Positions 1 through 64,000 of a DNA stretch of 64,000 nt are shown here, one piece after another. The notes under the pieces are model-generated. The model did no database searches and had not been told where the DNA came from. It worked only from the letters and a program-made list of their open reading frames with translations. Origin of the DNA: Caecibacter massiliensis (GTDB taxonomy: Bacteria > Bacillota > Negativicutes > Veillonellales > Megasphaeraceae). Positions within the stretch are counted from its first letter, which is position 1; every line of letters begins with the position of its first letter. Location of the stretch: the NCBI GenBank assembly GCA_900095875.1, contig LT608311.1:1488001-1552000 (forward strand). The letters run 5' to 3'. Made by a program: the position numbers and the translations under genes.

Positions 1-1707
1 GCTACCTTGTTTTCCCTCTTTGTTTCCTTCACCCTGACTCCTATGCTGGCATCCCGGCTGTTTAAAAAAGGGGCAGAAGTAAAGAAGCGGCCTTTGTGGC
101 AATTTATGGACCGCATGGAGGAACGGGCCCGCCAGGAATATACGAAGATACTTACATGGAGTATTGATCATCCGCGGAAACTGGTCCTGCCCATCCTGTT
201 TTTGTTTGCAGTGGCACTGGGACTCCTGGTCAGCGGTACCGTGGGGTCGGAATTTATGCCGCAGACGGATGAAAGCGGGTTCCGCGTATCCATCCAGCTG
301 CCGGCAAATGCCAGCCTGGATAGAACAAATGGCGTCGCCCGGCAGATAGAAGATTATCTGAAGACTGTACCGGAAGTCACTTATTATACGGCTATGGTAG
401 GAGGAAAGCGGCAGAATGAAGCGACTATCAAAGTGACGCTGGACGACCGACGCAACCGTTCCCGGTCTATCTGGGATGTGACCAATGAGGTACGTAAATT
501 CGCCGCAGCCCATGTGTGGGATGGTACGGTACGGGTCCGGGAAGACCAGGCTTCCGTAGCCGGTACATCCGGCGGCTATGGCGGCGGATCCGGGAATCTC
601 CGGCTGGAACTCCGTGGCAAGGATAATGAACGGCTGCTCCAGAAATCGAAAGAAATCGAAACATGGATGCAGACGGATATTGCCGGCCTCAACGGGGTCA
701 GCAGTTCGTATGAAGATGGTATGCCTGAATACCGGCTTGTGGTGGACCGGGTGAAATTAAAACAGTACGGAGCATCACTGGATGATCTCAATAAAAATTT
801 CTCCAATGCTATCAGTGGGCAGAAAGCGGGAGTATTGCCAAACGATGCTAAAAACGATAATAACGATACAGATATTTACGTGCGGCTGAAAGGCGCCGAT
901 TCTTTCGGCGTATCCGATCTCAGACGAATCCCGCTCAATGCCAATGGTCATATCATCTTTGTCAGTGACGTGGCGCAGATTGTATCGGCTACAGGGCCGG
1001 TCACGATCCGCCGTACGGACAAAGAGCGGAGTATTACCCTGGGAGCCGTGCCGCAGGGCAGACCGCTCAGCGATATCATTCAGGACATAACGGCCCATTT
1101 GCAGACGATGGACTTGCAGGGCATCACCTACCGGTTTACCGGACAGGCAGATCAGATGACGATGGCATTCAGGAGTCTGGGCGAAGCCCTGGGATTATCG
1201 CTCATCCTGATATTCATGATTCTGGCGATTCTCTATGAATCCATCAAAACACCGTTTATCCGCATGTTTTCTCTCCCTCTGGGCCTGATTGGTTCTGTGT
1301 TCCTTCTGTTCCTCACGAATAATACGCTCAATCTTTATTCATTGATTGGCATTCTGGTCATGGACGGCATGGTGGCGAAAAACGGGACTCTGCTCCTGGA
1401 TTACACACTGACGCTGATTCATGAGCAGCATATGGATGTACGCAGCGCCGTCATCGAAGCCGGACGGGTCCGGCTTCGTCCTATTTTCATGACGACTCTT
1501 ACGATGATTGTGGGGATGCTGCCGACGGCATTATCTATGTCAGCCGGCTCAGAGACACGGTCCAGCATGGCCGTTGTCGTTATTGGCGGCCTGATTACAT
1601 CGACCGTATTTACCCTTGTGATTATTCCTATCCTGTTCCTTTTTATTGAAAACCACAGACCGGGCAGGAAAGGGGCTGATTCAGAGAAACGGCGCGTTAC
1701 CGGATAA
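1..1707 (+). CDS. RND efflux transporter permease, C-terminal part (5' end outside window)
   Basis: This is the C-terminal 568 residues of an inner-membrane AcrB/HAE1-type RND pump, which exports drugs or other hydrophobic compounds across both membranes with a periplasmic adaptor and outer-membrane channel. The reading frame is open from base 1, so the true start lies upstream. Visible are the end of the first transmembrane block (FTLTPMLASRLF), a large soluble porter domain, and a second block of about five hydrophobic helices with the family segment GILVMDGMVAKNGTLLLDYT. The conserved MTTLTMIVGMLPTALS also appears. The tail after the last helix is short and basic. No adaptor or TolC gene is in view; they would be expected to the left. 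Substrate cannot be told. Family assignment is firm. Confidence 0.93.
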   Translation, partial: ATLFSLFVSFTLTPMLASRLFKKGAEVKKRPLWQFMDRMEERARQEYTKILTWSIDHPRKLVLPILFLFAVALGLLVSGTVGSEFMPQTDESGFRVSIQLPANASLDRTNGVARQIEDYLKTVPEVTYYTAMVGGKRQNEATIKVTLDDRRNRSRSIWDVTNEVRKFAAAHVWDGTVRVREDQASVAGTSGGYGGGSGNLRLELRGKDNERLLQKSKEIETWMQTDIAGLNGVSSSYEDGMPEYRLVVDRVKLKQYGASLDDLNKNFSNAISGQKAGVLPNDAKNDNNDTDIYVRLKGADSFGVSDLRRIPLNANGHIIFVSDVAQIVSATGPVTIRRTDKERSITLGAVPQGRPLSDIIQDITAHLQTMDLQGITYRFTGQADQMTMAFRSLGEALGLSLILIFMILAILYESIKTPFIRMFSLPLGLIGSVFLLFLTNNTLNLYSLIGILVMDGMVAKNGTLLLDYTLTLIHEQHMDVRSAVIEAGRVRLRPIFMTTLTMIVGMLPTALSMSAGSETRSSMAVVVIGGLITSTVFTLVIIPILFLFIENHRPGRKGADSEKRRVTG

Positions 1708-1863
1708 CGGGTACGCAACGAGGGGCAGAATCAGCAACAATATAACTTTTTTTACAACGCAGTTTATATTTTCTTAAAGAAATATTCTTATACTATGGGC
1801 ACAGGAAAAAGAATTCTCTGATTTCAGATAGCTTCATTCCCTGAAATGATGAAAGGTGATTCT

Positions 1864-2811
1864 ATGATATCGATCATTACCCCTGTGTACAATGAAGAAG
1901 AAAATATAAACTGCTTTTATGATGCCGTCACGGCCGTTATGAAACAAGTGGGAATGGATTATGAACTGATATATGTCAACGATGGATCCCGCGATGGGAC
2001 TGAAAAGGAAATCAGCCGGCTGGCAGCTGCCGATCCTCACGTCCGGGCTGTTTCGCTGGCACGAAATTTCGGTCATCAGATTGCACTTACCTGTGGAATG
2101 GATCTTTCCATCGGAGATGCCATCATCACGCTGGATGGAGACATGCAGCATCCACCGGCCCTGATTCCTGCGCTGATAGCCCGGTGGCAGGAAGGATATG
2201 ATATCGTCCAGACCGTACGGGAAACGACGGAAAATGCCAGCCTTTTCAAACGGGTTACGTCCGCTGCCTATTATAAGCTCATGAATGCTATATCTGTGAC
2301 GTCCGTCGTTCCCGGAGGATCTGATTTCCGGCTCGTGGACCGGAAAGCCCTTTCCGTCTTCCGGCGCTTCCGCGAACACAGCCGTTTTATCCGTGGTATT
2401 GTAGGAGGACTGGGATTCCGGCAGACGACGCTGTCATTCAAAGCACCGGCCAGACATGCGGGCACGTCGAAATTTTCCCTGCGGAAAATGCTTCATCTGG
2501 CTATGGACGGCATCATTACCAACTCGACGGTACCGCTTCGTCTGACCTTTTATATCGGATTCCTGGGAGCCTTTGCCGGGCTGCTGATGATTATATATGT
2601 TTGTTATTGTCACATTGCGGGCATTACCGTGCCGGGCTGGTCCACGACAGTGATTCTCCTGGCAATCTTCGGCAGTGTCAACCTCATGGCTCTGGGCATA
2701 TTAGGCGAATACATCGGCCGTATTTTTGAAGAAACGAAACAGCGGCCATTGTATTGGCTGGCCAGTGATTCAAAGGAAACAGAACCGGACCGGTCCTTTA
2801 CCGGCCGGTGA
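1864..2811 (+). CDS. Family 2 glycosyltransferase, GtrB/DPM1-like, membrane-bound
   Basis: A 315-residue GT2 enzyme expected to move a sugar from a nucleotide donor to polyprenyl phosphate at the inner membrane face. The N-terminal GT-A fold begins MISIITPVYNEEENI, and the nucleotide/metal site is TLDGDMQHPP. Two hydrophobic C-terminal helices (around residues 225-250 and 265-290) match the GtrB/ArnC/dolichol-phosphate-mannose-synthase layout. An upstream in-frame ATG at 1846 exists, but AAAGGTGAT at 1850-1858 is a good ribosome site for ATG 1864, so that start is chosen. The gene ends 14 bases before the convergent ABC operon. Partner glycosyltransferases are not in view, so the acceptor (teichoic acid, O-antigen, lipid A) is unknown. 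Confidence 0.88.
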   Translation: MISIITPVYNEEENINCFYDAVTAVMKQVGMDYELIYVNDGSRDGTEKEISRLAAADPHVRAVSLARNFGHQIALTCGMDLSIGDAIITLDGDMQHPPALIPALIARWQEGYDIVQTVRETTENASLFKRVTSAAYYKLMNAISVTSVVPGGSDFRLVDRKALSVFRRFREHSRFIRGIVGGLGFRQTTLSFKAPARHAGTSKFSLRKMLHLAMDGIITNSTVPLRLTFYIGFLGAFAGLLMIIYVCYCHIAGITVPGWSTTVILLAIFGSVNLMALGILGEYIGRIFEETKQRPLYWLASDSKETEPDRSFTGR

Positions 2812-2825
2812 TAGTTTTTTTGTCT

Positions 2826-3569
2826 TTATAACAGGGACGACAGTAATTCTTGCGTATAGGTCTGCTGTGGATGATGAAATAGTTGTTCTGCCGGCCCCTC
2901 CTCTACAGCTCGTCCGTGATGCATGATGAGAATCCGGTCTGCCATGGTCCGGGCCAGATAGAGGTCATGGGTAATAAACAGGCAGGCTATGCGGTGATGT
3001 TGGCATATGCGGCGTATCAGGCCTGCGATTTCATTGCGGATGGTGGCATCGAGAGCACTGGTCACTTCATCACAGATGAGCAGTTCCGGGCCTATGACAA
3101 GGCTGCGGAGCAGGGCTGCTCTCTGACATTCGCCACCGCTGACTTCATGGGGATAGCGCCGGATAATATCTCTCGTCAAATGTACTTCTTCCATATATTG
3201 CTGGAACATTTCTGGTGTAACCGGAAGGTGATAATTGCGAATTCCGGCCAGAATGCTTTTTTCCAGTGTAAACCGGGGATGGAAAGACCGGTACGGATGC
3301 TGAAAGACCATCTGTATGTGCCGGTATAGTTGTTTCCTTTCTTTTTCTGGCACATTAGTAATGTCCTGATCATGAAAGAGAATATGGCCGCTGTCGGCCC
3401 GGGAAAACTGACAGATGATGCGGCAGAGCGTACTTTTTCCGCTGCCGCTTTCACCGGCAACAGCGAGAATTTCACCGGGGGGCAGAGAGAAAGACAGATG
3501 GTCTACGGCGGCAAAACGATGACCATTATGGGTATAGGTTTTTGTTAGATCCTGTACTTCAAAAAACAT
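2826..3569 (-). CDS. ABC transporter ATPase, OppF/NikE type
   Basis: A 247-residue ATP-binding subunit of a nickel/peptide-type importer. Walker A (GESGSGKST), signature SGGECQRAALLRSL, Walker B (LLICDEVTSAL) and the switch His (ITHD) are all present. It is the last gene of a five-gene minus-strand operon (two permeases, lipoprotein, two ATPases) and follows its partner ATPase by 12 bases. The pair would form the heterodimeric motor. It lacks the long C-terminal oligopeptide extension that many OppF proteins have, so it is nearer the NikE size. Whether the cargo is nickel, a metal chelate or a peptide cannot be read from this subunit. Confidence 0.9.
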   Translation of the reverse strand: MFFEVQDLTKTYTHNGHRFAAVDHLSFSLPPGEILAVAGESGSGKSTLCRIICQFSRADSGHILFHDQDITNVPEKERKQLYRHIQMVFQHPYRSFHPRFTLEKSILAGIRNYHLPVTPEMFQQYMEEVHLTRDIIRRYPHEVSGGECQRAALLRSLVIGPELLICDEVTSALDATIRNEIAGLIRRICQHHRIACLFITHDLYLARTMADRILIMHHGRAVEEGPAEQLFHHPQQTYTQELLSSLL

Positions 3570-3581
3570 AAGACAATCCTT

Positions 3582-4340
3582 TCAGAGTCCGGAATGGGAC
3601 AGCAATTCCCGTGTATAAGCAGAGCCTGGGTGTTTCAATACAGCCGGTGCCGGCCCGTATTCCTGAATCCGGCCCGATTTTAAAACGAGTAGTGTGTCTG
3701 CCAGATAGGAGGCCAGCCGCAGGTCATGGGTGACGAGGATGATGGCTGTACGATGATGACGACGCAGCCGGAGCAGTGCATCAGCCATTTTTTTCTGGGT
3801 GATGCTGTCTACAGCCGATGTCGGTTCATCAGCCAGGACCAGCCGTGGCGGGATAATAAGGGGAAATAAGAGTTCGGCCCGCTGGATCATGCCACCGGAC
3901 AGTTCCTGCGGATAGGAAGCCAGACTATCTGGCGGCAGGGACAGAACAGAAGCCCGGTCGGCGAGGATGCGATCAAATTCCTGATGACAGAGTCCGGCAG
4001 CGCGGGCGGCATCCCAGAGCTGCTGGTACACCGTACAGACCGGGCAGAATGACGTCAGGGCATCCTGGAATACGACACTGATTCCTGTGGGGCGGAGTGC
4101 TTTCCAGGATGACTGGTGGTGGAGCCGGTGGCCGTCCCAGGTAATGATTCCCCGGGTGATTGTGGTATCGGGTGCCGGCAGGCCGGCAGCAGTGCGCAGC
4201 AGGGTCGATTTGCCACTGCCGCTTTCACCGGCAATGACCAGTATTTCTCCTTCCTGCAGAGTAAAGGAGATATCGTTTGCTAAAGGCTTGTTTGCGGCAC
4301 AAATGGTAATATGCTGAAACGTAAGGAGAGGTTCTGACAT
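3582..4340 (-). CDS. ABC transporter ATPase, OppD/NikD type
   Basis: A 252-residue ATP-binding subunit, partner of the ATPase immediately downstream. Walker A is GESGSGKST, the signature is SGGMIQRAELLFPL, Walker B is LVLADEPTSAV and the switch is VTHD. The family call rests on the pairing of two such ATPases with two DppB/DppC-like permeases and a family 5 binding protein. The gene starts 18 bases after the binding-protein gene, consistent with one transcript. It is shorter than OppD (about 330 residues) and of NikD length (about 250). Specificity sits mainly in the binding protein, so the nickel label is only by resemblance. Confidence 0.89.
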   Translation of the reverse strand: MSEPLLTFQHITICAANKPLANDISFTLQEGEILVIAGESGSGKSTLLRTAAGLPAPDTTITRGIITWDGHRLHHQSSWKALRPTGISVVFQDALTSFCPVCTVYQQLWDAARAAGLCHQEFDRILADRASVLSLPPDSLASYPQELSGGMIQRAELLFPLIIPPRLVLADEPTSAVDSITQKKMADALLRLRRHHRTAIILVTHDLRLASYLADTLLVLKSGRIQEYGPAPAVLKHPGSAYTRELLSHSGL

Positions 4341-4358
4341 AGTGAGAGGCTCCTGGTT

Positions 4359-5906
4359 CTATTGGATATCTAATTCCGGTGTGATTTCATAGTAATCACA
4401 GGGATGGGCGGAAAAGCCGGTTACGTTCTTTTTCATGACGATATTCATCTTCAGGAATGAGGCGTACCATACGGCGTTGTCATCGAGTACCTGCTGCTGG
4501 ATTTGTCGTGCCAGTTCTATGCGCTGCCCGGCATCAAAGGTATTGTGAAGTTCATCTATCATCGCATCGGTCCGGGGATTGTTGTAGTGACCATTGTTAT
4601 ACGGCTGCCCTGAATAGATTTTACTCATGAGATAATATTCCGGGTCCCCCGTAGGTGCTGTCACGATTGCCTGGGCATATATATCGTATTCCCCGCGTTT
4701 CAGGAAGTCCTTGTAATTATCCGTGGCGTTGACATCGAGTTTGATGCCGATATCTTTCAGGGCCGACTGGGCGTATTCGGCGAGAAGAGGAAGTTCCTGG
4801 CGTGACGTGTAAGTCAGCCAGCGCAGTGTCAGAGGCTGGCCGTCCTTTATGACGTAACCATCGCTGTCTGTTTCTGTATACCCCGCTTCTTTCAGCAAGG
4901 TTTTGGCTTGTTCCGGATCATATCCAGGGCCATTCAGTCCCTTTCCATAAGGTGTCGTATCAGGGAAAGCGCCCGTTGCCATAACTCCGTTGCCATTCAG
5001 CAGTACATTTGCAAAGGTGTTTTTGTCCAGGGCCATGGCGATGGCTTTGCGTATGCGGTTATCCTGGAGTGCCGGTGTTTTAAAATTCATAGCTGCCTGA
5101 TATACACGGGACGTGGCAGCCGAACTAATATTATATTTGTCTGTATCCTGGAAATTAGGCAGGCTGGCATAGGGCAGCCCCTGAACGGCATCGAGTTCTC
5201 CACTTTGCATAGCCATGGACAAGGAGTCGCCATCAGTAATGCTGCGGACGACGATTTTATCTAATTTTGGCTTTGTCTGGCCCCAGTATTGTTCGTTCTT
5301 TTTGAGTTCTATGCCCTGGTCGGTCACTTTGATTGCCACATAGGGGCCGGTACCGACGGCGATTCTGTCTTTGATGCCGGCTTCCATGTCAATAATGGCA
5401 CCATACGGATCTGCCAGGTAATGAATCATGGCAGGTACCTTTTCTGACGAGTGGATGATGACAGTCTGACCGTCAGCGGTGATCTGGTCGATCTTCAGAT
5501 CATGGGGAGCCCGGTCATTCCGTTTGATGAGGTCTTCCAGACAGGCCTTAACGGCTTCGCCCGTTACTTTTTTTCCGTTGGAAAAGGTAATATCATCGCG
5601 CAAGTGGATTTTTAGCGTATAATCATCCATTTGTTCATATGATTCGGCAAGCCAGGGCTGGACATTCATTTCATTGTCGAATTTAAACAGTGTTTCCCCT
5701 ACACCATAGCGGATTGTACTCCAGCCACAGTAGGTATCATGAGGATCTGTGCTGGCGTTCTGCATAGCCGGGCCGTAGGCCATGGTCCCATAATGAAATA
5801 CCTTCCCTTCTTCTTTCGCTGTTTTGCCTGCATCGGATCCGCAGCCCGATACGAGCAGGGATGCTCCCAGAAGGGCTGTAATCAGATATTTGAATTTGTT
5901 GTTCAT
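4359..5906 (-). CDS. Solute-binding lipoprotein, family 5 (NikA/DppA/OppA-like)
   Basis: A 515-residue extracytoplasmic binding protein that delivers substrate to the two permeases. It has a lipoprotein signal peptide ending in the lipobox LVSGC and then the family 5 fold (AESYEQMDDYTLKIHLRDDI; a C-terminal segment starting YNNPRTDAMIDELHN). An in-frame GTG nine bases earlier is rejected because GAGGTG is spaced well for the ATG at 5906. It lies third in the operon, after the permeases, unlike E. coli nik where it is first. Divergent methyltransferases, one fused to a metal-sensor domain, make a metal or metal-chelate cargo attractive, but family 5 proteins also bind peptides and other ligands. 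Confidence 0.88.
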   Translation of the reverse strand: MNNKFKYLITALLGASLLVSGCGSDAGKTAKEEGKVFHYGTMAYGPAMQNASTDPHDTYCGWSTIRYGVGETLFKFDNEMNVQPWLAESYEQMDDYTLKIHLRDDITFSNGKKVTGEAVKACLEDLIKRNDRAPHDLKIDQITADGQTVIIHSSEKVPAMIHYLADPYGAIIDMEAGIKDRIAVGTGPYVAIKVTDQGIELKKNEQYWGQTKPKLDKIVVRSITDGDSLSMAMQSGELDAVQGLPYASLPNFQDTDKYNISSAATSRVYQAAMNFKTPALQDNRIRKAIAMALDKNTFANVLLNGNGVMATGAFPDTTPYGKGLNGPGYDPEQAKTLLKEAGYTETDSDGYVIKDGQPLTLRWLTYTSRQELPLLAEYAQSALKDIGIKLDVNATDNYKDFLKRGEYDIYAQAIVTAPTGDPEYYLMSKIYSGQPYNNGHYNNPRTDAMIDELHNTFDAGQRIELARQIQQQVLDDNAVWYASFLKMNIVMKKNVTGFSAHPCDYYEITPELDIQ

Positions 5907-5911
5907 ACATG

Positions 5912-6727
5912 TCACCTCGTCGTTTTGGAATCGGCCAGATCGCGCAGACTATCGGCAAAAATCTGGAATATGGCCACGGTAATAAATATAGCAGCACCTG
6001 GAACAAAAATTGTCCATGGGGCAGTCTGCAGCAGGTTACGCGCACCGCTCATCATCGATCCCCATTCAGCAGCCGGAGGGGCAGCACCGAGTCCGAGAAA
6101 GGAAAGACCGGCAATTTCCGTGATAATCGTACCGATGTCAAGAGCGGCGGTGATCAATACGGGACCTATGATTTCAGGCAGAATCTGTACGAGCAGGATT
6201 TTTAAAGGAGAAAAACCGCTCATGAGGGCCGCTTCGATGTAATATTCATGGCGTAGCGGCAGTACCTGATTGCGTACGAGACGTGTATATTTAGGCCAGG
6301 CAACGGCGGCGATGGCCGCGGCGGCATTGAACGTACCGCCGCCCAGTATGCCGGCCACGGCGATGGCAAAGACCATAGATGGAAAGGCGAGGAATACGTC
6401 GGTCAGGCGGAGCAGTATGGTCGTTGCCTTTCCTTTATGATAACCGCAGATCAGTCCGATAAAGGCGCCAAAAGAAGATGCTGCCAGGGCTACTGCCAGC
6501 GCAGTACATACGGTCGTCCTGGCGCCCGCTAAGGTGCGGGACAACATATCCCGGCCATAGCGGTCTGTCCCGAGCCAATGGATGGCATCGGGCGGTCTGA
6601 GCGCCATAGTCAGATTCTGGTCGTACGGGCCGAAGGGCATAATATAGTCTGCCAGAAAAGAGACCGCAAGGATTACCAGAATCAGGGATAAAAAGAAGTA
6701 AAAGCGGCGTTGTTTCGTAAGGTACAT
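5912..6727 (-). CDS. ABC transporter permease, NikC/DppC type
   Basis: A 271-residue inner-membrane permease of the nickel/peptide importer. Typical features are an N-terminal helix followed by a short soluble stretch containing HWLGTDRYGRDMLSR, then five further helices with the EAA-type coupling loop (AALMSGFSPLKILLVQILPE). It starts only 3 bases after the end of the other permease gene and ends 5 bases before the binding-protein start, so the genes are co-transcribed. Length and topology match DppC/NikC. No damage is visible. Confidence 0.91.
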   Translation of the reverse strand: MYLTKQRRFYFFLSLILVILAVSFLADYIMPFGPYDQNLTMALRPPDAIHWLGTDRYGRDMLSRTLAGARTTVCTALAVALAASSFGAFIGLICGYHKGKATTILLRLTDVFLAFPSMVFAIAVAGILGGGTFNAAAAIAAVAWPKYTRLVRNQVLPLRHEYYIEAALMSGFSPLKILLVQILPEIIGPVLITAALDIGTIITEIAGLSFLGLGAAPPAAEWGSMMSGARNLLQTAPWTIFVPGAAIFITVAIFQIFADSLRDLADSKTTR

Positions 6728-6730
6728 GAG

Positions 6731-7669
6731 TCAGTCCTCCTTTTCCCGGGCAGCAATGCGCGGGTCGAGAAAACGGCAGACTATATCAGAAAGAAGATTG
6801 ACTCCGACGTATATAAGGGACATCCATATGACGTATGCCTGAATGATGGGATAATCGCGCATCATAATCGCATCTACAGCCAATTTTCCGATGCCGTCCC
6901 AAAGGAAGATAGATTCGATGATGGCGGCACCGCCCAGCAGGGATCCGGCCGATACGGCGAGCAATGCCAGAAGGGGTGCCAGTACGGAACGCAGTACATA
7001 GCGGGTGATGACGAACTGGTAAGATAGTCCCCGGGACAGGGCGGCCTGTACATATTCCTTGCTCAGTTCATCGAGGAATACAGCCCGTATCTGGCGCGTG
7101 TATTTGGCCGTCATAGCGATAGCAAGGGTAAGGGCGGGCAGAATGGGCAGCATGGATGAGCTTGTACCCAGAAAAGAAAAAACATGCCACTTTACGGCGA
7201 ATATATATAACAAAATAATAGCGATAAAAAAATCTGGCAGAGAATTTCCGGTAAACGACAGCAGGCGGACCAGCTGGTCCCAGATACTGCCTTTGCGGAT
7301 TGCCGCAAGAATGCCCAGCGGCAGGGATATGAGCAATGTCAGCCCCAATGCCATGGCCATCAATTCAATCGTAGTAGGCAGCTTGTCCATAATCATCGTA
7401 AAGACGGGCATGCCGGAAACGAAGGAATTTCCCATATCGCCATGGAGTATGTTAACGACCCAGGATGCATACTGGGTAAAAAAATCCTGATCCAGGCCCA
7501 GACTGGCACGGCGGGCAGCCGCTGCAGCTTCGTTGGCGCCCCCGTTCTGGTCATACAGGATATCGACTGTATCGGTCGAAACGGTGTGCATCAGGGCGAA
7601 TGACATGAACGTAATGCCTATCAGTATGAGAATAAGGTGCAGCAGCCGTTTCCATATATACCGTTTCAT
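6731..7669 (-). CDS. ABC transporter permease, NikB/DppB type
   Basis: A 312-residue permease and first gene of the five-gene importer operon. The N-terminal helix begins MKRYIWKRLLHLILILIGIT and the coupling loop contains LSRGLSYQFVITRYVLR, both usual for DppB/NikB. A longer frame extends upstream to 7708, but AAAGAGGT sits just before ATG 7669, making that the likely start. The gene diverges from the methyltransferase cluster across about 235 bases that hold promoters in both directions and a C/G-tract palindrome. That arrangement suggests shared control. Confidence 0.91.
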   Translation of the reverse strand: MKRYIWKRLLHLILILIGITFMSFALMHTVSTDTVDILYDQNGGANEAAAAARRASLGLDQDFFTQYASWVVNILHGDMGNSFVSGMPVFTMIMDKLPTTIELMAMALGLTLLISLPLGILAAIRKGSIWDQLVRLLSFTGNSLPDFFIAIILLYIFAVKWHVFSFLGTSSSMLPILPALTLAIAMTAKYTRQIRAVFLDELSKEYVQAALSRGLSYQFVITRYVLRSVLAPLLALLAVSAGSLLGGAAIIESIFLWDGIGKLAVDAIMMRDYPIIQAYVIWMSLIYVGVNLLSDIVCRFLDPRIAAREKED

Positions 7670-7716
7670 AAAGAGACCTCTTTCCTGGGAGAATCTATCG
7701 GTAATCAACGCTATTA

Positions 7717-7747
7717 ATTATAATATATTTTTATGAAAAATGGTAAG
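7717..7747 (-). promoter_or_regulatory. Predicted promoter of the nickel/peptide-type ABC operon
   Basis: On the minus strand a perfect -10 TATAAT occupies 7722-7717. A weak -35 TTACCA sits 18 bases upstream (7746-7741). Transcription would start near 7710, about 40 bases before the first permease ATG. The -35 matches consensus at only four positions, so an activator or de-repression may be needed. Confidence 0.5.
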
Positions 7748-7810
7748 CCGGGTAGGGGGATGCAGTCAATAAAAGTCTCTTATACTGCATGCAGGAATTC
7801 TGTGTTTCCA

Positions 7811-7829
7811 TATGCCCCCTGAGGGGATA
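7811..7829. promoter_or_regulatory. Candidate metal-regulator operator (C/G-tract palindrome)
   Basis: TATGCCCCCTGAGGGGATA is an imperfect inverted repeat: TAT-CCCC against GGGG-ATA. CsoR/RcnR-family repressors are known to bind G/C tracts flanked by A/T ends. It lies between the divergent ABC operon and the methyltransferase genes, one of which carries a CsoR/RcnR-type domain. The site is seen directly; the assignment to that protein family is inference. Confidence 0.4.
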
Positions 7830-7856
7830 GTCAAAAAAGAGTTTTGCTTATATACT

Positions 7857-7885
7857 TTTAAGTAAATATACGGGTATGCTATAAA
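7857..7885 (+). promoter_or_regulatory. Predicted promoter of the first methyltransferase gene
   Basis: An extended -10 (TGC then TATAAA at 7880-7885) lies about 20 bases before the start codon of the gene at 7905. The -35 region (TTTAAG near 7857-7862) is poor. The extended -10 could compensate, or a regulator may be required. The C/G palindrome at 7811-7829 is about 30 bases upstream of the -35. Confidence 0.4.
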
Positions 7886-7904
7886 TCATCAGGGGGAAAT
7901 ACAG

Positions 7905-8648
7905 ATGGAGGAACTTAGCAAACAAATTCAGGAATATTGGAATAAGCGCAGTCAGGATTTTAGTACAGTGCGACGCAGAGAACTGGCCAGCCCGGATGCA
8001 CTGGCCTGGCAGTCCTATATTATGAAATATTTACCACGTGGCCGCCGATTGAAGATATTGGATATCGGTACCGGCCCGGGGTTCCTGGCTATTCTCATGG
8101 CACGCCTGGGACATGATGTCACAGCCATTGATTCTTCGACAGGCATGATACAAGAGGCCCGGCGGAATGCGGCGGAACATCACGTATCTGTTGATTTTCA
8201 GGCAGGTGACGCTCAGGCACTGCCGTTTGCATCGGCTTCGTTTGACGTAGTATTGTCTCGTAATCTGACGTGGAACCTGCCAAATGCAGTGAAGGCGTAC
8301 CAGGACTGGCACCGCGTACTGCGCGATGGCGGATTGCTTTTGAATTTTGATTCCGATTATGGTCCTGTTCAGTTTACCTCGGCTGCATCAGAAGAAAAGA
8401 ATATTCATCATACTGTCGATTCGGACCTTATCCGGGAGTGCGAATCCCTGAAAGATGCCTTATCTATCAGCAGGGAATGTCGTCCGGCATGGGATATGTA
8501 CCGGCTGCAGGATATCGGATTTACCGATTGTCAGTGCGTAAAAGATATCCGTCCGGTTGTTCATATTTCATCGTGTATGCAATATGATTCGGCTCCCTTA
8601 TTCTGCCTTTCAGCACACAAAAAAGGATTGGCCCGCTGTGCCCATTGA
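7905..8648 (+). CDS. Class I SAM-dependent methyltransferase
   Basis: A 247-residue Rossmann-fold methyltransferase. SAM-binding motif I is LDIGTGPGFLAILMA (about residues 51-65), the acidic motif II residue is in VTAIDSS, and motif IV/post-motif is SRNLTWNLP. It resembles the gene at 9695, which has the same LDIGTGPGFxAILMA motif and the related CRNVTWILY. The two are probably paralogues with different substrates. It is the first gene of a plus-strand cluster divergent from a nickel/peptide importer. It has a ribosome site AGGGGGAAA. Substrate is unknown; nothing points to rRNA, quinone or DNA methylation. A small-molecule substrate linked to the importer is inference. Confidence 0.85.
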   Translation: MEELSKQIQEYWNKRSQDFSTVRRRELASPDALAWQSYIMKYLPRGRRLKILDIGTGPGFLAILMARLGHDVTAIDSSTGMIQEARRNAAEHHVSVDFQAGDAQALPFASASFDVVLSRNLTWNLPNAVKAYQDWHRVLRDGGLLLNFDSDYGPVQFTSAASEEKNIHHTVDSDLIRECESLKDALSISRECRPAWDMYRLQDIGFTDCQCVKDIRPVVHISSCMQYDSAPLFCLSAHKKGLARCAH

Positions 8649-8663
8649 CATGATCTGTTTCCA

Positions 8664-8692
8664 TTGACACACGGCGACGGTGAACGTATCAT
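8664..8692 (+). promoter_or_regulatory. Predicted promoter of the methyltransferase-metal sensor fusion gene
   Basis: TTGACA (8664-8669), a 17-base spacer and TATCAT (8687-8692) form a near-consensus promoter in the 90-base gap before the fusion gene. TGACA recurs four times in this gap (near 8646, 8665, 8697 and 8709), possibly regulatory. The fusion gene may therefore be transcribed separately from the first methyltransferase. Confidence 0.6.
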
Positions 8693-8738
8693 AAGACATG
8701 ACAACGTGTGACAATTCTTTCAAATAGTGGTGAAAGCA

Positions 8739-9686
8739 ATGGATAAAGAACATGTTTTTTTTGAAAATTATGCCGGGACCTGGGACCGGGACCGCAAGGA
8801 AAATCCGGAAATCCTGTCATTCCTGGTAAAACTCATAGGGCTTTCGGCCGGTGATACGGTACTCGACGCCGGCAGCGGGACGGGCATTCTGCTTCCCTAT
8901 CTGCATCAGGCGGTAACGGACACCGGACGGGTGGAAGAACTGGATTATTCCCATCGTATGCTGGAACAGGCCAGACAGAAGTTTGCATCCGTTCCGGGCA
9001 TTACATATACAGAAAAGGATATTTTAAAATACAAACTTCCACAGAATGCATATGATGCGATAGTTTGCCTGAACTTTTATCCACACATTGCACAGTATAA
9101 AGAAGTCTTTATTAAGAAGATGACCAATGCGCTTAAACAGGACGGGGCACTTATCATCATGCACGACATGTCCCGGAACCGGGTCAATGCGATGCATGAT
9201 CAGGGGGAAAAAACGCTGTCCTGCGTCCTTCCTCCCGTAGATATCATGGCAACGATGCTGATTACGGCGGGACTTTCTGTATCAATAGCCATGGATACGG
9301 ATTCATACTATTTCATCAAGGCGGAAAAGAAGCAGTATATCCCCTATGAACAGTATCCGGAACCGCATTTTCAGGAAGAAACTTCCCGTCAGGAAACGGA
9401 TACTTCCGGGCACAGTCACGTACACAGTCATACGCAGACAAAGGCTGTCATGAATCGGCTGGCCCGGATCAGCGGCCATCTGGAAGCGATTAAGCGCATG
9501 GTAGAAGAAGGACGGGATTGCAGTGATATTCTAATTCAGATTTCTGCGGTCGATTCTGCCCTGGTAAGTGTGGGAAAAGTGATTCTCCGCGATCATATTG
9601 ACCATTGCATTGTCGATGCGGTAAAAGATAATGATATGGAAGCTGTAGACAATTTGAAAAAAGCCATTACGACATTCATTAAATAG
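8739..9686 (+). CDS. Methyltransferase fused to a CsoR/RcnR-family metal-sensor domain
   Basis: A 315-residue two-domain protein. Residues 1 to about 200 are a class I SAM methyltransferase (motif I VLDAGSGTGILL near residue 41). Residues about 223-235 are a His-rich linker (SGHSHVHSHTQTK, four His). Residues about 236-315 match the all-helical CsoR/RcnR/FrmR fold (MNRLARISGHLEAIKRMVEE...). The sensor positions are Cys261, His286 and Cys290; the +25/+29 spacing equals the C-H-C ligand triad of CsoR, whereas RcnR has His at the last position. Stand-alone members of this family are small DNA-binding repressors. ATG 8739 is chosen over GTG 8727 because GGTGA precedes it. The domain could bind DNA, bind metal to gate the enzyme, or both. 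The fusion is seen; the role is inference. Confidence 0.85.
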   Translation: MDKEHVFFENYAGTWDRDRKENPEILSFLVKLIGLSAGDTVLDAGSGTGILLPYLHQAVTDTGRVEELDYSHRMLEQARQKFASVPGITYTEKDILKYKLPQNAYDAIVCLNFYPHIAQYKEVFIKKMTNALKQDGALIIMHDMSRNRVNAMHDQGEKTLSCVLPPVDIMATMLITAGLSVSIAMDTDSYYFIKAEKKQYIPYEQYPEPHFQEETSRQETDTSGHSHVHSHTQTKAVMNRLARISGHLEAIKRMVEEGRDCSDILIQISAVDSALVSVGKVILRDHIDHCIVDAVKDNDMEAVDNLKKAITTFIK

Positions 9687-9694
9687 GAGATAGC

Positions 9695-10450
9695 ATGGAG
9701 ATGCAGGACAAGGCCAGGGCTGTGGGCCAGCGCTGGGATTATTGTGCCGCCGGGTACGACAAGATAATAGAAGAAGAACGGCAGACACAGGAAGAATACT
9801 GGCGTCAGCTGCTTATGGCACATCGGCCTGCCCAATCGGGCGAATTACTTGATATAGGTACAGGACCGGGATTTTTTGCCATCCTCATGGCAAAAGCCGG
9901 CTGGAAGGTCACAGGCATAGATTGTTCGGCCACCATGATAGAAACGGCATCGCGTAATGCCCGGAAAGCGGGAATAGATGCCACATTCCGGCAGGAAGAT
10001 ATTCATGCCACATCTTTTCCCGGCCAGTCCTTCGATTACATAGTCTGCCGGAATGTCACCTGGATTCTGTATGACCCGGAAAAAGCCTTTTGCGAGTGGT
10101 TCCGGCTGTTAAAGCCAGGGGGCCGTCTCTTGTATCTGGATGCCAACTGGTATTATGTAAAAGACGAAGCGGAACGGGCGGCAAGGGAACGCGATGAGAA
10201 AGAATACCGCCGGTTATATGGCGTGCCTGTCGATACGTATTGTGGTGATGATCTTACCGATCAGACGTTTCAACAGACCCTGTTTTTTAATCACGTTGAC
10301 CGGCCGCGTTGGGACCGGGACCATCTGTCCCGGTTTGGATTTACCAACGTGCAGATTACGCCACGGCTGAACGAGCAGGTCTATGATGAAAAGTACCGGC
10401 TGTTATTCCATTCTATTCCGCTTTTTATGGTGACGGCAGATAAAAAATAA
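9695..10450 (+). CDS. Class I SAM-dependent methyltransferase
   Basis: A 251-residue methyltransferase, 8 bases after the fusion gene and surely co-transcribed. Motif I is LDIGTGPGFFAILMA, motif II is VTGIDCSATMIE and the active-site region is CRNVTWILYDPEKAF. Both motif I and the CRNVTW region closely match the methyltransferase at 7905 (LDIGTGPGFLAILMA, SRNLTWNLP), pointing to duplication and divergence. After the catalytic core there is a polar stretch rich in Glu/Arg (DEAERAARERDEKEYRRLYG) that probably forms a substrate lid. An intrinsic terminator follows at about 10522, closing the cluster. Substrate unknown. Confidence 0.85.
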   Translation: MEMQDKARAVGQRWDYCAAGYDKIIEEERQTQEEYWRQLLMAHRPAQSGELLDIGTGPGFFAILMAKAGWKVTGIDCSATMIETASRNARKAGIDATFRQEDIHATSFPGQSFDYIVCRNVTWILYDPEKAFCEWFRLLKPGGRLLYLDANWYYVKDEAERAARERDEKEYRRLYGVPVDTYCGDDLTDQTFQQTLFFNHVDRPRWDRDHLSRFGFTNVQITPRLNEQVYDEKYRLLFHSIPLFMVTADKK

Positions 10451-10521
10451 TAGGATACGGATAAAATCTTGTCTGTGGCGGATAGGTGCTGGCGGACCGG
10501 CAATAAGGATGATTTTATACA

Positions 10522-10560
10522 CGAAACGGGACTGTTTTTAGGACAGCCCGTTTTCTTTTT
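10522..10560 (+). terminator. Intrinsic terminator after the methyltransferase cluster
   Basis: The hairpin pairs AAACGGG-CTGT with ACAG-CCCGTTT and is followed by TTTTCTTTTT. It ends the plus-strand cluster and separates it from the macro-domain gene. Confidence 0.8.
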
Positions 10561-10596
10561 CCTTCAGCCGTACGGGATACAGAAAGGGGGATTATA

Positions 10597-10605
10597 TGTT
10601 ATAAT
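10597..10605 (+). promoter_or_regulatory. Extended -10 promoter of the macro-domain gene
   Basis: TGTTATAAT is an extended -10 (TG-n-TATAAT) 38 bases before the start codon at 10644. No good -35 is seen, which extended -10 promoters tolerate. Confidence 0.55.
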
Positions 10606-10643
10606 ACGGTAAAGAGATTCCTCTTACTAAAGGATGTGATACC

Positions 10644-11399
10644 ATGCAATTGCGCATTATCTGTGGAGATATAACGACCTGGCCGGCAGAGGCGATTGTC
10701 AATTCAGCCAGTGAAAGCCTGATGAGTACTGGCGGCCTGGATAACCGCATTTATCAGGCAGGAGGCATTTCCTTGCGTGCTGCCTGCAGCAGTCTCGGCG
10801 GCTGCCCGGAAGGGAAAGCGGTACTTACCTTTGGGTATAAATTGCCGGCCCGCTATGTGATTCATACGGTGGCTCCGTTCTGGCGCGGAGGAAGCCATCA
10901 CGAAGAGTCGCAGCTGCTGTCTTGTTACCGGGCCAGTCTGTCTCTGGCGAGAGAAAAGGAAGTGCATCATCTGGCATTTTCGTCTCTGGGAACGGGAGAT
11001 AAACGGATTCCTCTGAACCGGGCTGCGGACGTTGCCATCCCTGTACTTCTGGAAGAAGGATTTGGGTTTTCGCGTATCGACTTTGTCTGTGAAACACAAG
11101 AAGAACAGGACGCCTATACTAAGGCGGTCATTTTTTACTGGCTGCAGCAGATTAATGATGCGGCAAAAGAGGATATACACACCGTATTGGAAAAGGCGTT
11201 GACGGCATTGACCGTGCTTCGCCAGACGAGTGATGGCCAGGAACCGATGGCCCAGGCTGATATGCTTCTGTCCCTGCGGCATACTCTGCATCCGTTTGCA
11301 GCCCTGCCGGTACCGCGGAGCATTATGAATCTGGAAAGTACGGCGCGGCAGGTGATGGACATTTATCATCTGGCCGGGACGAAGGCACAGGCCAACTAA
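10644..11399 (+). CDS. Macro-domain protein (ADP-ribose-type ligand)
   Basis: A 251-residue protein whose first about 165 residues form a macro domain (IICGDITTWPAEAIVNSASES; glycine loop STGGLDNRIYQAGG; FSSLGTGDKRIP). Macro domains bind ADP-ribose and some remove it from proteins or deacetylate O-acetyl-ADP-ribose. The ligand loops are divergent: the usual GGGGVDGAIH is TGGLDNRIY and the usual STGVYGYP is GTGDKRIP, so hydrolase activity is uncertain. Residues about 165-251 are a helical tail without recognised motif. The CpXC-protein gene follows 15 bases later, so the two are probably an operon of about 1.6 kb. Confidence 0.85.
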   Translation: MQLRIICGDITTWPAEAIVNSASESLMSTGGLDNRIYQAGGISLRAACSSLGGCPEGKAVLTFGYKLPARYVIHTVAPFWRGGSHHEESQLLSCYRASLSLAREKEVHHLAFSSLGTGDKRIPLNRAADVAIPVLLEEGFGFSRIDFVCETQEEQDAYTKAVIFYWLQQINDAAKEDIHTVLEKALTALTVLRQTSDGQEPMAQADMLLSLRHTLHPFAALPVPRSIMNLESTARQVMDIYHLAGTKAQAN

Positions 11400-11414
11400 A
11401 AGGAGATATGAAAG

Positions 11415-12227
11415 ATGGATACTATTATTATTGGCAGCGGTGGCAGTCATGAAATCGATTTGTCCCTGACCTGTCCGGCATGTCACGGAAAGGGCGTATT
11501 TCATACGTGGGACTGTATCAATGGCACCGATGACCTGGCAATGCGCCAGCGCGTACTGCATGACCAGTCACTCTTCTTCTACACCTGTCCACACTGCCAG
11601 AGTGCAGTCCATGTAGAAGAAAAATGTCTGTACTTTGATAAAAAGAAGCATTTCATGGTATGGCATATTCCCGATTTAAAAATGACCGTTACCAGTGGAG
11701 AAGTTGAAGATTTCCTGGGACAGAATGATTTTTCCGGATATGACTGCCGGGTAGCTCTTACCTGGGGAGAATGGCGGGAAAAGATTATAGAAATGGAAAG
11801 TCCCTTTGACGACCGGCTGTACGAGCTGATTAAATATGGGGCATATCAGTTGCTGAAACCGGAGCAGAAAGAAAAACTGCCTCTGGAAATGTACCACTTC
11901 GATTACGCTGACGATTCGTATCAGCCAGATCAGCTGGCCCTTGTATTCATGGAAGCAGACCAGAAGGGAAACGGCTATGTATATCCCGTGAATACGAAGA
12001 TGCTGGAAGTGACTCACGATGTATTCCTGCCGGTTCTGCAGAAACTTTCACCGCAAGCCGGGAAGGGGGTATTTGAACGGTATGGATATTCCTGGGCTGA
12101 ACATTTTATGAAATATATCATAGAAGCAGCCAAAAAGCCCGGGATGGAGACGTACAGTCAGCTCGTCGGATTCTGGATACGGACGATAGGGCGCGAAATT
12201 TTTCAGACAGAATTAAAAGGGCAGTAA
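11415..12227 (+). CDS. CpXC-domain protein
   Basis: A 270-residue soluble protein. The N-terminal about 110 residues carry two CPxC pairs (TCPACHGKG and TCPHCQSAV), the hallmark of the CpXC family, likely a structural zinc site. The rest (about residues 110-270) is acidic and alpha-helical with no known motif. Function of the family is not established. It is tightly downstream of the macro-domain gene (ribosome site AAAAGGAGATATG), so the two products may work together. A long hairpin terminator follows. Confidence 0.8.
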   Translation: MDTIIIGSGGSHEIDLSLTCPACHGKGVFHTWDCINGTDDLAMRQRVLHDQSLFFYTCPHCQSAVHVEEKCLYFDKKKHFMVWHIPDLKMTVTSGEVEDFLGQNDFSGYDCRVALTWGEWREKIIEMESPFDDRLYELIKYGAYQLLKPEQKEKLPLEMYHFDYADDSYQPDQLALVFMEADQKGNGYVYPVNTKMLEVTHDVFLPVLQKLSPQAGKGVFERYGYSWAEHFMKYIIEAAKKPGMETYSQLVGFWIRTIGREIFQTELKGQ

Positions 12228-12250
12228 CATTTATTCCGAATACAAGACAG

Positions 12251-12305
12251 AGGCAGCAGCAAAATGAACTGTGGGAAGTCATTTTGCTGCTGCCTATTGA
12301 TTTTT
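12251..12305. terminator. Bidirectional terminator between convergent genes
   Basis: A 17-bp stem (left arm 12251-12267, right arm 12279-12295, sequence AGGCAGCAGCAAAATGA and its complement) lies between the plus-strand CpXC gene and the minus-strand membrane protein. A short T-rich tail ATTGATTTTT follows on the plus strand. Confidence 0.8.
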
Positions 12306-12312
12306 CCGTACA

Positions 12313-13431
12313 TTATTTAGCTTTTGTAATCATACTGTAAGCGGCATATCCGCTCTGCCCGGCATGATCTCCTTCTTTAATCGTGATGGGAACGAATCCG
12401 TTTCCATGGGGATTGCCTGTCACTTCGATGGGAACGGCCGATTGGAAAACCAGTACCTGATTGTTCCGCAGCATCGTGCGGATTTTATCCGTATCGTGAT
12501 TTTTAGCAGCTGTAATAAACAGATCAATGTCCTTTTCGTTTATGACGACATAAGTGCCGCGTGTCATCATGTACGTTTTTCCGGATTCAAAATTGGGAAA
12601 TTCCTTTTTTTGTGATTTAGGAACTTCCGTCGATGAATACGATGAGAAATCGACGTGAGCCGGTGCATTCTGGCGCTGGCGGTACATGTAGTACCCAAAC
12701 AGGCAGAGACAGATAATCAGAAGAGGAATGAGACTGAAACGGGTAGCGTGTGTCAGCCGCTCTGAAAGGGGCTGTGGTTCTTCTTCTTCCTCATCTTCCA
12801 TACTTTCTTCTTCCTGCAGTGTATCGGCAGGGAGATTCAGGGCCCCGGCCAGTACCATAGAAAGAGGGACACCGTATCCACTGGCCGGATAAATCATCTG
12901 CAACCGGTCGAGGGCGCTCGTACAAGCCCGGGCCCGGCTGGCAGCATCATCCAGATCGGCACTGAGACGCAGGCGGTGGATAATAGAAATAAATGAATCG
13001 TTTCCCAGATTGGGCATATAGGTAATGGCGAGGAAACGGAGATCGCGGATGTATAACTCAGGCAGCATAAATGTCCGGCCCGATGTTTCATAACTGGCTT
13101 TCAGTGTACGCAGAGTGCGTGAAGCATCATACAAGGCCAGGACATCTCCTTTCAGGAGGGGCAGGATTTGCCGGTCCCATACGGTGGCAAAATCTGCACT
13201 ATGTGCTACCATAGAAGCCGTCACTTTGCGCGAACATGAAAAGTCATCTACCGGTGGCTTTACCAGATAGGTCATGCTGTGAGCTTTGGATTCACTGATC
13301 CAGGCGATAGCGATACGGCAGATGCTGGTATCGTCGCTGCTGGCTTTGTCGAAAGCGATGGCAATGGCCGAGTTATTTTTACGGCGCATGATGGATTGTA
13401 AAATTTGTTGTGTCTTGATGTCCTCCTCCAT
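12313..13431 (-). CDS. Membrane protein with degenerate DEDDh-exonuclease-like domain
   Basis: A 372-residue protein not recognised as a named family. Residues about 20-195 follow the pattern of DnaQ-type 3'-5' exonucleases: a first strand IAIAFDKASSDD, the YLVKPP strand, a middle ATVWDRQILPLLKGDVLALYDAS segment and a final DDAASRARACTSALDRL helix. The catalytic set looks lost: the usual DxE is D-K-A, and the HDALxDA motif lacks its His. An acidic stretch (EEESMEDEEEEEPQPL) leads to one transmembrane helix near residues 232-252, followed by a C-terminal domain of about 115 residues. It shares a transcript with the NYN/LOTUS gene 39 bases upstream. A non-catalytic nucleic-acid-binding or scaffold role is inference. 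Confidence 0.6.
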   Translation of the reverse strand: MEEDIKTQQILQSIMRRKNNSAIAIAFDKASSDDTSICRIAIAWISESKAHSMTYLVKPPVDDFSCSRKVTASMVAHSADFATVWDRQILPLLKGDVLALYDASRTLRTLKASYETSGRTFMLPELYIRDLRFLAITYMPNLGNDSFISIIHRLRLSADLDDAASRARACTSALDRLQMIYPASGYGVPLSMVLAGALNLPADTLQEEESMEDEEEEEPQPLSERLTHATRFSLIPLLIICLCLFGYYMYRQRQNAPAHVDFSSYSSTEVPKSQKKEFPNFESGKTYMMTRGTYVVINEKDIDLFITAAKNHDTDKIRTMLRNNQVLVFQSAVPIEVTGNPHGNGFVPITIKEGDHAGQSGYAAYSMITKAK

Positions 13432-13470
13432 AATACCATCCTTTCTATAAGAGCATCTGGTATGCGGCTA

Positions 13471-14334
13471 TCAGACTTTACTCTGCCGCTTTCTGGACCG
13501 GGATGAATGGGTGTAATGATGACGGTGAACCGGTTTTAATTTGAAATAATTGTGCTTGACCGTTTTATTTTTATCATCGGTAATCGTATTGACTTCGAAC
13601 ATATCCAGAGATTCGATGAAGGGGACAAATTTCTTGAATCCGAAATTGCGGACATCGAAGTCGGAAAATTGTTTGTTGAGCAGATTGCCCAGCGTACCGG
13701 AGAAAATCCAGCCGTTATCGTCGGAATTTTCTTCCGTGATTTTTACCAGCGCCTGCCGGATTGTGCGGAAATTTTTGCCCGAAGTTTTTTCTGATTTGAC
13801 CGGTTCTTCTGTGGCGGGAGAGATGACAGGCGGTGTATCATCGATGATTGCCGGTTTGGCCGCATCCGTTGTTTCTGTATCGGCTTCATTTTCTGCTTCT
13901 TCCAGCAGGACATCGAGATAGAGGAACTTATTGCATGCCGAGATAAAAGACCGGGGCGTCTTACTCTCTCCCATGCCGAGGACGTATTTCTGTGATTCCC
14001 GGAGCCGGGATGCCAGACGGGTGAAATCGCTGTCTGAAGAAACGATGCAGAAACCGTCGAGATTGCTTTGGTATAACAGGTCCATCGTGTCGATGATTAA
14101 TGCTGAGTCAGTCGAATTTTTTCCCGTCGTATTACTGTATTGCTGAATGGGCTGTATGGCATTGTTGAGAATCGTCGTCCGCCATGACGCCATCTGTGGT
14201 GTAGTCCAGTTGCCGTAAATCCGTTTATAAATGACATCGCCAAGATTATTGGCTTCAGATAAAATAACATCAATGTACTTTGTCGAAATATTTTCGGCAT
14301 CAATCAACACCGCAAGTTTCATTTCCTGGTTCAT
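13471..14334 (-). CDS. NYN-domain RNase-like protein with C-terminal OST-HTH/LOTUS domain
   Basis: A 287-residue protein. The N-terminal NYN (PIN-like) nuclease domain spans about residues 5-150: VLIDAENIS, the STDSALIIDTMDLL acidic patch and SSDSDFTRLASRLRE. These Asp residues form the expected metal site, so nuclease activity is plausible. A linker rich in Glu/Pro/Ala leads to a LOTUS/OST-HTH module (about residues 190-270, FRTIRQALVKI...SDFDVRNFGFKKFVPFIES), which in other proteins binds RNA. The tail is basic (RKRQSKV). GGAGGAG precedes the ATG by 9 bases. It is co-oriented with the exonuclease-like membrane gene downstream. RNA processing is the likely theme. Confidence 0.85.
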   Translation of the reverse strand: MNQEMKLAVLIDAENISTKYIDVILSEANNLGDVIYKRIYGNWTTPQMASWRTTILNNAIQPIQQYSNTTGKNSTDSALIIDTMDLLYQSNLDGFCIVSSDSDFTRLASRLRESQKYVLGMGESKTPRSFISACNKFLYLDVLLEEAENEADTETTDAAKPAIIDDTPPVISPATEEPVKSEKTSGKNFRTIRQALVKITEENSDDNGWIFSGTLGNLLNKQFSDFDVRNFGFKKFVPFIESLDMFEVNTITDDKNKTVKHNYFKLKPVHRHHYTHSSRSRKRQSKV

Positions 14335-14410
14335 AACTGTATGCTCCTCCTGTATAGAATTATTTTATCATGTAGCGTAATAAAGATAAAGCAGAGGATT
14401 ATAGGAAATG

Positions 14411-14467
14411 GAAAAAATAACAGGGGCATCCGGTAAAGTAAAACTCGACTTACCGGATGCCCCTGTT
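14411..14467 (-). terminator. Intrinsic terminator of the M48 protease gene
   Basis: A perfect 18-bp stem (14419-14436 with 14450-14467, core CAGGGGCATCCGGTAA) has a 13-base loop and is followed on the minus strand by TTATTTTTT. It sits just past the protease stop codon. Confidence 0.88.
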
Positions 14468-14482
14468 GCCGTGTTACAGGGA

Positions 14483-15577
14483 TTATAATAATTTTTTCAG
14501 TGTACTGGTTACTTCTTCCGGATTTTTGACAGGGGATAAATCCATAATCTGCTGCTGGCCGACGCATAAGATATTATTGCCGTCTACATGGACATCACTG
14601 ACGGATGGTTTGCCGTTATTGTGGTAGACCGCTGAAAGATTGCCGGCAATCAGATATGCCCGTTCTTTTCCACTCATGTTGGGGATATCCTGAGGCTGAT
14701 AGAAGTCCTTTTTGCGGATGGTGATCATGCCTGTGTCCTTATTGACAGCGACGACATTATTGCTCCATTTTGTAATATCGGCGCTATACGTGTCGCGGCG
14801 GCTTACCGTCGTAGGATGATCGTTGAACAGTTCCATAATGCCGCTGGTCTGCACGTCTTTTTCTTTATCGAGGAACCGCTGCCATAAGGCGGCGCCGCCA
14901 CCGACGTTATACCCGGCCGCTACGGCATACTGGAACCCGAGGGCATCGGCTTCCTTTTCCATCGGTTTGGTTACCAGTTTGGCAGAGCCTATCTGGTCCA
15001 GAATAGCCGCACCCAGCTGGGCGGCTCCTCCGCCGGAACCATAAATCGCTGCCAGAAGGTCGAGGGGCATGCGTTTTTTTACGCCGCTGATGGCATGATT
15101 TTTTTGTCCATGTCCCATTTCATGGGCCAGAACGAAGGCAACTTCATTTTCATTGTAATTCAGCGGTTCAAAGAGACCGATATTGACACTCATATTATGT
15201 CCGATAGTGCAGAACGCATTGAAACTCGTGTCGTTATTTACAAAGTAATTGTAGGGCTTTTTCAGGATAGATGGATCTGTCTTGGCAATGGCATTGGAAA
15301 GACGCGTCATGACCCGTTCCGTCATGGCATTGGCCTGATAATCAGTATTGACGCCATACTTGGCTTTTATCTGCTTCATATAGTCGTCGCGGCCTTCATT
15401 ATCCAGGTAATTAAGCTGCTGATTTAACTGGGCGTAATAGGCGCCAGCCTGGGCAATCGTACCGATGGTACCAATATCAATAGCCTGTACGGGAGACGTT
15501 TCTGCCATGGTGCAAAAACTAAGACCCAGGACCGCGGCGGCAGCCAGCAAGGTCCGTTTCGTTCTGTGTATAAACAT
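14483..15577 (-). CDS. Secreted M48-family zinc metalloprotease
   Basis: A 364-residue protein with an N-terminal signal peptide (hydrophobic LLAAAAVLGLSFCTMA, cleavage after the Ala-rich end), so it acts in the periplasm. The zinc site is VLAHEMGHGQKNHA (HExxH) with the third ligand in KEADALGFQYA. This is the peptidase M48 layout used by Oma1/BepA/HtpX relatives in envelope quality control. The C-terminal about 110 residues after the protease core are not assigned. The promoter has an extended -10 (TGGTATAAT on the minus strand, near 15630). No partner gene is adjacent. Substrate unknown. Confidence 0.88.
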   Translation of the reverse strand: MFIHRTKRTLLAAAAVLGLSFCTMAETSPVQAIDIGTIGTIAQAGAYYAQLNQQLNYLDNEGRDDYMKQIKAKYGVNTDYQANAMTERVMTRLSNAIAKTDPSILKKPYNYFVNNDTSFNAFCTIGHNMSVNIGLFEPLNYNENEVAFVLAHEMGHGQKNHAISGVKKRMPLDLLAAIYGSGGGAAQLGAAILDQIGSAKLVTKPMEKEADALGFQYAVAAGYNVGGGAALWQRFLDKEKDVQTSGIMELFNDHPTTVSRRDTYSADITKWSNNVVAVNKDTGMITIRKKDFYQPQDIPNMSGKERAYLIAGNLSAVYHNNGKPSVSDVHVDGNNILCVGQQQIMDLSPVKNPEEVTSTLKKLL

Positions 15578-15668
15578 GATACCCCCACTCCTTTCGCATG
15601 GTACACTCTATGCAGCCCCATTATACCATAATAGCATGGAGTAAGACATGAGATTCAAACGAAAAATA

Positions 15669-15681
15669 AACATCAAATGTT
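15669..15681. promoter_or_regulatory. Inverted repeat AACAT-CAA-ATGTT (candidate GntR operator, site A)
   Basis: AACATCAAATGTT is a perfect 5-bp inverted repeat with a 3-base spacer. The same AACAT-N3-ATGTT arrangement occurs at 16743, 36933 and, with one mismatch, at 16705. This copy is between the M48 gene and the GntR regulator gene, so it may mediate autoregulation. Confidence 0.55.
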
Positions 15682-15836
15682 CAACAAAGTATATTGCGTT
15701 ATGAGCTAATTTTGTATTTAATATATTATAAAGATATATTATAATAAGGAAGAGATTTAGAAGAGAATAATGGTCAGAGGATAATGACTAAGGTATAAAT
15801 TTTTAAATAATACTTTGAATCAGGATGTGAATCATT

Positions 15837-16565
15837 ATGGCAGCAGAAAAAACGTATTTAAAACCTATAAAGAGCAAATCTGTCGTCCAACAGGTCATCG
15901 ACCGCATTACGGAGGCGATTGTAAATCACCGCATTCATCCCGGCGATAAAATCCCGACCGAGCAGGAATTGGCTGAATCCTTTGGCGTGTCACGCAACTC
16001 CGTGCGGGAGGCCATCAAGATCCTCGTTTCCTATGGCGTATTGGAAATCCGCCGGCCTGAAGGGACCTTTGTCTGCCAGGGGTTCAGTGAATCCATGATT
16101 GATCCGCTCCTTTATGGCATCATCCTGAGTGATACGGAATCGATGGAGTCATTGAAAGAGTTGCGGGAATGGATCGATGTCGGTATTATTTATAAGGCCG
16201 CCCAGAAAGCAGATGATGAGGACTTACGGAAATTAAAAGGCGCATTGGATGCTATCCGGGAAGCGGCAGTGAACAAGAATTTCAAAGCCATGTGTGATGC
16301 CGACGATGAGTTTCATCAGTGCATGGTGGATATGACTCATAATATTTTGTTTATAAAAATTAGTGAAGTGACCAGGTTATTAACAAAAAAGATCCGCTAT
16401 CAGACCGTGTATAATATGGGCAAGATGGGAAAAATAAAGGAAATGTACGATGTTCATCTTTCCATGTACCAATTTATCAAAGATAAAAAACAGACGGCTG
16501 TCGATGAAGTCGTGCGGCAGGGATATTTCTATGAATATGGCGTTCTGGATGAAGAAGGAAATTAA
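15837..16565 (+). CDS. GntR/FadR-family transcriptional regulator
   Basis: A 242-residue regulator. The N-terminal winged helix (about residues 13-80) shows the GntR signature DRITEAIVNHRIHPGDKIPTEQELAESFGVSRNSVREAIKIL. Residues about 95-230 form the all-helical FCD ligand domain of the FadR subfamily (DDEFHQCMVDMTHN with acidic and His metal-type residues). FCD proteins often respond to organic or sugar acids. It stands immediately upstream of the transketolase-MFS-SDR-ADH-PFK operon with a terminator in between. The inverted repeat AACAT-N3-ATGTT occurs upstream of it, twice in the operon promoter and at the phosphoketolase promoter. Repression by occlusion of those promoters is inferred. 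Confidence 0.92.
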   Translation: MAAEKTYLKPIKSKSVVQQVIDRITEAIVNHRIHPGDKIPTEQELAESFGVSRNSVREAIKILVSYGVLEIRRPEGTFVCQGFSESMIDPLLYGIILSDTESMESLKELREWIDVGIIYKAAQKADDEDLRKLKGALDAIREAAVNKNFKAMCDADDEFHQCMVDMTHNILFIKISEVTRLLTKKIRYQTVYNMGKMGKIKEMYDVHLSMYQFIKDKKQTAVDEVVRQGYFYEYGVLDEEGN

Positions 16566-16589
16566 AACGATATAGATGTTTATTGCACG

Positions 16590-16640
16590 GGCGGTCCTGT
16601 CAGGGTGTCATAACCCAGACAGGACCGCCTTTATGTTTAT
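16590..16640 (+). terminator. Intrinsic terminator after the GntR gene
   Basis: A 12-bp stem GGCGGTCCTGTC (16590-16601) pairs with 16618-16629, with an inner GGGT/ACCC pair, and is followed by TTTATGTTTAT. It separates the regulator from the catabolic operon promoter. Confidence 0.78.
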
Positions 16641-16699
16641 GGCTCATCAGAGTAGTTATATCGATGCAAAAGGAGCAAACGCGTAATTGTATAAAGTCA

Positions 16700-16728
16700 T
16701 TGACAACATCCTACGTTGGAAGTATAAT
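16700..16728 (+). promoter_or_regulatory. Consensus promoter of the transketolase operon
   Basis: TTGACA (16700-16705), a 17-base spacer and TATAAT (16723-16728) give a full consensus sigma-70-type promoter. One inverted-repeat operator lies inside the spacer and a second lies just downstream of the predicted start near 16735. Such a strong promoter buried in operators is typical of a tightly repressed operon. Confidence 0.85.
16705..16717. promoter_or_regulatory. Candidate GntR operator, site B (in promoter spacer)
   Basis: AACATCCTACGTT matches the AACAT-N3-ATGTT repeat with one mismatch. It lies between the -35 and -10 of the transketolase operon promoter, where a bound repressor would block RNA polymerase. 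Confidence 0.6.
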
Positions 16729-16742
16729 ACAGTCAAAAGTTA

Positions 16743-16755
16743 AACATCCTATGTT
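16743..16755. promoter_or_regulatory. Candidate GntR operator, site C
   Basis: AACATCCTATGTT is a perfect match, 38 bases downstream of site B and at about +8 to +20 of the transcript. The wider 17-mer AACATCCTATGTTCAAC is identical, in reverse, to the phosphoketolase site at 36933. Confidence 0.65.
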
Positions 16756-16817
16756 CAACAGAGGATGAAAAGAGTAATACAATTTTATCTATTATTTATC
16801 TTACGAGGTGACATTGC

Positions 16818-17648
16818 ATGAAACGAACAGAAGAGGAATTGAAAGAGGTTGCGAAAGACCTGCGGAAAAAAGCCGTAACCATGATTTATGAAGCACAGTC
16901 CGGCCATCCCGGCGGTTCACTTTCCGTCGCTGATTTTATAGCTGCCTGTTATTTTGGTGAAATGAATATTGACCCGAAGAATCCGAAATGGGAAGACCGG
17001 GACCGGTTCATCCTGTCTAAAGGCCATGTATGCCCCATTCAGTACGCGGCTCTGGCAACACTGGGATACTTCCCCCTTGATGTACTCCATACACTGCGGA
17101 AAGAAGGATCGATCCTGCAGGGCCATCCGGATATGAAGAAATGCCCGGGCATCGATATTTCGACGGGCTCTCTCGGTCAGGGCCTGGCTTGTGGCGTTGG
17201 CATGGCACTGGCAGGCAAACGGGATAATAAAGACTATCGTGTATTCGTAGTTGTCGGTGACGGCGAAGCCCAGGAAGGGGAAATCTGGGAAGCTGCCAAT
17301 ACGGCGCACAAATACGAACTGGATAACCTGATTGTTTTCGTCGATAACAACAATCTTCAGCTCGATGGTACGACGGACGAAGTTATGCCGAACGGTGACC
17401 TGGGCAAGAAATTTGAAGCCTTTGGTTTTGACGTATATGAAATCGACGGCAACGATATGCACCAGATTGTCCATACACTCGATATGATCCGCATGCGCAA
17501 AAACAAGAAGCCCCATTGCATCTTCGCCCATACCGTAAAGGGCAAGGGCGTATCGTATATGGAAAACCAGTGCGGCTGGCACGGTGTTGCTCCGAACGAT
17601 GCGGAATATAAACAAGCGATGGAAGAACTCGAAGGAGGCCTGAAATAA
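16818..17648 (+). CDS. Transketolase, N-terminal (TPP-binding) subunit
   Basis: A 276-residue protein corresponding to the first third of transketolase. It carries the thiamine-diphosphate motif (VVVGDGEAQEGEIWEA to DNNNLQLDG) and the N-terminal EAQSGHPGGSLSVADF. With the next gene it forms a split transketolase that moves two-carbon ketol units between sugar phosphates, or between related ketoses. The ribosome site is GAGGTGA. Split transketolases are common in accessory sugar loci, as opposed to the full-length housekeeping enzyme. It is the first gene of a six-gene operon behind a repressed consensus promoter. Confidence 0.93.
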   Translation: MKRTEEELKEVAKDLRKKAVTMIYEAQSGHPGGSLSVADFIAACYFGEMNIDPKNPKWEDRDRFILSKGHVCPIQYAALATLGYFPLDVLHTLRKEGSILQGHPDMKKCPGIDISTGSLGQGLACGVGMALAGKRDNKDYRVFVVVGDGEAQEGEIWEAANTAHKYELDNLIVFVDNNNLQLDGTTDEVMPNGDLGKKFEAFGFDVYEIDGNDMHQIVHTLDMIRMRKNKKPHCIFAHTVKGKGVSYMENQCGWHGVAPNDAEYKQAMEELEGGLK

Positions 17649-17649
17649 A

Positions 17650-18585
17650 ATGGCAGATATGACAAAAGCAACCCGCGATGGTTTCGGTGAAGAAATACTG
17701 AACCTTGGTAAAGATAACAAAGATATATATGTAGTTGATGTGGATATTGCGAAATCGTGCCGGACGACGCCCTTTTCCAAGGCTCTGCCCCAACAGCACG
17801 TCAACGTCGGCATTGCTGAACAGAATGGTGCCGGCCTGGCAGCAGGGCTGGCTACATGCGGCAAAATCCCGTTTGTCGTTACCTATGCCGTATTCGGTTC
17901 CCTGCGCATGTGCGAAATGATCCGCCAGGAAATCTGCTATCCTAATCTGAATGTCAAGATTGCCTGCTCCCATGGCGGTGTTACTCCGGCTAATGATGGC
18001 GCCAGCCATCAGTCTATTGAAGATATGGGTGTTCTCCGGACGCTGCCTAACATGACGGTCTGCATGCCAGCTGACTATGTAGCAGCCAAGAAACTGACGA
18101 AAGCTGCTGCTGAAATGTATGGTCCGGTATACCTGCGCTTTACACGCGATCCCATTGCAGTCCTCTACGATGATGACGTAGAACTCCAGCTTGGGAAAGC
18201 TCATCAGATTCAGGACGGCAAAGACATTGCCATCATTGCCAACGGCGATACGGTCCGCCTGGCTATTGAAGCGGGAAAGAAACTGCAGGCTGAAGGTATC
18301 TCCGCACGCATCATCGACATGCACACCATCAAACCTCTTGATACAGAAGTTGTCAAAGACTGCCTGGAAACGATCGGCAAGGTTATTACCGTCGAAGACC
18401 ACAATATCATCAACGGCCTGGGAAGCGCTGTCTGTGAAGTAGCAGCAGAACTTGGCAAAGGTCAGGTCAAACGCATGGGTATCCAGGACCGCTTCGGCGA
18501 ATCGGCTCCATACGAACATCTCCTGGCAAAGAACGGCGTCTCTGTCGACCATATCGTAGAAACGGCCAAATCCTTTTGCCAATAA
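17650..18585 (+). CDS. Transketolase, C-terminal (pyrimidine-binding) subunit
   Basis: A 311-residue protein containing the transketolase pyrimidine domain (NVGIAEQNGAGLAAGLAT with the essential Glu of the cofactor site) and the C-terminal domain (VEDHNIINGLGSAVCEV). It starts 1 base after the N-terminal subunit stop, so the two are translationally coupled and form one active enzyme. Length fits the usual split form (about 310 residues). Substrate cannot be read from the sequence. Confidence 0.93.
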   Translation: MADMTKATRDGFGEEILNLGKDNKDIYVVDVDIAKSCRTTPFSKALPQQHVNVGIAEQNGAGLAAGLATCGKIPFVVTYAVFGSLRMCEMIRQEICYPNLNVKIACSHGGVTPANDGASHQSIEDMGVLRTLPNMTVCMPADYVAAKKLTKAAAEMYGPVYLRFTRDPIAVLYDDDVELQLGKAHQIQDGKDIAIIANGDTVRLAIEAGKKLQAEGISARIIDMHTIKPLDTEVVKDCLETIGKVITVEDHNIINGLGSAVCEVAAELGKGQVKRMGIQDRFGESAPYEHLLAKNGVSVDHIVETAKSFCQ

Positions 18586-18648
18586 ACAACCTACATTGAA
18601 CGTTGAATGGTTATTGGACATATATTGGGAGAAAGGGAGTGCAGTTTT

Positions 18649-19992
18649 ATGACAACAGCAGCAGCTAATGTTGCGGATATAGAAAAACGTACTGTACACA
18701 AAGTAACACGAAGACTGATTCCATTCTTGTTCCTCTGCTTTGCCATTTCCATCCTGGACCGCGTCAATATTGGGTTTGCCGCCCTCCAGATGAATGCCGA
18801 TCTCGGCTTTTCCAGTGCCGTCTTTGGCTTTGGTGCCGGCATCTTCTTCTTCGGCTACTTCCTCCTGGAAGTGCCAGGAAGTGCCCTCATGACCAAATTC
18901 GGCGCCCGTCGCTGGATTTCCCGTATCATGGTTTCCTGGGGCCTCGTATCCTGTCTGACGGCATTTGTACAGAACGACATCCAGTTTTATTGCGTACGAT
19001 TTGCTCTTGGCGTCTGCGAAGCCAGCTTCTTTCCCTGCATGGCCTGGTATCTGAGCAACTGGTTCCAGACGAAGAACCATGCCAAGGCTATCGCCGGATT
19101 TATGATCGCTATCCCCAGCGCCAGTGCCGTCGGCTCGCCTATTTCTACGTACCTGCTGGAACTGAACCTCTTTGGCCTGGAAGGCTGGCAGACCCTGTTT
19201 ATCCTCGAAGCTATCCCGTCGCTCATCCTCGGCGTCGCCTGCTTCTATTACCTGACCGATTCGATTGAAGAAGCCCACTGGCTGGAAACGGATGAAAGGG
19301 AATGGCTGAAGAATATTGTGGCCGAAGAACAGGCTGCAAAGGCCAAGAAAAAGAAAGTATCCTTCCTTACGGCTCTGAAAGAACGGGATGTCCTCATCCT
19401 CGCCCTGGGATACTTTGCCTGGATCTGCGGATATTACGGCATCGTCATGTTCCTGCCGACACTGGTTCATGGCCTTTCCAGCACCATTGCTACGACGACC
19501 ATCGGCTGGATTATCGGACTCATGTATCTCCTGGCTGCATTTGTCATGTATGCTGTCGGCCGTCATTCCGATAAAGTCAATGAACGGCGGTATCATGTAG
19601 CCGGCTGTTTGGTAGTCGCTGCTGTCGGTCTCGTCGCCAGCGTCTACATTGCCCAGTCCAACGTCATAGCCAGTCTCATCGTCTTTGCCGTCGCACTGAG
19701 CGGCGCCTATGGTGCCTATTCTCCGTTCTGGGCCATTCCGCCGGCGTATCTTTCCGGTTCTGCTGCGGCAGCGGGTATTGCCCTCATCAACAGTGTCGGC
19801 AACCTGGGCGGATTCTTTGGTCCTTATGTCATGGGTTACGTCAGCACCGTAACCGGTTCCTTTGATGCCGGCGTCCTTTTCCTGGCCATCTGCATGATCA
19901 TCAGTGCCTTTGTCGTCACGGTCCTGGTTAAACAGACAGGGAAAGCTATCGACGATAGTAAGTTAAATGCAGCTGATTCAGCTGATAAATAA
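18649..19992 (+). CDS. MFS transporter, anion:cation symporter (sugar-acid) type
   Basis: A 447-residue inner-membrane carrier with about 12 hydrophobic helices. The loop between helices 2 and 3 (TKFGARRWISRIMVSWGL) and SILDRVNIGFAALQM resemble the ACS subfamily, which takes up aldonate, hexuronate, glucarate, galactonate or tartrate with protons. An earlier in-frame start at 18607 lacks a ribosome site, whereas AAAGGGAG precedes ATG 18649. It lies within the operon between the split transketolase and two oxidoreductases, so its cargo probably enters through those enzymes. Confidence 0.88.
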   Translation: MTTAAANVADIEKRTVHKVTRRLIPFLFLCFAISILDRVNIGFAALQMNADLGFSSAVFGFGAGIFFFGYFLLEVPGSALMTKFGARRWISRIMVSWGLVSCLTAFVQNDIQFYCVRFALGVCEASFFPCMAWYLSNWFQTKNHAKAIAGFMIAIPSASAVGSPISTYLLELNLFGLEGWQTLFILEAIPSLILGVACFYYLTDSIEEAHWLETDEREWLKNIVAEEQAAKAKKKKVSFLTALKERDVLILALGYFAWICGYYGIVMFLPTLVHGLSSTIATTTIGWIIGLMYLLAAFVMYAVGRHSDKVNERRYHVAGCLVVAAVGLVASVYIAQSNVIASLIVFAVALSGAYGAYSPFWAIPPAYLSGSAAAAGIALINSVGNLGGFFGPYVMGYVSTVTGSFDAGVLFLAICMIISAFVVTVLVKQTGKAIDDSKLNAADSADK

Positions 19993-20071
19993 ATATTCAC
20001 AATCTATTACATCAATACATTTTATTAACACCGTGTAAGATTACACGCGCTATTTCAAGGAGGTTTTTCAA

Positions 20072-20830
20072 ATGTTAGATTTCACAGATCAGGTAGTCAT
20101 CGTTACAGGTAGTGGTTCTCCTAAAGGTATGGGTCGTGTTATGGCCCGCACATTTGCAAAGCAGGGCGCTCAGCTCATCATTGCAGATATCAACATGGCC
20201 GGCGTTCAGGAAACGGTCGATATCATCAAAAATGAAGGCGGCAAAGCCGAAGGCATCAAACTCGATGTTACGAGCAAGGAATCGTGCGAAGCCATGGTCG
20301 ATCATATCATGAAGACCTATGGCCGCCTCGATGTTCTCGTTAATAATGCCGGCATTTCACAGCATGTTACTGTAGCCGATATGACCCTCGATGATATGAA
20401 ACGTATTTTCAATGTCAACATGTTTGGCCTGTTCCTCTGCACCCAGGCCTGCATGAAACCGATGGTTAAAGCCGGTTATGGCCGTATCGTCAACCTTTCT
20501 TCCGTATCGGCCAAGCGCGGTGGCGGTATTTTCGGCGGTGCCCATTATTCAGCAGCGAAAGCAGCCGTCCTCGGCTTTTCCAAGAACCTGGCCCGTGAAA
20601 TTTCTCCCTATGGTGTCACCGTCAATAGCGTAACACCGGGCCTGATCAACACGGAAATCTGGAAATCCCTGCCGAAAGACGAAGCCCAGAAAGTTATCGA
20701 CAATATTCCTATGGGCCGTCCGGGTGAACCACAGGAAGTCGCTGATACGGTCGTATTCCTCGCTTCTAAAGAAGCTTCGTATATTACAGGTGAAGAAATC
20801 GATATCAACGGCGGTCAGCACATGGACTAA
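20072..20830 (+). CDS. Short-chain dehydrogenase/reductase
   Basis: A 252-residue classical SDR: NAD(P) site near the N-terminus (IVTGSGSPKGMGRVMA), NNAG (VNNAGIS), catalytic Ser in NLSSVSA and YSAAK. The acidic residue at the end of strand 2 (IIADIN) favours NAD(H). It sits between the MFS carrier and a zinc alcohol dehydrogenase. This SDR-plus-zinc-dehydrogenase pairing is known for idonate/5-ketogluconate (IdnO/IdnD) and for polyol use, so oxidation and reduction of a sugar acid or polyol is a fair guess. The ribosome site AAGGAGG is strong. Confidence 0.88.
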   Translation: MLDFTDQVVIVTGSGSPKGMGRVMARTFAKQGAQLIIADINMAGVQETVDIIKNEGGKAEGIKLDVTSKESCEAMVDHIMKTYGRLDVLVNNAGISQHVTVADMTLDDMKRIFNVNMFGLFLCTQACMKPMVKAGYGRIVNLSSVSAKRGGGIFGGAHYSAAKAAVLGFSKNLAREISPYGVTVNSVTPGLINTEIWKSLPKDEAQKVIDNIPMGRPGEPQEVADTVVFLASKEASYITGEEIDINGGQHMD

Positions 20831-20902
20831 AAGTGGATATAACGAGCGGCAGAAAGCAGACAGGCTTCCTGCCGCCCTTTTCTACGAAAGGTGGGACGGG
20901 AT

Positions 20903-21931
20903 ATGCGAGCAGGATTTATAGAAAAACCGATGAAAGCCTACTTTATCAATGACGCACCGGAGCCTCAGTTGGAACGGGATACGGATGTCAAAATCCAGGT
21001 CCGGGCGACGGGCATCTGCGGTTCTGAAGTACATGCTTATCATGGGAAGCATCCCTGGCGGGTGCCACCCGTCGTATCAGGCCACGAATTTTCCGGGGTC
21101 GTCGTCGAAACGGGCAGCGCCGTAACGACGTGCCGGCCCGGTGACAGGGTGACGGCCGAACCACAATATGGCTGTGGCCATTGTTATTTATGCCAGAGCG
21201 GGCGGTATAATCTGTGCCCGGAAAAGAAGATACTCGGCGCTTCCGGATGGAGCGGATCGTTTGGCGAGTACGTCGTTCTGCCCCAGCAATGCATCGTACC
21301 GTTGCCGGACGCCGTATCCTTTGCCGAAGGGGCGCTCATTGAACCACTGGCGGTCGGCATGCATGCCGTACGGGCGCATCATATACAGGAGACGACAAAG
21401 GTGGCCGTCATCGGCTGTGGTACGATAGGACTAGGTGTCGTTCTCAGCGCGGCTTGTTTTCATCCGGCGACCCTTTTTGGCATCGACGTCATCGATTTTA
21501 ATTTGGAAAAAGCCCGCTCCATGGGAGCTGTTGCTGCGTTTAACAGCACGTGCGATGATGTCGTCAAAGAAATTATGGAACGGACCGATGGTAAGGGCGT
21601 CGATATCACCTTCCTGGCCTTCGGTAATGATGCCTGCGTCCGTCAGGCGGCGGAAATTACCCGTCCGGGCGGCACGATTTCGGAAATCGCCATCATGGGT
21701 AAGGATATAAAGGCTTCGTTTGACCTTATCCAGGTGAAAGAGCTGCATGTGGACGGGTCCAATATGTATGTCCGTAGTGACTATGAAGCTGTATTGGCAG
21801 AAATTGCGGCAGGCAATATGAAGCCCTCAGGGTTTATTACAAAACGCTTCCCCATTACCCAGTTTGGTGAAGCCCTGGAATTTACGGATAAGCGGCCGGA
21901 ACCGGTCGTAAAGACACTTCTGGAATTTTAG
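20903..21931 (+). CDS. Zinc-dependent alcohol dehydrogenase, sorbitol/idonate dehydrogenase type
   Basis: A 342-residue medium-chain dehydrogenase. Catalytic zinc ligands are in TGICGSEVHAYHG and SGHEFSGVVVE; the structural zinc Cys cluster is GCGHCYLCQSGRYNLC; the Rossmann site is AVIGCGTIGLG. An in-frame GTG 12 bases upstream is rejected in favour of ATG 20903, preceded by GAAAGGTGG. Together with the SDR upstream it likely interconverts a hydroxyl and a keto group on the imported compound. Precise substrate unknown. Confidence 0.88.
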   Translation: MRAGFIEKPMKAYFINDAPEPQLERDTDVKIQVRATGICGSEVHAYHGKHPWRVPPVVSGHEFSGVVVETGSAVTTCRPGDRVTAEPQYGCGHCYLCQSGRYNLCPEKKILGASGWSGSFGEYVVLPQQCIVPLPDAVSFAEGALIEPLAVGMHAVRAHHIQETTKVAVIGCGTIGLGVVLSAACFHPATLFGIDVIDFNLEKARSMGAVAAFNSTCDDVVKEIMERTDGKGVDITFLAFGNDACVRQAAEITRPGGTISEIAIMGKDIKASFDLIQVKELHVDGSNMYVRSDYEAVLAEIAAGNMKPSGFITKRFPITQFGEALEFTDKRPEPVVKTLLEF

Positions 21932-21961
21932 ATCGTGAAACAGCGTAAGGATGTGACGCCT

Positions 21962-22927
21962 ATGATAAAGAAAATCGGAATATTGACCAGCGGCGGGGAT
22001 GCACCGGGGATGAACGCTGCCATCCGCGGCGTTACCCGTTACGCTATGTATAAAGGACTGACTGTAGAAGGCATATTGCGGGGATATGACGGATTGATCC
22101 ATGGAGACAGCACTGCCCTGACACGCCGTTCTGTCGGCGGAATCATTCATCGCGGAGGTACACTATTAAAGACGGCCCGTTCGGAAGAATTCCGGACAGA
22201 AGAAGGCCGGCAAAAGGCCTATGAATGGTTGCAGAAGAACCACATTGACGCATTAGTCGTCATTGGCGGCGATGGATCTATGAAAGGGGCAGAAAAACTG
22301 AGTGCATTGGGCATACCGACGATAACGATTCCCGGAACGATTGACAATGATATGCCTGGCACAGAATATACGTTGGGCTATGATACGGCTGTCAATACCG
22401 TACTGGAAGCAGTGAACCGCATCCGCGATACGGCGTCTTCCCATGACCGGGTAGCTATTGTAGAAGTTATGGGGCGTCACGCCGGGTTCATCGCCCTCGA
22501 ATCGGGCATGGCCTGCGGGGCAGAAATCGTTCTGGTACCGGAAAAGAAAGTCACACTGAAAGAAGTGGCCGACCATCTCGTGGAATCCCATAAACAGTGG
22601 AAAATGAGCAGTATTGTCATCGTTGCCGAAGGTGCCGTCAGTGGATGTGACGTGCTGACCTACATGAAACAGCATCATCCGGAAATGAATCCCAGTCTGA
22701 CCGTACTAGGATATCTCCAGCGCGGTGGTGCCCCTTCGGCAAGAGATGCCAAAATGGCGGGGCTGTTTGCCCAGAAGGCCGTCGATTACCTTCTTTCCGG
22801 TGGAAAAGATGCTGTCATTGGCTCTATTCACGATAAGATTGTGGCAACGCCTTATACCGAGGTAGATAAATATAAGTTTACCATTGATGAAAACGAATAT
22901 GACTTAGTACATGCGTTAGGCACGTAA
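21962..22927 (+). CDS. pfkA: ATP-dependent 6-phosphofructokinase
   Basis: A 321-residue PfkA converting fructose 6-phosphate to fructose 1,6-bisphosphate. Motifs are ILTSGGDAPGMNAAIRG (ATP loop), IGGDGSMKGAEKL and the catalytic TIDNDMPG. The GGDGS rather than GGDDT motif indicates ATP rather than pyrophosphate as donor. It closes the transketolase operon, ending in a terminator. Its inclusion suggests that fructose 6-phosphate made by transketolase is sent into glycolysis. It could also be the cell's main PFK, co-located by chance of the operon. Confidence 0.93.
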   Translation: MIKKIGILTSGGDAPGMNAAIRGVTRYAMYKGLTVEGILRGYDGLIHGDSTALTRRSVGGIIHRGGTLLKTARSEEFRTEEGRQKAYEWLQKNHIDALVVIGGDGSMKGAEKLSALGIPTITIPGTIDNDMPGTEYTLGYDTAVNTVLEAVNRIRDTASSHDRVAIVEVMGRHAGFIALESGMACGAEIVLVPEKKVTLKEVADHLVESHKQWKMSSIVIVAEGAVSGCDVLTYMKQHHPEMNPSLTVLGYLQRGGAPSARDAKMAGLFAQKAVDYLLSGGKDAVIGSIHDKIVATPYTEVDKYKFTIDENEYDLVHALGT

Positions 22928-22942
22928 ATTCCCCTCTTCTGT

Positions 22943-22990
22943 AGAAGAAGGAACTGTATCTCCCCATGCAGTTTCTTCTTCTTTTTTTTT
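22943..22990 (+). terminator. Intrinsic terminator after pfkA
   Basis: AGAAGAAG-AACTG pairs with CAGTTTCTTCTTCT and is followed by a run of nine to ten T. Confidence 0.85.
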
Positions 22991-23035
22991 GTACTTTCCC
23001 ATATAATAAGAGATATAGAACAGGAGGCGGTATAG

Positions 23036-23545
23036 ATGCTTGAACTCGTAACAGCTGACAAGCTGCAGCTGGATATTTTTTCTGTTTTTGGTACGAATAA
23101 CGGACTTCTCATGGCAGGAGACAAAAACGATGCACGGGTCATGACGATTGGCTGGGCCAATCCGGGGCGGACCTGGAATATTCCTACGTGCATCGTCTAT
23201 GTACGGCCGGAACGGTATACGTATGAGTATATGGAGCGGTTTGATTATTTTACCGTATCGGTGCTGCCGATGGCTCTTCATGACAAGGTCATATACTGTG
23301 GTATCCACAGTGGACGCGATACGGATAAAATCAAAAATTGTGGATTCCCTTTGCAGTATGGGATGGGGGATGCCCCGTTCATTGCCAGTGCAGACTGGAC
23401 CCTGGTCTGCAAGAAACTGTACGTGCAGGACCTGTCGCCAAAGGGAGTGACCGATTCCCGCGTCCTTCGCTCCTATACGCGGGAAGGCTGGCATCGCATG
23501 TACATAGGTCAGGTAGTAGAAGCGTATCATCAGAAAGCCGAATGA
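23036..23545 (+). CDS. Flavin reductase-like (FMN-binding split-barrel) protein
   Basis: A 169-residue protein of the flavoredoxin/flavin reductase family. FMN-binding segments are DARVMTIGWANPGRTWN and YFTVSVLPMALHDKVIYCG. Members bind FMN and pass electrons from NAD(P)H or rubredoxin-like partners. The gene has its own ribosome site (CAGGAGGCGG) and lies alone between a terminator and an MBL hydrolase 49 bases away. No partner oxygenase is present, as expected in an anaerobe. Confidence 0.83.
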   Translation: MLELVTADKLQLDIFSVFGTNNGLLMAGDKNDARVMTIGWANPGRTWNIPTCIVYVRPERYTYEYMERFDYFTVSVLPMALHDKVIYCGIHSGRDTDKIKNCGFPLQYGMGDAPFIASADWTLVCKKLYVQDLSPKGVTDSRVLRSYTREGWHRMYIGQVVEAYHQKAE

Positions 23546-23594
23546 CCGCCAACTAAGATGTTCCTATTATATTAACTTATCAGAGGTGATACCT

Positions 23595-24434
23595 ATGAAA
23601 TTAACCATTCTTATTGATAATTACACCATCAGCGGGGGCTGCTACGGCGCAGAATCCGGCTTTTCTGCCTGGTTTGAAGACCGGGATAAGAAAGTCCTCC
23701 TCGATGCCGGCCGCTCAGACATGTTCATGAAAAATGCCTGGCGCCGCGGTATTGACTGCCTCCAGGCCGATGCTGTCGTTTTATCCCATGGTCACTATGA
23801 CCATACGTGGGGCCTCCTGCCGCTGGTACAGGCACATATTGAAGCGACGTATGAAAAACGCCCCCGCATAGCAGCGCCTGTGTACGCCCATCCTGATACT
23901 TTTCTGCCCAAGGAAGCAGGGGGCAAAAATATCGGTTCCATCCTGGACGAAGCTTCGCTCCATGCCATCCTGCCGGTCCATACAACAAAAGAACCGGTCT
24001 GGCTGACAGACCGGCTCGTATTCCTCAGTGAAATTGAACGGACCAATGATTTTGAAGCGAAAAAGCCTTTAGGTCATACGCTGCGCAACGGCGTATGGGA
24101 AGACGATTATTTGTATGATGACTCGGCCATGGTCTATTGTTCCGATAAGGGCCTGGTCATTGTAACGCCCTGCGCCCATGCCGGCGTCTGCAATACCATT
24201 GCCTATGCGAAAAAAGTATGCCATACCGATACGGTGTATGCTGTTATTGGCGGATTCCATCTTTTGCGGGACAATCCGGACGTCATGCGGAAAACACTGG
24301 ATTTCATAGAAGACTGCCAGCCGGAGCTGGTATATCCCTGCCATTGCGTCAGCCTGGAAAATAAGACACTCCTTGCACGGGAATTGCCCGTAAAAGAACT
24401 GGGAGCTGGTACTCGCCTGCGCTTCGACGAATAG
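23595..24434 (+). CDS. MBL-fold metallohydrolase, COG1237-like
   Basis: A 279-residue metallo-beta-lactamase-fold protein. The metal motif is VVLSHGHYDHTWGL (HxHxDH), a later His is in CAHAGVCNT, and a terminal His is in YPCHCVSLEN. The N-terminus (TILIDNYTISGGCYGAESGFSAW) resembles the group annotated as dihydropterin-ribofuranosyl-aminobenzene phosphate synthase-like, but that name comes from archaeal methanopterin work and need not apply here. The start is ATG 23595, preceded by GAGGTGAT. It converges on the Mur operon, with only 2 bases between stop codons. Confidence 0.82.
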   Translation: MKLTILIDNYTISGGCYGAESGFSAWFEDRDKKVLLDAGRSDMFMKNAWRRGIDCLQADAVVLSHGHYDHTWGLLPLVQAHIEATYEKRPRIAAPVYAHPDTFLPKEAGGKNIGSILDEASLHAILPVHTTKEPVWLTDRLVFLSEIERTNDFEAKKPLGHTLRNGVWEDDYLYDDSAMVYCSDKGLVIVTPCAHAGVCNTIAYAKKVCHTDTVYAVIGGFHLLRDNPDVMRKTLDFIEDCQPELVYPCHCVSLENKTLLARELPVKELGAGTRLRFDE

Positions 24435-24436
24435 AC

Positions 24437-25519
24437 TCAGCGGACGAATTTCAGGCGGAAAGCCCGCCCCGGCGTGATATAGGGGATGAGAAATTGTTCT
24501 TCCGGCAGGATATAAGCTGCCCGGTTGCAATTAGGGCCGCCTGGGTAGGACTTCAGGCTGATCTGTACCTCGCCCATATAACGGCCGTATCCTTCATTGT
24601 CTACGGTGATGTCGCCGTACGATACGGGCTGGTCTGCCGTTTCATCACCCGAAATGATGTGCCCCTGCAGCCGGGAGCGGCTTTCTGCGGCGCGGATGAC
24701 ATCCTGAGCCGGGTCCAGGCGGGCCGTCATAGGCTGGCTGAGAAGGTCCTGCAGGAACGGGTCATGACTGAGAAGGCGTGCCTTGAGAACGATTCGGCCT
24801 TTTTCCTCCCGGCCCGCATGGGAAAGAGCGGTCAGTTCTTCCTGTGAGGGGGCAGAGTCACCGATATAAACGGTATCTGCGCCCATAGCCTGGGCGTGGC
24901 GGGCCGCCAGATCTACTGTGCGATTCCGATCGTCTTCCAATGTGGGCAGTCCTTCCCGGAGGGGCAGCCGCCGGCCGGTCTGACTGGGGATGAACAGACC
25001 AACGGAAATACCCTGGTTCTGCAGCCACTGTGTCTGTTTTTGTACATAGTCTTCTCCCAGACCCGTATGAGGGCGGGGATAAAAGTTGTGCAGGCTGTCT
25101 ATATGGCTGAAATCAGCCCCGGCTTCCTGAAGGGCTGCCAGTTCTGCCGGGCGGAGGGTGGAGGCATTGAGCTGCACCTTCATCATATGGCTGAACAGAG
25201 CTATTTTGCGGACATCGAATCCATAATCAAAGCGGACCGTCGTAATGCCCAGGGAAAGCAGATGTTCCGGTGTCAGAGATGGCAGATTCAGTAATTCCTG
25301 CGTCTTTGGTGATACATCAGCTATGACATCGAAGTGATGGTGACGAGCGACAGATAAAATTTCCTGAAGCTCCATAGATAGGACGTCTGTGTCTGATTCG
25401 GGAATGTGGAGGGATGTAAACACCCGCGTAATGCCCATAGCGGCCGCTTCTTCCAGAAGGGCCAGTTCATCGGCACAGCTGCGGCCTAAACCGGGATAGA
25501 GAGAAATACCTGTTTTCAT
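24437..25519 (-). CDS. mupG: MupG-like 6-phospho-N-acetylmuramidase (DUF871)
   Basis: A 360-residue TIM-barrel protein of the DUF871/COG3589 family (GISLYPGLG, VFTSLHIPESD, FYPRPHTGLGEDYV). In Staphylococcus MupG cleaves MurNAc-6-phosphate-GlcNAc in the cytoplasm. Here it is the third gene after MurQ and the MurP-like PTS permease, the same set as in the staphylococcal operon. Together these would import muropeptide-derived disaccharide, cleave it and remove the lactyl ether. GAGGAGGT supports ATG 25519. Confidence 0.85.
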   Translation of the reverse strand: MKTGISLYPGLGRSCADELALLEEAAAMGITRVFTSLHIPESDTDVLSMELQEILSVARHHHFDVIADVSPKTQELLNLPSLTPEHLLSLGITTVRFDYGFDVRKIALFSHMMKVQLNASTLRPAELAALQEAGADFSHIDSLHNFYPRPHTGLGEDYVQKQTQWLQNQGISVGLFIPSQTGRRLPLREGLPTLEDDRNRTVDLAARHAQAMGADTVYIGDSAPSQEELTALSHAGREEKGRIVLKARLLSHDPFLQDLLSQPMTARLDPAQDVIRAAESRSRLQGHIISGDETADQPVSYGDITVDNEGYGRYMGEVQISLKSYPGGPNCNRAAYILPEEQFLIPYITPGRAFRLKFVR

Positions 25520-25521
25520 AG

Positions 25522-26895
25522 TCAGCAAACCTCCTCGGCAGGGTCATCAAATCCGATGATCCACGTAGCAATAAAACCGGCAAGATAGGAGACGAAAAGC
25601 CCGGAAAGATACACGGGGATATTGTCCGTGCTGGCGGCCAGGGGAAGGCCGGATATGCCCATAGCTGCAGCGCCGACCATAAAGGCAGCCTGTACGGCAC
25701 CACCGCAGGCCCCGCCGATACAGGCACCGATAAACGGTTTTCCCAGAGGAAGCGTAACGCCGTAAATCAGCGGTTCACCGATACCCATGAGTCCGACAGG
25801 CAGTGCAGAGGCAATGGTTTTGCGCAGCTGCCTGTTTTTTGTTTTGACATATACGGCTGCTGCGGCGCCTACCTGGCCGCCACCGGCCATAGCCAGGATG
25901 GGGAGCAGGATGGTAACGCCATAGCGGGCCAGTAGTTCCGCATGGATAGGCGTCAGGCCCTGATGGATGCCTAGCATGACCATGGGAAGAAACGTGCCGC
26001 CGAGGATGAAGCCCGTCACGGCGCCGCCGCGGCCGATGGATTCAGTTGCCGCATATCCGATGGCTTCCGACAGCCATCCGCCGATGGGCTGGCAGATGAA
26101 TAGGGCAACAAAGGTCGCGATGAGGACGACCAGGAGCGGCGTCAGAAAGAGGTCAAACATATCGGGAATGACGCGGTGCAGTTTCTTTTCCAGCAGGGAA
26201 GCAAAGAGGACGACGAGGATGACGGCGATGATGCCACCCCGCCCTGGAACGAGAGGCTGGCCGGAAAAGACGATATGGGCCAGTCCCGGATGGGTAATGA
26301 TAGCGGCCATGACACCACCCAGCATGGGCGAACCGCCAAAGACTTTGGCTGCATTGACGCCGACAAAGATATTGAGACCGTAAAACGCGGCATTGCCGGC
26401 AATGGCAAATATCTGTATTACAGGCAGGGCGGATAATTCCGGATTGAGTTTCAGGGCAATATTCAGCAGCCCCGTAATCAGGCCGCAGGCGATGAACGCG
26501 GGGATGATGGGTACAAAAATCTGGGCAATCTTTTTCAATGCTTCTCTGGCCGGAGTGGCGTTTTTTCTGCGGATGGCTTCATGCAGTGCCTGCCCGTCTC
26601 CGACAGCGGCATTGCGGGCCAGCTCGCCAACTGATGCAGATTGATTGTCTTCTTTCAGTAATTCCAGAAATTCCCGGGTCACTTCCTGGGCCTTGCCTGG
26701 TCCCAGGATAATCTGCCATTCATCACCGGACTTATTGATGCCCATGACGCCGCGCAGGCGGCCTATATCTTCTTTTGCGAAATGTTCTTCCTTTACGACC
26801 AGGCGCAGACGGGTCATACAGTGATAGGCCTGGACGATATTGGAGGCAGGTCCTGTGAGAGCGTAGATTTCCCGGGCCAGTTCTTTATAATCCAT
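25522..26895 (-). CDS. murP: PTS EIIBC permease, MurP-like (N-acetylmuramic acid)
   Basis: A 457-residue inner-membrane PTS permease. The N-terminal EIIB domain (about residues 1-85) has the phosphocysteine in AYHCMTRLRLVV. The EIIC domain follows (LIPAFIACGLITGLLN, MGIGEPLIYGVTLPLG). No EIIA domain is present, as in E. coli MurP, so a separate glucose-type EIIA must supply phosphate. The tandem EIIA protein at 42899-43831 is the only candidate in the window. Start codon and murQ stop overlap by one base (TAATG), showing coupling. Confidence 0.87.
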   Translation of the reverse strand: MDYKELAREIYALTGPASNIVQAYHCMTRLRLVVKEEHFAKEDIGRLRGVMGINKSGDEWQIILGPGKAQEVTREFLELLKEDNQSASVGELARNAAVGDGQALHEAIRRKNATPAREALKKIAQIFVPIIPAFIACGLITGLLNIALKLNPELSALPVIQIFAIAGNAAFYGLNIFVGVNAAKVFGGSPMLGGVMAAIITHPGLAHIVFSGQPLVPGRGGIIAVILVVLFASLLEKKLHRVIPDMFDLFLTPLLVVLIATFVALFICQPIGGWLSEAIGYAATESIGRGGAVTGFILGGTFLPMVMLGIHQGLTPIHAELLARYGVTILLPILAMAGGGQVGAAAAVYVKTKNRQLRKTIASALPVGLMGIGEPLIYGVTLPLGKPFIGACIGGACGGAVQAAFMVGAAAMGISGLPLAASTDNIPVYLSGLFVSYLAGFIATWIIGFDDPAEEVC

Positions 26896-27815
26896 TATAT
26901 CGTCCCTTTCGCAGCGGATTGAGCAGAAAGCACCTTCGAAATAAAGCCGTCGGCAGTCTGTAATTTTTCTTGTGCTTCTTCATAAGAAATATGCAGGAGC
27001 AGCATGACGATGGCTGGTTTAGCCTGTCCCTTACTTTGTGCGAGGGCCCGGATGGCTTCATCACGGCTGCAGCCGGCGGCCTCCATGACAATGCGCCGCG
27101 CCCTTTCTTCCAGTTTATGATTCGTCGCTTTGACATCGACCATCAGATTCCCGTAAACTTTACCGAGGCGGATCATCGTTCCCGTAGACAACATATTCAG
27201 AATCATTTTCTGGGCAGTGCCGGCTTTCATACGGGTGGAACCGGTAATGACTTCCGGACCGGTAACGGCACATAAATCAATATCAGCACAGGCGCCTATG
27301 GGAGAATGGGGAGAACAATCAACGGCAATGGCGGCAGCGCCACATTGACGGGCGCAGGTGAGAGCACCTATGACGTAAGGCGTGCGGCCGGAAGCACTGA
27401 GACCGACGACGACATCTTTTTTCGTAAGGCCCTTGTCGAGCAGGTCTTTTTTTCCCAGATTTTCGTCGTCTTCTGCGCCTTCACGGGCACGGAACATGGC
27501 AGATTCTCCTCCGGCAATCAGTCCCTGGACGAGGTCCGGATCAGTAGAATAGGTGGGTGGACATTCTGCTGCATCGAGGACCCCGAGCCGTCCCGATGTA
27601 CCAGAGCCGGCGTAAAACAAGCGGCCGCCTTCATGAAGATGATGGCTGATGAGGTCAATGGCTCTTGCGATGTCCGGTATGATGGCTTCTACGGCCGATG
27701 CCGCCCGATGGTCTTCCCTATTGATGATGCGGACCATTTCTTCCGTAGAAACCTGATCTATGTTCTTACTGCGGGGATTCCGCTGTTCTGTTGCAATAGC
27801 TGCTAATTCAATCAT
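26895..27815 (-). CDS. murQ: N-acetylmuramic acid 6-phosphate etherase
   Basis: A 306-residue SIS-domain enzyme that removes D-lactate from MurNAc-6-phosphate to give GlcNAc-6-phosphate. Characteristic segments are TEQRNPRSKNIDQVST, YAGSGTSGRLGVLDAAECPPTY and ITGSTRMKAGTAQKMILNM. A long upstream in-frame extension lacks a ribosome site; ATG 27815 has AAAAGAGG before it. It is the first gene of the murQ-murP-mupG operon. The released lactate links to lactate-type oxidases elsewhere in the window. No MurR-type regulator gene is adjacent. Confidence 0.95.
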   Translation of the reverse strand: MIELAAIATEQRNPRSKNIDQVSTEEMVRIINREDHRAASAVEAIIPDIARAIDLISHHLHEGGRLFYAGSGTSGRLGVLDAAECPPTYSTDPDLVQGLIAGGESAMFRAREGAEDDENLGKKDLLDKGLTKKDVVVGLSASGRTPYVIGALTCARQCGAAAIAVDCSPHSPIGACADIDLCAVTGPEVITGSTRMKAGTAQKMILNMLSTGTMIRLGKVYGNLMVDVKATNHKLEERARRIVMEAAGCSRDEAIRALAQSKGQAKPAIVMLLLHISYEEAQEKLQTADGFISKVLSAQSAAKGTI

Positions 27816-27848
27816 AATAGAGCCTCTTTTCTCTACAAGGTGTATTAT

Positions 27849-27877
27849 ATTATAAAACAGGAGCCGTATTGTAGCAA
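27849..27877 (-). promoter_or_regulatory. Predicted promoter of the murQ operon
   Basis: On the minus strand TTGCTA (27877-27872), a 17-base spacer and TATAAT (27854-27849). The transcript would start near 27842, about 27 bases before murQ. Confidence 0.65.
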
Positions 27878-27948
27878 CCGGATGTGATTCAGGATACGCA
27901 GGATGTATGCAAATGTTTTGATAATATACATCCATTTGAGGATAATAA

Positions 27949-27977
27949 TTTACAATCCTCCCTTTTCATGGTATGAT
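27949..27977 (+). promoter_or_regulatory. Predicted promoter of tRNA-Arg
   Basis: TTTACA (27949-27954), a 17-base spacer and TATGAT (27972-27977), followed about 30 bases later by the tRNA. No terminator is seen right after the tRNA, so transcription may continue into the downstream flavoprotein gene. Confidence 0.6.
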
Positions 27978-28008
27978 ATTTTTGCACGGAAAATCTGTGC
28001 ATGCCTGT

Positions 28009-28085
28009 GCGCCCATAGCTCAGCTGGATAGAGCAGCAGTTTCCTAAACTGCGTGTCGGATGTTCGAGTCATCTTGGGCGCACCA
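28009..28085 (+). tRNA. tRNA-Arg, anticodon CCT
   Basis: A 77-base cloverleaf with encoded CCA. The acceptor arm is GCGCCCA/TGGGCGC, the D arm GCTC...GAGC, the anticodon arm GCAGT-TTCCTAA-ACTGC with anticodon CCT (reads AGG), and the T arm GGATG-TTCGAGT-CATCT. The discriminator is A. All arms pair well, so it should be functional. Confidence 0.95.
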
Positions 28086-28140
28086 TTTTTATATCTGTTT
28101 TGTATTTATTGCAAACTTCAGCAGAAAGGTGGCTGTCTGC

Positions 28141-29505
28141 ATGTCCCAAATAGAAAAGAACCCTCTTGCTTTTTTCCATGAAGAACCTATTTCTGACCGT
28201 GACTATACCATGGCTGAGGCTGTAGCCGAAGCGAAACGCTGTCTTAATTGCCGTGTGCCCCAATGCCGCAATAGCTGCCCCATAGAAAATGAAATACCTC
28301 AGTTCATTCATGAATTGGCACAAGGGAATTTTGGTGCGGCCGCCGAATACATCTATCACCGCAGTGATTTTCCCGCACTGTGCGGACGTATCTGCCCCAG
28401 GGAAACGCAATGTGAAGGGGCCTGTGTACTGGGTAAAAAAGGAAAGCATATAGAAATCGGAAAACTGGAACGGTTTGTGGCCGATCTGGTTCTGGATAAT
28501 CACATTCTCGATGACGTGCCCAGCAAAAAATGCAATGGGACCGTTGCTATTGTCGGCAGTGGCCCGGCAGGCATGGCAGCAGCCCAGGACCTGGCACGGA
28601 TGGACTACGATGTGACGATTTTTGAAAGTTCTACCCAACCGGGAGGAACGCTTACCTATGGTATACCGACATTCCGCCTTCATAAAGAATATGTCCTCCG
28701 GGAAGTAGAACGGATGGAGCAGTTGGGCGTTACCATACAGTATGAAACGAAAGTGGGCCGTGATATTTCTCTGGATAAACTGGCCGAAGACTTTGATGCT
28801 GTTTTTATTGCCGTCGGCACAATGGAAGGATGGAAATTGGGAGTCGAAAATGACCATTTATCTGGTGTGATTGATGCGGCCCAGTTCCTGTACCAGGTGG
28901 AACAGGTACAGCTTGGTGAAGAACAATTATCCAGGCTGCCCGTCAAACCGGGAGATACGGTCCTCGTCGTCGGTGCCGGTAATGTGGCTATTGATGCGGC
29001 CCGTACGGCACTGCGCCTGAAAGCAAAGGTAAAAATCGTATACCGCCGGGGCGAAAAGAATATGAAATGCCTGCCTTCCGAATATATGGAAGCAAAAGAG
29101 GAAGGAATCCAGTTCCAGTTCTATTCGGCGCCCCGTGCCGTCGTCGGTACCGATCATGTAGAAGGGCTCCGGATTGAAAAGCAGAAGATCTTGGACGATG
29201 GGACGATGGTACCGACAGGAGAATTTGAAATTGTGCCGGCCGATAAGATCATTGCTGCCATTGGCAATAGACCGGAAATGGACATTATTCAGGCTTTTGG
29301 TGCTGAAGCTACGGAAGACGGTTACATCGAATCCCGCAATATCCCTTACGGTATGACCAGCCGGCGCGGTATATTTGCTGCCGGTGACGTCGTACACAAG
29401 CCGAAAACGGTCGTGCTGGCTATGCGTGAAGGCAAGCGGACAGCGGCTGGTATCGATGAATATATCCGGGCTAAACACATGATGGAAGAGGTCAACAAGG
29501 GATAA
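28141..29505 (+). CDS. Glutamate synthase small-subunit-like NAD(P)H oxidoreductase (GltD/GltA family)
   Basis: A 454-residue flavoprotein. The N-terminal about 130 residues hold two iron-sulfur cysteine sets (CLNCRVPQCRNSCP and CGRICPRETQCEGAC). The FAD site is AIVGSGPAGMAAAQDLA and the NAD(P)H site is VLVVGAGNVAIDAARTA. Homologues are the small subunit of glutamate synthase, NfnB, and stand-alone homotetrameric enzymes called GltA. No glutamate synthase large subunit or NfnA is adjacent, so the partner is unknown. A start 81 bases upstream would run into the tRNA; AAGGTGG supports ATG 28141. Confidence 0.88.
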   Translation: MSQIEKNPLAFFHEEPISDRDYTMAEAVAEAKRCLNCRVPQCRNSCPIENEIPQFIHELAQGNFGAAAEYIYHRSDFPALCGRICPRETQCEGACVLGKKGKHIEIGKLERFVADLVLDNHILDDVPSKKCNGTVAIVGSGPAGMAAAQDLARMDYDVTIFESSTQPGGTLTYGIPTFRLHKEYVLREVERMEQLGVTIQYETKVGRDISLDKLAEDFDAVFIAVGTMEGWKLGVENDHLSGVIDAAQFLYQVEQVQLGEEQLSRLPVKPGDTVLVVGAGNVAIDAARTALRLKAKVKIVYRRGEKNMKCLPSEYMEAKEEGIQFQFYSAPRAVVGTDHVEGLRIEKQKILDDGTMVPTGEFEIVPADKIIAAIGNRPEMDIIQAFGAEATEDGYIESRNIPYGMTSRRGIFAAGDVVHKPKTVVLAMREGKRTAAGIDEYIRAKHMMEEVNKG

Positions 29506-29515
29506 GGAGGTCCAT

Positions 29516-30079
29516 ATGTCCGAACTGATACAGCAGATTGAAAAAGCCAATGCGGCCTTTGTAGAAGAACATAAGGCCGGAGGCTTGACAGAAGTAAGCA
29601 AATATCCGTCCCGCAGCGTAGCCATCCTTACCTGTATGGATACGCGCCTGCTGGATTTTCTGGAACCTGCCATGGGTTTGAAACGGGGCGAAGCTAAGAT
29701 CATTAAAGTGGCTGGCAATACGGCAGGCCGCAGTTTTAACAGTGTTGTTGGCAGTCTGATGGTCGCTGTCTATGAACTTCATGTGACGGACATTATCGTC
29801 GTCGGACATGAAGATTGCGGCATGCTCCATACGACGGCAGAAGGACTTTGTAAAAAAATGTTTGAGGCGGGGATTGACCCGGCAATCATTGATGATGTGG
29901 AACCACAGCTCATGGCCTGGGCCGATCCCATCTGTGACTGCGAAGAATCGGTACGGGTTACCGTACGCAACCTGCAGCGCAATCCCTATCTGCCCAGGGG
30001 AATCCATTACCATGGAGCAGTCATCCATCCTGATACAGGGGCCGTCCGGTTCGTAATTACGGATGCGGAAAAGAAATAA
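29516..30079 (+). CDS. Beta-class carbonic anhydrase-like protein
   Basis: A 187-residue protein of the beta carbonic anhydrase family, interconverting CO2 and bicarbonate. Zinc ligands and catalytic dyad are visible: Cys-x-Asp-x-Arg in LTCMDTRLLD and the His/Cys pair in VVGHEDCGML. It lies 10 bases after the flavoprotein gene and 12 before GmhA, an apparent operon of unrelated functions. Length is typical of the short clade. Confidence 0.9.
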   Translation: MSELIQQIEKANAAFVEEHKAGGLTEVSKYPSRSVAILTCMDTRLLDFLEPAMGLKRGEAKIIKVAGNTAGRSFNSVVGSLMVAVYELHVTDIIVVGHEDCGMLHTTAEGLCKKMFEAGIDPAIIDDVEPQLMAWADPICDCEESVRVTVRNLQRNPYLPRGIHYHGAVIHPDTGAVRFVITDAEKK

Positions 30080-30091
30080 AGGAGGCAGATT

Positions 30092-30649
30092 ATGAATCTC
30101 GTTGAACAACGTATGGCAGATCATGCAGCTGTCCTGGCTGCGACAAAAGCACTGGCTCCTGATATAGAAAGAGCAGGCACTCTGATCCGGGATGCGCTGG
30201 CTGGTGGCCACAAAATTTTATTCTGCGGAAATGGCGGCAGCGCTGCCGATTCCCAGCATCTGGCAGCAGAAATCGTCGGCCGCTTCCAGAAAGAACGGCC
30301 CAGCCTGCCTGCACTGGCGCTGACCGTAGATACATCGATCCTCACAGCCGTAGCTAATGACTACGGGTACGATACGGTATTCAGCAGACAGGTAGAAGGA
30401 CTTGGGAATGCCGGAGATGTACTGGTTGGCATTTCTACATCGGGGAATAGCAAGAACGTCATTGCCGCCATCGAAACGGCCCGTAAAAAGCAGATGAGCG
30501 TCATCGGCTTTACCGGCATTGGTGGTGGAAAAATGGCGGACTTGTGTGATGTTTGTCTGGCCGTTCCTTCCAAAGTGACGGCCCGCACCCAGGAAATGCA
30601 TATCATGATGGGCCATATCATCTGTGAAATTGCAGAAGAAACGTATTGA
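30092..30649 (+). CDS. gmhA: Sedoheptulose-7-phosphate isomerase
   Basis: A 185-residue SIS-fold enzyme making D-glycero-D-manno-heptose 7-phosphate, the first step to ADP-heptose for lipopolysaccharide core. Motifs are LFCGNGGSAADSQHLAAEIVGRF, ISTSGNSKNVI and the C-terminal EMHIMMGHIICE with metal-binding His. Its presence supports an outer membrane with heptose-containing LPS. It ends at a bidirectional terminator. The other heptose genes are not in this window. Confidence 0.93.
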   Translation: MNLVEQRMADHAAVLAATKALAPDIERAGTLIRDALAGGHKILFCGNGGSAADSQHLAAEIVGRFQKERPSLPALALTVDTSILTAVANDYGYDTVFSRQVEGLGNAGDVLVGISTSGNSKNVIAAIETARKKQMSVIGFTGIGGGKMADLCDVCLAVPSKVTARTQEMHIMMGHIICEIAEETY

Positions 30650-30668
30650 TACAATAGTCTTAGTTCAA

Positions 30669-30717
30669 CAAAAAACGGGAACAGAATGGCTTTACGTCAT
30701 TTTGTTCCCGTTTTTGT
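30669..30717. terminator. Bidirectional terminator
   Basis: CAAAAAACGGGAACAGAATG pairs with CATTTTGTTCCCGTTTTTG around a short loop. A T-run follows on both strands. It serves gmhA and the convergent LUD gene. Confidence 0.85.
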
Positions 30718-30760
30718 TGCTATACATTCTGATTCCTTTGGCGAAGGGAAAACAGCGATA

Positions 30761-31405
30761 TTAATATCCTAAGTTTTCCCCGACGAGGATGACCTTGATA
30801 CGGCCCTGGGGTCCGCTGTTGCGGCGGGTCCGGACCATCTGATTGCAGATACTCTGCGGGCTGAGACAGTCAGCGCACATGCCGTTGGTGTTGCACGGCG
30901 TCGGGATGCCGAAACGCTGGGCATTAATTGGAGCGGCAGTCGAACGGGCCCGGGCGATGGCCGCTTCCAGGGTCGGTTCTACTTTATTCATGCCGGCGAT
31001 GACTATGACCTGTTTGGGCCCGAAGATGAGCGCTGCTGTGCGGTTGCCGTTGCCGTCGATATTAAATAACTGACCATCCTGGGTGGCGGCATTCGTACTC
31101 ATGATGAACGTATCGCAGGTCAGACCTTTACGCATGATTTCCATCCGTTCTTCCGGTGTCTTGGCCGTATCGCGGTCGAGAACCGGGTTGTGGGCTTTGA
31201 CGTAATCATAGAGTCCCATTTCTACAATAGAGGTGGAACCACCCCAGGAAACGACGTCTGTTTCCGGAATCAGTGATACCGCTTTAGCCAGGGCTTCTTC
31301 TTTGGTAGGACAATACCAGGCGGCAAAACCGCGTTTTTCAAAATTTTTGGCAACGGCCGGCCCTTTCTTATCATACATGGTGTGCATCATATCGGAACGA
31401 TCCAT
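30761..31405 (-). CDS. LUD-domain protein (copy 2 of tandem pair)
   Basis: A 214-residue LUD/LutC-like (DUF162) protein. Family segments are VVSWGGSTSIVEMGLYDYV, RDTAKTPEERMEIMR and DGNGNRTAALIFGPKQVIVIAGMNKV. A cysteine group near the C-terminus (CNTNGMCADCLSPQSICNQ) could bind an iron-sulfur cluster or zinc. LUD proteins such as LutC occur in L-lactate oxidation, but single LUD proteins of this type have no proven activity. It follows a close paralogue by 35 bases. No LutA or LutB gene is near. Confidence 0.85.
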   Translation of the reverse strand: MDRSDMMHTMYDKKGPAVAKNFEKRGFAAWYCPTKEEALAKAVSLIPETDVVSWGGSTSIVEMGLYDYVKAHNPVLDRDTAKTPEERMEIMRKGLTCDTFIMSTNAATQDGQLFNIDGNGNRTAALIFGPKQVIVIAGMNKVEPTLEAAIARARSTAAPINAQRFGIPTPCNTNGMCADCLSPQSICNQMVRTRRNSGPQGRIKVILVGENLGY

Positions 31406-31440
31406 ATTAACTCCTCCTAAAATATATATTGTGACATAGG

Positions 31441-32085
31441 CTAAAAGCCGATGTTTTCACCGACGAGAATGACTTTGATGCGCCCGGCCGGATTGCAGGC
31501 GCGGGTGCGCAGTATCTGACGGCATACCGTGTCCTGGCCTTTGCAGTCAGCGCACATGCCTGTCAGGTAGCACGGTGTTTTGGAGCCGGCAAAGCGGTTG
31601 ATGTTGATGGCTGATGCGGTCGAGCGGGCCCGGGCCAGAGCGGCAGCCACTGTTGGAACGACCTTATTCATGCCGACGATGACCAGCACCTGACGGGGAC
31701 CATAGGAGAGCGCTGCTACGCGGTTGCCGTTGCCGTCGATGTTCAATAATTCACCATCCTGGACGGCAGCATTGGTCCCCATGAGGAAGGTATCACATAA
31801 CAATGCTTTACGCATGAGTTCTACCCGTTCTTCCGCTGTCTTTGCCGTGTCGCGGTCAATGACCTTGTAATGGGCCTGTACATAAGCGTGGAGCCCGATG
31901 TCATCAATGGAGCGGGAACCGCCCCAGGAGACGATGTCATCTTTGGGAATGAGAGAAATAGCTTTAGCCAGGGCTTCCTCACAAGTTGGACAGTACCAGG
32001 CGGCGAATCCTCTTTTTTCAAAGTTCCGGGCAACGGCCGGCCCTTTCTTATCATACATGGTATGCATCATATCGGTTCTTTCCAT
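31441..32085 (-). CDS. LUD-domain protein (copy 1 of tandem pair)
   Basis: A 214-residue paralogue of the gene downstream, the same length and with near-identical N-terminus (DMMHTMYDKKGPAVARNFE). Core segments are IVSWGGSRSIDDIGLHAYV and ALSYGPRQVLVIVGMNKVV. The Cys cluster is CYLTGMCADCKGQDTVCRQ. It follows the TPR lipoprotein gene by 12 bases. The conserved cysteines in both copies argue that they matter. A lactate or one-carbon redox role is inferred from the family only. Confidence 0.85.
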   Translation of the reverse strand: MERTDMMHTMYDKKGPAVARNFEKRGFAAWYCPTCEEALAKAISLIPKDDIVSWGGSRSIDDIGLHAYVQAHYKVIDRDTAKTAEERVELMRKALLCDTFLMGTNAAVQDGELLNIDGNGNRVAALSYGPRQVLVIVGMNKVVPTVAAALARARSTASAININRFAGSKTPCYLTGMCADCKGQDTVCRQILRTRACNPAGRIKVILVGENIGF

Positions 32086-32097
32086 TGTAAAACCTCC

Positions 32098-32736
32098 TTA
32101 TTGGTTCATAAAGCCCTGAAATGCGCGGGTATTACGTATACGGTCAAAATGAGACTGGCTGCGGGCTGCCTCTTTTACATTTTCTTTATCGATGGCAGCG
32201 GCTTTTTTCAGGTATAAAACGGCCTTTTCGGCATTCCCCTGGTCGCCGTAAATGGTGGCGATGCCATAATAGCTCCACGTGTTATCCGGTTCGCTGTCGA
32301 TGACTTTCTGGAACCAGGTAATCGATTCATCGTATTGCTTGTCGATTTTCAGGGCCAGTGCCAGGTCATAGAAAGATGGGACATAATCTGGTTTTAGTTC
32401 CAGTGCCTGCCGGATGAGAGAAATTCCCTGACGGACCTCCTTTGGATTTACCCCGTTGCCGCGCATGGCCAGGGCGATTCCCTTGCCGGAAAGTGCTTTA
32501 TAATTTTTTTGGTCTTTGGCAAGTGCCTGGTCATACAGGGAAATGGCCTGATCATACTGGAATTGCTGGTAGAAAGACAAGCCCTTTTCAAAGAGGGTTT
32601 CTGAGGCGGCATCTATCTGAACCTGTTGCTGTTGCTGCTGGTTCTGTGCCGGTGCCGGCTGCTCCTGATTTCCGCAGCCGGCTATGAACAGGCCAACTGT
32701 AAGACATAAGGCCACTGCTATAGGAATCTTTTTCAT
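32098..32736 (-). CDS. TPR-repeat lipoprotein
   Basis: A 212-residue protein with a lipoprotein signal (lipobox FIAGC, residues about 17-21), a Gln-rich linker (QNQQQQQQVQ) and about four tetratricopeptide repeats (FYQQFQYDQAISLYDQALAK; ITWFQKVIDSEPDNTWSYYG). TPR lipoproteins usually scaffold envelope complexes. It heads a minus-strand operon with two LUD genes, an odd combination because LUD proteins are cytoplasmic. Function unknown. Confidence 0.85.
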   Translation of the reverse strand: MKKIPIAVALCLTVGLFIAGCGNQEQPAPAQNQQQQQQVQIDAASETLFEKGLSFYQQFQYDQAISLYDQALAKDQKNYKALSGKGIALAMRGNGVNPKEVRQGISLIRQALELKPDYVPSFYDLALALKIDKQYDESITWFQKVIDSEPDNTWSYYGIATIYGDQGNAEKAVLYLKKAAAIDKENVKEAARSQSHFDRIRNTRAFQGFMNQ

Positions 32737-32766
32737 TTTTTCACCTCATATACATACGCTACGTAT

Positions 32767-32795
32767 AGTATATAAGAAAATTCATAAATACACAA
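32767..32795 (-). promoter_or_regulatory. Predicted promoter of the TPR lipoprotein-LUD operon
   Basis: On the minus strand TTGTGT (32795-32790), a 17-base spacer and TATACT (32772-32767). The start would be near 32760, about 24 bases before the lipoprotein ATG. Confidence 0.6.
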
Positions 32796-33001
32796 AGCCG
32801 TATACACGGTATTCACGTTTTCTTACTATGTATACATAAACTATGGATAGCTTTATTATACTATCTATGGTATCATTTTTATAGAAGTTTCTTTCCGTAC
32901 ACGGCCAACCGGATAATATTTTTAATTGTAAAGTGAATTTATTCTACATGTACCAGATGGGAAACCATACCATTTTAGGATGAATTTTGCTTATTTTTAG
33001 T

Positions 33002-33038
33002 ATGCTCAAAACGCAATACTCATGCTTGAAACGCAATA
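33002..33038 (+). repeat. Two 17-base direct repeats upstream of the PFOR promoter
   Basis: ATGCT-nn-AAACGCAATA occurs at 33002-33018 and 33022-33038, a 20-base period (about two helical turns). It is about 35 bases upstream of the -35. Such spacing is typical of an activator binding two sites on one DNA face. This lies in the 465-base gap between the lipoprotein and PFOR genes; the rest of the gap is A/T-rich with no gene seen. Confidence 0.6.
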
Positions 33039-33072
33039 GACTATACTGAATGGTGCTATTTATGCAAATGAA

Positions 33073-33100
33073 TTGAAAAATAAATTCAGCTTGCTATAAT
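33073..33100 (+). promoter_or_regulatory. Promoter of the PFOR gene
   Basis: TTGAAA (33073-33078), a 16-base spacer and TATAAT (33095-33100) form a strong promoter. Transcription would start near 33107, giving a leader of about 95 bases with two palindromes. Confidence 0.75.
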
Positions 33101-33113
33101 AAAGGTAGAGAGA

Positions 33114-33153
33114 TTAAACGTTTAAATAACCTCTGTAATTGTAAGCGCTTGTA
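33114..33153 (+). promoter_or_regulatory. Two operator-like palindromes in the PFOR leader, one resembling a cre site
   Basis: TTAAACGTTTAA at 33114-33125 is a perfect 12-base palindrome. TTGTAAGCGCTTGTA at 33139-33153 fits the CcpA cre consensus (WTGNAANCGNWNNCW) except for one position. Both lie just downstream of the transcription start, where a bound repressor would act as a roadblock. Regulator identity is inference. Confidence 0.5.
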
Positions 33154-33201
33154 TTGTCTACTATTATTTTTCTCATTTTATTTCTCAAGGAGATGTTTAA
33201 A

Positions 33202-36200
33202 GTGACTGAAAAATTGATGAAAACAATGGATGGTAATGAAGCTGCCGCATACGTATCGTATGCATTGACAGAAGTTGCAACAATTTTCCCGATTACTCCG
33301 TCTTCCCCGATGCCGGAACACGTGGATGTATGGGCGGCTCATGGTAAAAAGAACCTCTTCGGCCAGCCGGTGCGCGTCATGGAAATGCAGGCTGAAGCCG
33401 GTGCTGTCGGCGCCCTGCACGGCCTCGTTGAAGCAGGTTCTCTGGGTACTTCCTATACGGCTTCCCAGGGCCTGATGCTCATGATTCCTGTCATGCACCG
33501 TATTGCCGCAACATGCAAACCGGCTGTACTCCATGTAGCTGCCCGTTCTGTAGGGTCTCATGCCCTTTCTATTTTCGGGGATCATTCCGATGTCATGGGC
33601 TGCCGTAATACCGGTTGGGGCATGCTCTGCAGCGGCAGCGTCCAGGAAGTCATGGATCTTGCCGGCGTAGCACATCTTTCTGCTATTAAAGCCAGCCTGC
33701 CGATGATGCACTTCTTCGATGGTTTCCGTACATCTCACGAAATCCAGAAAGTCGAAGTTATGCCCTATGAAGAATTAGATAAACTGCTGGACCGCGATGC
33801 CCTCTATAAATTCAAACATGAAGCACTGAACCCGGATCATCCGACCATGCGCGGCGGCGTTAATAACCCGGATATTTTCTTCCAGAACCGTGAAGCCGTC
33901 AACTCCTATTATGACAAACTGCCTGATATCGTCCAGGATTACATGGACAAAATCAGTGAATTTACAGGCCGGACCTATAAATTGTTCAACTACTACGGCG
34001 CTCCCGATGCAGAATATGTCATTGTAGCCATGGGTTCCGTAACGGGCGCTATTGAAGAATGCATTGATGCCATGATGGCAGAAGGCCAGAAAGTCGGCTA
34101 TGTACAGGTACACCTCTATCGTCCGTTCTCGCTGAAACACTTCTTTGCAGCTATGCCGAAGACGGTTAAACGCATTGCTGTCCTGGACCGCACGAAGGAA
34201 CCGGGTGCAATTGGCGAACCGCTGTATGAAGATGTATGTACGGCATTCCAGAATTCGGACCGTAATGCGATGATTATTGCCGGCCGTTATGGCCTGTCCT
34301 CCAAGGACGTACCGCCTTCCCACATCAAATCCGTATTTGTCCATCTCATGAGCGACAGCCCGAAACAGCATTTCACCGTAGGTATCAATGATGACGTAAC
34401 GAATCTGTCTATTCCTCTCGTACCGATGGATGTCAAGACGGACGGAATCATCAGCTGCAAGTTCTGGGGCTTCGGTTCCGATGGTACGGTTGGTGCCAAC
34501 AAGAACTCCATCAAGATTATCGGTGATAATACGGACCAGTACGTTCAGGCTTATTTCGAATATGATACGAAGAAATCCGGCGGCGTTACGAAATCCCATC
34601 TGCGTTTCGGCAACCGCCCAATCCGGTCGACCTACTATGTCAAATCGGCTGACTTCGTAGCATGTCATAAAGAAGCGTATATCAAAGATTACGATATCGT
34701 CGGTGAAATTAAAGACGGCGGCATCTTCCTCCTCAACTGCAGCTGGGATCAGGCCGCTCTGGAAACCCACCTGAAAGCCAGCGTAAAACGTCAGATTGCC
34801 AATAAACATATTAAATTCTATACCATCGATGCGACGAAGATTGCCGCTGAAATAGGTCTGGGCAACCGTACCAATACGGTTCTGCAGGCTGCCTTCTTCA
34901 AACTGGCCAATATCATTCCTATCGATGATGCCGTCAAATATATGAAAGAAGCCATCGTCAATACCTATTCGGCCAAGGGCGAAAAGATTGTCAATATGAA
35001 CTGTGAAGCCGTTGAACGCGGCGTATCCGGTGTTGTTGAAATCAAGGTTCCGGAAGCATGGGCTACGGCGAAAGACGAAGCCGTCGAAGATATGACAAAA
35101 GATCTGCCTGATTTTGTCAAGAGAATCTGTATTCCGTCCAATCTGCAGAAAGGCGACGACCTGCCGGTCAGCGAATTCCTGCCTTATGCAAACGGCGATT
35201 ACCCCGTAGGCAGCGCGGCTTATGAAAAACGTGGCATTGCAACCAATGTCCCGGTCTGGGATGTAACGAAATGCGTACAGTGCAACCAGTGCTCTATGGT
35301 CTGCCCGCATGCCGCTATCCGTCCGTATCTCCTCGATGAAAGTGAAGTAAAAGCAGCTCCCGAAGGCTTCGTGACGAAGAAAGCCGTCGGCAAAGGCCTT
35401 GAAAAATATGAATTCCGCGTTCAGGTATCTCCGCTCGATTGCTACAGCTGCGGTTCCTGCATTAAGACCTGTCCTGTACAGGCACTCTCCTTTGCACCGC
35501 TCGATTCCCAGCGCAAAGAAGCGGCAAACTGGGACTATGCCCAGACGGTCAGCATCAAAGATACGGGCCTCGATGAATTCAGTGTCAAAGGCAGCCAGTT
35601 TAAACTGCCATATCTGGAATTCTCCGGCGCCTGCGCAGGCTGCGGCGAAACACCGTATGTCAAACTGCTGACCCAGCTGTATGGCGACCGCCTCTATATC
35701 GCTACGCCGGCTGGTTGTATGCAGGCGTGGGCTGCTGCACTTCCGTGCATCCCTTGGACGAAAGATAAGAACGGCAAAGGGACGGTATGGACGAACTCCC
35801 TGTTCGAAGATAATGGCGAATTTGGTTTCGGCATGTACCTGGCTCTCCATCAGCAGCGGGAAGATGTAAAAAATCATCTCGAAGCACTGGCCGGCCTCAT
35901 CGATGAAGGCTCGCTCAAAGCGGCTATCCAGAAATGGCTCGACTCCTATGGCTGCCATAATGAAGGCGAAACGACAAAACAGATCAGTGCAGATCTGATT
36001 GCCGAACTGGAAAAAGCACAGCTTGCAGGTAAAGCTGGCGAAGAAGTTGCTTATCTCCTGGCTCACAAAGAACACATCGGCAAGAAGACCGTCTGGATTG
36101 TCGGCGGCGATGGCTGGGCTTATGATATCGGTTATGGTGGTCTGGACCATATCATGGCAACGACGGAAAACTTCAACGTTCTCGTCATCGATAACGAAGT

Positions 36201-36735
36201 ATATGCCAACACCGGTGGCCAGTCCTCCAAAGCTACACCGAAAGGCGCTGTGGCACAGTTCGCTGCTGCCGGCCGCCGGACCAATAAGAAGGACTTGGGC
36301 CGTATTATGATTGGCTATGGTCACATCTATGTCGCCTCTGTCTCCATGGGCGCTAACCCGGCTCAGATGATGAAAGCCCTCAAAGAAGCGGAAGCGTATG
36401 ATGGCCCATCTATCGTCCTGGCTTACAGCCCGTGCATCAATCACGGCCTTGTCAAGGGCATGAGCACAGCACAGATGGAAGAAAAGAAAGCCGTCGAATG
36501 CGGTTACTGGCCGCTCTACCGGTACAATCCGGCTCTGGAAGCAGAAGGCAAGAATCCGTTCAGCCTCGATTCCAAGGAACCGAACGGCAAATATCGTGAA
36601 TTCCTGATGGGTGAAACACGGTATGCTGCACTGACGCGTACTTTCCCGGAAGTAGCCGATCAGCTCTTTACGGAAGCCGAAGCTGCTGCTATGAAGCGGT
36701 ATAAATTCTACAAGAGACTGGCTGCAGAAGTCTGA
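33202..36735 (+). CDS. nifJ: Pyruvate:ferredoxin (flavodoxin) oxidoreductase
   Basis: A 1177-residue single-chain PFOR that oxidises pyruvate with CoA to acetyl-CoA, CO2 and reduced ferredoxin, the core energy reaction of this anaerobe. Domains in order are: alpha/TPP pyrimidine domain (EVATIFPITPSSPMPEHVD), gamma domain, a two-[4Fe-4S] ferredoxin domain (CVQCNQCSMVCP; CYSCGSCIKTCP) and a TPP pyrophosphate domain (GGDGWAYDIGYGGLDH). Further cysteines sit in SGACAGCGETPYV. Start: AAGGAG is nine bases before GTG 33202, better than the ATG at 33193 that it almost touches. The length matches the NifJ family. Regulatory palindromes and direct repeats precede it. Confidence 0.97.
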   Translation: MTEKLMKTMDGNEAAAYVSYALTEVATIFPITPSSPMPEHVDVWAAHGKKNLFGQPVRVMEMQAEAGAVGALHGLVEAGSLGTSYTASQGLMLMIPVMHRIAATCKPAVLHVAARSVGSHALSIFGDHSDVMGCRNTGWGMLCSGSVQEVMDLAGVAHLSAIKASLPMMHFFDGFRTSHEIQKVEVMPYEELDKLLDRDALYKFKHEALNPDHPTMRGGVNNPDIFFQNREAVNSYYDKLPDIVQDYMDKISEFTGRTYKLFNYYGAPDAEYVIVAMGSVTGAIEECIDAMMAEGQKVGYVQVHLYRPFSLKHFFAAMPKTVKRIAVLDRTKEPGAIGEPLYEDVCTAFQNSDRNAMIIAGRYGLSSKDVPPSHIKSVFVHLMSDSPKQHFTVGINDDVTNLSIPLVPMDVKTDGIISCKFWGFGSDGTVGANKNSIKIIGDNTDQYVQAYFEYDTKKSGGVTKSHLRFGNRPIRSTYYVKSADFVACHKEAYIKDYDIVGEIKDGGIFLLNCSWDQAALETHLKASVKRQIANKHIKFYTIDATKIAAEIGLGNRTNTVLQAAFFKLANIIPIDDAVKYMKEAIVNTYSAKGEKIVNMNCEAVERGVSGVVEIKVPEAWATAKDEAVEDMTKDLPDFVKRICIPSNLQKGDDLPVSEFLPYANGDYPVGSAAYEKRGIATNVPVWDVTKCVQCNQCSMVCPHAAIRPYLLDESEVKAAPEGFVTKKAVGKGLEKYEFRVQVSPLDCYSCGSCIKTCPVQALSFAPLDSQRKEAANWDYAQTVSIKDTGLDEFSVKGSQFKLPYLEFSGACAGCGETPYVKLLTQLYGDRLYIATPAGCMQAWAAALPCIPWTKDKNGKGTVWTNSLFEDNGEFGFGMYLALHQQREDVKNHLEALAGLIDEGSLKAAIQKWLDSYGCHNEGETTKQISADLIAELEKAQLAGKAGEEVAYLLAHKEHIGKKTVWIVGGDGWAYDIGYGGLDHIMATTENFNVLVIDNEVYANTGGQSSKATPKGAVAQFAAAGRRTNKKDLGRIMIGYGHIYVASVSMGANPAQMMKALKEAEAYDGPSIVLAYSPCINHGLVKGMSTAQMEEKKAVECGYWPLYRYNPALEAEGKNPFSLDSKEPNGKYREFLMGETRYAALTRTFPEVADQLFTEAEAAAMKRYKFYKRLAAEV

Positions 36736-36756
36736 TAGTCAGATTTATAAGAAAGA

Positions 36757-36800
36757 CAATAGGAGCTGTCGCATGCATAACGGAGCGGCAGCTCCTATTG
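36757..36800 (+). terminator. Hairpin after the PFOR gene (first of two)
   Basis: CAATAGGAGCTGTCG pairs with the CGGCAGCTCCTATTG arm across a 14-base loop. The T-tract is weak, so this may protect the 3' end rather than stop transcription alone. Confidence 0.6.
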
Positions 36801-36818
36801 TTATACCTTCAAACTCAT

Positions 36819-36875
36819 GAACGAGACTGTTGCATTAAGCGTAAATACGTAATGCGACAGTTTCGTTCTTTTTTT
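36819..36875 (+). terminator. Intrinsic terminator after the PFOR gene (second hairpin)
   Basis: An 18-bp stem with two wobble pairs (36819-36836 with 36851-36868) is followed by eight T. It ends just before the phosphoketolase promoter. Confidence 0.85.
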
Positions 36876-36922
36876 ACAAAGGGCATTATCTTTTTTTTAT
36901 GATTATTACAAGAGATATTGCT

Positions 36923-36950
36923 TGCAATGTTGAACATAGGATGTTACAAT
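36923..36950 (+). promoter_or_regulatory. Promoter of the phosphoketolase gene
   Basis: TTGCAA (36923-36928), a 16-base spacer and TACAAT (36945-36950). The inverted repeat AACAT-AGG-ATGTT fills the spacer, mirroring the transketolase operon promoter. Confidence 0.65.
36933..36945. promoter_or_regulatory. Candidate GntR operator, site D
   Basis: AACATAGGATGTT is a perfect AACAT-N3-ATGTT repeat. The 17-mer GTTGAACATAGGATGTT is the exact reverse complement of the sequence around site C at 16743. It lies inside the phosphoketolase promoter. Confidence 0.65.
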
Positions 36951-37001
36951 ATAGCCGTAATCAGAAATGACGTACCTGAGGATTCAGAAAGGAAGGATAA
37001 C

Positions 37002-39377
37002 ATGACTGAAATGGTAACGAATGAAGTACCAGCAAGTAATGCCTATCTGGAAAAAATGAACAAGTTTTGGCGTGCTGCCAATTATCTGTCAGCCTGCCAG
37101 CTGTATTTATTGGATAACCCACTCCTGAAAAAGCCGCTTACGCCGGACATGATAAAAAAGAAAATCGTCGGCCACTGGGGAACTGTACCGGCACAGAATT
37201 TTGTATTCGTTCATATGAACCGCCTGATTAAACTCTATGACCTGGATTTGATTTTATTATCCGGCCCGGGTCACGGCGGAAATTTCTTCATTGCCAATGA
37301 TTATCTGGATGGATCGTATAGTGAAATTTATCCGAATATCTCTCAGGATGAAGCAGGGATGCAGAAGCTGTTCAAACAGTTTTCCTTCCCCGGTGGCGTG
37401 CCCAGCCACTGCGCTCCGGAAACGCCGGGCTCCATCCATGAAGGCGGCGAACTGGGTTATTCTATTGCCCACGCCTGTGGGGCTATTTTTGACAATCCCG
37501 ACCTGATTGCCGCTACTGTCGTAGGTGATGGCGAAGCCGAAACGGGACCGCTGGCAACGTCTTGGCAGTGCAATAAATTCATCAATCCGATTACAGACGG
37601 TGTCGTACTGCCCATCCTCAATCTGAATGGATATAAAATTGCCAACCCGACTATCTTCGGACGCATGTCCCACCAGGAACTGGTCGATTTCTTCCACGGT
37701 TGCGGCTGGGAACCGTACTTCGTCGAAGGAGACGATCCCATGACGATGCACCGGCTGATGGCAGATACGATGGATACGGTCATTGCCAGAATCAAAGAAA
37801 TCCAGGACCATGCACGGCAGCAGAACGATGCCACACGCCCCGTATGGCCGATGGTCATCCTGCGCACACCCAAAGGATGGACCGGCCCGAAAGTAGTCGA
37901 TGGCAAACGCATTGAAGGAAATTTCCTGGCCCATCAGGTGCCAATTGCCATGGATAAACCGGAACATCTGCAGCTCCTTTCCGATTGGCTGCATAGCTAT
38001 CATGCAGAGGAATTATTTGATGAAACGGGAAAACTGCTCCCGGAATTGAGGGCACTGGCACCGGAAGGCGACCGCCGCATCGGTATGAATCCTCATGCTA
38101 ATGGTGGTATCCTGTACCGAGAACTGCGGCTGCCTGATTTCCGTGACTATGCCTTTGACATTGGTAATCACGGGGAAAAAGACAGCCAGGATACGCAGAA
38201 CCTCGGTCCGTATATCCGTGACATTTTCAAACTGAATGACGATGCAAAGAATTTCCGGATTTTCTCTCCCGATGAAAACAATTCCAACCGCTTCCAGGCC
38301 GTCTTTGATGTAGAAAATAGAGACTGGAATGTACAGGCAACGGCAGAAGATGATTATTTATCGCCGTCTGGACGCGTCATGGATTCCATGCTGTCGGAAC
38401 ACATGTGCGAAGGCTGGCTGGAAGGATATCTTCTGACTGGCCGTCACGGCTTCTTTGACACCTATGAAGCCTTCTCGCGGATTGTCGATTCGATGGCAGC
38501 CCAGCATGCAAAATGGCTGAAAGTCTGCAATCAGCTCCCATGGAGACACAGCATTGCCTCCCTGAACCTCATGATGTGCTCGACTGTATGGCAACAGGAC
38601 CATAATGGATTTACCCATCAGGATCCGGGCTTCATGGATCATATGGCCAATAAAAATGCCGATGTCGTCCGCATTTTCCTTCCGCCCGATACAAACTGCC
38701 TCCTGGCAACCATGGATACGTGCCTGCGTACCCAGAATTTTGTCAATGTCATCATTGCCAGCAAGCATCCCCGTCCGCAGTGGCTCTCTATGGAAGAAGC
38801 GGTCAAACACTGCACCCAGGGTATTGGCATCTGGGACTGGGCTTCCAATGACCAGGGACAGGACCCGGATATCGTATTTGCCTGCGCCGGTGAAACGCCG
38901 ACACTGGAAGCTCTGGCTGCCGTATCGATTTTGCGGAAAGAACTGCCAGAATTGAAGATCCGATTCATTAACGTAGTGGATCTGTTCAAACTCCTGCCTC
39001 AGACAGAACATCCCCATGGACTGACTGATGTCGAATACGACATGCTCTTTACCAAAGACAAACCGGTCATTTTCAATTTCCATGGTTATCCCAAACTAGT
39101 CCATGAACTGACCTATCATCGTCATAATAACCGTCTCATGCACGTCTGCGGTTATCGTGAAGAAGGGACTATAACGACACCGTTTGACGTGCGCGTACAA
39201 AATAATGTTGACCGTTTCCACCTCGTACGCAGCGCTCTGAAACGACTCCCGAATCTTGGGAACCGGGGGGCTTACCTATTCCAGAAAATGAATGACAAGC
39301 TTGTTGAACACAAACAGTACATTCATGACAAGGGCGTTGATTTACCGGAAGTATCCCAGTGGAAATGGGAAGACTAA
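37002..39377 (+). CDS. xfp: Xylulose-5-phosphate/fructose-6-phosphate phosphoketolase
   Basis: A 791-residue TPP enzyme that splits xylulose 5-phosphate (or fructose 6-phosphate) with phosphate into acetyl phosphate plus glyceraldehyde 3-phosphate (or erythrose 4-phosphate). Family motifs are [27 protein letters not shown] and [11 protein letters not shown] frame extension to 36918 would cross the promoter; GGAAGG before ATG 37002 fixes the start. It ends in a perfect hairpin terminator. The shared operator suggests co-expression with the split transketolase operon, so acetyl phosphate may be a main outlet of that pathway. Confidence 0.95.
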
Positions 39378-39404
39378 TACATTACTAACCTCTTTCAGCA
39401 TCAC

Positions 39405-39450
39405 AAGACAAGAACTCCTGCCAGCACTGTATGGCAGGAGTTCTTGTCTT
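39405..39450 (+). terminator. Terminator after the phosphoketolase gene
   Basis: A 19-bp perfect stem (39405-39423 with 39432-39450, core GAACTCCTGCCA) with an 8-base loop. Few T follow, but the stem is very stable. Confidence 0.75.
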
Positions 39451-39562
39451 ACTTCACAGAGTGTTTTTACTTGACGGATTACCGTGTGAAAGGGAACGGA
39501 CTTGTGGTATAATTACATGATAAGCCTAAAAATAAGAGTGAATGAGAGATAGGATGACCATC

Positions 39563-40228
39563 ATGAAATTAATATTCGTGGATTTTGAAATGAATCCCAT
39601 CAGCAAGGAGCGCCGGCAGATACGAAAAATCTGCCCGGGAGAAATCATCGAAATAGGTGCGGTCAAACTCGACGAACAGGCGCAGGAAATCAGTAGCTTT
39701 AAAGAATATGTCCTGCCTAAATATGCGACAGAGATGGATGAGACTTGTCAGGAACTGACGGGAATCACCATGGACATGCTTCGTCAGGCCGACACGTTTG
39801 TACCGGCATTCCGGCGGTTTCTGGATTGGTGCAATGAAACCGGGGAAAATGATTATGAAATGTACGCCTGGAGTGAAAACGACTGGCGGCAGCTCCATAA
39901 TGAAATGCGGCTGAAAAAAATCAATACCCAGTCGGACCGTGTGGCATGGATGCTGGGGCACTGGCAGAATTTTCAGCAGATATACTGCAATCTGCTGGGA
40001 CTGGATAATGTCATTTCTCTGGACAAGGCAATCGAGACGACGGGGGAACCCTTTGACGGTCAGATGCATGACGCATTGTGGGATGCCCGCAATACAGCCA
40101 AATTATATATGTTGTCCAAAAAGAAAGAGGAATTTCGCAAAGTCATGGATTCCATCATCGAGGTAACGGCCTCGGCCGAACCGCTTACGTTTTCTATGGC
40201 AGAAGCCTTTAAAAAAGCCAGGAGATAA
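39563..40228 (+). CDS. DEDDh-type 3'-5' exonuclease
   Basis: A 221-residue DnaQ-like nuclease of the KapD/ERI-1 group. Motifs are Exo I VDFEMNP (DxE), Exo II in YAWSENDWRQL, and Exo III HDALWDARNTAKL with the catalytic His. All key residues are present, so it should cut DNA or RNA 3' ends. In-frame ATGs at 39542, 39554 and 39563 compete. The last gives the family-type start MKLIFVDFE and has AGGATGA upstream, but the choice is uncertain. It is 32 bases before a transporter gene. Confidence 0.83.
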   Translation: MKLIFVDFEMNPISKERRQIRKICPGEIIEIGAVKLDEQAQEISSFKEYVLPKYATEMDETCQELTGITMDMLRQADTFVPAFRRFLDWCNETGENDYEMYAWSENDWRQLHNEMRLKKINTQSDRVAWMLGHWQNFQQIYCNLLGLDNVISLDKAIETTGEPFDGQMHDALWDARNTAKLYMLSKKKEEFRKVMDSIIEVTASAEPLTFSMAEAFKKARR

Positions 40229-40260
40229 GGAAAAATAGAAGAGAAAGAAGGAAAGAGCTT

Positions 40261-41238
40261 TTGGGGGAAGTTGGTATCCGTATCATTTTTTTATTTATCG
40301 ATGTGATCCTGCCTATGGCAGCCGGTTATGCGTGCAGACAGAAACAGTGGCTGGATGAAAAACAATGCAATATCCTTATCCGCATCAACATCACTATCAT
40401 TACAACATTGCTGACGACGCTGACATTCTGGGTCCTTCCGATTAAGCCGCATCTCATGCTGCTGCCTGTTTTCATGGTGCTTAATGCATTTATACCTGTA
40501 GGGGTCATTTTTCTCTTTCACCGGCAGCGCAAATTCACATCCATGGCCGATCAGGGCAGTTATATCCTGGCGGCGCTCCTGACGAATCTGGGAACACTGG
40601 GCGGTTTGTGTGGCTATATCCTGTATGGTGAACGGGGCTTTGCTTATGCCCAGTTGACAGCCGTATTTCAGAATTTCGTCACCTTTTTTATTGCTTTTCC
40701 TCTGGGAGCTTATTATAAGTACAGTGCTGAAGCGGGCGGCCATCTCAATCTCGTTTCTATGAGCTGGCGTAAACTCTTTATCAACTGGAATCAGATGCCC
40801 GTCGTCGGCATGGCCCTGGGTATTGCCCTTTATGCTCTCGGGATTTCCAGACCACAAATACTGGATTATGCCTTTCAGGGGCTGATTCATATCGGGGCCT
40901 GGTCCGGGCTGGTACCGATTGGGTTCATGATAGAGTTTGCGGCTCTCTCCCGGTACTATAAGAAGACCTTTGACCTCGTACCCATCAAGCTGTTGGTGAC
41001 GCCGGCTATCTGCTATGTCCTGGGCACATTCTGTTTCACCGATCCCGTTCTGATTGGGACGCTCATGATTCTCATGTCGATGCCGACGGCTATCTTTTCT
41101 CTCTTTGCCGTACGCTTATACAACCTCAATGTCAATCTGGCTATGTCCGCTTTTATTACGACGACGGCGTTTTATATATTCCTGTTTTATCCCGTTTTTT
41201 ATTTTCTGGTCCACCTGGGATATCTTACCTTTACCTGA
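40261..41238 (+). CDS. AEC (auxin efflux carrier) family transporter
   Basis: A 325-residue membrane protein with about ten hydrophobic helices arranged in two halves (DVILPMAAGYACRQK...; VVGMALGIALYALG...). This fits the AEC family, whose bacterial members move malate, malonate or lactate-like acids. No ATG lies near the N-terminus; the TTG at 40261 follows GAAGG by nine bases and is taken as start. Substrate unknown. It is followed 18 bases later by a lipoprotein gene, probably co-transcribed. Confidence 0.8.
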   Translation: MGEVGIRIIFLFIDVILPMAAGYACRQKQWLDEKQCNILIRINITIITTLLTTLTFWVLPIKPHLMLLPVFMVLNAFIPVGVIFLFHRQRKFTSMADQGSYILAALLTNLGTLGGLCGYILYGERGFAYAQLTAVFQNFVTFFIAFPLGAYYKYSAEAGGHLNLVSMSWRKLFINWNQMPVVGMALGIALYALGISRPQILDYAFQGLIHIGAWSGLVPIGFMIEFAALSRYYKKTFDLVPIKLLVTPAICYVLGTFCFTDPVLIGTLMILMSMPTAIFSLFAVRLYNLNVNLAMSAFITTTAFYIFLFYPVFYFLVHLGYLTFT

Positions 41239-41256
41239 TTTAATGAGAGGTGACTT

Positions 41257-41859
41257 ATGATTTTAAAACTGAAGAAATCGTGGTTGTTTTTGTGCATAGC
41301 CTGTATCATGGTAATGTTTCTGGCCGGATGTGGTCATGCCGTCAACCTGACGGAAAAGCGCATTGACGGTATCGATTCCCAGATTACAATAGCACTGCCC
41401 GGCAATGCCCACGAACTGCCCCTGCCGGTCACATTGGATCCATTGACACAACGATACCTGAAGGGACAGCGTTTTTATGGGGAAATTAATCAGGGACTGC
41501 ACATCGGAATCTTTACGGTCAGCATTGACTCGGGACAGATGTACAGTGACCTGCATCTGACGAATGGCCAGGCTCTGGGAAATACGCTCAGCGAAAATAT
41601 TGAACGGGCGTCTCAGGCTATTTTAAGCAGCATTGATGCAGAAAATGTATCTGCCATGCAGGAAGCTGCCAGTGTTTCCGGGGAACATGCGGTGAAACAG
41701 ACCTATACGTTTACCGCCGATGATAAACGGATGAAGGCGCAGCTGTTGGGATTTTCCCATGGCAACGCTACCTGGGTCATCCTCGTCGCCTGTGATGCCG
41801 ATTCTAAGAATGCCCCGGCTATTGACGACATCATGAAATCTGTTACGATAACAAAATAA
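41257..41859 (+). CDS. Lipoprotein of unknown function
   Basis: A 200-residue protein with a lipoprotein signal (hydrophobic LFLCIACIMVMFLAGC, lipobox FLAGC). The mature part is soluble, mixed alpha/beta, with no recognised motif. It may be transcribed with the AEC transporter. A large hairpin lies past its end. I do not recognise the family. Confidence 0.7.
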   Translation: MILKLKKSWLFLCIACIMVMFLAGCGHAVNLTEKRIDGIDSQITIALPGNAHELPLPVTLDPLTQRYLKGQRFYGEINQGLHIGIFTVSIDSGQMYSDLHLTNGQALGNTLSENIERASQAILSSIDAENVSAMQEAASVSGEHAVKQTYTFTADDKRMKAQLLGFSHGNATWVILVACDADSKNAPAIDDIMKSVTITK

Positions 41860-41867
41860 TAGTACAG

Positions 41868-41920
41868 AAGGAGCGGCTTTCATATGAAACAGCCATGGTT
41901 TCGTATGAAAGCCGCTCCTT
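41868..41920. terminator. Large hairpin between convergent genes
   Basis: A 23-bp stem with one wobble or mismatch pairs 41868-41890 with 41898-41920 (core AAGGAGCGGCTTTCATA) around a 7-base loop AGCCATG. No clear T-run follows on either strand, so it may act as a transcript end-protector or a weak bidirectional terminator. Confidence 0.6.
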
Positions 41921-41960
41921 TACATTTGTCGTTTGCAGCGAGCAGGATCTTTTTGGGCCG

Positions 41961-42485
41961 TCAGCATGTTTGCTGTATGCGCTTGTACAAAGGCAGTTTT
42001 TGCAGATGTTTCAATGTCACCATGGCGGTGATGCCAATGAGTATGCCTGTTCCCGTTCCGGCAACTGCCAGTACGGGCAGGTACAGCATGATTTTCATGT
42101 TTTCTACGATGAAACATGCCACGAGGACCTGGCCGAAGTTGTGAAAAATGCCACCGGCGGCCGATACACCAATGAGGCTGAATTTGCCGCATTTCTGGAA
42201 AACCAGCATACTTCCCAGGCTGAGAGCGGCCCCGGATACACTGTAGAAGAAAGCGTTGATTCCGCCGCCAAAAGCGGTGGAAAGAATGATGCGGAGCAGG
42301 AGAATCAGGGCGACATCCCGTTTCCTGGGAAGGGCGTATAAGGCAATGACCGTAATCAGATTGGCCAGTCCCAGCTTGGCGCCGGGGGCGATGAACGGGA
42401 CGGGAAGCATGCCTTCTACGATGTACAGTACCAGGGACTGGGCAACAAACAGGCTCAATATAATAAGGTGGAACGTTTTGTTCAT
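41961..42485 (-). CDS. Gx transporter-family membrane protein (annotated elsewhere as heptaprenyl diphosphate synthase component I)
   Basis: A 174-residue integral membrane protein with about five helices (LGLANLITVIALYALP; AGGIFHNFGQVLVACFIVE). The LGLANL and GGIFHN-type motifs identify the Gx/HepS1-like family. Despite its common database name, it looks like a small transporter subunit (ECF S-component-like) rather than an enzyme. It follows a NusG-II-domain gene by 11 bases, a pairing I recall from other Firmicutes next to flavin-related loci. No ApbE-type gene is seen here. Function uncertain. Confidence 0.78.
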   Translation of the reverse strand: MNKTFHLIILSLFVAQSLVLYIVEGMLPVPFIAPGAKLGLANLITVIALYALPRKRDVALILLLRIILSTAFGGGINAFFYSVSGAALSLGSMLVFQKCGKFSLIGVSAAGGIFHNFGQVLVACFIVENMKIMLYLPVLAVAGTGTGILIGITAMVTLKHLQKLPLYKRIQQTC

Positions 42486-42496
42486 AAGATACCTCT

Positions 42497-42886
42497 CTAA
42501 CGGGCGCGGATAATATCGGGATCCGATGCATCATTGGCCTGGACTTCAACCATGACTTTATGGGGCAGACAGACGCTGGTCTGGCCGGGATTTTTCAAAA
42601 ATCCTTCGTGGACGCATACCTGGTCAGGGCAATCGGCATCGATGATGGCAATTTCTTCATCGCGGATCAGGATGGTATTGTATCCGGATGATGTGCGGAT
42701 AGTCAGTGTATCTGTCCCGTGGTGTTCCGATAAAGGAATCGTTTTGTATTTCTTGCCGTTTACATAGATGATGGCGTGTGTGCCATTGGCAGAAGCAGCC
42801 TGACCGCTGGCCCAGAATAAGGCGGCAGGGATACAGGATAAGATGAGCAGACTGACGATGAGGGCGACATCCCATTTTCGTATCAT
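42497..42886 (-). CDS. NusG domain II-containing membrane-anchored protein
   Basis: A 129-residue protein: one N-terminal transmembrane helix (VALIVSLLILSCIPAALFWA) and a small beta-rich domain of the NusG-II type (IRTSSGYNTILIRDEEIAIIDADCPDQVCVHEGF...VCLPHKVMVEV). Three Cys (CPDQVC and VCLPHK) lie outside the membrane. It is the upstream partner of the Gx-family gene. Such pairs are seen widely but lack a proven role. Confidence 0.82.
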   Translation of the reverse strand: MIRKWDVALIVSLLILSCIPAALFWASGQAASANGTHAIIYVNGKKYKTIPLSEHHGTDTLTIRTSSGYNTILIRDEEIAIIDADCPDQVCVHEGFLKNPGQTSVCLPHKVMVEVQANDASDPDIIRAR

Positions 42887-42898
42887 ATATTCACTCTC

Positions 42899-43831
42899 CT
42901 AAAACCAGACAGCTTCCTGACCGGTCTGGATAAAACCTTGATGTTTCAAATGAATGACGTTTTCTGGAGGCAGATCTGTGAAGATGCAGAAACAGGCATT
43001 GGACTGGGCATTAGCTTTTATATAGGCATCATCAAAGGAAAGGAGCCGGTCCCCTTTCCGGACTATCTGACCGTCTTTGACATAAAAGGTAAATCCCTTT
43101 CCATTTAGTACATCCGTCCCTATGCCGACCTGCAGCATATACTCCAATCCGTCGGTTGTATGCATGCCGATGGCATTTTTTTCTTCAAAAATAAAAAAAA
43201 CGGATCCGTCACAGGGAGCATACAGAATGGATTCAGACGGATAGATAAAAAAACCGTCTCCTGTAGATTTATGGGAATAGAACGGATCCGGTGCTTCCGA
43301 AAGAGGATGGAGCATACCTGTACAAGGCGCGTAGAAAATATGAGACTGCGGAGATGGAGATGACGGTGGGATGATGCGGGCGGCTTCTTCACCGGCTGCG
43401 ATGCGGGGGCCGGCACAGAGCCGAACCTCCCAATGTTCCGGCAGTTCTGGAAACAGACAGATGCAGGCATCGGATGTTGCCTTTTCACAGATGAGTTTTT
43501 TATCGAAAGTTAGCAACCGGTCCCCTTTTTTGACGTGCTGTCCTGATTCGGCAAAGACCGTAAATCCTTTTCCCTGCAGCCGGACTGTATCGATTCCGAT
43601 GTGGAGCAGATATTCTGTTCCATCTGCCGCTGTCAGTCCTATGGCGTGACGGGTATCAAAGACAAAGGTTACCTCACTGTCACAGGGCGCATAGACCGTA
43701 TTTTCTTCAGGGTATACAAAAAAGCCGTCACCGGTCATCTTTTGAGCAAAGGCTTCATCCGGTGCGTCCGTGATTGGGTGAAGTTCTCCTGTAAAAGGGG
43801 AATTGAAAGGAATAGGTGATTCGTGTTCCAC
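42899..43831 (-). CDS. Tandem PTS EIIA-Glc protein with inactive second domain
   Basis: A 310-residue cytoplasmic protein with two glucose-type EIIA domains (about residues 9-150 and 165-305). Domain 1 keeps both active-site histidines: His62 (RHAIGL) and phospho-acceptor His77 (LLHIGIDTV). Domain 2 has Asn219 (KNAIGM) and Gln234 (MLQVGIGT), and the nearby Asp is Gly238, so it cannot be phosphorylated. The start is GTG 43831 with AGGAGGT upstream. Domain 1 could serve MurP or other EIIBC permeases that lack EIIA. Domain 2 may be a regulatory or protein-binding module. No PTS permease gene is adjacent. Confidence 0.92.
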   Translation of the reverse strand: MEHESPIPFNSPFTGELHPITDAPDEAFAQKMTGDGFFVYPEENTVYAPCDSEVTFVFDTRHAIGLTAADGTEYLLHIGIDTVRLQGKGFTVFAESGQHVKKGDRLLTFDKKLICEKATSDACICLFPELPEHWEVRLCAGPRIAAGEEAARIIPPSSPSPQSHIFYAPCTGMLHPLSEAPDPFYSHKSTGDGFFIYPSESILYAPCDGSVFFIFEEKNAIGMHTTDGLEYMLQVGIGTDVLNGKGFTFYVKDGQIVRKGDRLLSFDDAYIKANAQSNACFCIFTDLPPENVIHLKHQGFIQTGQEAVWF

Positions 43832-43879
43832 TGCTGCTATACCTCCTGCTGTCCCATGCCGTCTCTGTCATATTGCTGT

Positions 43880-43908
43880 TTGACAGGGCACGTCATGAGA
43901 AGTACTAT
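43880..43908 (+). promoter_or_regulatory. Predicted promoter of the thioesterase gene
   Basis: TTGACA (43880-43885), a 17-base spacer and TACTAT (43903-43908), about 60 bases before the start codon. Confidence 0.65.
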
Positions 43909-43968
43909 TATATTGTAACATAAACCGAAGGATAAAGTAATCTAAATATAGATGAGGGTGTGATTGTG

Positions 43969-44379
43969 ATGGAACCGACTGAACCGATGGAAGACCGGAA
44001 TACATGGTGCTTCGTATGCGGTAAAAAGAATCCGCATGGACTGCATCTGGACATGCATTTGACAGAAGATGGCTGTTATGCCTGGTTTGTCCCGCAAAAA
44101 CAGCATGAAAGTTATGATGACCGCATGCATGGCGGACTCATTAGTACACTTCTCGACGAAGTGATGGGGGATTTTATCTACCAGAAGACGGGGATACCGG
44201 CTTATACAGCCCGCATAGAAGTCCGTTTTCGCCATCCTGTGCGGATTGGGGAGAAAATTAAAATCGAGGGTAACGTAGTCCATCACCGGGGACGACTCTA
44301 TGAAACGATGGGCAGGATTACCAAAGAAGATGGGTCCATAGCAGCCGAAGCGACTGCCAAGATGATGAGTGCCAAATAA
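43969..44379 (+). CDS. Hotdog-fold thioesterase (PaaI-like)
   Basis: A 136-residue hotdog-fold protein likely hydrolysing an acyl-CoA. The catalytic region is DDRMHGGLISTLLDEVMG, with the acidic residue in the central helix as usual, and RIEVRFRHPVRIGEKI follows. The N-terminus has a Cys pair (WCFVCGKKN), common in one subgroup. GAGGGTG supports ATG 43969. It is followed 40 bases later by an RraA-like gene. Physiological acyl-CoA unknown. Confidence 0.85.
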   Translation: MEPTEPMEDRNTWCFVCGKKNPHGLHLDMHLTEDGCYAWFVPQKQHESYDDRMHGGLISTLLDEVMGDFIYQKTGIPAYTARIEVRFRHPVRIGEKIKIEGNVVHHRGRLYETMGRITKEDGSIAAEATAKMMSAK

Positions 44380-44419
44380 TGTATGGTACAGGATATATAT
44401 CCGGAAAGGAGCGGTTTGT

Positions 44420-45121
44420 ATGGAACAAAACGAACGATTGTATCAATTGAGTACACCTCTGTTAGCCGATGCCTGTATGCGTCTGGGAATCCCTGTGCGC
44501 TGTGCGCCCAGTAACCTGCAGGCACTGGAACCGGATATGCATTGTGTCGGACGGGTCTGTCCTGTCCGCCATGCAGGCAGTGTAGATATCTTTTTTGCCG
44601 CGTTGGAAGAAGCGCAGCCCGGCGATGTACTGGTCATTGATAATGGCGGTCGTACAGATCATGCCTGCGTTGGTGACCTCGTTGCCCGCGAAGTACAGGC
44701 TGCAGGTCTGGCGGGAATTATCATCTGGGGTCTGCACCGGGATACGTGGCAGATTCATGAAACGGGGTTACCGTTCTTTTCCCAGGGGCATATCCCTACC
44801 GGGCCCGTCAGACTGGACCGCCGGCCTGCGGCCGATGCTCTGGCCTGGGCCCGCGTAGGAGACTGGATTGTCGGTAAAAGCGATATCGTTGCAGGCGACC
44901 GCGACGGCGTCATCTTTTTGCCGTCAGATCATCTGACGGACATCATCGAAGCGGGGGAAGCCATCAAAGCAGCGGAAGAACGGCAGGCAAAACTTCTGAA
45001 AGAAGGAAAGAGCCTGAGGGACCAGCTGCATTTTAAAGAATACCTGGCCCAGCACAGCGTGACCCCATCGTACAGCTTCCGTGACCATCTGCGCAAAATC
45101 GGCGGTGCCATAGAACAGTAA
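44420..45121 (+). CDS. RraA-family protein (hydroxy-methyl-oxoglutarate aldolase-like)
   Basis: A 233-residue RraA-fold protein. Family segments are LSTPLLADACMRLGIPVRCAP, GDVLVIDNGGRTDHACVGDLVAREV and AGDRDGVIFLP. Members are metal-dependent aldolase/decarboxylases of 2-oxo acids (such as 4-hydroxy-4-methyl-2-oxoglutarate), or RNase E inhibitors in Proteobacteria. The GDL-plus-Asp pattern favours the enzyme group. AAAGGAG precedes ATG 44420. A terminator follows. Confidence 0.82.
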   Translation: MEQNERLYQLSTPLLADACMRLGIPVRCAPSNLQALEPDMHCVGRVCPVRHAGSVDIFFAALEEAQPGDVLVIDNGGRTDHACVGDLVAREVQAAGLAGIIIWGLHRDTWQIHETGLPFFSQGHIPTGPVRLDRRPAADALAWARVGDWIVGKSDIVAGDRDGVIFLPSDHLTDIIEAGEAIKAAEERQAKLLKEGKSLRDQLHFKEYLAQHSVTPSYSFRDHLRKIGGAIEQ

Positions 45122-45129
45122 CCATGTAG

Positions 45130-45176
45130 ATACATACTGCCTGTCCTGTTATCCGGGACAGGCAGTATGTATTTAA
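45130..45176 (+). terminator. Terminator after the RraA gene
   Basis: A perfect 17-bp stem ATACATACTGCCTGTCC (45130-45146) pairs with 45156-45172, followed by a short TTTAA. Confidence 0.75.
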
Positions 45177-45199
45177 ACTGATTTTATTCTCTTTCCGTC

Positions 45200-45228
45200 T
45201 TGCCTTCCCGGACATCCTGTGGTACTAT
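45200..45228 (+). promoter_or_regulatory. Predicted promoter of the acid phosphatase gene
   Basis: TTGCCT (45200-45205), a 17-base spacer and TACTAT (45223-45228). This leaves a leader of about 200 bases before the start codon, containing the small hairpin at 45338-45357. No other gene is seen in this 316-base gap. Confidence 0.5.
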
Positions 45229-45337
45229 ACGCACAGGGCAGAAGATAATATCACCGTGGGTGAGTTATACTTTTCGTAGTGTCATTTGTTATATTTTTCA
45301 CAACTGCCTGGATCCGAAGTGGACCGGGACGGTGACA

Positions 45338-45357
45338 GGGCAGGAGTCTGCCCGTTT
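45338..45357 (+). terminator. Small terminator-like hairpin in the phosphatase leader
   Basis: GGGCAG-GAGT-CTGCCC followed by GTTTT lies about 105 bases after the predicted transcription start and 80 before the start codon. It could be an attenuator, but the stem is short. Confidence 0.35.
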
Positions 45358-45437
45358 TACTTCGTTGTAGTATGCTTTCTGGCCCTGGCTGGAAAGCTTT
45401 TTCTTTTGCCCATAACTATTATCAGGGGGCATGTCTG

Positions 45438-46337
45438 ATGTTAAAAGGAAAGAAAAAATTAGCAACTTTAGTAACGGTTTGTGTATTGGCAGGCAGCACG
45501 GCGATGGCTGCCGGTAGTCCGGCAGCGGTACCGGTGCGTACTGTCCCGGTCCGGCAATCGGCACCGGTGTCGGCGGGGACATCTGCCATTGATACATGGC
45601 GCACACAAAAGCAACTGGCGCAGGAAGAAACGATGGCACTTTTGTGGATGCGGTCTGCCGCAGAATACCGGGCACTTTGCTATCAGGGATACAATGCGGC
45701 TATGATGGAAGTGGATAAAGCACTGAGTGATCCGGCACGGAAGGGCAAACCGCTGGCTATTGTCCTGGACTGTGATGAAACGGTAACGGATAATACACCG
45801 GCTCTGGCAAAGGCGGCGGCCGATGGGAATGGCCAGTATAAGAGTATCTGGTGGCGCGATGTCGTTCATGAAGGTAAATCGGGCGCAATGCCGGGAGCCG
45901 TCGATTTTCTCCAGCAGGTAGATAAGAAAGGGCTGGCCATATTCTACGTATCGAACCGCTATGCGCCGGTCAATTATGAAGCGACAGAAGCCAATCTGAA
46001 GGCTCTGCGTTTTCCCCAGGCAGATAAAAAACACATCCTGCTCATGGAAAAGAGCGGCAATAAACAACTGCGTTTTAATACTATAACGGCTGATTATGAT
46101 GTCGTCGTGTATATGGGGGATAATGCCGGGGACCTTCCCATCGGGACGAATGGTAAGAGTCTGACAGAACGCAATCAGATTGTCGATGCGCACAAGGCCG
46201 ACTTCGGAACGAAATACATCGTCTTCCCTAATCCCGTATACGGGGCCTGGGTCAGTGCTATTGCCAAGAATTATCTTACCATGACACCGGAACAGCGCGA
46301 TGAAGTCAACCGGGAATTTCTGACAAAAAACTATTAA
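45438..46337 (+). CDS. Class C acid phosphatase / 5'-nucleotidase, exported (e(P4)-like)
   Basis: A 299-residue HAD-superfamily phosphatase acting outside the cytoplasm. The signal peptide (KLATLVTVCVLAGSTAMAAG) has no lipobox Cys, unlike Haemophilus e(P4). Catalytic motifs are IVLDCDETVTDN (DxDET), the motif II Ser/Asn in YVSNRYAPVN, and GDNAGD for Mg2+. Members dephosphorylate nucleotide monophosphates so that nucleosides can be imported. AGGGGG precedes ATG 45438. A terminator follows. Confidence 0.9.
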   Translation: MLKGKKKLATLVTVCVLAGSTAMAAGSPAAVPVRTVPVRQSAPVSAGTSAIDTWRTQKQLAQEETMALLWMRSAAEYRALCYQGYNAAMMEVDKALSDPARKGKPLAIVLDCDETVTDNTPALAKAAADGNGQYKSIWWRDVVHEGKSGAMPGAVDFLQQVDKKGLAIFYVSNRYAPVNYEATEANLKALRFPQADKKHILLMEKSGNKQLRFNTITADYDVVVYMGDNAGDLPIGTNGKSLTERNQIVDAHKADFGTKYIVFPNPVYGAWVSAIAKNYLTMTPEQRDEVNREFLTKNY

Positions 46338-46347
46338 TAGAGATGGC

Positions 46348-46390
46348 AAAAGATGGCCGCATGTCGTAGTGACATAGGCCATCTTTTTTT
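46348..46390. terminator. Bidirectional terminator
   Basis: AAAGATGGCC pairs with GGCCATCTTT, with an inner ATGTC/GACAT pair, followed by seven T. It lies between the phosphatase and the convergent HTH gene. Confidence 0.85.
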
Positions 46391-46398
46391 ACGTACCT

Positions 46399-46764
46399 TT
46401 ATCGATTGCGCTGATGGATGAAAGCGGCGTAGTCGGCGATGCTGGAGAGTTCTTCCGGGGATACTTCCAAAAGAAGGCGGATGGTATCAATCAGCTTTGT
46501 TTCATATGGTGTATGAACTGGCTGTATAACCGTGGAAGTGTCCGGACCAGCCGTGCTGGTCAGATCTTCCATGCTGGTATGGAAATAGGCAGCGACATCC
46601 TTCAGCCGGTCCTTGCGGGGGAATTTTTCTTCCTTGAGCCAGGCCGACAGGGTCGTCGGTTTTATTCCCAGGTCCTGACAGACTTGTTTTTTCGTCAGCT
46701 TCTGTTGGGCAAGCAGCTGCTGGAGATGGCAACTGAAATTTTTTTTCTTTTCATCATTTTTCAT
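46399..46764 (-). CDS. XRE-family HTH DNA-binding protein
   Basis: A 121-residue regulator. The helix-turn-helix is near residues 17-62 (KLTKKQVCQDLGIKPTTLSAWLKEEKFPRKDRLKDVAAYF), of Cro/CI type. The tail (about residues 85-121) is helical and could dimerise. It stands alone, convergent with the phosphatase. Target genes unknown. Phage-repressor-like in layout, but no phage genes are near. Confidence 0.88.
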   Translation of the reverse strand: MKNDEKKKNFSCHLQQLLAQQKLTKKQVCQDLGIKPTTLSAWLKEEKFPRKDRLKDVAAYFHTSMEDLTSTAGPDTSTVIQPVHTPYETKLIDTIRLLLEVSPEELSSIADYAAFIHQRNR

Positions 46765-46854
46765 AATGGGCCTTCCTTTATCATGAGATACGGAATTTAG
46801 TATATCACAAAAGAAAGCATAAAAAAACAGGGAATTTTCATGGTCCGGATTAGA

Positions 46855-47146
46855 TTAACATGTCAGTGTTTTTCCATCTGACGAAATGCAGATGGCGTGG
46901 GAGAGTCCGGCCAGTTCCAGCTGCTCCTGCAATATGCGACGCATAAAGAGATTGTGGGGGGACGCTGTCCAGGTGGGTGGTGATAATCTGTGCTGTCGGG
47001 AGAGCGTGGTGCATGGTCAGCAGGTCGCCCGTGTTCATGATGAGACGTTCGCAGTGCTGCAGTGTGGCGGCTCCGGTGTTCGCGATGATGACATCGGGCT
47101 GATAGGTGGATGCAATTTGGGCAGTGCCGATGATTTCCTGTTTTTT
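46855..47146 (-). pseudogene. Remnant of an MBL-fold metallohydrolase gene
   Basis: On the minus strand the C-terminal about 97 residues of an MBL-fold hydrolase can be read: QPDVIIANTGAATLQHCERL, then DLLTMHHALPTAQIITTHLD. A shift of one base at a run of six G (46956-46961) then gives HNLFMRRILQEQLELAGLSH and a natural stop. Upstream, an in-frame TAA at 47149-47147 cuts the frame, and no HxHxDH region is found. The gene is therefore truncated and frameshifted. The homopolymer shift alone could be a sequencing error; the missing N-terminal half could not. Confidence 0.7.
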
Positions 47147-47149
47147 TTA

Positions 47150-47179
47150 TTGACGGTATCGAGTTTTGTTTCCTATAAT
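47150..47179 (+). promoter_or_regulatory. Promoter-like sequence upstream of phzF-like gene
   Basis: TTGACG (47150-47155), an 18-base spacer and TATAAT (47174-47179) would start transcription near 47186, about 290 bases before the PhzF gene. The intervening 327-base gap shows no convincing gene; a 45-codon frame there has no ribosome site. Confidence 0.45.
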
Positions 47180-47473
47180 GGGAACAACTCGTATAGATGA
47201 TGTAAAAAGAGCTGGCTGGGATGAACGGGAAGAAGCAGAAGCCGCATTTACCTTTGAAATATATGGCGCCTATGCTGTGAACCGTCATCATCACTGGAAA
47301 CGGGATGATGCGTGATTCCATCTGCAGATGCTGCTTCTGCGGTTCGTTACGGCTGGTGAAGTAGGTTTACAGAAACAAAAAGACAGGTCAGGCTGATTAT
47401 GGCAGGGCGTTTTCTCCTGTGTTATGATGAACGTATCAGAAACAGGTTCGTATTGAATGAGGAGGAATGGGTC

Positions 47474-48247
47474 ATGAAATGTTATGTTGTCGATGCCTTT
47501 ACGAAAGAAGTATTCAAAGGAAATCCGGCCGCTGTATGCGTTATGGATTCCTGGCCTTCCGATGAGATGATGCAGAACATTGCCATGGAAAATAATTTGT
47601 CCGAGACCGCTTTTACTGTAAAGGAAAAAGATGGATACCGGCTGCGCTGGTTTACGCCAGGCGGAGAAATCGATCTCTGCGGTCATGCGACGCTGGGGAC
47701 GTCCTTTGTCCTGGCAAATTTTGTCGAACCACAGTGTCAGACCTTTGTCTTTCATACATTGAGCGGCGTGCTTACAGTGACCCGGAAAGGTCAACTGTTC
47801 TCCATGGATTTTCCCGCTTATGATATGAAGCCGGTGCCTGTGACCGATGCCATGGAAAACGCGCTGGGAGTCCGCCCGGTAGAAGCATACATGGCCCGGG
47901 ACCTTCTCTGTGTACTGGAAAATGAAACACAGGTCCGGGAATGCCAGCCCGATATGGAAAAACTAAAACACCTTGATGGACTGCTGTGCAATGTTACGGC
48001 AAAAGGAACGGAGTATGACTGTGTCAGCCGCTCCTTTGCTCCCAAATTATCCGTGCCGGAAGACCCGGTATGCGGCAGCGGGCATTGCCATATTATCCCG
48101 GTCATGGCAGAAAAACTAGGTAAGAGTGATTTAGTTGCCTATCAGGCGTCACGCCGTGGCGGGGAATTGTACTGCCATATAGAAGATGGTCACATCGCCA
48201 TGGCGGGTTATGCGGTCTTGTATTCCGAAGCTGACCTTAAAATTTGA
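47474..48247 (+). CDS. PhzF-family isomerase/epimerase
   Basis: A 257-residue protein of the PhzF/diaminopimelate-epimerase fold. Family segments are YVVDAFTKEVFKGNPAAVCV, the catalytic-Glu region NLSETAFTV, GGEIDLCGHATLGTSFVL and DPVCGSGHCHIIPVMAEKLG. Functions in bacteria other than phenazine makers are mostly unproven. GAGGAGG supports ATG 47474, discarding a 25-residue extension. It ends in a strong terminator. Confidence 0.88.
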   Translation: MKCYVVDAFTKEVFKGNPAAVCVMDSWPSDEMMQNIAMENNLSETAFTVKEKDGYRLRWFTPGGEIDLCGHATLGTSFVLANFVEPQCQTFVFHTLSGVLTVTRKGQLFSMDFPAYDMKPVPVTDAMENALGVRPVEAYMARDLLCVLENETQVRECQPDMEKLKHLDGLLCNVTAKGTEYDCVSRSFAPKLSVPEDPVCGSGHCHIIPVMAEKLGKSDLVAYQASRRGGELYCHIEDGHIAMAGYAVLYSEADLKI

Positions 48248-48263
48248 TTCATTGTGAAAATAT

Positions 48264-48318
48264 AAAAGGGGGATTGTACCGGCATGAGAGGTTACTCATG
48301 CTGGTACAATCCCCTTTT
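48264..48318. terminator. Bidirectional terminator
   Basis: AAAAGGGGGATTGTACC...CATGAG pairs with CTCATG...GGTACAATCCCCTTTT with about 24 paired bases. It lies between the PhzF gene and the convergent TSCPD gene. Confidence 0.85.
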
Positions 48319-48338
48319 AAGCGGTCAGGATAACCAGA

Positions 48339-48578
48339 TCAGACGTATTCTTTTAATGCCTGGGCCAGCTGATCCGGACAGGATGTAGTGCGTTCGCCGC
48401 AGCGGATGCCTTCCAGACGGTGGATGACTTCGGCGACGGGCATTCCTTCGGCCAGACTGGAAAGACCGAGGTGGTTGCCGGGACAGCCCTTTGTAAAGAC
48501 GACATCATAGACTTTTCCATCTCTGACGTCAAAATCAATCTGTGTGGCACAGATGCCACTTGGTTTATATGTATGCAA
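48339..48578 (-). CDS. TSCPD-domain protein (TIGR03905-like)
   Basis: A 79-residue small protein with the TSCPD motif at its end (RTTSCPDQLAQALKEY) and GCPGNHLGLSSLAEGM. Stand-alone TSCPD proteins resemble the C-terminal metal-binding part of class II ribonucleotide reductase, but their role is unknown. The start is a TTG at 48578 with AGGAAG six bases before it; this gives the usual family N-terminus (xHTYKPSGICATQIDF). It follows thioredoxin by 19 bases. Confidence 0.82.
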   Translation of the reverse strand: MHTYKPSGICATQIDFDVRDGKVYDVVFTKGCPGNHLGLSSLAEGMPVAEVIHRLEGIRCGERTTSCPDQLAQALKEYV

Positions 48579-48597
48579 GAAAATCTTCCTTTCGTAA

Positions 48598-48903
48598 TTA
48601 ATCGAAGAGTGCCAGGATGCTGGCTTTCGGCTGAGCACCGACAGAACTCTTGTAGAGCTGGCCATTCTTGAAGACCAGGAGAGTCGGGATGCTCATGACA
48701 TTGAACTGCTGGGCCAGTTCCGGCTGTTCATCTACATTGACTTTGCCTACTTTGTATTCCGGATGTTCGTTAGCTATTTCTTCGACGACGGGGGCTACCA
48801 TACGGCAGGGACCGCACCAGGTGGCCCAGAAATCAACGAGGACCGGTTTATCGGACTGCAGGACTTCCTGATTGAAATTATCATTGGTAAATGTGTATTC
48901 CAT
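48598..48903 (-). CDS. trxA: Thioredoxin
   Basis: A 101-residue classical thioredoxin with active site [10 protein letters not shown] and cis-Pro loop [12 protein letters not shown]. It reduces protein disulfides in the cytoplasm. GGAGTGA precedes ATG 48903; an upstream extension is rejected. It is co-transcribed with the TSCPD gene. The length is a little shorter than E. coli TrxA (108). Confidence 0.95.
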
Positions 48904-49053
48904 ATATGATTCACTCCTTTGGTATGCGTATTGTCTGCGAGACACTTCTATTATATCACACATTTGTCAAATTTTACGAGAAAAATAATAAAGAATATCT
49001 GATATATTTTAATGGAACATATTAATAATTTTAGAAATTCAATAGTCGTCCCA

Positions 49054-49090
49054 ATAAAAAACGGTCCGCCACCGATGTGACGGACCGCTT
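49054..49090 (-). terminator. Intrinsic terminator of metQ
   Basis: On the minus strand GCGGTCCG pairs with CGGACCGT and is followed by TTTTTTATT, just past the metQ stop. Confidence 0.85.
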
Positions 49091-49099
49091 TGCCGGCTA

Positions 49100-49924
49100 T
49101 TAGAATGCAGGCAGGATGGTTCCCTGATATTTGTCATTAATAAATTTCTTGATCGCTTCAGACTGATAAATCTGAACGACTTTTTTGTATGTTTCGTTGT
49201 TTTCATCACCCTGGCGGACAGCGAATACGCAGGCGTAGGGCGATTCAATCGATTCGACGAGGATGGAATCTTTTTTCGGATTCAGACCGGCCGGAATGGC
49301 GTAGTTGGTATTGACGCAGGCGATGTCTGTATCATCGAGAGAACGCGGCGTTTGGGCGGCATCGAGTTCGACGAATTTCAGATTTTTCGGGTTTTCTGTG
49401 ATATCAGCAACGGAAGCTTCGATGGAATCGCCGTTCTTCAATTTGATCAGGCCGGCCTGCTGCAGGAGGAGCAGGGCACGGGCGCCGTTGGACGGGTCGT
49501 TCGGAATGGTGACTTTGCTGCCCGGAGCAACTTCATCGAGAGATTTATATTTGTGTGAATAAACGGCCATAGGCATGAGAATCGTCTTTCCAACAGACGT
49601 GAGCTTCAGGCCCTGCTTTTTGACGATATTGTCAAGGTACGGCTGATGCTGGTAGGAGTTCATGTCGAGGTCTTTTTCGGCCAGTGCTTTATCAGGCTGT
49701 ACATAATCGTTGAATTCTACGACTTTGATGGTAATCCCCTGTTTGGCAGCTTCTTTCGCTACTTCATCCATGATTTCTGCATGAGGACCGGCTGTTACCC
49801 CTACTTTAATTTCTTTTTTTGCCTGGTCGCCTTTGCTGTCATTGCTGGAACCGCAGCCGGCAGCAAATACGCAGATAGCTGCGATGAGGCCGGCGGAAAT
49901 GATTTTTTTAATAGATGATTTCAT
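49100..49924 (-). CDS. metQ: Methionine-type ABC transporter binding lipoprotein (MetQ/NlpA)
   Basis: A 274-residue lipoprotein binding D/L-methionine or a related compound. The lipobox is FAAGC and the NlpA core is IKVGVTAGPHAEIMDEVAKEA, DMNSYQHQPYLDN and NTNYAIPAGLNPKKDS. An upstream frame extension crosses the riboswitch terminator region and is rejected. No MetN or MetI gene is adjacent, so it must use permease subunits encoded elsewhere. The leader carries a SAM-I riboswitch, so expression should fall when S-adenosylmethionine is plentiful. Confidence 0.93.
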   Translation of the reverse strand: MKSSIKKIISAGLIAAICVFAAGCGSSNDSKGDQAKKEIKVGVTAGPHAEIMDEVAKEAAKQGITIKVVEFNDYVQPDKALAEKDLDMNSYQHQPYLDNIVKKQGLKLTSVGKTILMPMAVYSHKYKSLDEVAPGSKVTIPNDPSNGARALLLLQQAGLIKLKNGDSIEASVADITENPKNLKFVELDAAQTPRSLDDTDIACVNTNYAIPAGLNPKKDSILVESIESPYACVFAVRQGDENNETYKKVVQIYQSEAIKKFINDKYQGTILPAF

Positions 49925-49970
49925 GTTTCGTACCCCTCTCCTGAGTGTGCATACAAAATAAGTCCGTATC

Positions 49971-50002
49971 AACAAAAAAGCCGTCATGCAGATGACGGCT
50001 TT
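49971..50002 (-). terminator. Riboswitch-controlled attenuator of metQ
   Basis: On the minus strand AAAGCCGTCAT-CTGC-ATGACGGCTTT is followed by TTTTGTT. It lies between the SAM-I aptamer and the metQ start, so SAM binding is expected to favour this terminator. Confidence 0.88.
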
Positions 50003-50012
50003 ATTAATCCTA

Positions 50013-50112
50013 TGATTCATCTGCCGGAATAATCCGATGGAGTTGGCACCATACCTTATGGCGGTTGCCGCAGTGTCATCGGGCCATTCCCTCGACTGCT
50101 CTTGATGAAACG
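50013..50112 (-). promoter_or_regulatory. SAM-I (S-box) riboswitch aptamer
   Basis: Minus-strand conserved blocks are TCAAGAG, GAGGGAATGGCCC (50093-50081), GGCAACC (50069-50063) and TGGTGCCAACTCC (50051-50039). The closing P1 helix pairs TTCATC with GATGAA. This is the classic four-way-junction S-box. An intrinsic terminator follows. Confidence 0.95.
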
Positions 50113-50131
50113 TATTCAGTTGATGATGCAG

Positions 50132-50160
50132 ATATTAGCATAGTTTTTTTCTCTTGTCAA
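50132..50160 (-). promoter_or_regulatory. Promoter of the metQ transcript
   Basis: On the minus strand TTGACA (50160-50155), a 17-base spacer and TAATAT (50137-50132), about 20 bases before the aptamer. Confidence 0.8.
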
Positions 50161-50330
50161 GTATTAGTTTTTTCTATATCTAAAAATACAGACCGCAAAA
50201 ATACCGTTTTTTAATGCACTGTATTATTTCTAATTGAAATATATGATAATTTTTATAAAAAATGACATATACTATATGTGAAAAAATAGGATGTATTAAG
50301 AAAATTAGATGTTTTTTATCTTTTACCGGA

Positions 50331-50358
50331 TAGACAATATATATGAATACAGTACAAT
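50331..50358 (+). promoter_or_regulatory. Predicted promoter of the AfuA/FbpA-type importer operon
   Basis: TAGACA (50331-50336), a 16-base spacer and TACAAT (50353-50358), with the start about 45 bases before the binding-protein ATG. The A/T-rich stretch 50161-50330 shows no gene. Confidence 0.6.
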
Positions 50359-50410
50359 AAAAGTGCGCAATACGTGTTTCGGAATTTGGTAAAGCGAAAG
50401 GAGCAGAAAG

Positions 50411-51457
50411 ATGAAACAAATCACAAAACGAATCATTACCTTGGCGATTGCAGCGGCGACACTGGTTTCATTGGCTGGCTGCGGAGGTGGTCAGAAGAGT
50501 GCATCTGGCAGTGATGATAAGGTGCTTACGGTGTATACGGCCCGTAGCGAAAGCCTGAACAATCTGGTCATTCCTAATTTTGAAAAAGATACGGGAATCA
50601 AAGTCAATGTCGTCGTAGCCGGTACGGGACCGTTATTAAAACGCGTTTCGTCAGAAAAGGGCAATCCACAGGGCGATATCCTCTGGGCAGCAGATCAGAC
50701 GATGCTGGAATCCCAGAAAGACTTATTCATGGAATATGTGTCGCCGGAAGATAAAAATATGATGGAAGCGTTCCGCAATAAGACGGGATATTTCACACCA
50801 GCTTTTGCTGATCCTACCGTCCTTATCGTCAACACGAATCTGGCTGGTGACACGAAAATCGAGACCTTTGATGACCTGCTGAATCCGGCATTAAAGGGTA
50901 AGATCGCCTTTGGCGACCCGGCTAATTCCAGTTCGGCATTCCAGTCTCTCATGGCTATGCTCTATGCCAAAGGAAAAAATGGTGATCCTATGAGTCCGGA
51001 AGCATGGGAATATGTGGATAAATTCATTCAGAATCTCGATGGCAAGATGCTGAACAGTTCCGGCGCTGTCCACAAAGGCGTTGCCGATGGGGAATATACG
51101 GTAGGCCTCACTTGGGAAGACCCGGCAGCTACCTATGTCCGCAACAGTGCTCCCGTCAAAGTCGTATTCCCGAAAGAAGGAGCTATTTTCCCTGGTGAAT
51201 CGGTGCAGATTATCAAAGGATGCAAACATCCGGAAAACGCTAAAAAATTTGTCGATTACATGATTTCACAGAAGATTCAGGAAATGGCTGGTAAGGAACT
51301 GACGGTGCGGCCGCTTCGCAAAAATATCGAGCTGGCTTCGTATATGACGCCTATTGATCAGATTCATCTGTTCCCCAACTATGATGAAGGTTGGGTATCG
51401 GATCATAAACAGGATATCGTGTCGATGTGGAACCAGCATCTCGAAAATAACAGATAA
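50411..51457 (+). CDS. Extracellular solute-binding lipoprotein, AfuA/FbpA type
   Basis: A 348-residue binding lipoprotein (lipobox SLAGC) of the ferric-iron/AfuA group: VLTVYTARSESLNNLVIPNFEKDTG, GDILWAADQTMLE and LTWEDPAATYV. Family members bind Fe3+, phosphorylated sugars (AfuA), phosphoglycerate or aminoethylphosphonate. The tyrosine pair typical of Fe3+ clamps near the C-terminus is not evident. The linked sensor kinase and AraC-type regulator suggest a sugar-like or phosphorylated ligand. It begins a five-gene operon. Confidence 0.85.
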   Translation: MKQITKRIITLAIAAATLVSLAGCGGGQKSASGSDDKVLTVYTARSESLNNLVIPNFEKDTGIKVNVVVAGTGPLLKRVSSEKGNPQGDILWAADQTMLESQKDLFMEYVSPEDKNMMEAFRNKTGYFTPAFADPTVLIVNTNLAGDTKIETFDDLLNPALKGKIAFGDPANSSSAFQSLMAMLYAKGKNGDPMSPEAWEYVDKFIQNLDGKMLNSSGAVHKGVADGEYTVGLTWEDPAATYVRNSAPVKVVFPKEGAIFPGESVQIIKGCKHPENAKKFVDYMISQKIQEMAGKELTVRPLRKNIELASYMTPIDQIHLFPNYDEGWVSDHKQDIVSMWNQHLENNR

Positions 51458-51543
51458 ATGATTGTATTTGCATCAGTTTGCGGCAGGAAACTCAGTATCA
51501 GTGCAGCGGGTCCTGCCGCATTTTTTATAGGGAGGAAGAGAAA

Positions 51544-52653
51544 ATGAGCGTATCCATTGATATTGATCACGTGGTAAAGCGCTATGGGGACAATACGGTA
51601 GTAAAGGGATTGTCTCTTCATGTTAAGCCAGGGGAGTTTTTTACTCTGCTGGGACCATCGGGCTGTGGCAAGACGACGCTGCTGCGTATGATTATCGGGT
51701 TCAACTCTATTGAAGAAGGGGAAATCCGGCTGAATGGGAAGCGTATCAATGATGTGCCTGTAGAGAAACGGAATATGGGCATGGTGTTTCAGAACTATGC
51801 CATATTTCCCCATATGACGGTACGGGACAATGTGGCTTTCGGACTGCAGATGCGGGGGGCCGGGAAAGGCGATATAGAAAAACGGGTAGACGACATACTG
51901 AAAATTGTGAAAATTGACCATTTAAAGGACCGTATGCCTGCGGCTCTTTCTGGCGGCCAGCAGCAGCGGGTTGCCCTGGCGCGGGCTATCGTCATTCAAC
52001 CGGAAGTACTCCTAATGGATGAACCATTGTCCAATCTGGATGCCAAACTTCGGGTAGAAATGCGGAATGCGATAAAGAAAATCCAGCGTCATATCCACAT
52101 TACGACGGTGTATGTAACCCACGACCAGGAAGAAGCATTGGCTGTATCAGATCGCATCGCTGTCATGAATAATGGTGTTATTCAGCAGATCGGGACGCCG
52201 CAGAATATTTACAAACGGCCGTTCAATACGTTTGTAGCCGGATTTATCGGTCTGTCCAATTTTCTCGATGCAAAGCTGCAAAAAGACGGGAATGCCCATA
52301 CCCTGCATTTCAAAGATGGATATAACGTGACCATGGATAATCTCGATGAGTCGGCAAAAGATGGAGAGTCCGTCATCGTATCCGTACGGCCGGAAGAATT
52401 TTCTATTGTGCCGGCCGGTGAAAGGGGAATTTCTGCAGTCGTCGAAAGCAGCGTATTCCTGGGAATTGCTACTCACTATTTTATGAAATCGGATGATGGA
52501 AATAATCTGGAAGTCATCCAGTATCAGGGTGAAGGCAGTCATCTTCCCGATGGGACGGCCGTGAGTCTGCAGCTTAAGAGCGGCCGTATCAACGTATTCC
52601 ATAGCGACAGTGCAGAAACGATGATAGAAGGTGGTCATAATGGCACAAACTAA
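51544..52653 (+). CDS. ABC transporter ATPase, FbpC/PotA type
   Basis: A 369-residue ATPase with Walker A LGPSGCGKTTLLRMIIG, signature LSGGQQQRVALARA, Walker B VLLMDEPLSNLD and VTHDQEEALA. A C-terminal TOBE-like regulatory domain spans about residues 240-365. GGGAGGAAG precedes ATG 51544; a longer N-terminal frame is rejected. It overlaps the permease gene by 14 bases, so translation is coupled. Confidence 0.92.
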   Translation: MSVSIDIDHVVKRYGDNTVVKGLSLHVKPGEFFTLLGPSGCGKTTLLRMIIGFNSIEEGEIRLNGKRINDVPVEKRNMGMVFQNYAIFPHMTVRDNVAFGLQMRGAGKGDIEKRVDDILKIVKIDHLKDRMPAALSGGQQQRVALARAIVIQPEVLLMDEPLSNLDAKLRVEMRNAIKKIQRHIHITTVYVTHDQEEALAVSDRIAVMNNGVIQQIGTPQNIYKRPFNTFVAGFIGLSNFLDAKLQKDGNAHTLHFKDGYNVTMDNLDESAKDGESVIVSVRPEEFSIVPAGERGISAVVESSVFLGIATHYFMKSDDGNNLEVIQYQGEGSHLPDGTAVSLQLKSGRINVFHSDSAETMIEGGHNGTN

Positions 52654-54304
52654 ACGATCTCATATTTCATTCTGGACCGTAATCAGTCTCTGGCTCTTTG
52701 CTTTTTTTGCCATTTTTGTTTTATATCCTCTGATACTCGTATTATATAAGAGCGTAGTGGACCCTGCTTCGGGCAGTGCGACGATGGCCTATTTTACCCG
52801 GTTCTTTACCAAGCCTTTTTATTGGGAAACCATGGTTCACAGTATGGAAGTCACGGTCGTCTCTACTATCCTGGCAGCTCTTCTGGGGCTTCCCATGGCT
52901 TATCTCATGCGGAGTATCAAGATAAAGGGGAGTGCCCTTCTCAATATCCTGATTGTCATTTCCTATTTGTCGCCGCCGTTCATCGGAGCCTATGCCTGGA
53001 TTCAGCTGTTGGGGCGCAACGGTGTCATCACCCAGTTTTTTAACCAGCTGTTTCATACATCGTTTAATGGTGTCTATGGATTTTCTGGTATCGTCCTCGT
53101 CTTTACCTTGCAGTCCTTTCCTTTGATTTATATATTTTTGTCCGGATCGCTCAAGACTTTCGATAATTCGCTGAATGAAGCGGCGGAAAGCCTGGGCTGT
53201 TCCCGCTTCACGCGGATGCGGCGGATCCTGGTACCTCTTCTGCTGCCGACGCTGTTATCCAGTTCGATGCTCGTCTTCATGCGGGTCTTTGCCGATTTTG
53301 GTACACCTATGCTGATCGGTGAAGGATTCAAGACCATGCCCGTACTGGTGTATACGTCCTTTATGGGAGAAGTCGGCGGTGATGATGGATTTGCTGCGGC
53401 TATCTGCGTCATCATGATTGTACTGACGGTGGTCATGTTCTTTGCCCAGCGTTATCTGGCGAACCGCAGTACCTATACGATGACAGCACTGAAGCCTATC
53501 GTAGCTGAAAAAGCATCGGGGTTGCGCAATATCATGGCTCATGGTATCGTGTATATAGTAACAGGGCTGGCTGTTCTGCCCCAGCTCGTCGTCGTGTATA
53601 CATCGTTTCTGCGCAGCAATGGCGGTCAGGTTTTTACTGGCGGGTATGCGCTCCAGAGTTATGAAGCGACGTTGTTCGCCAAAGATAACACGGTCATCTG
53701 GAACACCTATTTCCTGGGTATTGTCGCTATTGCAATCGTACTGGTCATGGGAGTTATCATTGCCTATCTGAGTGTACGGAAAAAGAATCTCCTCAACAGC
53801 ATCCTCGATACGGTGACCATGTTCCCCTTCATTATTCCCGGGTCTGTACTGGGGATTTCCTTCCTGTTTGCCTTCAACAGTCCGCCTATCGTTTTAAGCG
53901 GTACGGCTCTGATCATGATTATTTCCTTTGCCATCCGGCGTATGCCTTACACCGTGCGTTCCAGCGTGGCAGCTCTGGGACAGATCAGCAAAAATGTAGA
54001 AGAAGCGGCTATTTCGCTGGGGGCTTCCGACATGACGACATTCCGCCGGATTACCCTTCCCATGATGATGCCCGGCGTCCTGGCAGGGGCCATTATGAGC
54101 TGGGTGACCATCATCAGTGAGCTCAGTTCTTCCATTATTTTATATACGACAGCCAATCAGACGCTGACTGTGTCTATTTATACCGAAGTCATCCGCGGTA
54201 ATTACGGCAATGCATCAGTATATGCTACAATTCTGGCGCTGACCTCCATCTTGTCCCTGCTGATTTTCTTCAAGCTGACGGGACGGCGTGATATCAGTAT
54301 CTGA
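52640..54304 (+). CDS. ABC transporter permease, FbpB type (two fused permease units)
   Basis: A 554-residue integral membrane protein with two copies of the permease unit, each with the coupling loop (AAESLGCSRFTRMRRILVP and AAISLGASDMTTFRRITLP). This is the fused form used by iron and sugar-phosphate importers, so no second permease gene is needed. GGTGGTCATA precedes ATG 52640. It is followed 23 bases later by a sensor kinase gene. Confidence 0.92.
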   Translation: MAQTKRSHISFWTVISLWLFAFFAIFVLYPLILVLYKSVVDPASGSATMAYFTRFFTKPFYWETMVHSMEVTVVSTILAALLGLPMAYLMRSIKIKGSALLNILIVISYLSPPFIGAYAWIQLLGRNGVITQFFNQLFHTSFNGVYGFSGIVLVFTLQSFPLIYIFLSGSLKTFDNSLNEAAESLGCSRFTRMRRILVPLLLPTLLSSSMLVFMRVFADFGTPMLIGEGFKTMPVLVYTSFMGEVGGDDGFAAAICVIMIVLTVVMFFAQRYLANRSTYTMTALKPIVAEKASGLRNIMAHGIVYIVTGLAVLPQLVVVYTSFLRSNGGQVFTGGYALQSYEATLFAKDNTVIWNTYFLGIVAIAIVLVMGVIIAYLSVRKKNLLNSILDTVTMFPFIIPGSVLGISFLFAFNSPPIVLSGTALIMIISFAIRRMPYTVRSSVAALGQISKNVEEAAISLGASDMTTFRRITLPMMMPGVLAGAIMSWVTIISELSSSIILYTTANQTLTVSIYTEVIRGNYGNASVYATILALTSILSLLIFFKLTGRRDISI

Positions 54305-54327
54305 TTTAACTTTTAAGGAGGGGCGGT

Positions 54328-56046
54328 ATGAGCAGACCACGCAGTTTTCATCTGTACTTACAACAGGTTTTTACTAAAGGGGCGGCACTGCTCATACTGT
54401 TCCTGATATGTTTATTCGTATCCTTTCTGGTCTGTTTTTATCAGGTACGCGTTGTAGATGGAACGGATGCCCATGCAGCAGAGGCAGAACAGGCCGTCAG
54501 CCGGGAGTGGAACCGCTGTGTGGCTATGTTGGATGAACTGGGCAGGAATCCTGTCCTCATCCGCGCCTTGCAGGACGGAAAGGCCGATCAGGAGCTGGCA
54601 CAACAGTTGTATGACATAACGAACAGTGGTGTCGTCCGTGGTGATTTCCTCCTTTTAGACAGCAAAAGGAAACCGGTCATGACCAGCCTGTATCAGGATA
54701 ATCTGGGGCTTGTCATGGAGAACCGGGATATACAGGACATGCTGCATCGGGCCGGGGCAGATGGTGTCAGGGATTTGCGTTATGGTCCGGTGATACTGCC
54801 GCTGCAACATAGTCAGCAGGAACAGTATTATCTTCTCAGGCCTGTGTGGGATGAAACAGGAACGGCAGGATACATCTTCCTTTTTTTCCGGCAGGAAGGA
54901 TTCCAGGAGCTGACCGACGCATGGCCGGCAGAGCAGATTGTCATTATGGATACCCTCGATCACGTCGTTTTTTCAACGAACCCGCAGTTTGTAGATGCTA
55001 TGGGTAAATTGCGCACGCCCCTGACCATGGAAGGGAAACAAACTGTTCAGGGTCGCAGTTATTATGTCAGCCGGCCGGCCCGGGGAGATAAACTTCAGGT
55101 CATTGCGTTCACGGCTATTCCCCATACGGATTCTCTGCTTCAGGCAGTACTTCTTTTCCTGGGATGTATTGGCATAGCGGCCTGTCTGGCTGTATTTCTG
55201 GTGGCGCGGAAACTGTCCCGTAAAGTATTGAAGCCATTGGATGGACTGCTGGTTGCTGTGCGGGAAGGGAAAAATGGAAATCTCGATTACCGGTTGGAAC
55301 CAGAGCAGAGCCTGCAGGAATTTCAGGTCATTTATCAGGAATTTAACCGTATGATGAGGGAAATCCATCGTCTTATGGAACGCAATAAAGAACTGGCAGA
55401 ACGGAAACGGCTCATGGAAGTGCGGAATCTGGAGGGACAGATGGATCCCCATTTCGCCTTCAATGTCATGGAAGGGCTGCGCTATGAAATTCTGTTTGAT
55501 CCGAAAAAGGCATCGGAACTGGCTGTCTCCTTTGCCCGGCTGATGCGCTATAGTATCCATCGCGGTGAAGGTGATGTCAGTCTGGAAACGGATCTTCAGT
55601 ACGTAAAAGATTATCTGGCTCTTCAAAAGATGCGCTTCGGCGAACGATTATCCTATGATGTTGTCATCGATCCGGATTTGTATCATTGCCAGATTCCCAA
55701 GCTGTTGTTGCAGCCTGTCGTAGAAAACAGTATTGTCCATGGACTGGAAAATGTACGGTCGATTCATATCAGCATTACTGGAAAAAGAGAAGAAGATATG
55801 CTCGTATTGTCAGTAATCGACAATGGTTCCGGTATCAGCCCTGAAAAAATGGCATCTCTCCGTCGTCTGCTGACATCGGACGTGGTAGCACCCAGCCATA
55901 TCGGCCTGTATAACGTGCACCGCGTATTGCGGCTCCGATATGGCAGGACGGCAGGCATCCGCATTGAAGGAGATGCCCAGGGGTTCCGCGTTTTTCTGTC
56001 CCTGCCGATGGTAAAAGAAGAGGTGTCACATTATGACGATGTATAA
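54328..56046 (+). CDS. Sensor histidine kinase, YesM/LytS-like
   Basis: A 572-residue membrane kinase. There are two transmembrane helices (about residues 18-38 and 268-292) flanking an extracytoplasmic sensor region, then HAMP, and a His_kinase domain with the phospho-acceptor in MDPHFAFNVMEGLRYE. The HATPase_c domain has VENSIVHGLENV and VIDNGSGISPEKM. It pairs with the AraC-type response regulator whose gene overlaps by 14 bases. Being in the operon of an importer, it likely senses the transported compound. Confidence 0.9.
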   Translation: MSRPRSFHLYLQQVFTKGAALLILFLICLFVSFLVCFYQVRVVDGTDAHAAEAEQAVSREWNRCVAMLDELGRNPVLIRALQDGKADQELAQQLYDITNSGVVRGDFLLLDSKRKPVMTSLYQDNLGLVMENRDIQDMLHRAGADGVRDLRYGPVILPLQHSQQEQYYLLRPVWDETGTAGYIFLFFRQEGFQELTDAWPAEQIVIMDTLDHVVFSTNPQFVDAMGKLRTPLTMEGKQTVQGRSYYVSRPARGDKLQVIAFTAIPHTDSLLQAVLLFLGCIGIAACLAVFLVARKLSRKVLKPLDGLLVAVREGKNGNLDYRLEPEQSLQEFQVIYQEFNRMMREIHRLMERNKELAERKRLMEVRNLEGQMDPHFAFNVMEGLRYEILFDPKKASELAVSFARLMRYSIHRGEGDVSLETDLQYVKDYLALQKMRFGERLSYDVVIDPDLYHCQIPKLLLQPVVENSIVHGLENVRSIHISITGKREEDMLVLSVIDNGSGISPEKMASLRRLLTSDVVAPSHIGLYNVHRVLRLRYGRTAGIRIEGDAQGFRVFLSLPMVKEEVSHYDDV

Positions 56047-56806
56047 GGTACTGCTCGTAGAAGATGAAGAGATTATCCGTAAAGGACTCATGTATCTGAT
56101 GGACTGGGAAACGGAAGGCTGTGTCATCATAGGTGAGGCCGGAGATGGGGCAGAAGGTGCAGAAAAAATTCGTCAGATGAGACCGGATATCGTCATTACC
56201 GATGTGCGGATGCCTTTTATGAGCGGCCTGGATATGCTGGAACAGACCCGGTCTATACCGTATGCCGCCATTGTCATTTCTGGCTATGATGAATTTGAAT
56301 ATGCCCAGCGGGCGATTTCTCTGGATGTCACGGAGTATCTGCTGAAGCCAGTGGATTTTACCGCTCTCCAGAAAGCTTTGATGCGGGTAAAGGAAAAACT
56401 GGGTGCTCTTCGCCAGATGGAACAACAGGCACTGTTCCATCCGGTACAGATGAATCTGCCGGACGGGCTGCCGGAACCGGGAAACCGCTATGTGAAAAAA
56501 GTCTTGCAGATTATAGAGTCGCAGTATCCACAAAAAATCCTCCTGCAGAATCTCTGTGAAGACCTGGGCGTATCCAGTGTGTATCTGCAGACAAAGTTTA
56601 AGGAAGAAATGCATTATACCTTTCACGATTTTCTCAATCGCTATCGGATTCAGCAGGCGGTCAAAAAGATGAAGGAAACCGATTATAAGGTCTATGAAAT
56701 CGCGGATATGGTCGGTTTTTCTGATTACAAATATTTTATACAAGTATTCAAAAAATACGTCGGCATGTCACCGAAAAAATTTTTTGAACGATCGGGTAGA
56801 ATATGA
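56033..56806 (+). CDS. Response regulator with AraC-type DNA-binding domain (YesN-like)
   Basis: A 257-residue regulator with a receiver domain (residues about 4-120; phosphorylated Asp in DIVITDVRMPFMSGLD, Lys in YLLKPVDF) and a C-terminal AraC HTH pair (residues about 155-255; LGVSSVYLQTKFKEE, IADMVGFSDYKYFIQVFKKY). GAGGTG lies seven bases before ATG 56033; a second ATG six bases later is possible. It probably activates the upstream importer genes when phosphorylated. Confidence 0.92.
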   Translation: MTMYKVLLVEDEEIIRKGLMYLMDWETEGCVIIGEAGDGAEGAEKIRQMRPDIVITDVRMPFMSGLDMLEQTRSIPYAAIVISGYDEFEYAQRAISLDVTEYLLKPVDFTALQKALMRVKEKLGALRQMEQQALFHPVQMNLPDGLPEPGNRYVKKVLQIIESQYPQKILLQNLCEDLGVSSVYLQTKFKEEMHYTFHDFLNRYRIQQAVKKMKETDYKVYEIADMVGFSDYKYFIQVFKKYVGMSPKKFFERSGRI

Positions 56807-56842
56807 TGTGCTGTCTAAGTGGACATAAGGAGTAAGAGACTC

Positions 56843-56872
56843 TTGTCAGAATGTGTCTTTTCATGTTACAAT
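56843..56872 (+). promoter_or_regulatory. Predicted promoter of the MFS leader transcript
   Basis: TTGTCA (56843-56848), an 18-base spacer and TACAAT (56867-56872) would start transcription near 56879, right before the structured leader. Confidence 0.65.
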
Positions 56873-56879
56873 ACATACT

Positions 56880-57022
56880 GCTCATCGGAGGATGTATAAC
56901 CGTAATGTATACAGCCGGATAAGATGTCGGCAGACGAAATATCGGAGGACAGGTCTCTGCGTACGGATACCTGTCGAAGTAAGATATGGATGTCCTGCCG
57001 GTTCTTGTCCGGCATTTTTGTT
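56880..57022 (+). promoter_or_regulatory. Structured leader with intrinsic terminator (candidate riboswitch, class unknown)
   Basis: The leader can form TGTATA/TATACA, GCCG/CGGC and a 7-bp GACAGGT/ACCTGTC hairpin (56948-56954 with 56969-56975). It ends in the terminator TGCCGG-TTCTTGT-CCGGCA with five T (56996-57019). AGGACA at 56946 could instead pair with TGTCCT at 56991, overlapping both the hairpin and the terminator base. CGGCA near 56930 could pair with the terminator's TGCCG. Such competing pairings are the hallmark of attenuation. I could not match it to SAM, purine, TPP, FMN, ZTP, c-di-GMP, guanidine, THF or fluoride classes from memory. Confidence 0.55.
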
Positions 57023-57039
57023 TGTGGAGGTGATGACCA

Positions 57040-58200
57040 ATGGGGTATACAGAAGCTATGGAGCATAAGAAAAAGATACGTTGGGAAATATATTCTGCAA
57101 AAGCCTTCTATTTCCTCGGCGGTTTCGGTTTTACGGCCTGGGCATCTCTGATTCCTTTTTTGAAACATAATCTGGAAATACCCGATGACCACCTGGGCAT
57201 TCTGCTCCTTACACTGGGAGCGGGGGCACTGGTCATGATGTTCTTTGCCGGTGCCATCGCGGCCCGGCTGGGATGCCGCCGTTCACTGACAGTGGGCGGT
57301 CTGGGTATGATTGTCTGTCTCAATGGGCTGTGCCATGCGCCGGTCTATGCCGGGGCGATAGGATTTGCTGTCATACTGGGAGCATCCCTGGGGCTTTCGG
57401 ATGTGGTGGTCAATATCAATGGCATTTATATAGAGCGGAAAATCCACAAGAGGCTCATGTCGGGACTGCAGGCTATGTGGTCTCTGGGCAATTTTTCCGG
57501 CGCCGCTTTTTTCGCCCTGCTTCTCTCGTTGGGACTGCACTGGAAACTGGTGGCTCTGGCGGCGACTATGGTCATTGCCGGATGCTTGTTCTTTTTTGCT
57601 CCCCACCTGATGCAGAACCGGCAGGGAAATCGCGGGTCTTCCCATTTTGTGCGGCCTAAGCCGTATATTCTGCTTATCGGCGTCATCTGTACCATCTCCT
57701 TTCTTGTCGAAGGGTCTATTAATGACTGGAGTGGTGTATTCCTGACGACAGAAAAGGGAGTGGATATTTCTCATTCCGGGCTGGGTCTGACGCTGTTTAC
57801 GGCAGCGGCCTTTCTCATGCGCCTGCCCGGTGATTCCCTGGTCATGCATTTTGGCAGCCGGCATATTCTGACCGTTTCTCTGCCCATCGCCTTTACCGGA
57901 TTTCTTGGCATTTTGTTCCTGCCACCGGGACCGCTGCTCTTTTTGGCATTTATTCTGATTGGCGTGGGTTGTGCCAATACGGTACCGGTCTTTTACTCAC
58001 TGCTGGGTACACAGAAGGTCATGCCTGTGGCGGATGCTGTTTCGGCGGTCAGTACCATCGGCTATGTGGGGATTCTGCTGGCTCCGGCTGTTCTCGGCTT
58101 TATCGGCCGTGCCTTCAGCCTGTATGCTTCCTTCGGCTTGGTCACGGTTCTTCTGGTCGTCATGTCGGTCATAGCTCTGCGGCTCTTAAAGAATGTTTGA
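57040..58200 (+). CDS. MFS transporter (YbjJ-like, unknown substrate)
   Basis: A 386-residue membrane carrier with about 12 helices. The GFTAWASLIPFLKHNLEI start and ASLGLSDVVVNINGIYIERK helix resemble the YbjJ/FucP-like MFS group of unproven substrates. GGAGGTGATG precedes ATG 57040. The only regulatory feature is the upstream leader with terminator, so its expression may track a small metabolite. It is a single-gene unit ending at a bidirectional terminator. Confidence 0.85.
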   Translation: MGYTEAMEHKKKIRWEIYSAKAFYFLGGFGFTAWASLIPFLKHNLEIPDDHLGILLLTLGAGALVMMFFAGAIAARLGCRRSLTVGGLGMIVCLNGLCHAPVYAGAIGFAVILGASLGLSDVVVNINGIYIERKIHKRLMSGLQAMWSLGNFSGAAFFALLLSLGLHWKLVALAATMVIAGCLFFFAPHLMQNRQGNRGSSHFVRPKPYILLIGVICTISFLVEGSINDWSGVFLTTEKGVDISHSGLGLTLFTAAAFLMRLPGDSLVMHFGSRHILTVSLPIAFTGFLGILFLPPGPLLFLAFILIGVGCANTVPVFYSLLGTQKVMPVADAVSAVSTIGYVGILLAPAVLGFIGRAFSLYASFGLVTVLLVVMSVIALRLLKNV

Positions 58201-58260
58201 CGTTTGAAACATTGGTTTTAAATTAAAGTCCATCCACATCAAACTTTCAACTTCAAACTC

Positions 58261-58298
58261 AAAAAAGCGGCTGTCTTCGGACGACAGCCGCTTTTTTT
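58261..58298. terminator. Bidirectional terminator
   Basis: AAAAAAGCGGCTGTC pairs with GACAGCCGCTTTTTTT around a 7-base loop, between the MFS gene and the convergent FAD oxidase gene. Confidence 0.9.
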
Positions 58299-59697
58299 AT
58301 GCATCAATCAGTTTTCCCGGATTGAGGATGTTGTTAGGATCCATGGCCCGTTTGATGGTTTTCATGATAGCCAGTTCTCCTTTAGGTGTAAATTCTTCCA
58401 TGTACTTGAGCTTCTTGGCTCCGATGCCGTGTTCACCGGCCAGGCGTCCACCGACGCTGTAGGCATAGGCGTATACCTGCTGATGGAATTTTTCGACGCT
58501 CGTTTCCCATTCTTCGTCGCTCATATCCATCTTGCACAGGACGATATGCAGGTTGCCGTCGCCGATGTGGGCATTGATCTTGACCTGGAACGGGTAATCT
58601 TCGCCGATTTCCATGATTTTTTCGATGGTCGAAGCGATTTTGTGGACTGGTACGACGACGTCATCGGTGAGGAAGACTTTGCTGACCATTTCACACGATG
58701 TCTGGACATTGCGGCGCATATTCCAGATGCGTTCATCCGCTTCGAGGACATCGACGGCGCCTGATTCTTCACAGATGGTGCAGACACTTTCCATCTTGCT
58801 GTCCAGTTCGTCTTCACGAAACGTTTCTACGGTGATGATGACGTAAATGCCGTCTTCATAGTGAGGCATATCCGAATAGTGGCAATAATCGGCGGTGTCA
58901 CGGACATAGGAGTTATCCATGTATTCCACGCTGGTCGGGTCGATGCCGGCCTTAAGCAGTTTGGGAACCATGTACAGCGCTTTGCGCGGGTCTGTGTACA
59001 CGGCGAGGACGTCAAACCGGTACGGCGGCAGGGGAATGAGTTTGACTGTGACTTTAGTGATGATGCCCAGCGTTCCTTCGCTGCCGATGATGAGCTGTTC
59101 CAGGTCGTAGCCGGTGGAGCATTTCTTCAGGATGCGGCCGCATTCGACGATATCGCCGGTCGGCGTGACCATTTCCAGACAATAGACCTGATGACGTGTG
59201 ACGCCGTAGCGGACGGCTTTGAGGCCGCCGGCGTTGGTTGCCAGATTGGCGCCAATCATGCAGCTTTCTGCACTGGAGGGGTCTCCGGCGTAGAGCAGGC
59301 CATGAGCTTTGGCTTCTTTCTGCAGATCTACCGTACGCACGCCGGCTTCGACGGTCATATACATGCCTTCTTCATTGAGTTCAATGATTTTGTTGAGCCG
59401 TTCCATGCACAGGACAAGGCCACCGCAGACAGGGATGGCACCGTCGGCCAGGCTTGTGCCGCCACTGCGGACGGTAATGGGAAAATGATATTCATTGGCC
59501 AGTTTGACAATCTGGGAAATTTCTTCGGCATTGGCCGGGATGACGGCTGCTTCCGGTAGATGGAAGCGGCGCGGGTCCGTTTCGTAATCTGTCTGGTACT
59601 GGAGCAGTATGTCTTTATCTGTTTTTACGTAAGAAGGGCCGGTAATGGCTTTGAGTTTTTCAATGATTTCCGGTGTGATGGGCTGATACGTTTCCAT
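58297..59697 (-). CDS. FAD-linked glycolate/D-lactate dehydrogenase (GlcD type)
   Basis: A 466-residue FAD-binding PCMH-type oxidoreductase. The FAD domain is about residues 35-215 (PITVRSGGTSLADGAIP; YAGDPSSAESCMIGANLATNAGG), and the C-terminal FAD-oxidase domain ends in INAHIGDGNLHIVL and GEHGIGAKKLKYM. Such enzymes oxidise D-lactate, glycolate or 2-hydroxyglutarate, often passing electrons to an electron-transfer flavoprotein. No Etf or GlcE/F gene is adjacent. D-lactate is attractive because MurQ releases D-lactate and related anaerobes use such an enzyme, but the substrate is inferred. Confidence 0.88.
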   Translation of the reverse strand: METYQPITPEIIEKLKAITGPSYVKTDKDILLQYQTDYETDPRRFHLPEAAVIPANAEEISQIVKLANEYHFPITVRSGGTSLADGAIPVCGGLVLCMERLNKIIELNEEGMYMTVEAGVRTVDLQKEAKAHGLLYAGDPSSAESCMIGANLATNAGGLKAVRYGVTRHQVYCLEMVTPTGDIVECGRILKKCSTGYDLEQLIIGSEGTLGIITKVTVKLIPLPPYRFDVLAVYTDPRKALYMVPKLLKAGIDPTSVEYMDNSYVRDTADYCHYSDMPHYEDGIYVIITVETFREDELDSKMESVCTICEESGAVDVLEADERIWNMRRNVQTSCEMVSKVFLTDDVVVPVHKIASTIEKIMEIGEDYPFQVKINAHIGDGNLHIVLCKMDMSDEEWETSVEKFHQQVYAYAYSVGGRLAGEHGIGAKKLKYMEEFTPKGELAIMKTIKRAMDPNNILNPGKLIDA

Positions 59698-59835
59698 AAT
59701 GATCCTCCTGTCATAAAGTAATCTGATTATGCGTATATTCTATCACATTTCTGCAGGCTGGAAAGAGTCATTTCCTATTCTTATTTGCAATGTGTAATTA
59801 TATCTGCTAAACTATACCGAAAAGGAGTGATTTAT

Positions 59836-60606
59836 ATGGACATGGGATTGCAGGATAAAGTTGTCGTTATTACCGGTGGGAGTGAAGGTATCGGATTTGC
59901 AGCTGCCAGAGCTTTTATTGCCGAAGGGGCCTATACCGCTATATGTGGACGCAGAAAAAACGTATTGGCGCATGCCATGGCAGAACTGGGGCCGCGGGCT
60001 TTTGGCGTATCGTGTGATATGACAAAGGAAGACGATGTCCATGACTTTGCCCGACGCGTCTTTGATACGTTCGGCCGCATAGACGTATGGGTTAATAATG
60101 TCGGTGCGACCATTGCCCGGAAGGGGACATGGTATACGGGAGAAGAAATTGACCGGACCTATGCCGTCAATTTCAAATCCGTCGTCATGGGAAGCCAGGC
60201 AGCCGTACCCTATTTGTCCCGTCAGGGCGGGGTCATTGTCAATGTGGCATCTCTGGCGGCGCGGTGTGCGACATCCGGGCGGGCTACGCTCTATGGAGCG
60301 TTTAAAGCAGGTGTTGTCAACTTTACCAATACCTTTGCCGGGGAAGTGGCGTCAAAGCACATCCGTGTCGTATCCATACTGCCGGGATTTACGCTGACGC
60401 CGCTGGTCCGGGCGACCATTGCCCCTGCTGATCTGGAAAAGCAGAGCCGTACCTGCCTCTTGCGCCGGGCCGCTTCAACGGAAGAAATTGCCGGACCTAT
60501 TGTCTTTCTGGCCAGCTCCCAGGCTTCCTATATGACGGCAGCGTCTCTTGAGATTTCCGGCGGCCGTAGTGTGACCCTGAATCCGGGGTATTCCTATGGG
60601 AAATAA
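59836..60606 (+). CDS. Short-chain dehydrogenase/reductase
   Basis: A 256-residue classical SDR with cofactor site VVITGGSEGIGFAAARAF and NNVG in VWVNNVGATI. The catalytic Ser is in VNVASLAARC and the Tyr-Lys pair in LYGAFKAGV (YxxxK). AICGRRKN at the end of strand 2 has Arg residues, favouring NADP(H). AAAGGAGTGA precedes ATG 59836. It is a single gene; no neighbour hints at the substrate. Confidence 0.87.
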   Translation: MDMGLQDKVVVITGGSEGIGFAAARAFIAEGAYTAICGRRKNVLAHAMAELGPRAFGVSCDMTKEDDVHDFARRVFDTFGRIDVWVNNVGATIARKGTWYTGEEIDRTYAVNFKSVVMGSQAAVPYLSRQGGVIVNVASLAARCATSGRATLYGAFKAGVVNFTNTFAGEVASKHIRVVSILPGFTLTPLVRATIAPADLEKQSRTCLLRRAASTEEIAGPIVFLASSQASYMTAASLEISGGRSVTLNPGYSYGK

Positions 60607-60657
60607 TGATATTCTAAAAATAAAATTGAATTATGTTCTAATTTTTTAAAAGTCCAC

Positions 60658-60686
60658 TTGACAAGTGCTGTTTTAAAGTGTACTAT
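60658..60686 (+). promoter_or_regulatory. Promoter of the T-box transcript
   Basis: TTGACA (60658-60663), a 17-base spacer and TACTAT (60681-60686). The start would be near 60693. Confidence 0.75.
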
Positions 60687-60694
60687 GTTCGTAA

Positions 60695-60931
60695 ACATTG
60701 GAAACGCCAAGACCGGAACAAGTACACGCAGGCGGTCAGACAGAGAGCAGGAATCCAGGCTGAGAGTTCCTGCAGAAGCCAAATGCGCTGGAATGCCTCC
60801 GCGAGCGGATGTGCCGAATCGAGTAGGCTCATACGGATTTCCCACGTTACGGGGGCCGAGATACAGCATTTGCTGTAAGCAGAGTGGAACCACGGACCAC
60901 CGTCTCTGTCATGGGGACGGTGTTTTTTTTG
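60695..60931 (+). promoter_or_regulatory. T-box riboswitch, cysteine-specific (specifier TGC)
   Basis: The leader has AGAGAG (60742-60747), a distal stem CAGGAA/TTCCTG around GGCTGAGAG, and the specifier GAA-TGC (60791-60796, Cys codon). It also has the AGTA motif at 60822, stem III CCCACGTTACGGGG (60841-60854) and the T-box AGAGTGGAACCACGG (60881-60895). The variable T-box base is A, which pairs with a U discriminator; tRNA-Cys has U73, agreeing with the specifier. The terminator CACCGTC/GACGGTG with eight T is at 60898-60930. Uncharged tRNA-Cys should allow read-through into the operon. Confidence 0.92.
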
Positions 60932-61028
60932 TCTATAAATGGGAAAAACGAGGATATTTCGCCAATGTTTCAAAACATATTTTAAAAATTCATGAAATGT
61001 GATGGGAGTAATAGAGGAGGATATGACT

Positions 61029-62027
61029 ATGACACAGAGTAAAAAAGAATTAGTATTAGCCGCTATGGATAACAAGCCGGTAGACCGTGTTCCTGTGGGA
61101 TTCTGGTTTCATTTCCTGGGAGATGAAATCCATTCCGATTCGTTTCAGCATCCGGAATTGATCGAACAGCTCTATGCGGGACAGACGAAATACATCGAAA
61201 CGGCCAAGCCGGATTTTGTAAAAATCATGACCGATGGATTCTTTCCTTATGAAAATAGAACGGCATTCAATCTGAAAAGCGCGGCCGATTTCAAGCGGAT
61301 CCAGCCCCTTGCTGACGATGATCCGTGGTTTACGACGCAGATTGCCTATGCAAAGAGACTGACCAGTAAATACGGTAATGACGTAGCCATGTTTTACAAT
61401 CTCTTCTGCGCCGGTACGACAGTGAAATTCATGCTTCCCGATATTACCCAGGGCGATGCCTGGCTGAGCCGTCTTATACAGGAAGATGCAGACGCCGTCC
61501 GTCAGGGACTCGATGTCATTTCCGGAGATTTGGCAAAACTGGCCCGCCGGATTATTACCGAAGGCGGCGTGACCGGTATTTACTTCAGTCTCCAGAATCT
61601 GCTCGGTGAGGGAATTACGAAAGAGGTTTACGATCAGGTGCTGGCGCCGGGTGAAAAACAGATCCTCGCCGCGGCTAACAGTGCAAGCGATTACAACATC
61701 CTCCATATCTGCGGCTGGTCCGGCCACCGCAATGATCTGACCTGGTATGCCGATTACGATGTGAAGACCATTAACTGGGCGGCTGTCGTCGAAGGCGTGC
61801 CTCTGGAAGAAGGAAGGAAGATTTTTGGCGGCCGGGCTGCTCTCGGCGGATTTGGCAATCTGGAAACGGAAGTACTGTACAATGGTACGAAAGAAGAAGT
61901 ACAGGCCGAAACGAAGCGTATCCTGGACCATGCCGGACGGCAGGGCGTCATCCTCGGTGCAGACTGCACGGTGCCGCGCGATACGGACTGGCAGCGTTTT
62001 GAATGGGTACGGGAAGCTGCAAAATAA
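61029..62027 (+). CDS. UroD/MtaA-family protein, likely zinc-dependent thiol methyltransferase
   Basis: A 332-residue TIM-barrel protein of the uroporphyrinogen decarboxylase superfamily. It keeps the zinc-ligand pattern of MtaA/MtbA-type corrinoid:thiol methyltransferases: His226-x-Cys228 (ILHICGW) and Cys313 (GADCTVPRD). True UroD lacks these, so heme synthesis is unlikely. It is the first gene under a cysteine T-box and precedes a polar-amino-acid importer. Moving a methyl group to or from a sulfur compound linked to cysteine supply is inferred. GAGGAGG is correctly spaced for ATG 61029; ATG 61023 is too close. Confidence 0.83.
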   Translation: MTQSKKELVLAAMDNKPVDRVPVGFWFHFLGDEIHSDSFQHPELIEQLYAGQTKYIETAKPDFVKIMTDGFFPYENRTAFNLKSAADFKRIQPLADDDPWFTTQIAYAKRLTSKYGNDVAMFYNLFCAGTTVKFMLPDITQGDAWLSRLIQEDADAVRQGLDVISGDLAKLARRIITEGGVTGIYFSLQNLLGEGITKEVYDQVLAPGEKQILAAANSASDYNILHICGWSGHRNDLTWYADYDVKTINWAAVVEGVPLEEGRKIFGGRAALGGFGNLETEVLYNGTKEEVQAETKRILDHAGRQGVILGADCTVPRDTDWQRFEWVREAAK

Positions 62028-62067
62028 TAGATATTATAACGGGTAAAGCATATAGGGGGAATATATC

Positions 62068-62931
62068 ATGAATATAAAAAAATTAGGGAAATTTGTCATC
62101 ACAGCCGCTTTGATTGGTGTCGTCGCAGCCGGCCTTGCCGGATGCAGCAAGAAAGATAGTGCCGCAGCCGGCGATGGCGGCAAGAAAAAAGTCGTCAACG
62201 TAGCGTATACGAATTACTATGTACCTTATGATTTCGTCAATGACAAAGGAGAAGCCGACGGCTTTGAAGTAGCAGTCATGAAAGAAGTTGCCAAAAAACT
62301 GCCGCAGTACGAATGGAAATTCACGCCGACCTCGGACGACGATCTTCTGATCGGTGTCGAATCGGGGAAATACACCATTGGTACCAAGGGCATCTGGAAA
62401 ACGGCAGCCCGGGAAAAGAAATATCTCTTTACTGATAATTACATCGGTGCCAGCGTCATAGGCCTGGTCATCCGCAAAGATGAAGCCGATAAAGTAAAAG
62501 ACATGGATTCCTTTGCCCAGTACAGTGGCAAACTCGTGCCGATTGCCCCACAGGATGCGCGCTACATGGTCATTGATACATACAATAAAGAACATCCGGA
62601 TAAGCCCATCGACCTGAAATCGTCGGAAGCATTCCAGATTGCCGATGCCTACAGCTGGGTCATGGAAGGCCGCTATGATGCCTATCTGGAAGTTGAACTG
62701 AGCTACAAGAACAATATCGTCAAAGACGACGCTCCGTACCATCAGTTCAACGATCAGCTGACCTATATCCGCTACAAAGGCATCCCAACTTATCCGCTGA
62801 TCAATAGGAAAGAAACGAAATTGAAAGATGAAGTCGATCAGGCTATCAAAGAACTTCGTGATGAAGGAAAGATTGCCGAACTGGAACAAAAATATTTTGG
62901 TGAAAGCCTGTCCCAGTATATCGGACAGTAA
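62068..62931 (+). CDS. Polar amino acid ABC transporter binding lipoprotein (family 3)
   Basis: A 287-residue lipoprotein (lipobox GLAGC) of the family 3 binding proteins: VNVAYTNYYVPYDFVNDKGE, GFEVAVMKEVAKKLPQYEW and a C-terminal IKELRDEGKIAELEQKYFGE. This is the FliY/cystine-binding type fold. The cysteine T-box upstream makes cystine, cysteine or a methylated sulfur compound the likely ligand. Spacing to the permease gene is 19 bases. Confidence 0.9.
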   Translation: MNIKKLGKFVITAALIGVVAAGLAGCSKKDSAAAGDGGKKKVVNVAYTNYYVPYDFVNDKGEADGFEVAVMKEVAKKLPQYEWKFTPTSDDDLLIGVESGKYTIGTKGIWKTAAREKKYLFTDNYIGASVIGLVIRKDEADKVKDMDSFAQYSGKLVPIAPQDARYMVIDTYNKEHPDKPIDLKSSEAFQIADAYSWVMEGRYDAYLEVELSYKNNIVKDDAPYHQFNDQLTYIRYKGIPTYPLINRKETKLKDEVDQAIKELRDEGKIAELEQKYFGESLSQYIGQ

Positions 62932-62950
62932 GTGAGAGGAGGAGTGCTTT

Positions 62951-63745
62951 GTGAATAGTACGAGAGTATTTGATCCGTCCATGATCGTACAGGTCATACC
63001 GGACCTTCTGTCCTATCTGGACGTGACTTTGCTCGTAGCCGTCACAAGTATCCTCCTCGGCTCTCTGCTGGGGATGATACTGGCCTGGGCCAGGACGGGT
63101 CACCACCGCGTGCTGCGCTGGATTGCCAACGGTTACATCTATATCATGCGCTGCACGCCCTCCATTGTCCTGTTGTTCATCGTATTCTACGGTCTGCCGA
63201 AACTGGTGGAGTCGATGACCGATTATGATATCAACGATACAAACCGTGCCGTCTTTGCCATCATCACCTTTACGTTGTTATTTGGCGCCTATATTTCTGA
63301 AGTATTCCGGGCCGCCTATCAGGCTGTCCCCAAAGGGCAGTATGAAGCGGCAGTCAGCATTGGACTGACCCCGTTTCAGGCATTCCGCCAGGTCATGCTG
63401 CCCCAGGCTACAGTCATAGCCCTGCCGAACTTTGGCAATTCCGTCATCAATCTGTTGAAAGAAGGGGCCCTGGCCTACACCATCGGCCTCATCGATATGA
63501 TTGGCAAGGGAAATCTGATCATTGCCCAGAACTTTGGGGCGTATGGTGTGGAAATTTATCTGGCCTGCATGATTGTCTACTGGATTATGACGACCTGCAT
63601 TGCCAAGGGATTCCTCCGGTTGGAAGAACATCTTGACAAAGGGCAGAGCCTGCGGGCAAAGAATCCGGCACAGGCAAAAGCACGCATACTGCCTGTATGG
63701 AAAAGCGTACCGGCGCTGATGCGGCGCATTCAGCGTCAGGGCTAG
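62951..63745 (+). CDS. Polar amino acid ABC transporter permease
   Basis: A 264-residue membrane permease of the HisMQ/TcyB class with about five helices, the start region VTLLVAVTSILLGSLLGMIL and coupling loop AAVSIGLTPFQAFRQVMLPQ. A long polar tail (about residues 225-264) is slightly unusual. It pairs with a second permease gene 16 bases later. Part of the cysteine T-box operon. Confidence 0.92.
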   Translation: MNSTRVFDPSMIVQVIPDLLSYLDVTLLVAVTSILLGSLLGMILAWARTGHHRVLRWIANGYIYIMRCTPSIVLLFIVFYGLPKLVESMTDYDINDTNRAVFAIITFTLLFGAYISEVFRAAYQAVPKGQYEAAVSIGLTPFQAFRQVMLPQATVIALPNFGNSVINLLKEGALAYTIGLIDMIGKGNLIIAQNFGAYGVEIYLACMIVYWIMTTCIAKGFLRLEEHLDKGQSLRAKNPAQAKARILPVWKSVPALMRRIQRQG

Positions 63746-63761
63746 AAAAAGGAGTAACCAT

Positions 63762-64000
63762 ATGGAACTGGATTATACATTTATGATAGAAACCTTTTAT
63801 AAGGTATGGGGGGGCATTGGCACGACACTGGGACTGACAGCCCTGAGCCTCCTCATCGCGGCACCGATTGCGTTTTATATGGCGGTCCTCCGCATTAAAG
63901 GCAATCTCATCGGCAGTGGCATTACCCAGGCTTATATATCCTTTGTCCGGGGTACGCCTATTATTCTGCAGATTCTGCTTCTTTATAGCCTGCTCCCAAG
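63762..64000 (+). CDS. Polar amino acid ABC transporter permease, second subunit (3' end outside window)
   Basis: The first 79 codons of a second HisMQ-type permease: MELDYTFMIETFYKVWGGIG, a first helix around LGLTALSLLIAAPIAFYM and the family motif SFVRGTPIILQILLLYSL. AAAAGGAG precedes the ATG. The ATPase gene of the system is expected just to the right. Confidence 0.88.
   Translation, partial: MELDYTFMIETFYKVWGGIGTTLGLTALSLLIAAPIAFYMAVLRIKGNLIGSGITQAYISFVRGTPIILQILLLYSLLP

Follow-up and report, generated by a model that had tools for sequence, protein, structure and literature searches.

Why should a nickel/peptide-type importer be transcribed away from three methyltransferase genes across a single short gap? 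In the window analyzed here, 64,000 nucleotides from Caecibacter massiliensis, the importer genes nikEDACB (2826-7669, minus strand) and the genes MT1, MT2-CsoR, and MT3 (7905-10450, plus strand) are separated by 235 bases (7670-7904). Gene identities in the window were assigned from ORF calls and Pfam/NCBIfam profiles (Table 1), and they bear out a preliminary description of the locus as five leftward importer genes and three rightward class I methyltransferase genes with a common upstream region.

A Nik/Opp-type importer divergent from three methyltransferases

The importer operon has the five-gene make-up of NikABCDE: a binding protein, two permeases, and two ATPases. For nikB, the ATG at 7669 was taken as the start, a choice backed by a 312-amino acid orthologue in locus L033; the ORF list has a TTG start at 7708. 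None of the importer proteins in the window reaches the curated NCBIfam equivalog cut-offs for NikA, NikB, NikC, NikD, or NikE. The solved chains nearest to the NikA-like protein are 3t66 and SaNikA 4ofj, both annotated as nickel-binding, and judged by its sequence the operon probably encodes an ABC importer of the Nik/Opp type that takes up chelated nickel, or possibly cobalt. Like the NikABCDE/Opp-type nickel importers (SaNikA, NCBIfam Opp2/Opp5A), it combines five ABC components, the binding protein being of family 5; unlike them, it scores under the curated cut-offs and is linked to methyltransferase genes and a CsoR-type operator. An Rfam search of window positions 1-14000 found no riboswitch, only three weak matches (E 0.14 to 0.95).

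Table 1. Features of the importer-methyltransferase locus, in window coordinates
Feature	Position	Strand	Evidence
NikE/OppF-type ABC ATPase	2826..3569	-	OppF 204.7 bits (curated cut-off 540), NikE 176.3 bits (cut-off 332.55)
NikD-type ABC ATPase	3582..4340	-	TIGR02770 170.8 bits (cut-off 318.7)
Family-5 solute-binding protein, NikA-like (SBP_bac_5, lipoprotein-like)	4359..5915	-	NF045468 Opp5A_nikA 375.3 bits (cut-off 600)
NikC/Opp2C-type permease	5912..6727	-	Opp2C 280.6 (cut-off 300)
NikB/Opp2B-type permease	6731..7669	-	Opp2B 318.8 (cut-off 350)
CsoR-type operator (predicted), weaker copy TAAGCCGGGTAGGGGGATG	7744..7762	+	matrix match, 0/500 shuffles
CsoR-type operator (predicted) TATGCCCCCTGAGGGGATA	7811..7829	+	1 match in window, shuffle mean 0
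MT1, class I methyltransferase, importer-linked family	7905..8648	+	profiles, relatives, fold search
MT2-CsoR, class I methyltransferase with InrS-like CsoR-family domain (about 9411-9683)	8727..9686	+	Trns_repr_metal profile
MT3, second class I methyltransferase, importer-linked family	9695..10450	+	profiles; relatives adjoin nik in L137, L197, L104
Macro-domain protein	10644..11399	+	frequent MT2-CsoR neighbor in genus
CpXC-domain protein	11415..12227	+	constant MT2-CsoR neighbor in genus

MT1 and MT3 are paralogues, as initially suspected: they are 32-33% identical and have the motifs LDIGTGPGF and RN-x-TW in common. The predicted structure of MT1 (pLDDT 82.6) retrieved generic class I methyltransferases from the PDB, many of them natural-product enzymes and largely acting on small molecules. 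That a small molecule is methylated is, as in the preliminary description, an inference; the fold matches name no substrate. Assignments to the ArsM arsenite methyltransferase (PRK11873; MT1 49.6 and MT3 56.8 bits versus a cut-off of 263), CpaM (60.5 and 63.1 versus 180), DVU_1556 (59.8 and 63.2 versus 155), and the corrinoid-protein methyltransferase families were all rejected on cut-offs. The macro-domain and CpXC genes, which were not in the gene set originally described, come after MT3 on the same strand.

The window proteins that were scanned (1846-11396; Pfam/NCBIfam) include neither an opine dehydrogenase nor a nicotianamine synthase, in agreement with the preliminary description. Staphylopine/opine zincophore loci (CntKLM-CntABCDF) also have an Opp/Nik-type importer, some with extra methyltransferases according to the portion of PMC7438024 consulted, but no window protein reaches a Cnt equivalog (bits/cut-off: CntA 135.5/800, CntC 177.6/440, CntD 175.3/380, CntF 172.2/385). 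The opine dehydrogenase CntM (PF10100) gave 0 hits in 39 genomes, with an equally silent control search.

Linkage of importer and methyltransferase genes across genomes

In a sample of the phylum, a metal-chelate-type importer gene occurs no more than 7 kb away from 32 of 40 MT1/MT3-type genes. The 40 genes stand for 37 profile hits, one methyltransferase (L197) being split in two frames, and include two low-identity calls (L204:12583 and L212:9604). Methyltransferase and importer are on one strand in 24 of the 32 loci by our own tally, which leaves out L187, whose gene labeled NikD/E on that strand probably encodes a different ABC ATPase. NikA is found near 19 of the 32 methyltransferase loci versus 1 of 78 CsoR-centered control loci, the controls excluding L104, which carries a methyltransferase and nikB, and L033, which has a fusion orthologue beside nik. 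The counts exclude L214 and L215, which duplicate other loci. Beyond the window, ORFs were called with our own script and labeled by BLAST, and some of these labels are weak. In the sample, G375 and G396 were assigned to Schwartzia succinivorans and Selenomonas ruminantium GACV-9 solely from coordinates identical to those of G465 and G456. The pairing is not accidental, because so many methyltransferase genes lie near an importer while NikA is near a single control locus, and in several families the methyltransferase genes sit inside the importer operons.

At the family and order level, an MT1 relative is present in 36 of 60 genomes and stands beside a NikA relative in 12 of these. In the other 24 it lies away from NikA, mostly at 34-40% identity, yet closer unlinked relatives occur in G003 (55%) and in G025, G038, and G042 (48-49%); the genome of L033 has an MT1 relative (42%), and the 10.9 kb retrieved for it (L321) contain no importer. 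Among named loci, from genomes picked by CsoR hits, a Nik importer is found at 16 of 20 (L323 duplicating L182), and MT1-type genes next to or within operons for Nik-type importers occur in Selenomonas, Blautia, Oliverpabstia, Eubacterium, and Clostridium. An AstE-type hydrolase gene joins the importer and methyltransferase genes in Blautia, Oliverpabstia, and C. ragsdalei. The methyltransferase family of MT1 and MT3 is thus often found together with importers of nickel/cobalt chelates. The preliminary description would have fallen had conserved linkage been lacking; since the pairing recurs in relatives at every level sampled (family/order, phylum, and named genomes), that objection fails.

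The CsoR-family domain and predicted operators

MT2 has the SAM motif DAGSGTG, lacks RN-x-TW, and ends in a Trns_repr_metal domain (E 9.1e-28, residues 238-315). H5, C37, H62, and C66 of this domain align with the InrS nickel ligands H21, C53, H78, and C82, and by sequence the domain has the W-X-Y-Z = H-C-H-C set on a CsoR fold that defines InrS-type sensors in the sections consulted of PMC7055735 and PMC4235346. Where a CsoR/RcnR domain had been proposed, the CsoR-family assignment stands, and the RcnR-like part gives way to an InrS-like ligand set. InrS of Synechocystis (PDB 5fmn) also has a His-rich N-terminus; the MT2 domain differs from it in its fusion, within this genus, to a methyltransferase and in the second-shell glutamates Glu95 and Glu98, which are A78 and N81 in our reading of the alignment, with one gap nearby. 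The entry 6ahx ("putative cytosolic protein") outscores InrS as a match. CsoR-family nickel sensors known so far derepress on metal, which would be odd for an importer and counts against an InrS-like nickel regulon. InrS itself is reported, in the part of PMC7055735 consulted, to bind upstream of nik and to enhance the nik import genes in Synechocystis, and the direction in which MT2 would act is presumptive. In ten same-genus relatives with MT2-CsoR, a CpXC gene follows in all ten and a macro-domain gene is present in eight, with no nik genes in the stretches fetched; in L033 the fusion orthologue adjoins nik. Standalone CsoR genes in Clostridia gave no constant informative neighbor.

Both predicted operators in the gap lie at promoter-like elements. 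The site at 7744-7762 is 75 bp from the nikB start, a distance identical to that of the L033 site, and overlaps a -35 element on the nik side (7746-7741); it was outside the matrix that found it. The site at 7811-7829 touches a -35 element on the MT1 side (from 7828). A matrix search found the operator in 13 of 17 MT1/nikB upstream gaps from three families; the gaps were of our choosing, and the own site of each training member was left out, except that the best site of G009 was still represented by identical twins. The operator is missing from the gaps of G015 and G016 and from both gaps of G003. Exact matches across 60 genomes (C. massiliensis and 59 relatives) number only three, all upstream of MT1/nikB. 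The conserved operator thus stands at the presumed target promoter, to which the sensor may bind.

At up to three mismatches, the C. massiliensis genome has two sites, one in the nik gap and one upstream of larC (LarC 215.7 bits, cut-off 90), the gene for inserting nickel into the nickel-pincer cofactor; the L033 genome (a record of 1.8 Mb) has the nik-gap site only. The larC site is flanked by a cobT-like gene and by larC, of which larC, not cobT, is downstream. Conservation of this site in relatives was rejected: 1 of 30 upstream regions has it at up to three mismatches (39 genomes have larC), although for several of these regions the larC match begins within the coding sequence, so that the real promoter could have escaped the search.

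The genome has seven Lar_N matches (three strong and four weak, one of the latter below cut-off), and no NiFe hydrogenase was found in it. Lar_N is present in every one of the 11 relatives whose NikA is close (E below 1e-140, our own cut): a close NikA occurs in 11 of the 39 relatives with Lar_N and in none of the 20 lacking it (Fisher 0.011, with no correction for kinship). Cobalamin riboswitches lie directly upstream of methyltransferase-containing nik operons in four clostridial loci (L195, L196, L199, and L308), and cobalt is therefore indicated there. A search of seven family/order loci found no cobalamin riboswitch; its hits were a tRNA gene and two SAM riboswitches, the latter at a distance from nik. 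At the sequence level, a link to metal is supported by the InrS-type ligands, the conserved operator, and the larC-upstream site. The coupled system first proposed is supported in part, in its conserved linkage and metal link; the importer with all three methyltransferases in one place was found in this genome only.

Possible roles of the methyltransferases

We favor, at a probability of about one half, an InrS-like nickel regulon in which the methyltransferases act on a ligand of the imported metal. The importer would bring in chelated nickel, or possibly cobalt. The CsoR domain of MT2 would be a nickel sensor on the two gap sites and the one before larC, placing import, the methyltransferases, and the insertion of nickel into the nickel-pincer cofactor under joint control; and MT1 and MT3 would act on a small-molecule ligand of the metal, making it or altering it after import. 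Counted against this reading are the larC site peculiar to its own genome, the 24 of 36 unlinked MT1 relatives, the unmet Nik cut-offs, the operator-free gaps, the clostridial cobalamin riboswitches, the ten genus MT2-CsoR genes without nik nearby, the nonconserved second-shell glutamates, and the statement, in the part of PMC4235346 consulted, that CsoR fingerprints do not foretell the metal.

The same genes could serve other ends. A less probable proposal is that MT1 and MT3 are biosynthetic, making or completing a small nickel/cobalt metallophore that is secreted and then taken back up by the adjacent importer; in some lineages a MATE or ABC half-transporter would be the exporter. MATE genes directly adjoin nik-methyltransferase genes in Selenomonas (L182, L310), C. 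ragsdalei (L314), and Fusibacillus (L316), another is roughly 5 kb away in L187, and L308 has a weaker relative next to it; ABC half-transporters are near 8 of 40 methyltransferase genes, a GNAT acetyltransferase gene adjoins importer genes in L191, L207, and L208, and opine zincophore clusters carry extra methyltransferases of unclear role (PMC7438024, in part). However, no recurring NRPS or other scaffold-making gene was seen in the same-strand runs, whose neighbors were mostly judged by eye, the CntM search gave no hits, its control being silent too, and no exporter was recognized beside most loci, the window included. The half-transporters are not supported as YbtPQ-like importers: among the best 60 structures, P-glycoprotein-type chains top both lists and MsbA chains come next, with 6p6i, which we take to be YbtPQ, near the end of one. 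That cobalt is handled instead, the methyltransferase step concerning cobalt or corrinoid supply, we consider unlikely. The four clostridial riboswitches, a CbiM gene two genes from the methyltransferase in L204, and the position of the larC site next to a cobT-like gene favor it, but the cobalamin riboswitch is absent from window positions 1-14000 and the seven family/order loci, larC is the downstream gene, and the InrS-type ligands and Lar_N genes point to nickel. Mere coincidence, ordinary methyltransferases chancing to adjoin a peptide/nickel transporter, is highly improbable. In its favor, class I methyltransferases are common, the whole arrangement is unique, 8 of 40 methyltransferase genes have no importer within 7 kb, and two-thirds of the order-level MT1 relatives are unlinked, but the NikA enrichment over controls and the methyltransferases inside importer operons speak against it.

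Siderophore loci of the Fes, FhuF, or ViuB type have a cytosolic release enzyme beside the importer. The present locus is like them in pairing an importer with a cytosolic enzyme and having no recognized scaffold synthase; they use a reductase or esterase, whereas the enzyme here is a SAM methyltransferase, joined by the AstE-type hydrolase in the three lineages named above. One-electron reduction frees iron from siderophores, and Ni(II) chelates are not opened in this way, so ligand methylation would be a new route of metallophore unloading. It is improbable, in our estimate, that MT1 and MT3 methylate donor groups of the ligand after chelate entry, such that the metal is let go and does not rebind. 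Were this so, methylation, with the hydrolase in Blautia and C. ragsdalei, would be a new form of unloading, and one further methyltransferase would be fused to a nickel sensor.

Our literature search found no paper on the importer-methyltransferase pairing, save PMC7438024, which in the part consulted has unexplained methyltransferases in zincophore clusters; the consulted part of PMC2667541 does not mention a nik-adjacent methyltransferase. Since this methyltransferase family lies inside Nik-type operons of several families, its substrate should be the import ligand or a precursor. To our knowledge, the natural ligand for nickel uptake by Nik-type importers is an open question, and the occurrence of the family in Nik-type operons of gut Blautia and rumen Selenomonas, among others, is a pointer to it. 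Nickel control of the pathway that makes the lactate racemase cofactor also gains a candidate sensor and a defined operator from this locus, and the pairing of importer and methyltransferase hints at an unrecognized chemical step in nickel or cobalt uptake.

Layout and linkage of the importer and methyltransferase genes

ORF calls and Pfam domains agree with the divergent layout claimed in the preliminary description, in which five importer genes are read leftward and three class I methyltransferase genes rightward from a 235-base gap. The importer has two ABC_tran domains, SBP_bac_5 and two BPD_transp_1 permeases, and the metal-sensor domain claimed for one methyltransferase is a Trns_repr_metal domain fused to the second (MT2-CsoR). 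The supposed paralogy of MT1 and MT3 was upheld by 32-33% identity and by an RN-x-TW motif common only to these two of the three window methyltransferases; the SAM motif is present in MT1, MT2 and MT3 alike. The C. massiliensis genome is 2.65 Mb, and the best named match of MT2-CsoR, at 78%, comes from an uncultured Selenomonadales (L033). Macro-domain and CpXC-domain genes (window 10644-12227) come after MT2-CsoR across the genus.

Features of the window and of compared loci
Feature	Position	Strand	Basis or context
Five importer genes	7669 leftward to 2826	-	ORF calling
MT1, MT2-CsoR, MT3	7905 rightward to 10450	+	ORF calling
Second window operator site, predicted	7744-7762		75 bp from nikB start, same as in L033
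Blautia fusion methyltransferase-AstE hydrolase-methyltransferase	L104:13691-16135		upstream of LysR gene and nikBCADE
Cobalamin riboswitches at methyltransferase-nik operons	L195:7332-7520, L196:12533-12719, L199:3922-4116, L308:15558-15731		

Among 60 genomes (C. massiliensis and 59 relatives), MT1 relatives counted at E 1e-20 were present in 36. Conserved importer-methyltransferase linkage holds in part: the MT1 relative adjoins a NikA relative in 12 of these genomes but lies apart in 24, and the full set was seen only in C. massiliensis. The linked genomes are C. massiliensis, G005, G009, G013, G015 and G016 of the same family, G023, G041, G043, G052 and G054 of another family of the order, where the operon is nikBCA-DE-CsoR with MT1 divergent, and G059. 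Most unlinked relatives are 34-40% identical, yet close ones occur in G003 (55%) and in G025, G038 and G042 (48-49%). In G003, MT1 comes before MT2-CsoR and nik is on another contig. At L033 the nik operon is directly divergent from MT2-CsoR; the MT1 relative of that genome sits at another locus, where the 10.9 kb fetched holds no importer. In ten same-genus relatives, the MT2-CsoR fusion is followed by a CpXC gene (10/10) and a macro-domain gene (8/10, as called), with no nik gene nearby in any of the ten within the stretches fetched. Because of this neighbourhood pattern, the importer with all three methyltransferases is particular to C. massiliensis, and the recurring blocks are importer-MT1 and MT2-CsoR-CpXC. 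In one related genome that lacks MT1 relatives (E 1e-20), an AstE-type gene (L151:9615-10568) lies near a NikA-type gene.

Across the phylum, a profile built from 16 methyltransferases and run on 398 genomes (cut-off E 1e-45) matched 30: C. massiliensis, three congeners and 26 further genomes. The 32 loci fetched came from these 26, covering all their 37 listed matches and holding 40 methyltransferase genes as called. The co-occurrence that the preliminary description suggested searching for was found: at least one importer gene lies within 7 kb of 32 of the 40 and none near eight, two of which are at contig ends (NikA 25, NikB/C 19, ABC half-transporters 8, FecCD 6). The methyltransferase is in a same-strand run with importer genes in 24 of the 32 loci, in varying orders (nikBC-MT-QueG-like-nikADE, nikBCDE-MT-nikA, MT-nikABCDE, fecB-fecCD-fecE-MT). 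Under one common tblastn rule, methyltransferase-centred loci (n=32) gave NikA 19, NikB/C 16 and FecCD 6, versus 1, 2 and 0 for CsoR-centred control loci (n=78). A few other families recur, MATE exporters among them; in L191, L207 and L208 a set of Gate, DUF4198 and GNAT genes accompanies NikA and the methyltransferase, and a small QueG/reductive-dehalogenase-like Fe-S protein lies between methyltransferase and NikA at L195:10210-10908 and L196:9138-9836.

Named loci led to 27 genomes, and the methyltransferase, counted at E 1e-40, was found in 17 of them. Twenty loci from 16 of these 17 were read (L323 duplicates L182 within the named loci); a Nik importer was present in 16 and absent at L315, L317, L321 and L322. 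Blautia luti, B. massiliensis, B. schinkii and one Blautia MAG encode an MT-AstE-MT protein of 813-814 aa; after it come a LysR gene and genes for a Nik-type importer. In Oliverpabstia intestinalis the arrangement is AstE-MT, and Clostridium ragsdalei has MT, nikBCADE, AstE and MATE all on one strand.

Operator, sensor and metal

The motif TAAGCCCCCTATGGGGATA occurs exactly in three of the 60 genomes, always upstream of MT1 or nikB. At up to three mismatches there are 21 sites, versus eight for the reversed pattern; six of the 21 precede MT1/nikB, one precedes larC, and several of the remainder are inside ORFs. The two in C. massiliensis are the window site at 7811 and one lying ~68 bp before larC. 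Of 17 gaps searched with a matrix, 13 gave the operator, 12 at 0/500 shuffles and that of G041 at 2/500; three of the 13 come from a further family (G375, G202, G306). The gaps of G015 and G016 and both of those in G003 gave none. On the nik side, promoter-like hexamers overlap the site at 7744, and on the MT1 side they abut the one at 7811 (three found versus 1.2 expected), which is weak evidence. The CsoR domain of MT2 aligns with InrS at all four nickel ligands; the genome's other CsoR-family gene has aspartate at the H21 position. That second gene (L131:8354-8704), beside a 957-aa ORF, possibly belongs to a copper system. The larC gene at L220:555-1433 and L237 has a very His-rich N-terminal half and is preceded by a cobT-like gene; of the larC genes examined, it alone was found to have an operator-like site in front.

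Nickel is put first, ahead of cobalt, for the window because of the larC site, the InrS ligand set, and further observations. The genome has seven Lar_N matches, three strong and four weak; in G015 a standalone CsoR-like gene lies between two Lar_N genes, one a weak match (L124, G015:C30). No cobalamin riboswitch was found in window positions 1-14000, and close NikA relatives occur in 11 of 39 relatives with Lar_N and 0 of 20 without (Fisher 0.011, kinship ignored). Cobalt is indicated in some loci by cobalamin riboswitches directly upstream of the methyltransferase-nik operon (4 of 42 methyltransferase loci scanned), an arrangement reported for two clostridial nik systems (PMC2667541, section 6). 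The methyltransferase therefore seems to accompany both metals.

Proposed role of the methyltransferases

Alongside the observed co-location, operator, ligand residues and SAM motif, we propose that the CsoR sensor would bind the operator sites. The apo-sensor may act as a repressor in the absence of nickel, or instead as an activator, as a review reports for InrS at nik in Synechocystis (PMC7055735). MT1 and MT3 would act on a small-molecule ligand of the metal. Fold matches of MT1, which include the natural-product and detoxification methyltransferases RebM, MitM, TmtA and GtmA, appear to fit a small-molecule substrate and name no particular one. AstE/AspA enzymes are amide hydrolases, so an AstE-type partner suits work on an organic ligand. 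Methylation of that ligand to release the metal after import fits, and is favoured in that no scaffold-making gene was recognised; synthesis of the ligand by the methyltransferases also fits, and some loci, through their MATE and GNAT genes, speak for such synthesis with export.

The importer-methyltransferase system is real and conserved in part. A description of the pairing was not found in the literature searched; the components are of known kinds, and the pairing, like the fusion of a methyltransferase to a sensor, is a new variation on these.
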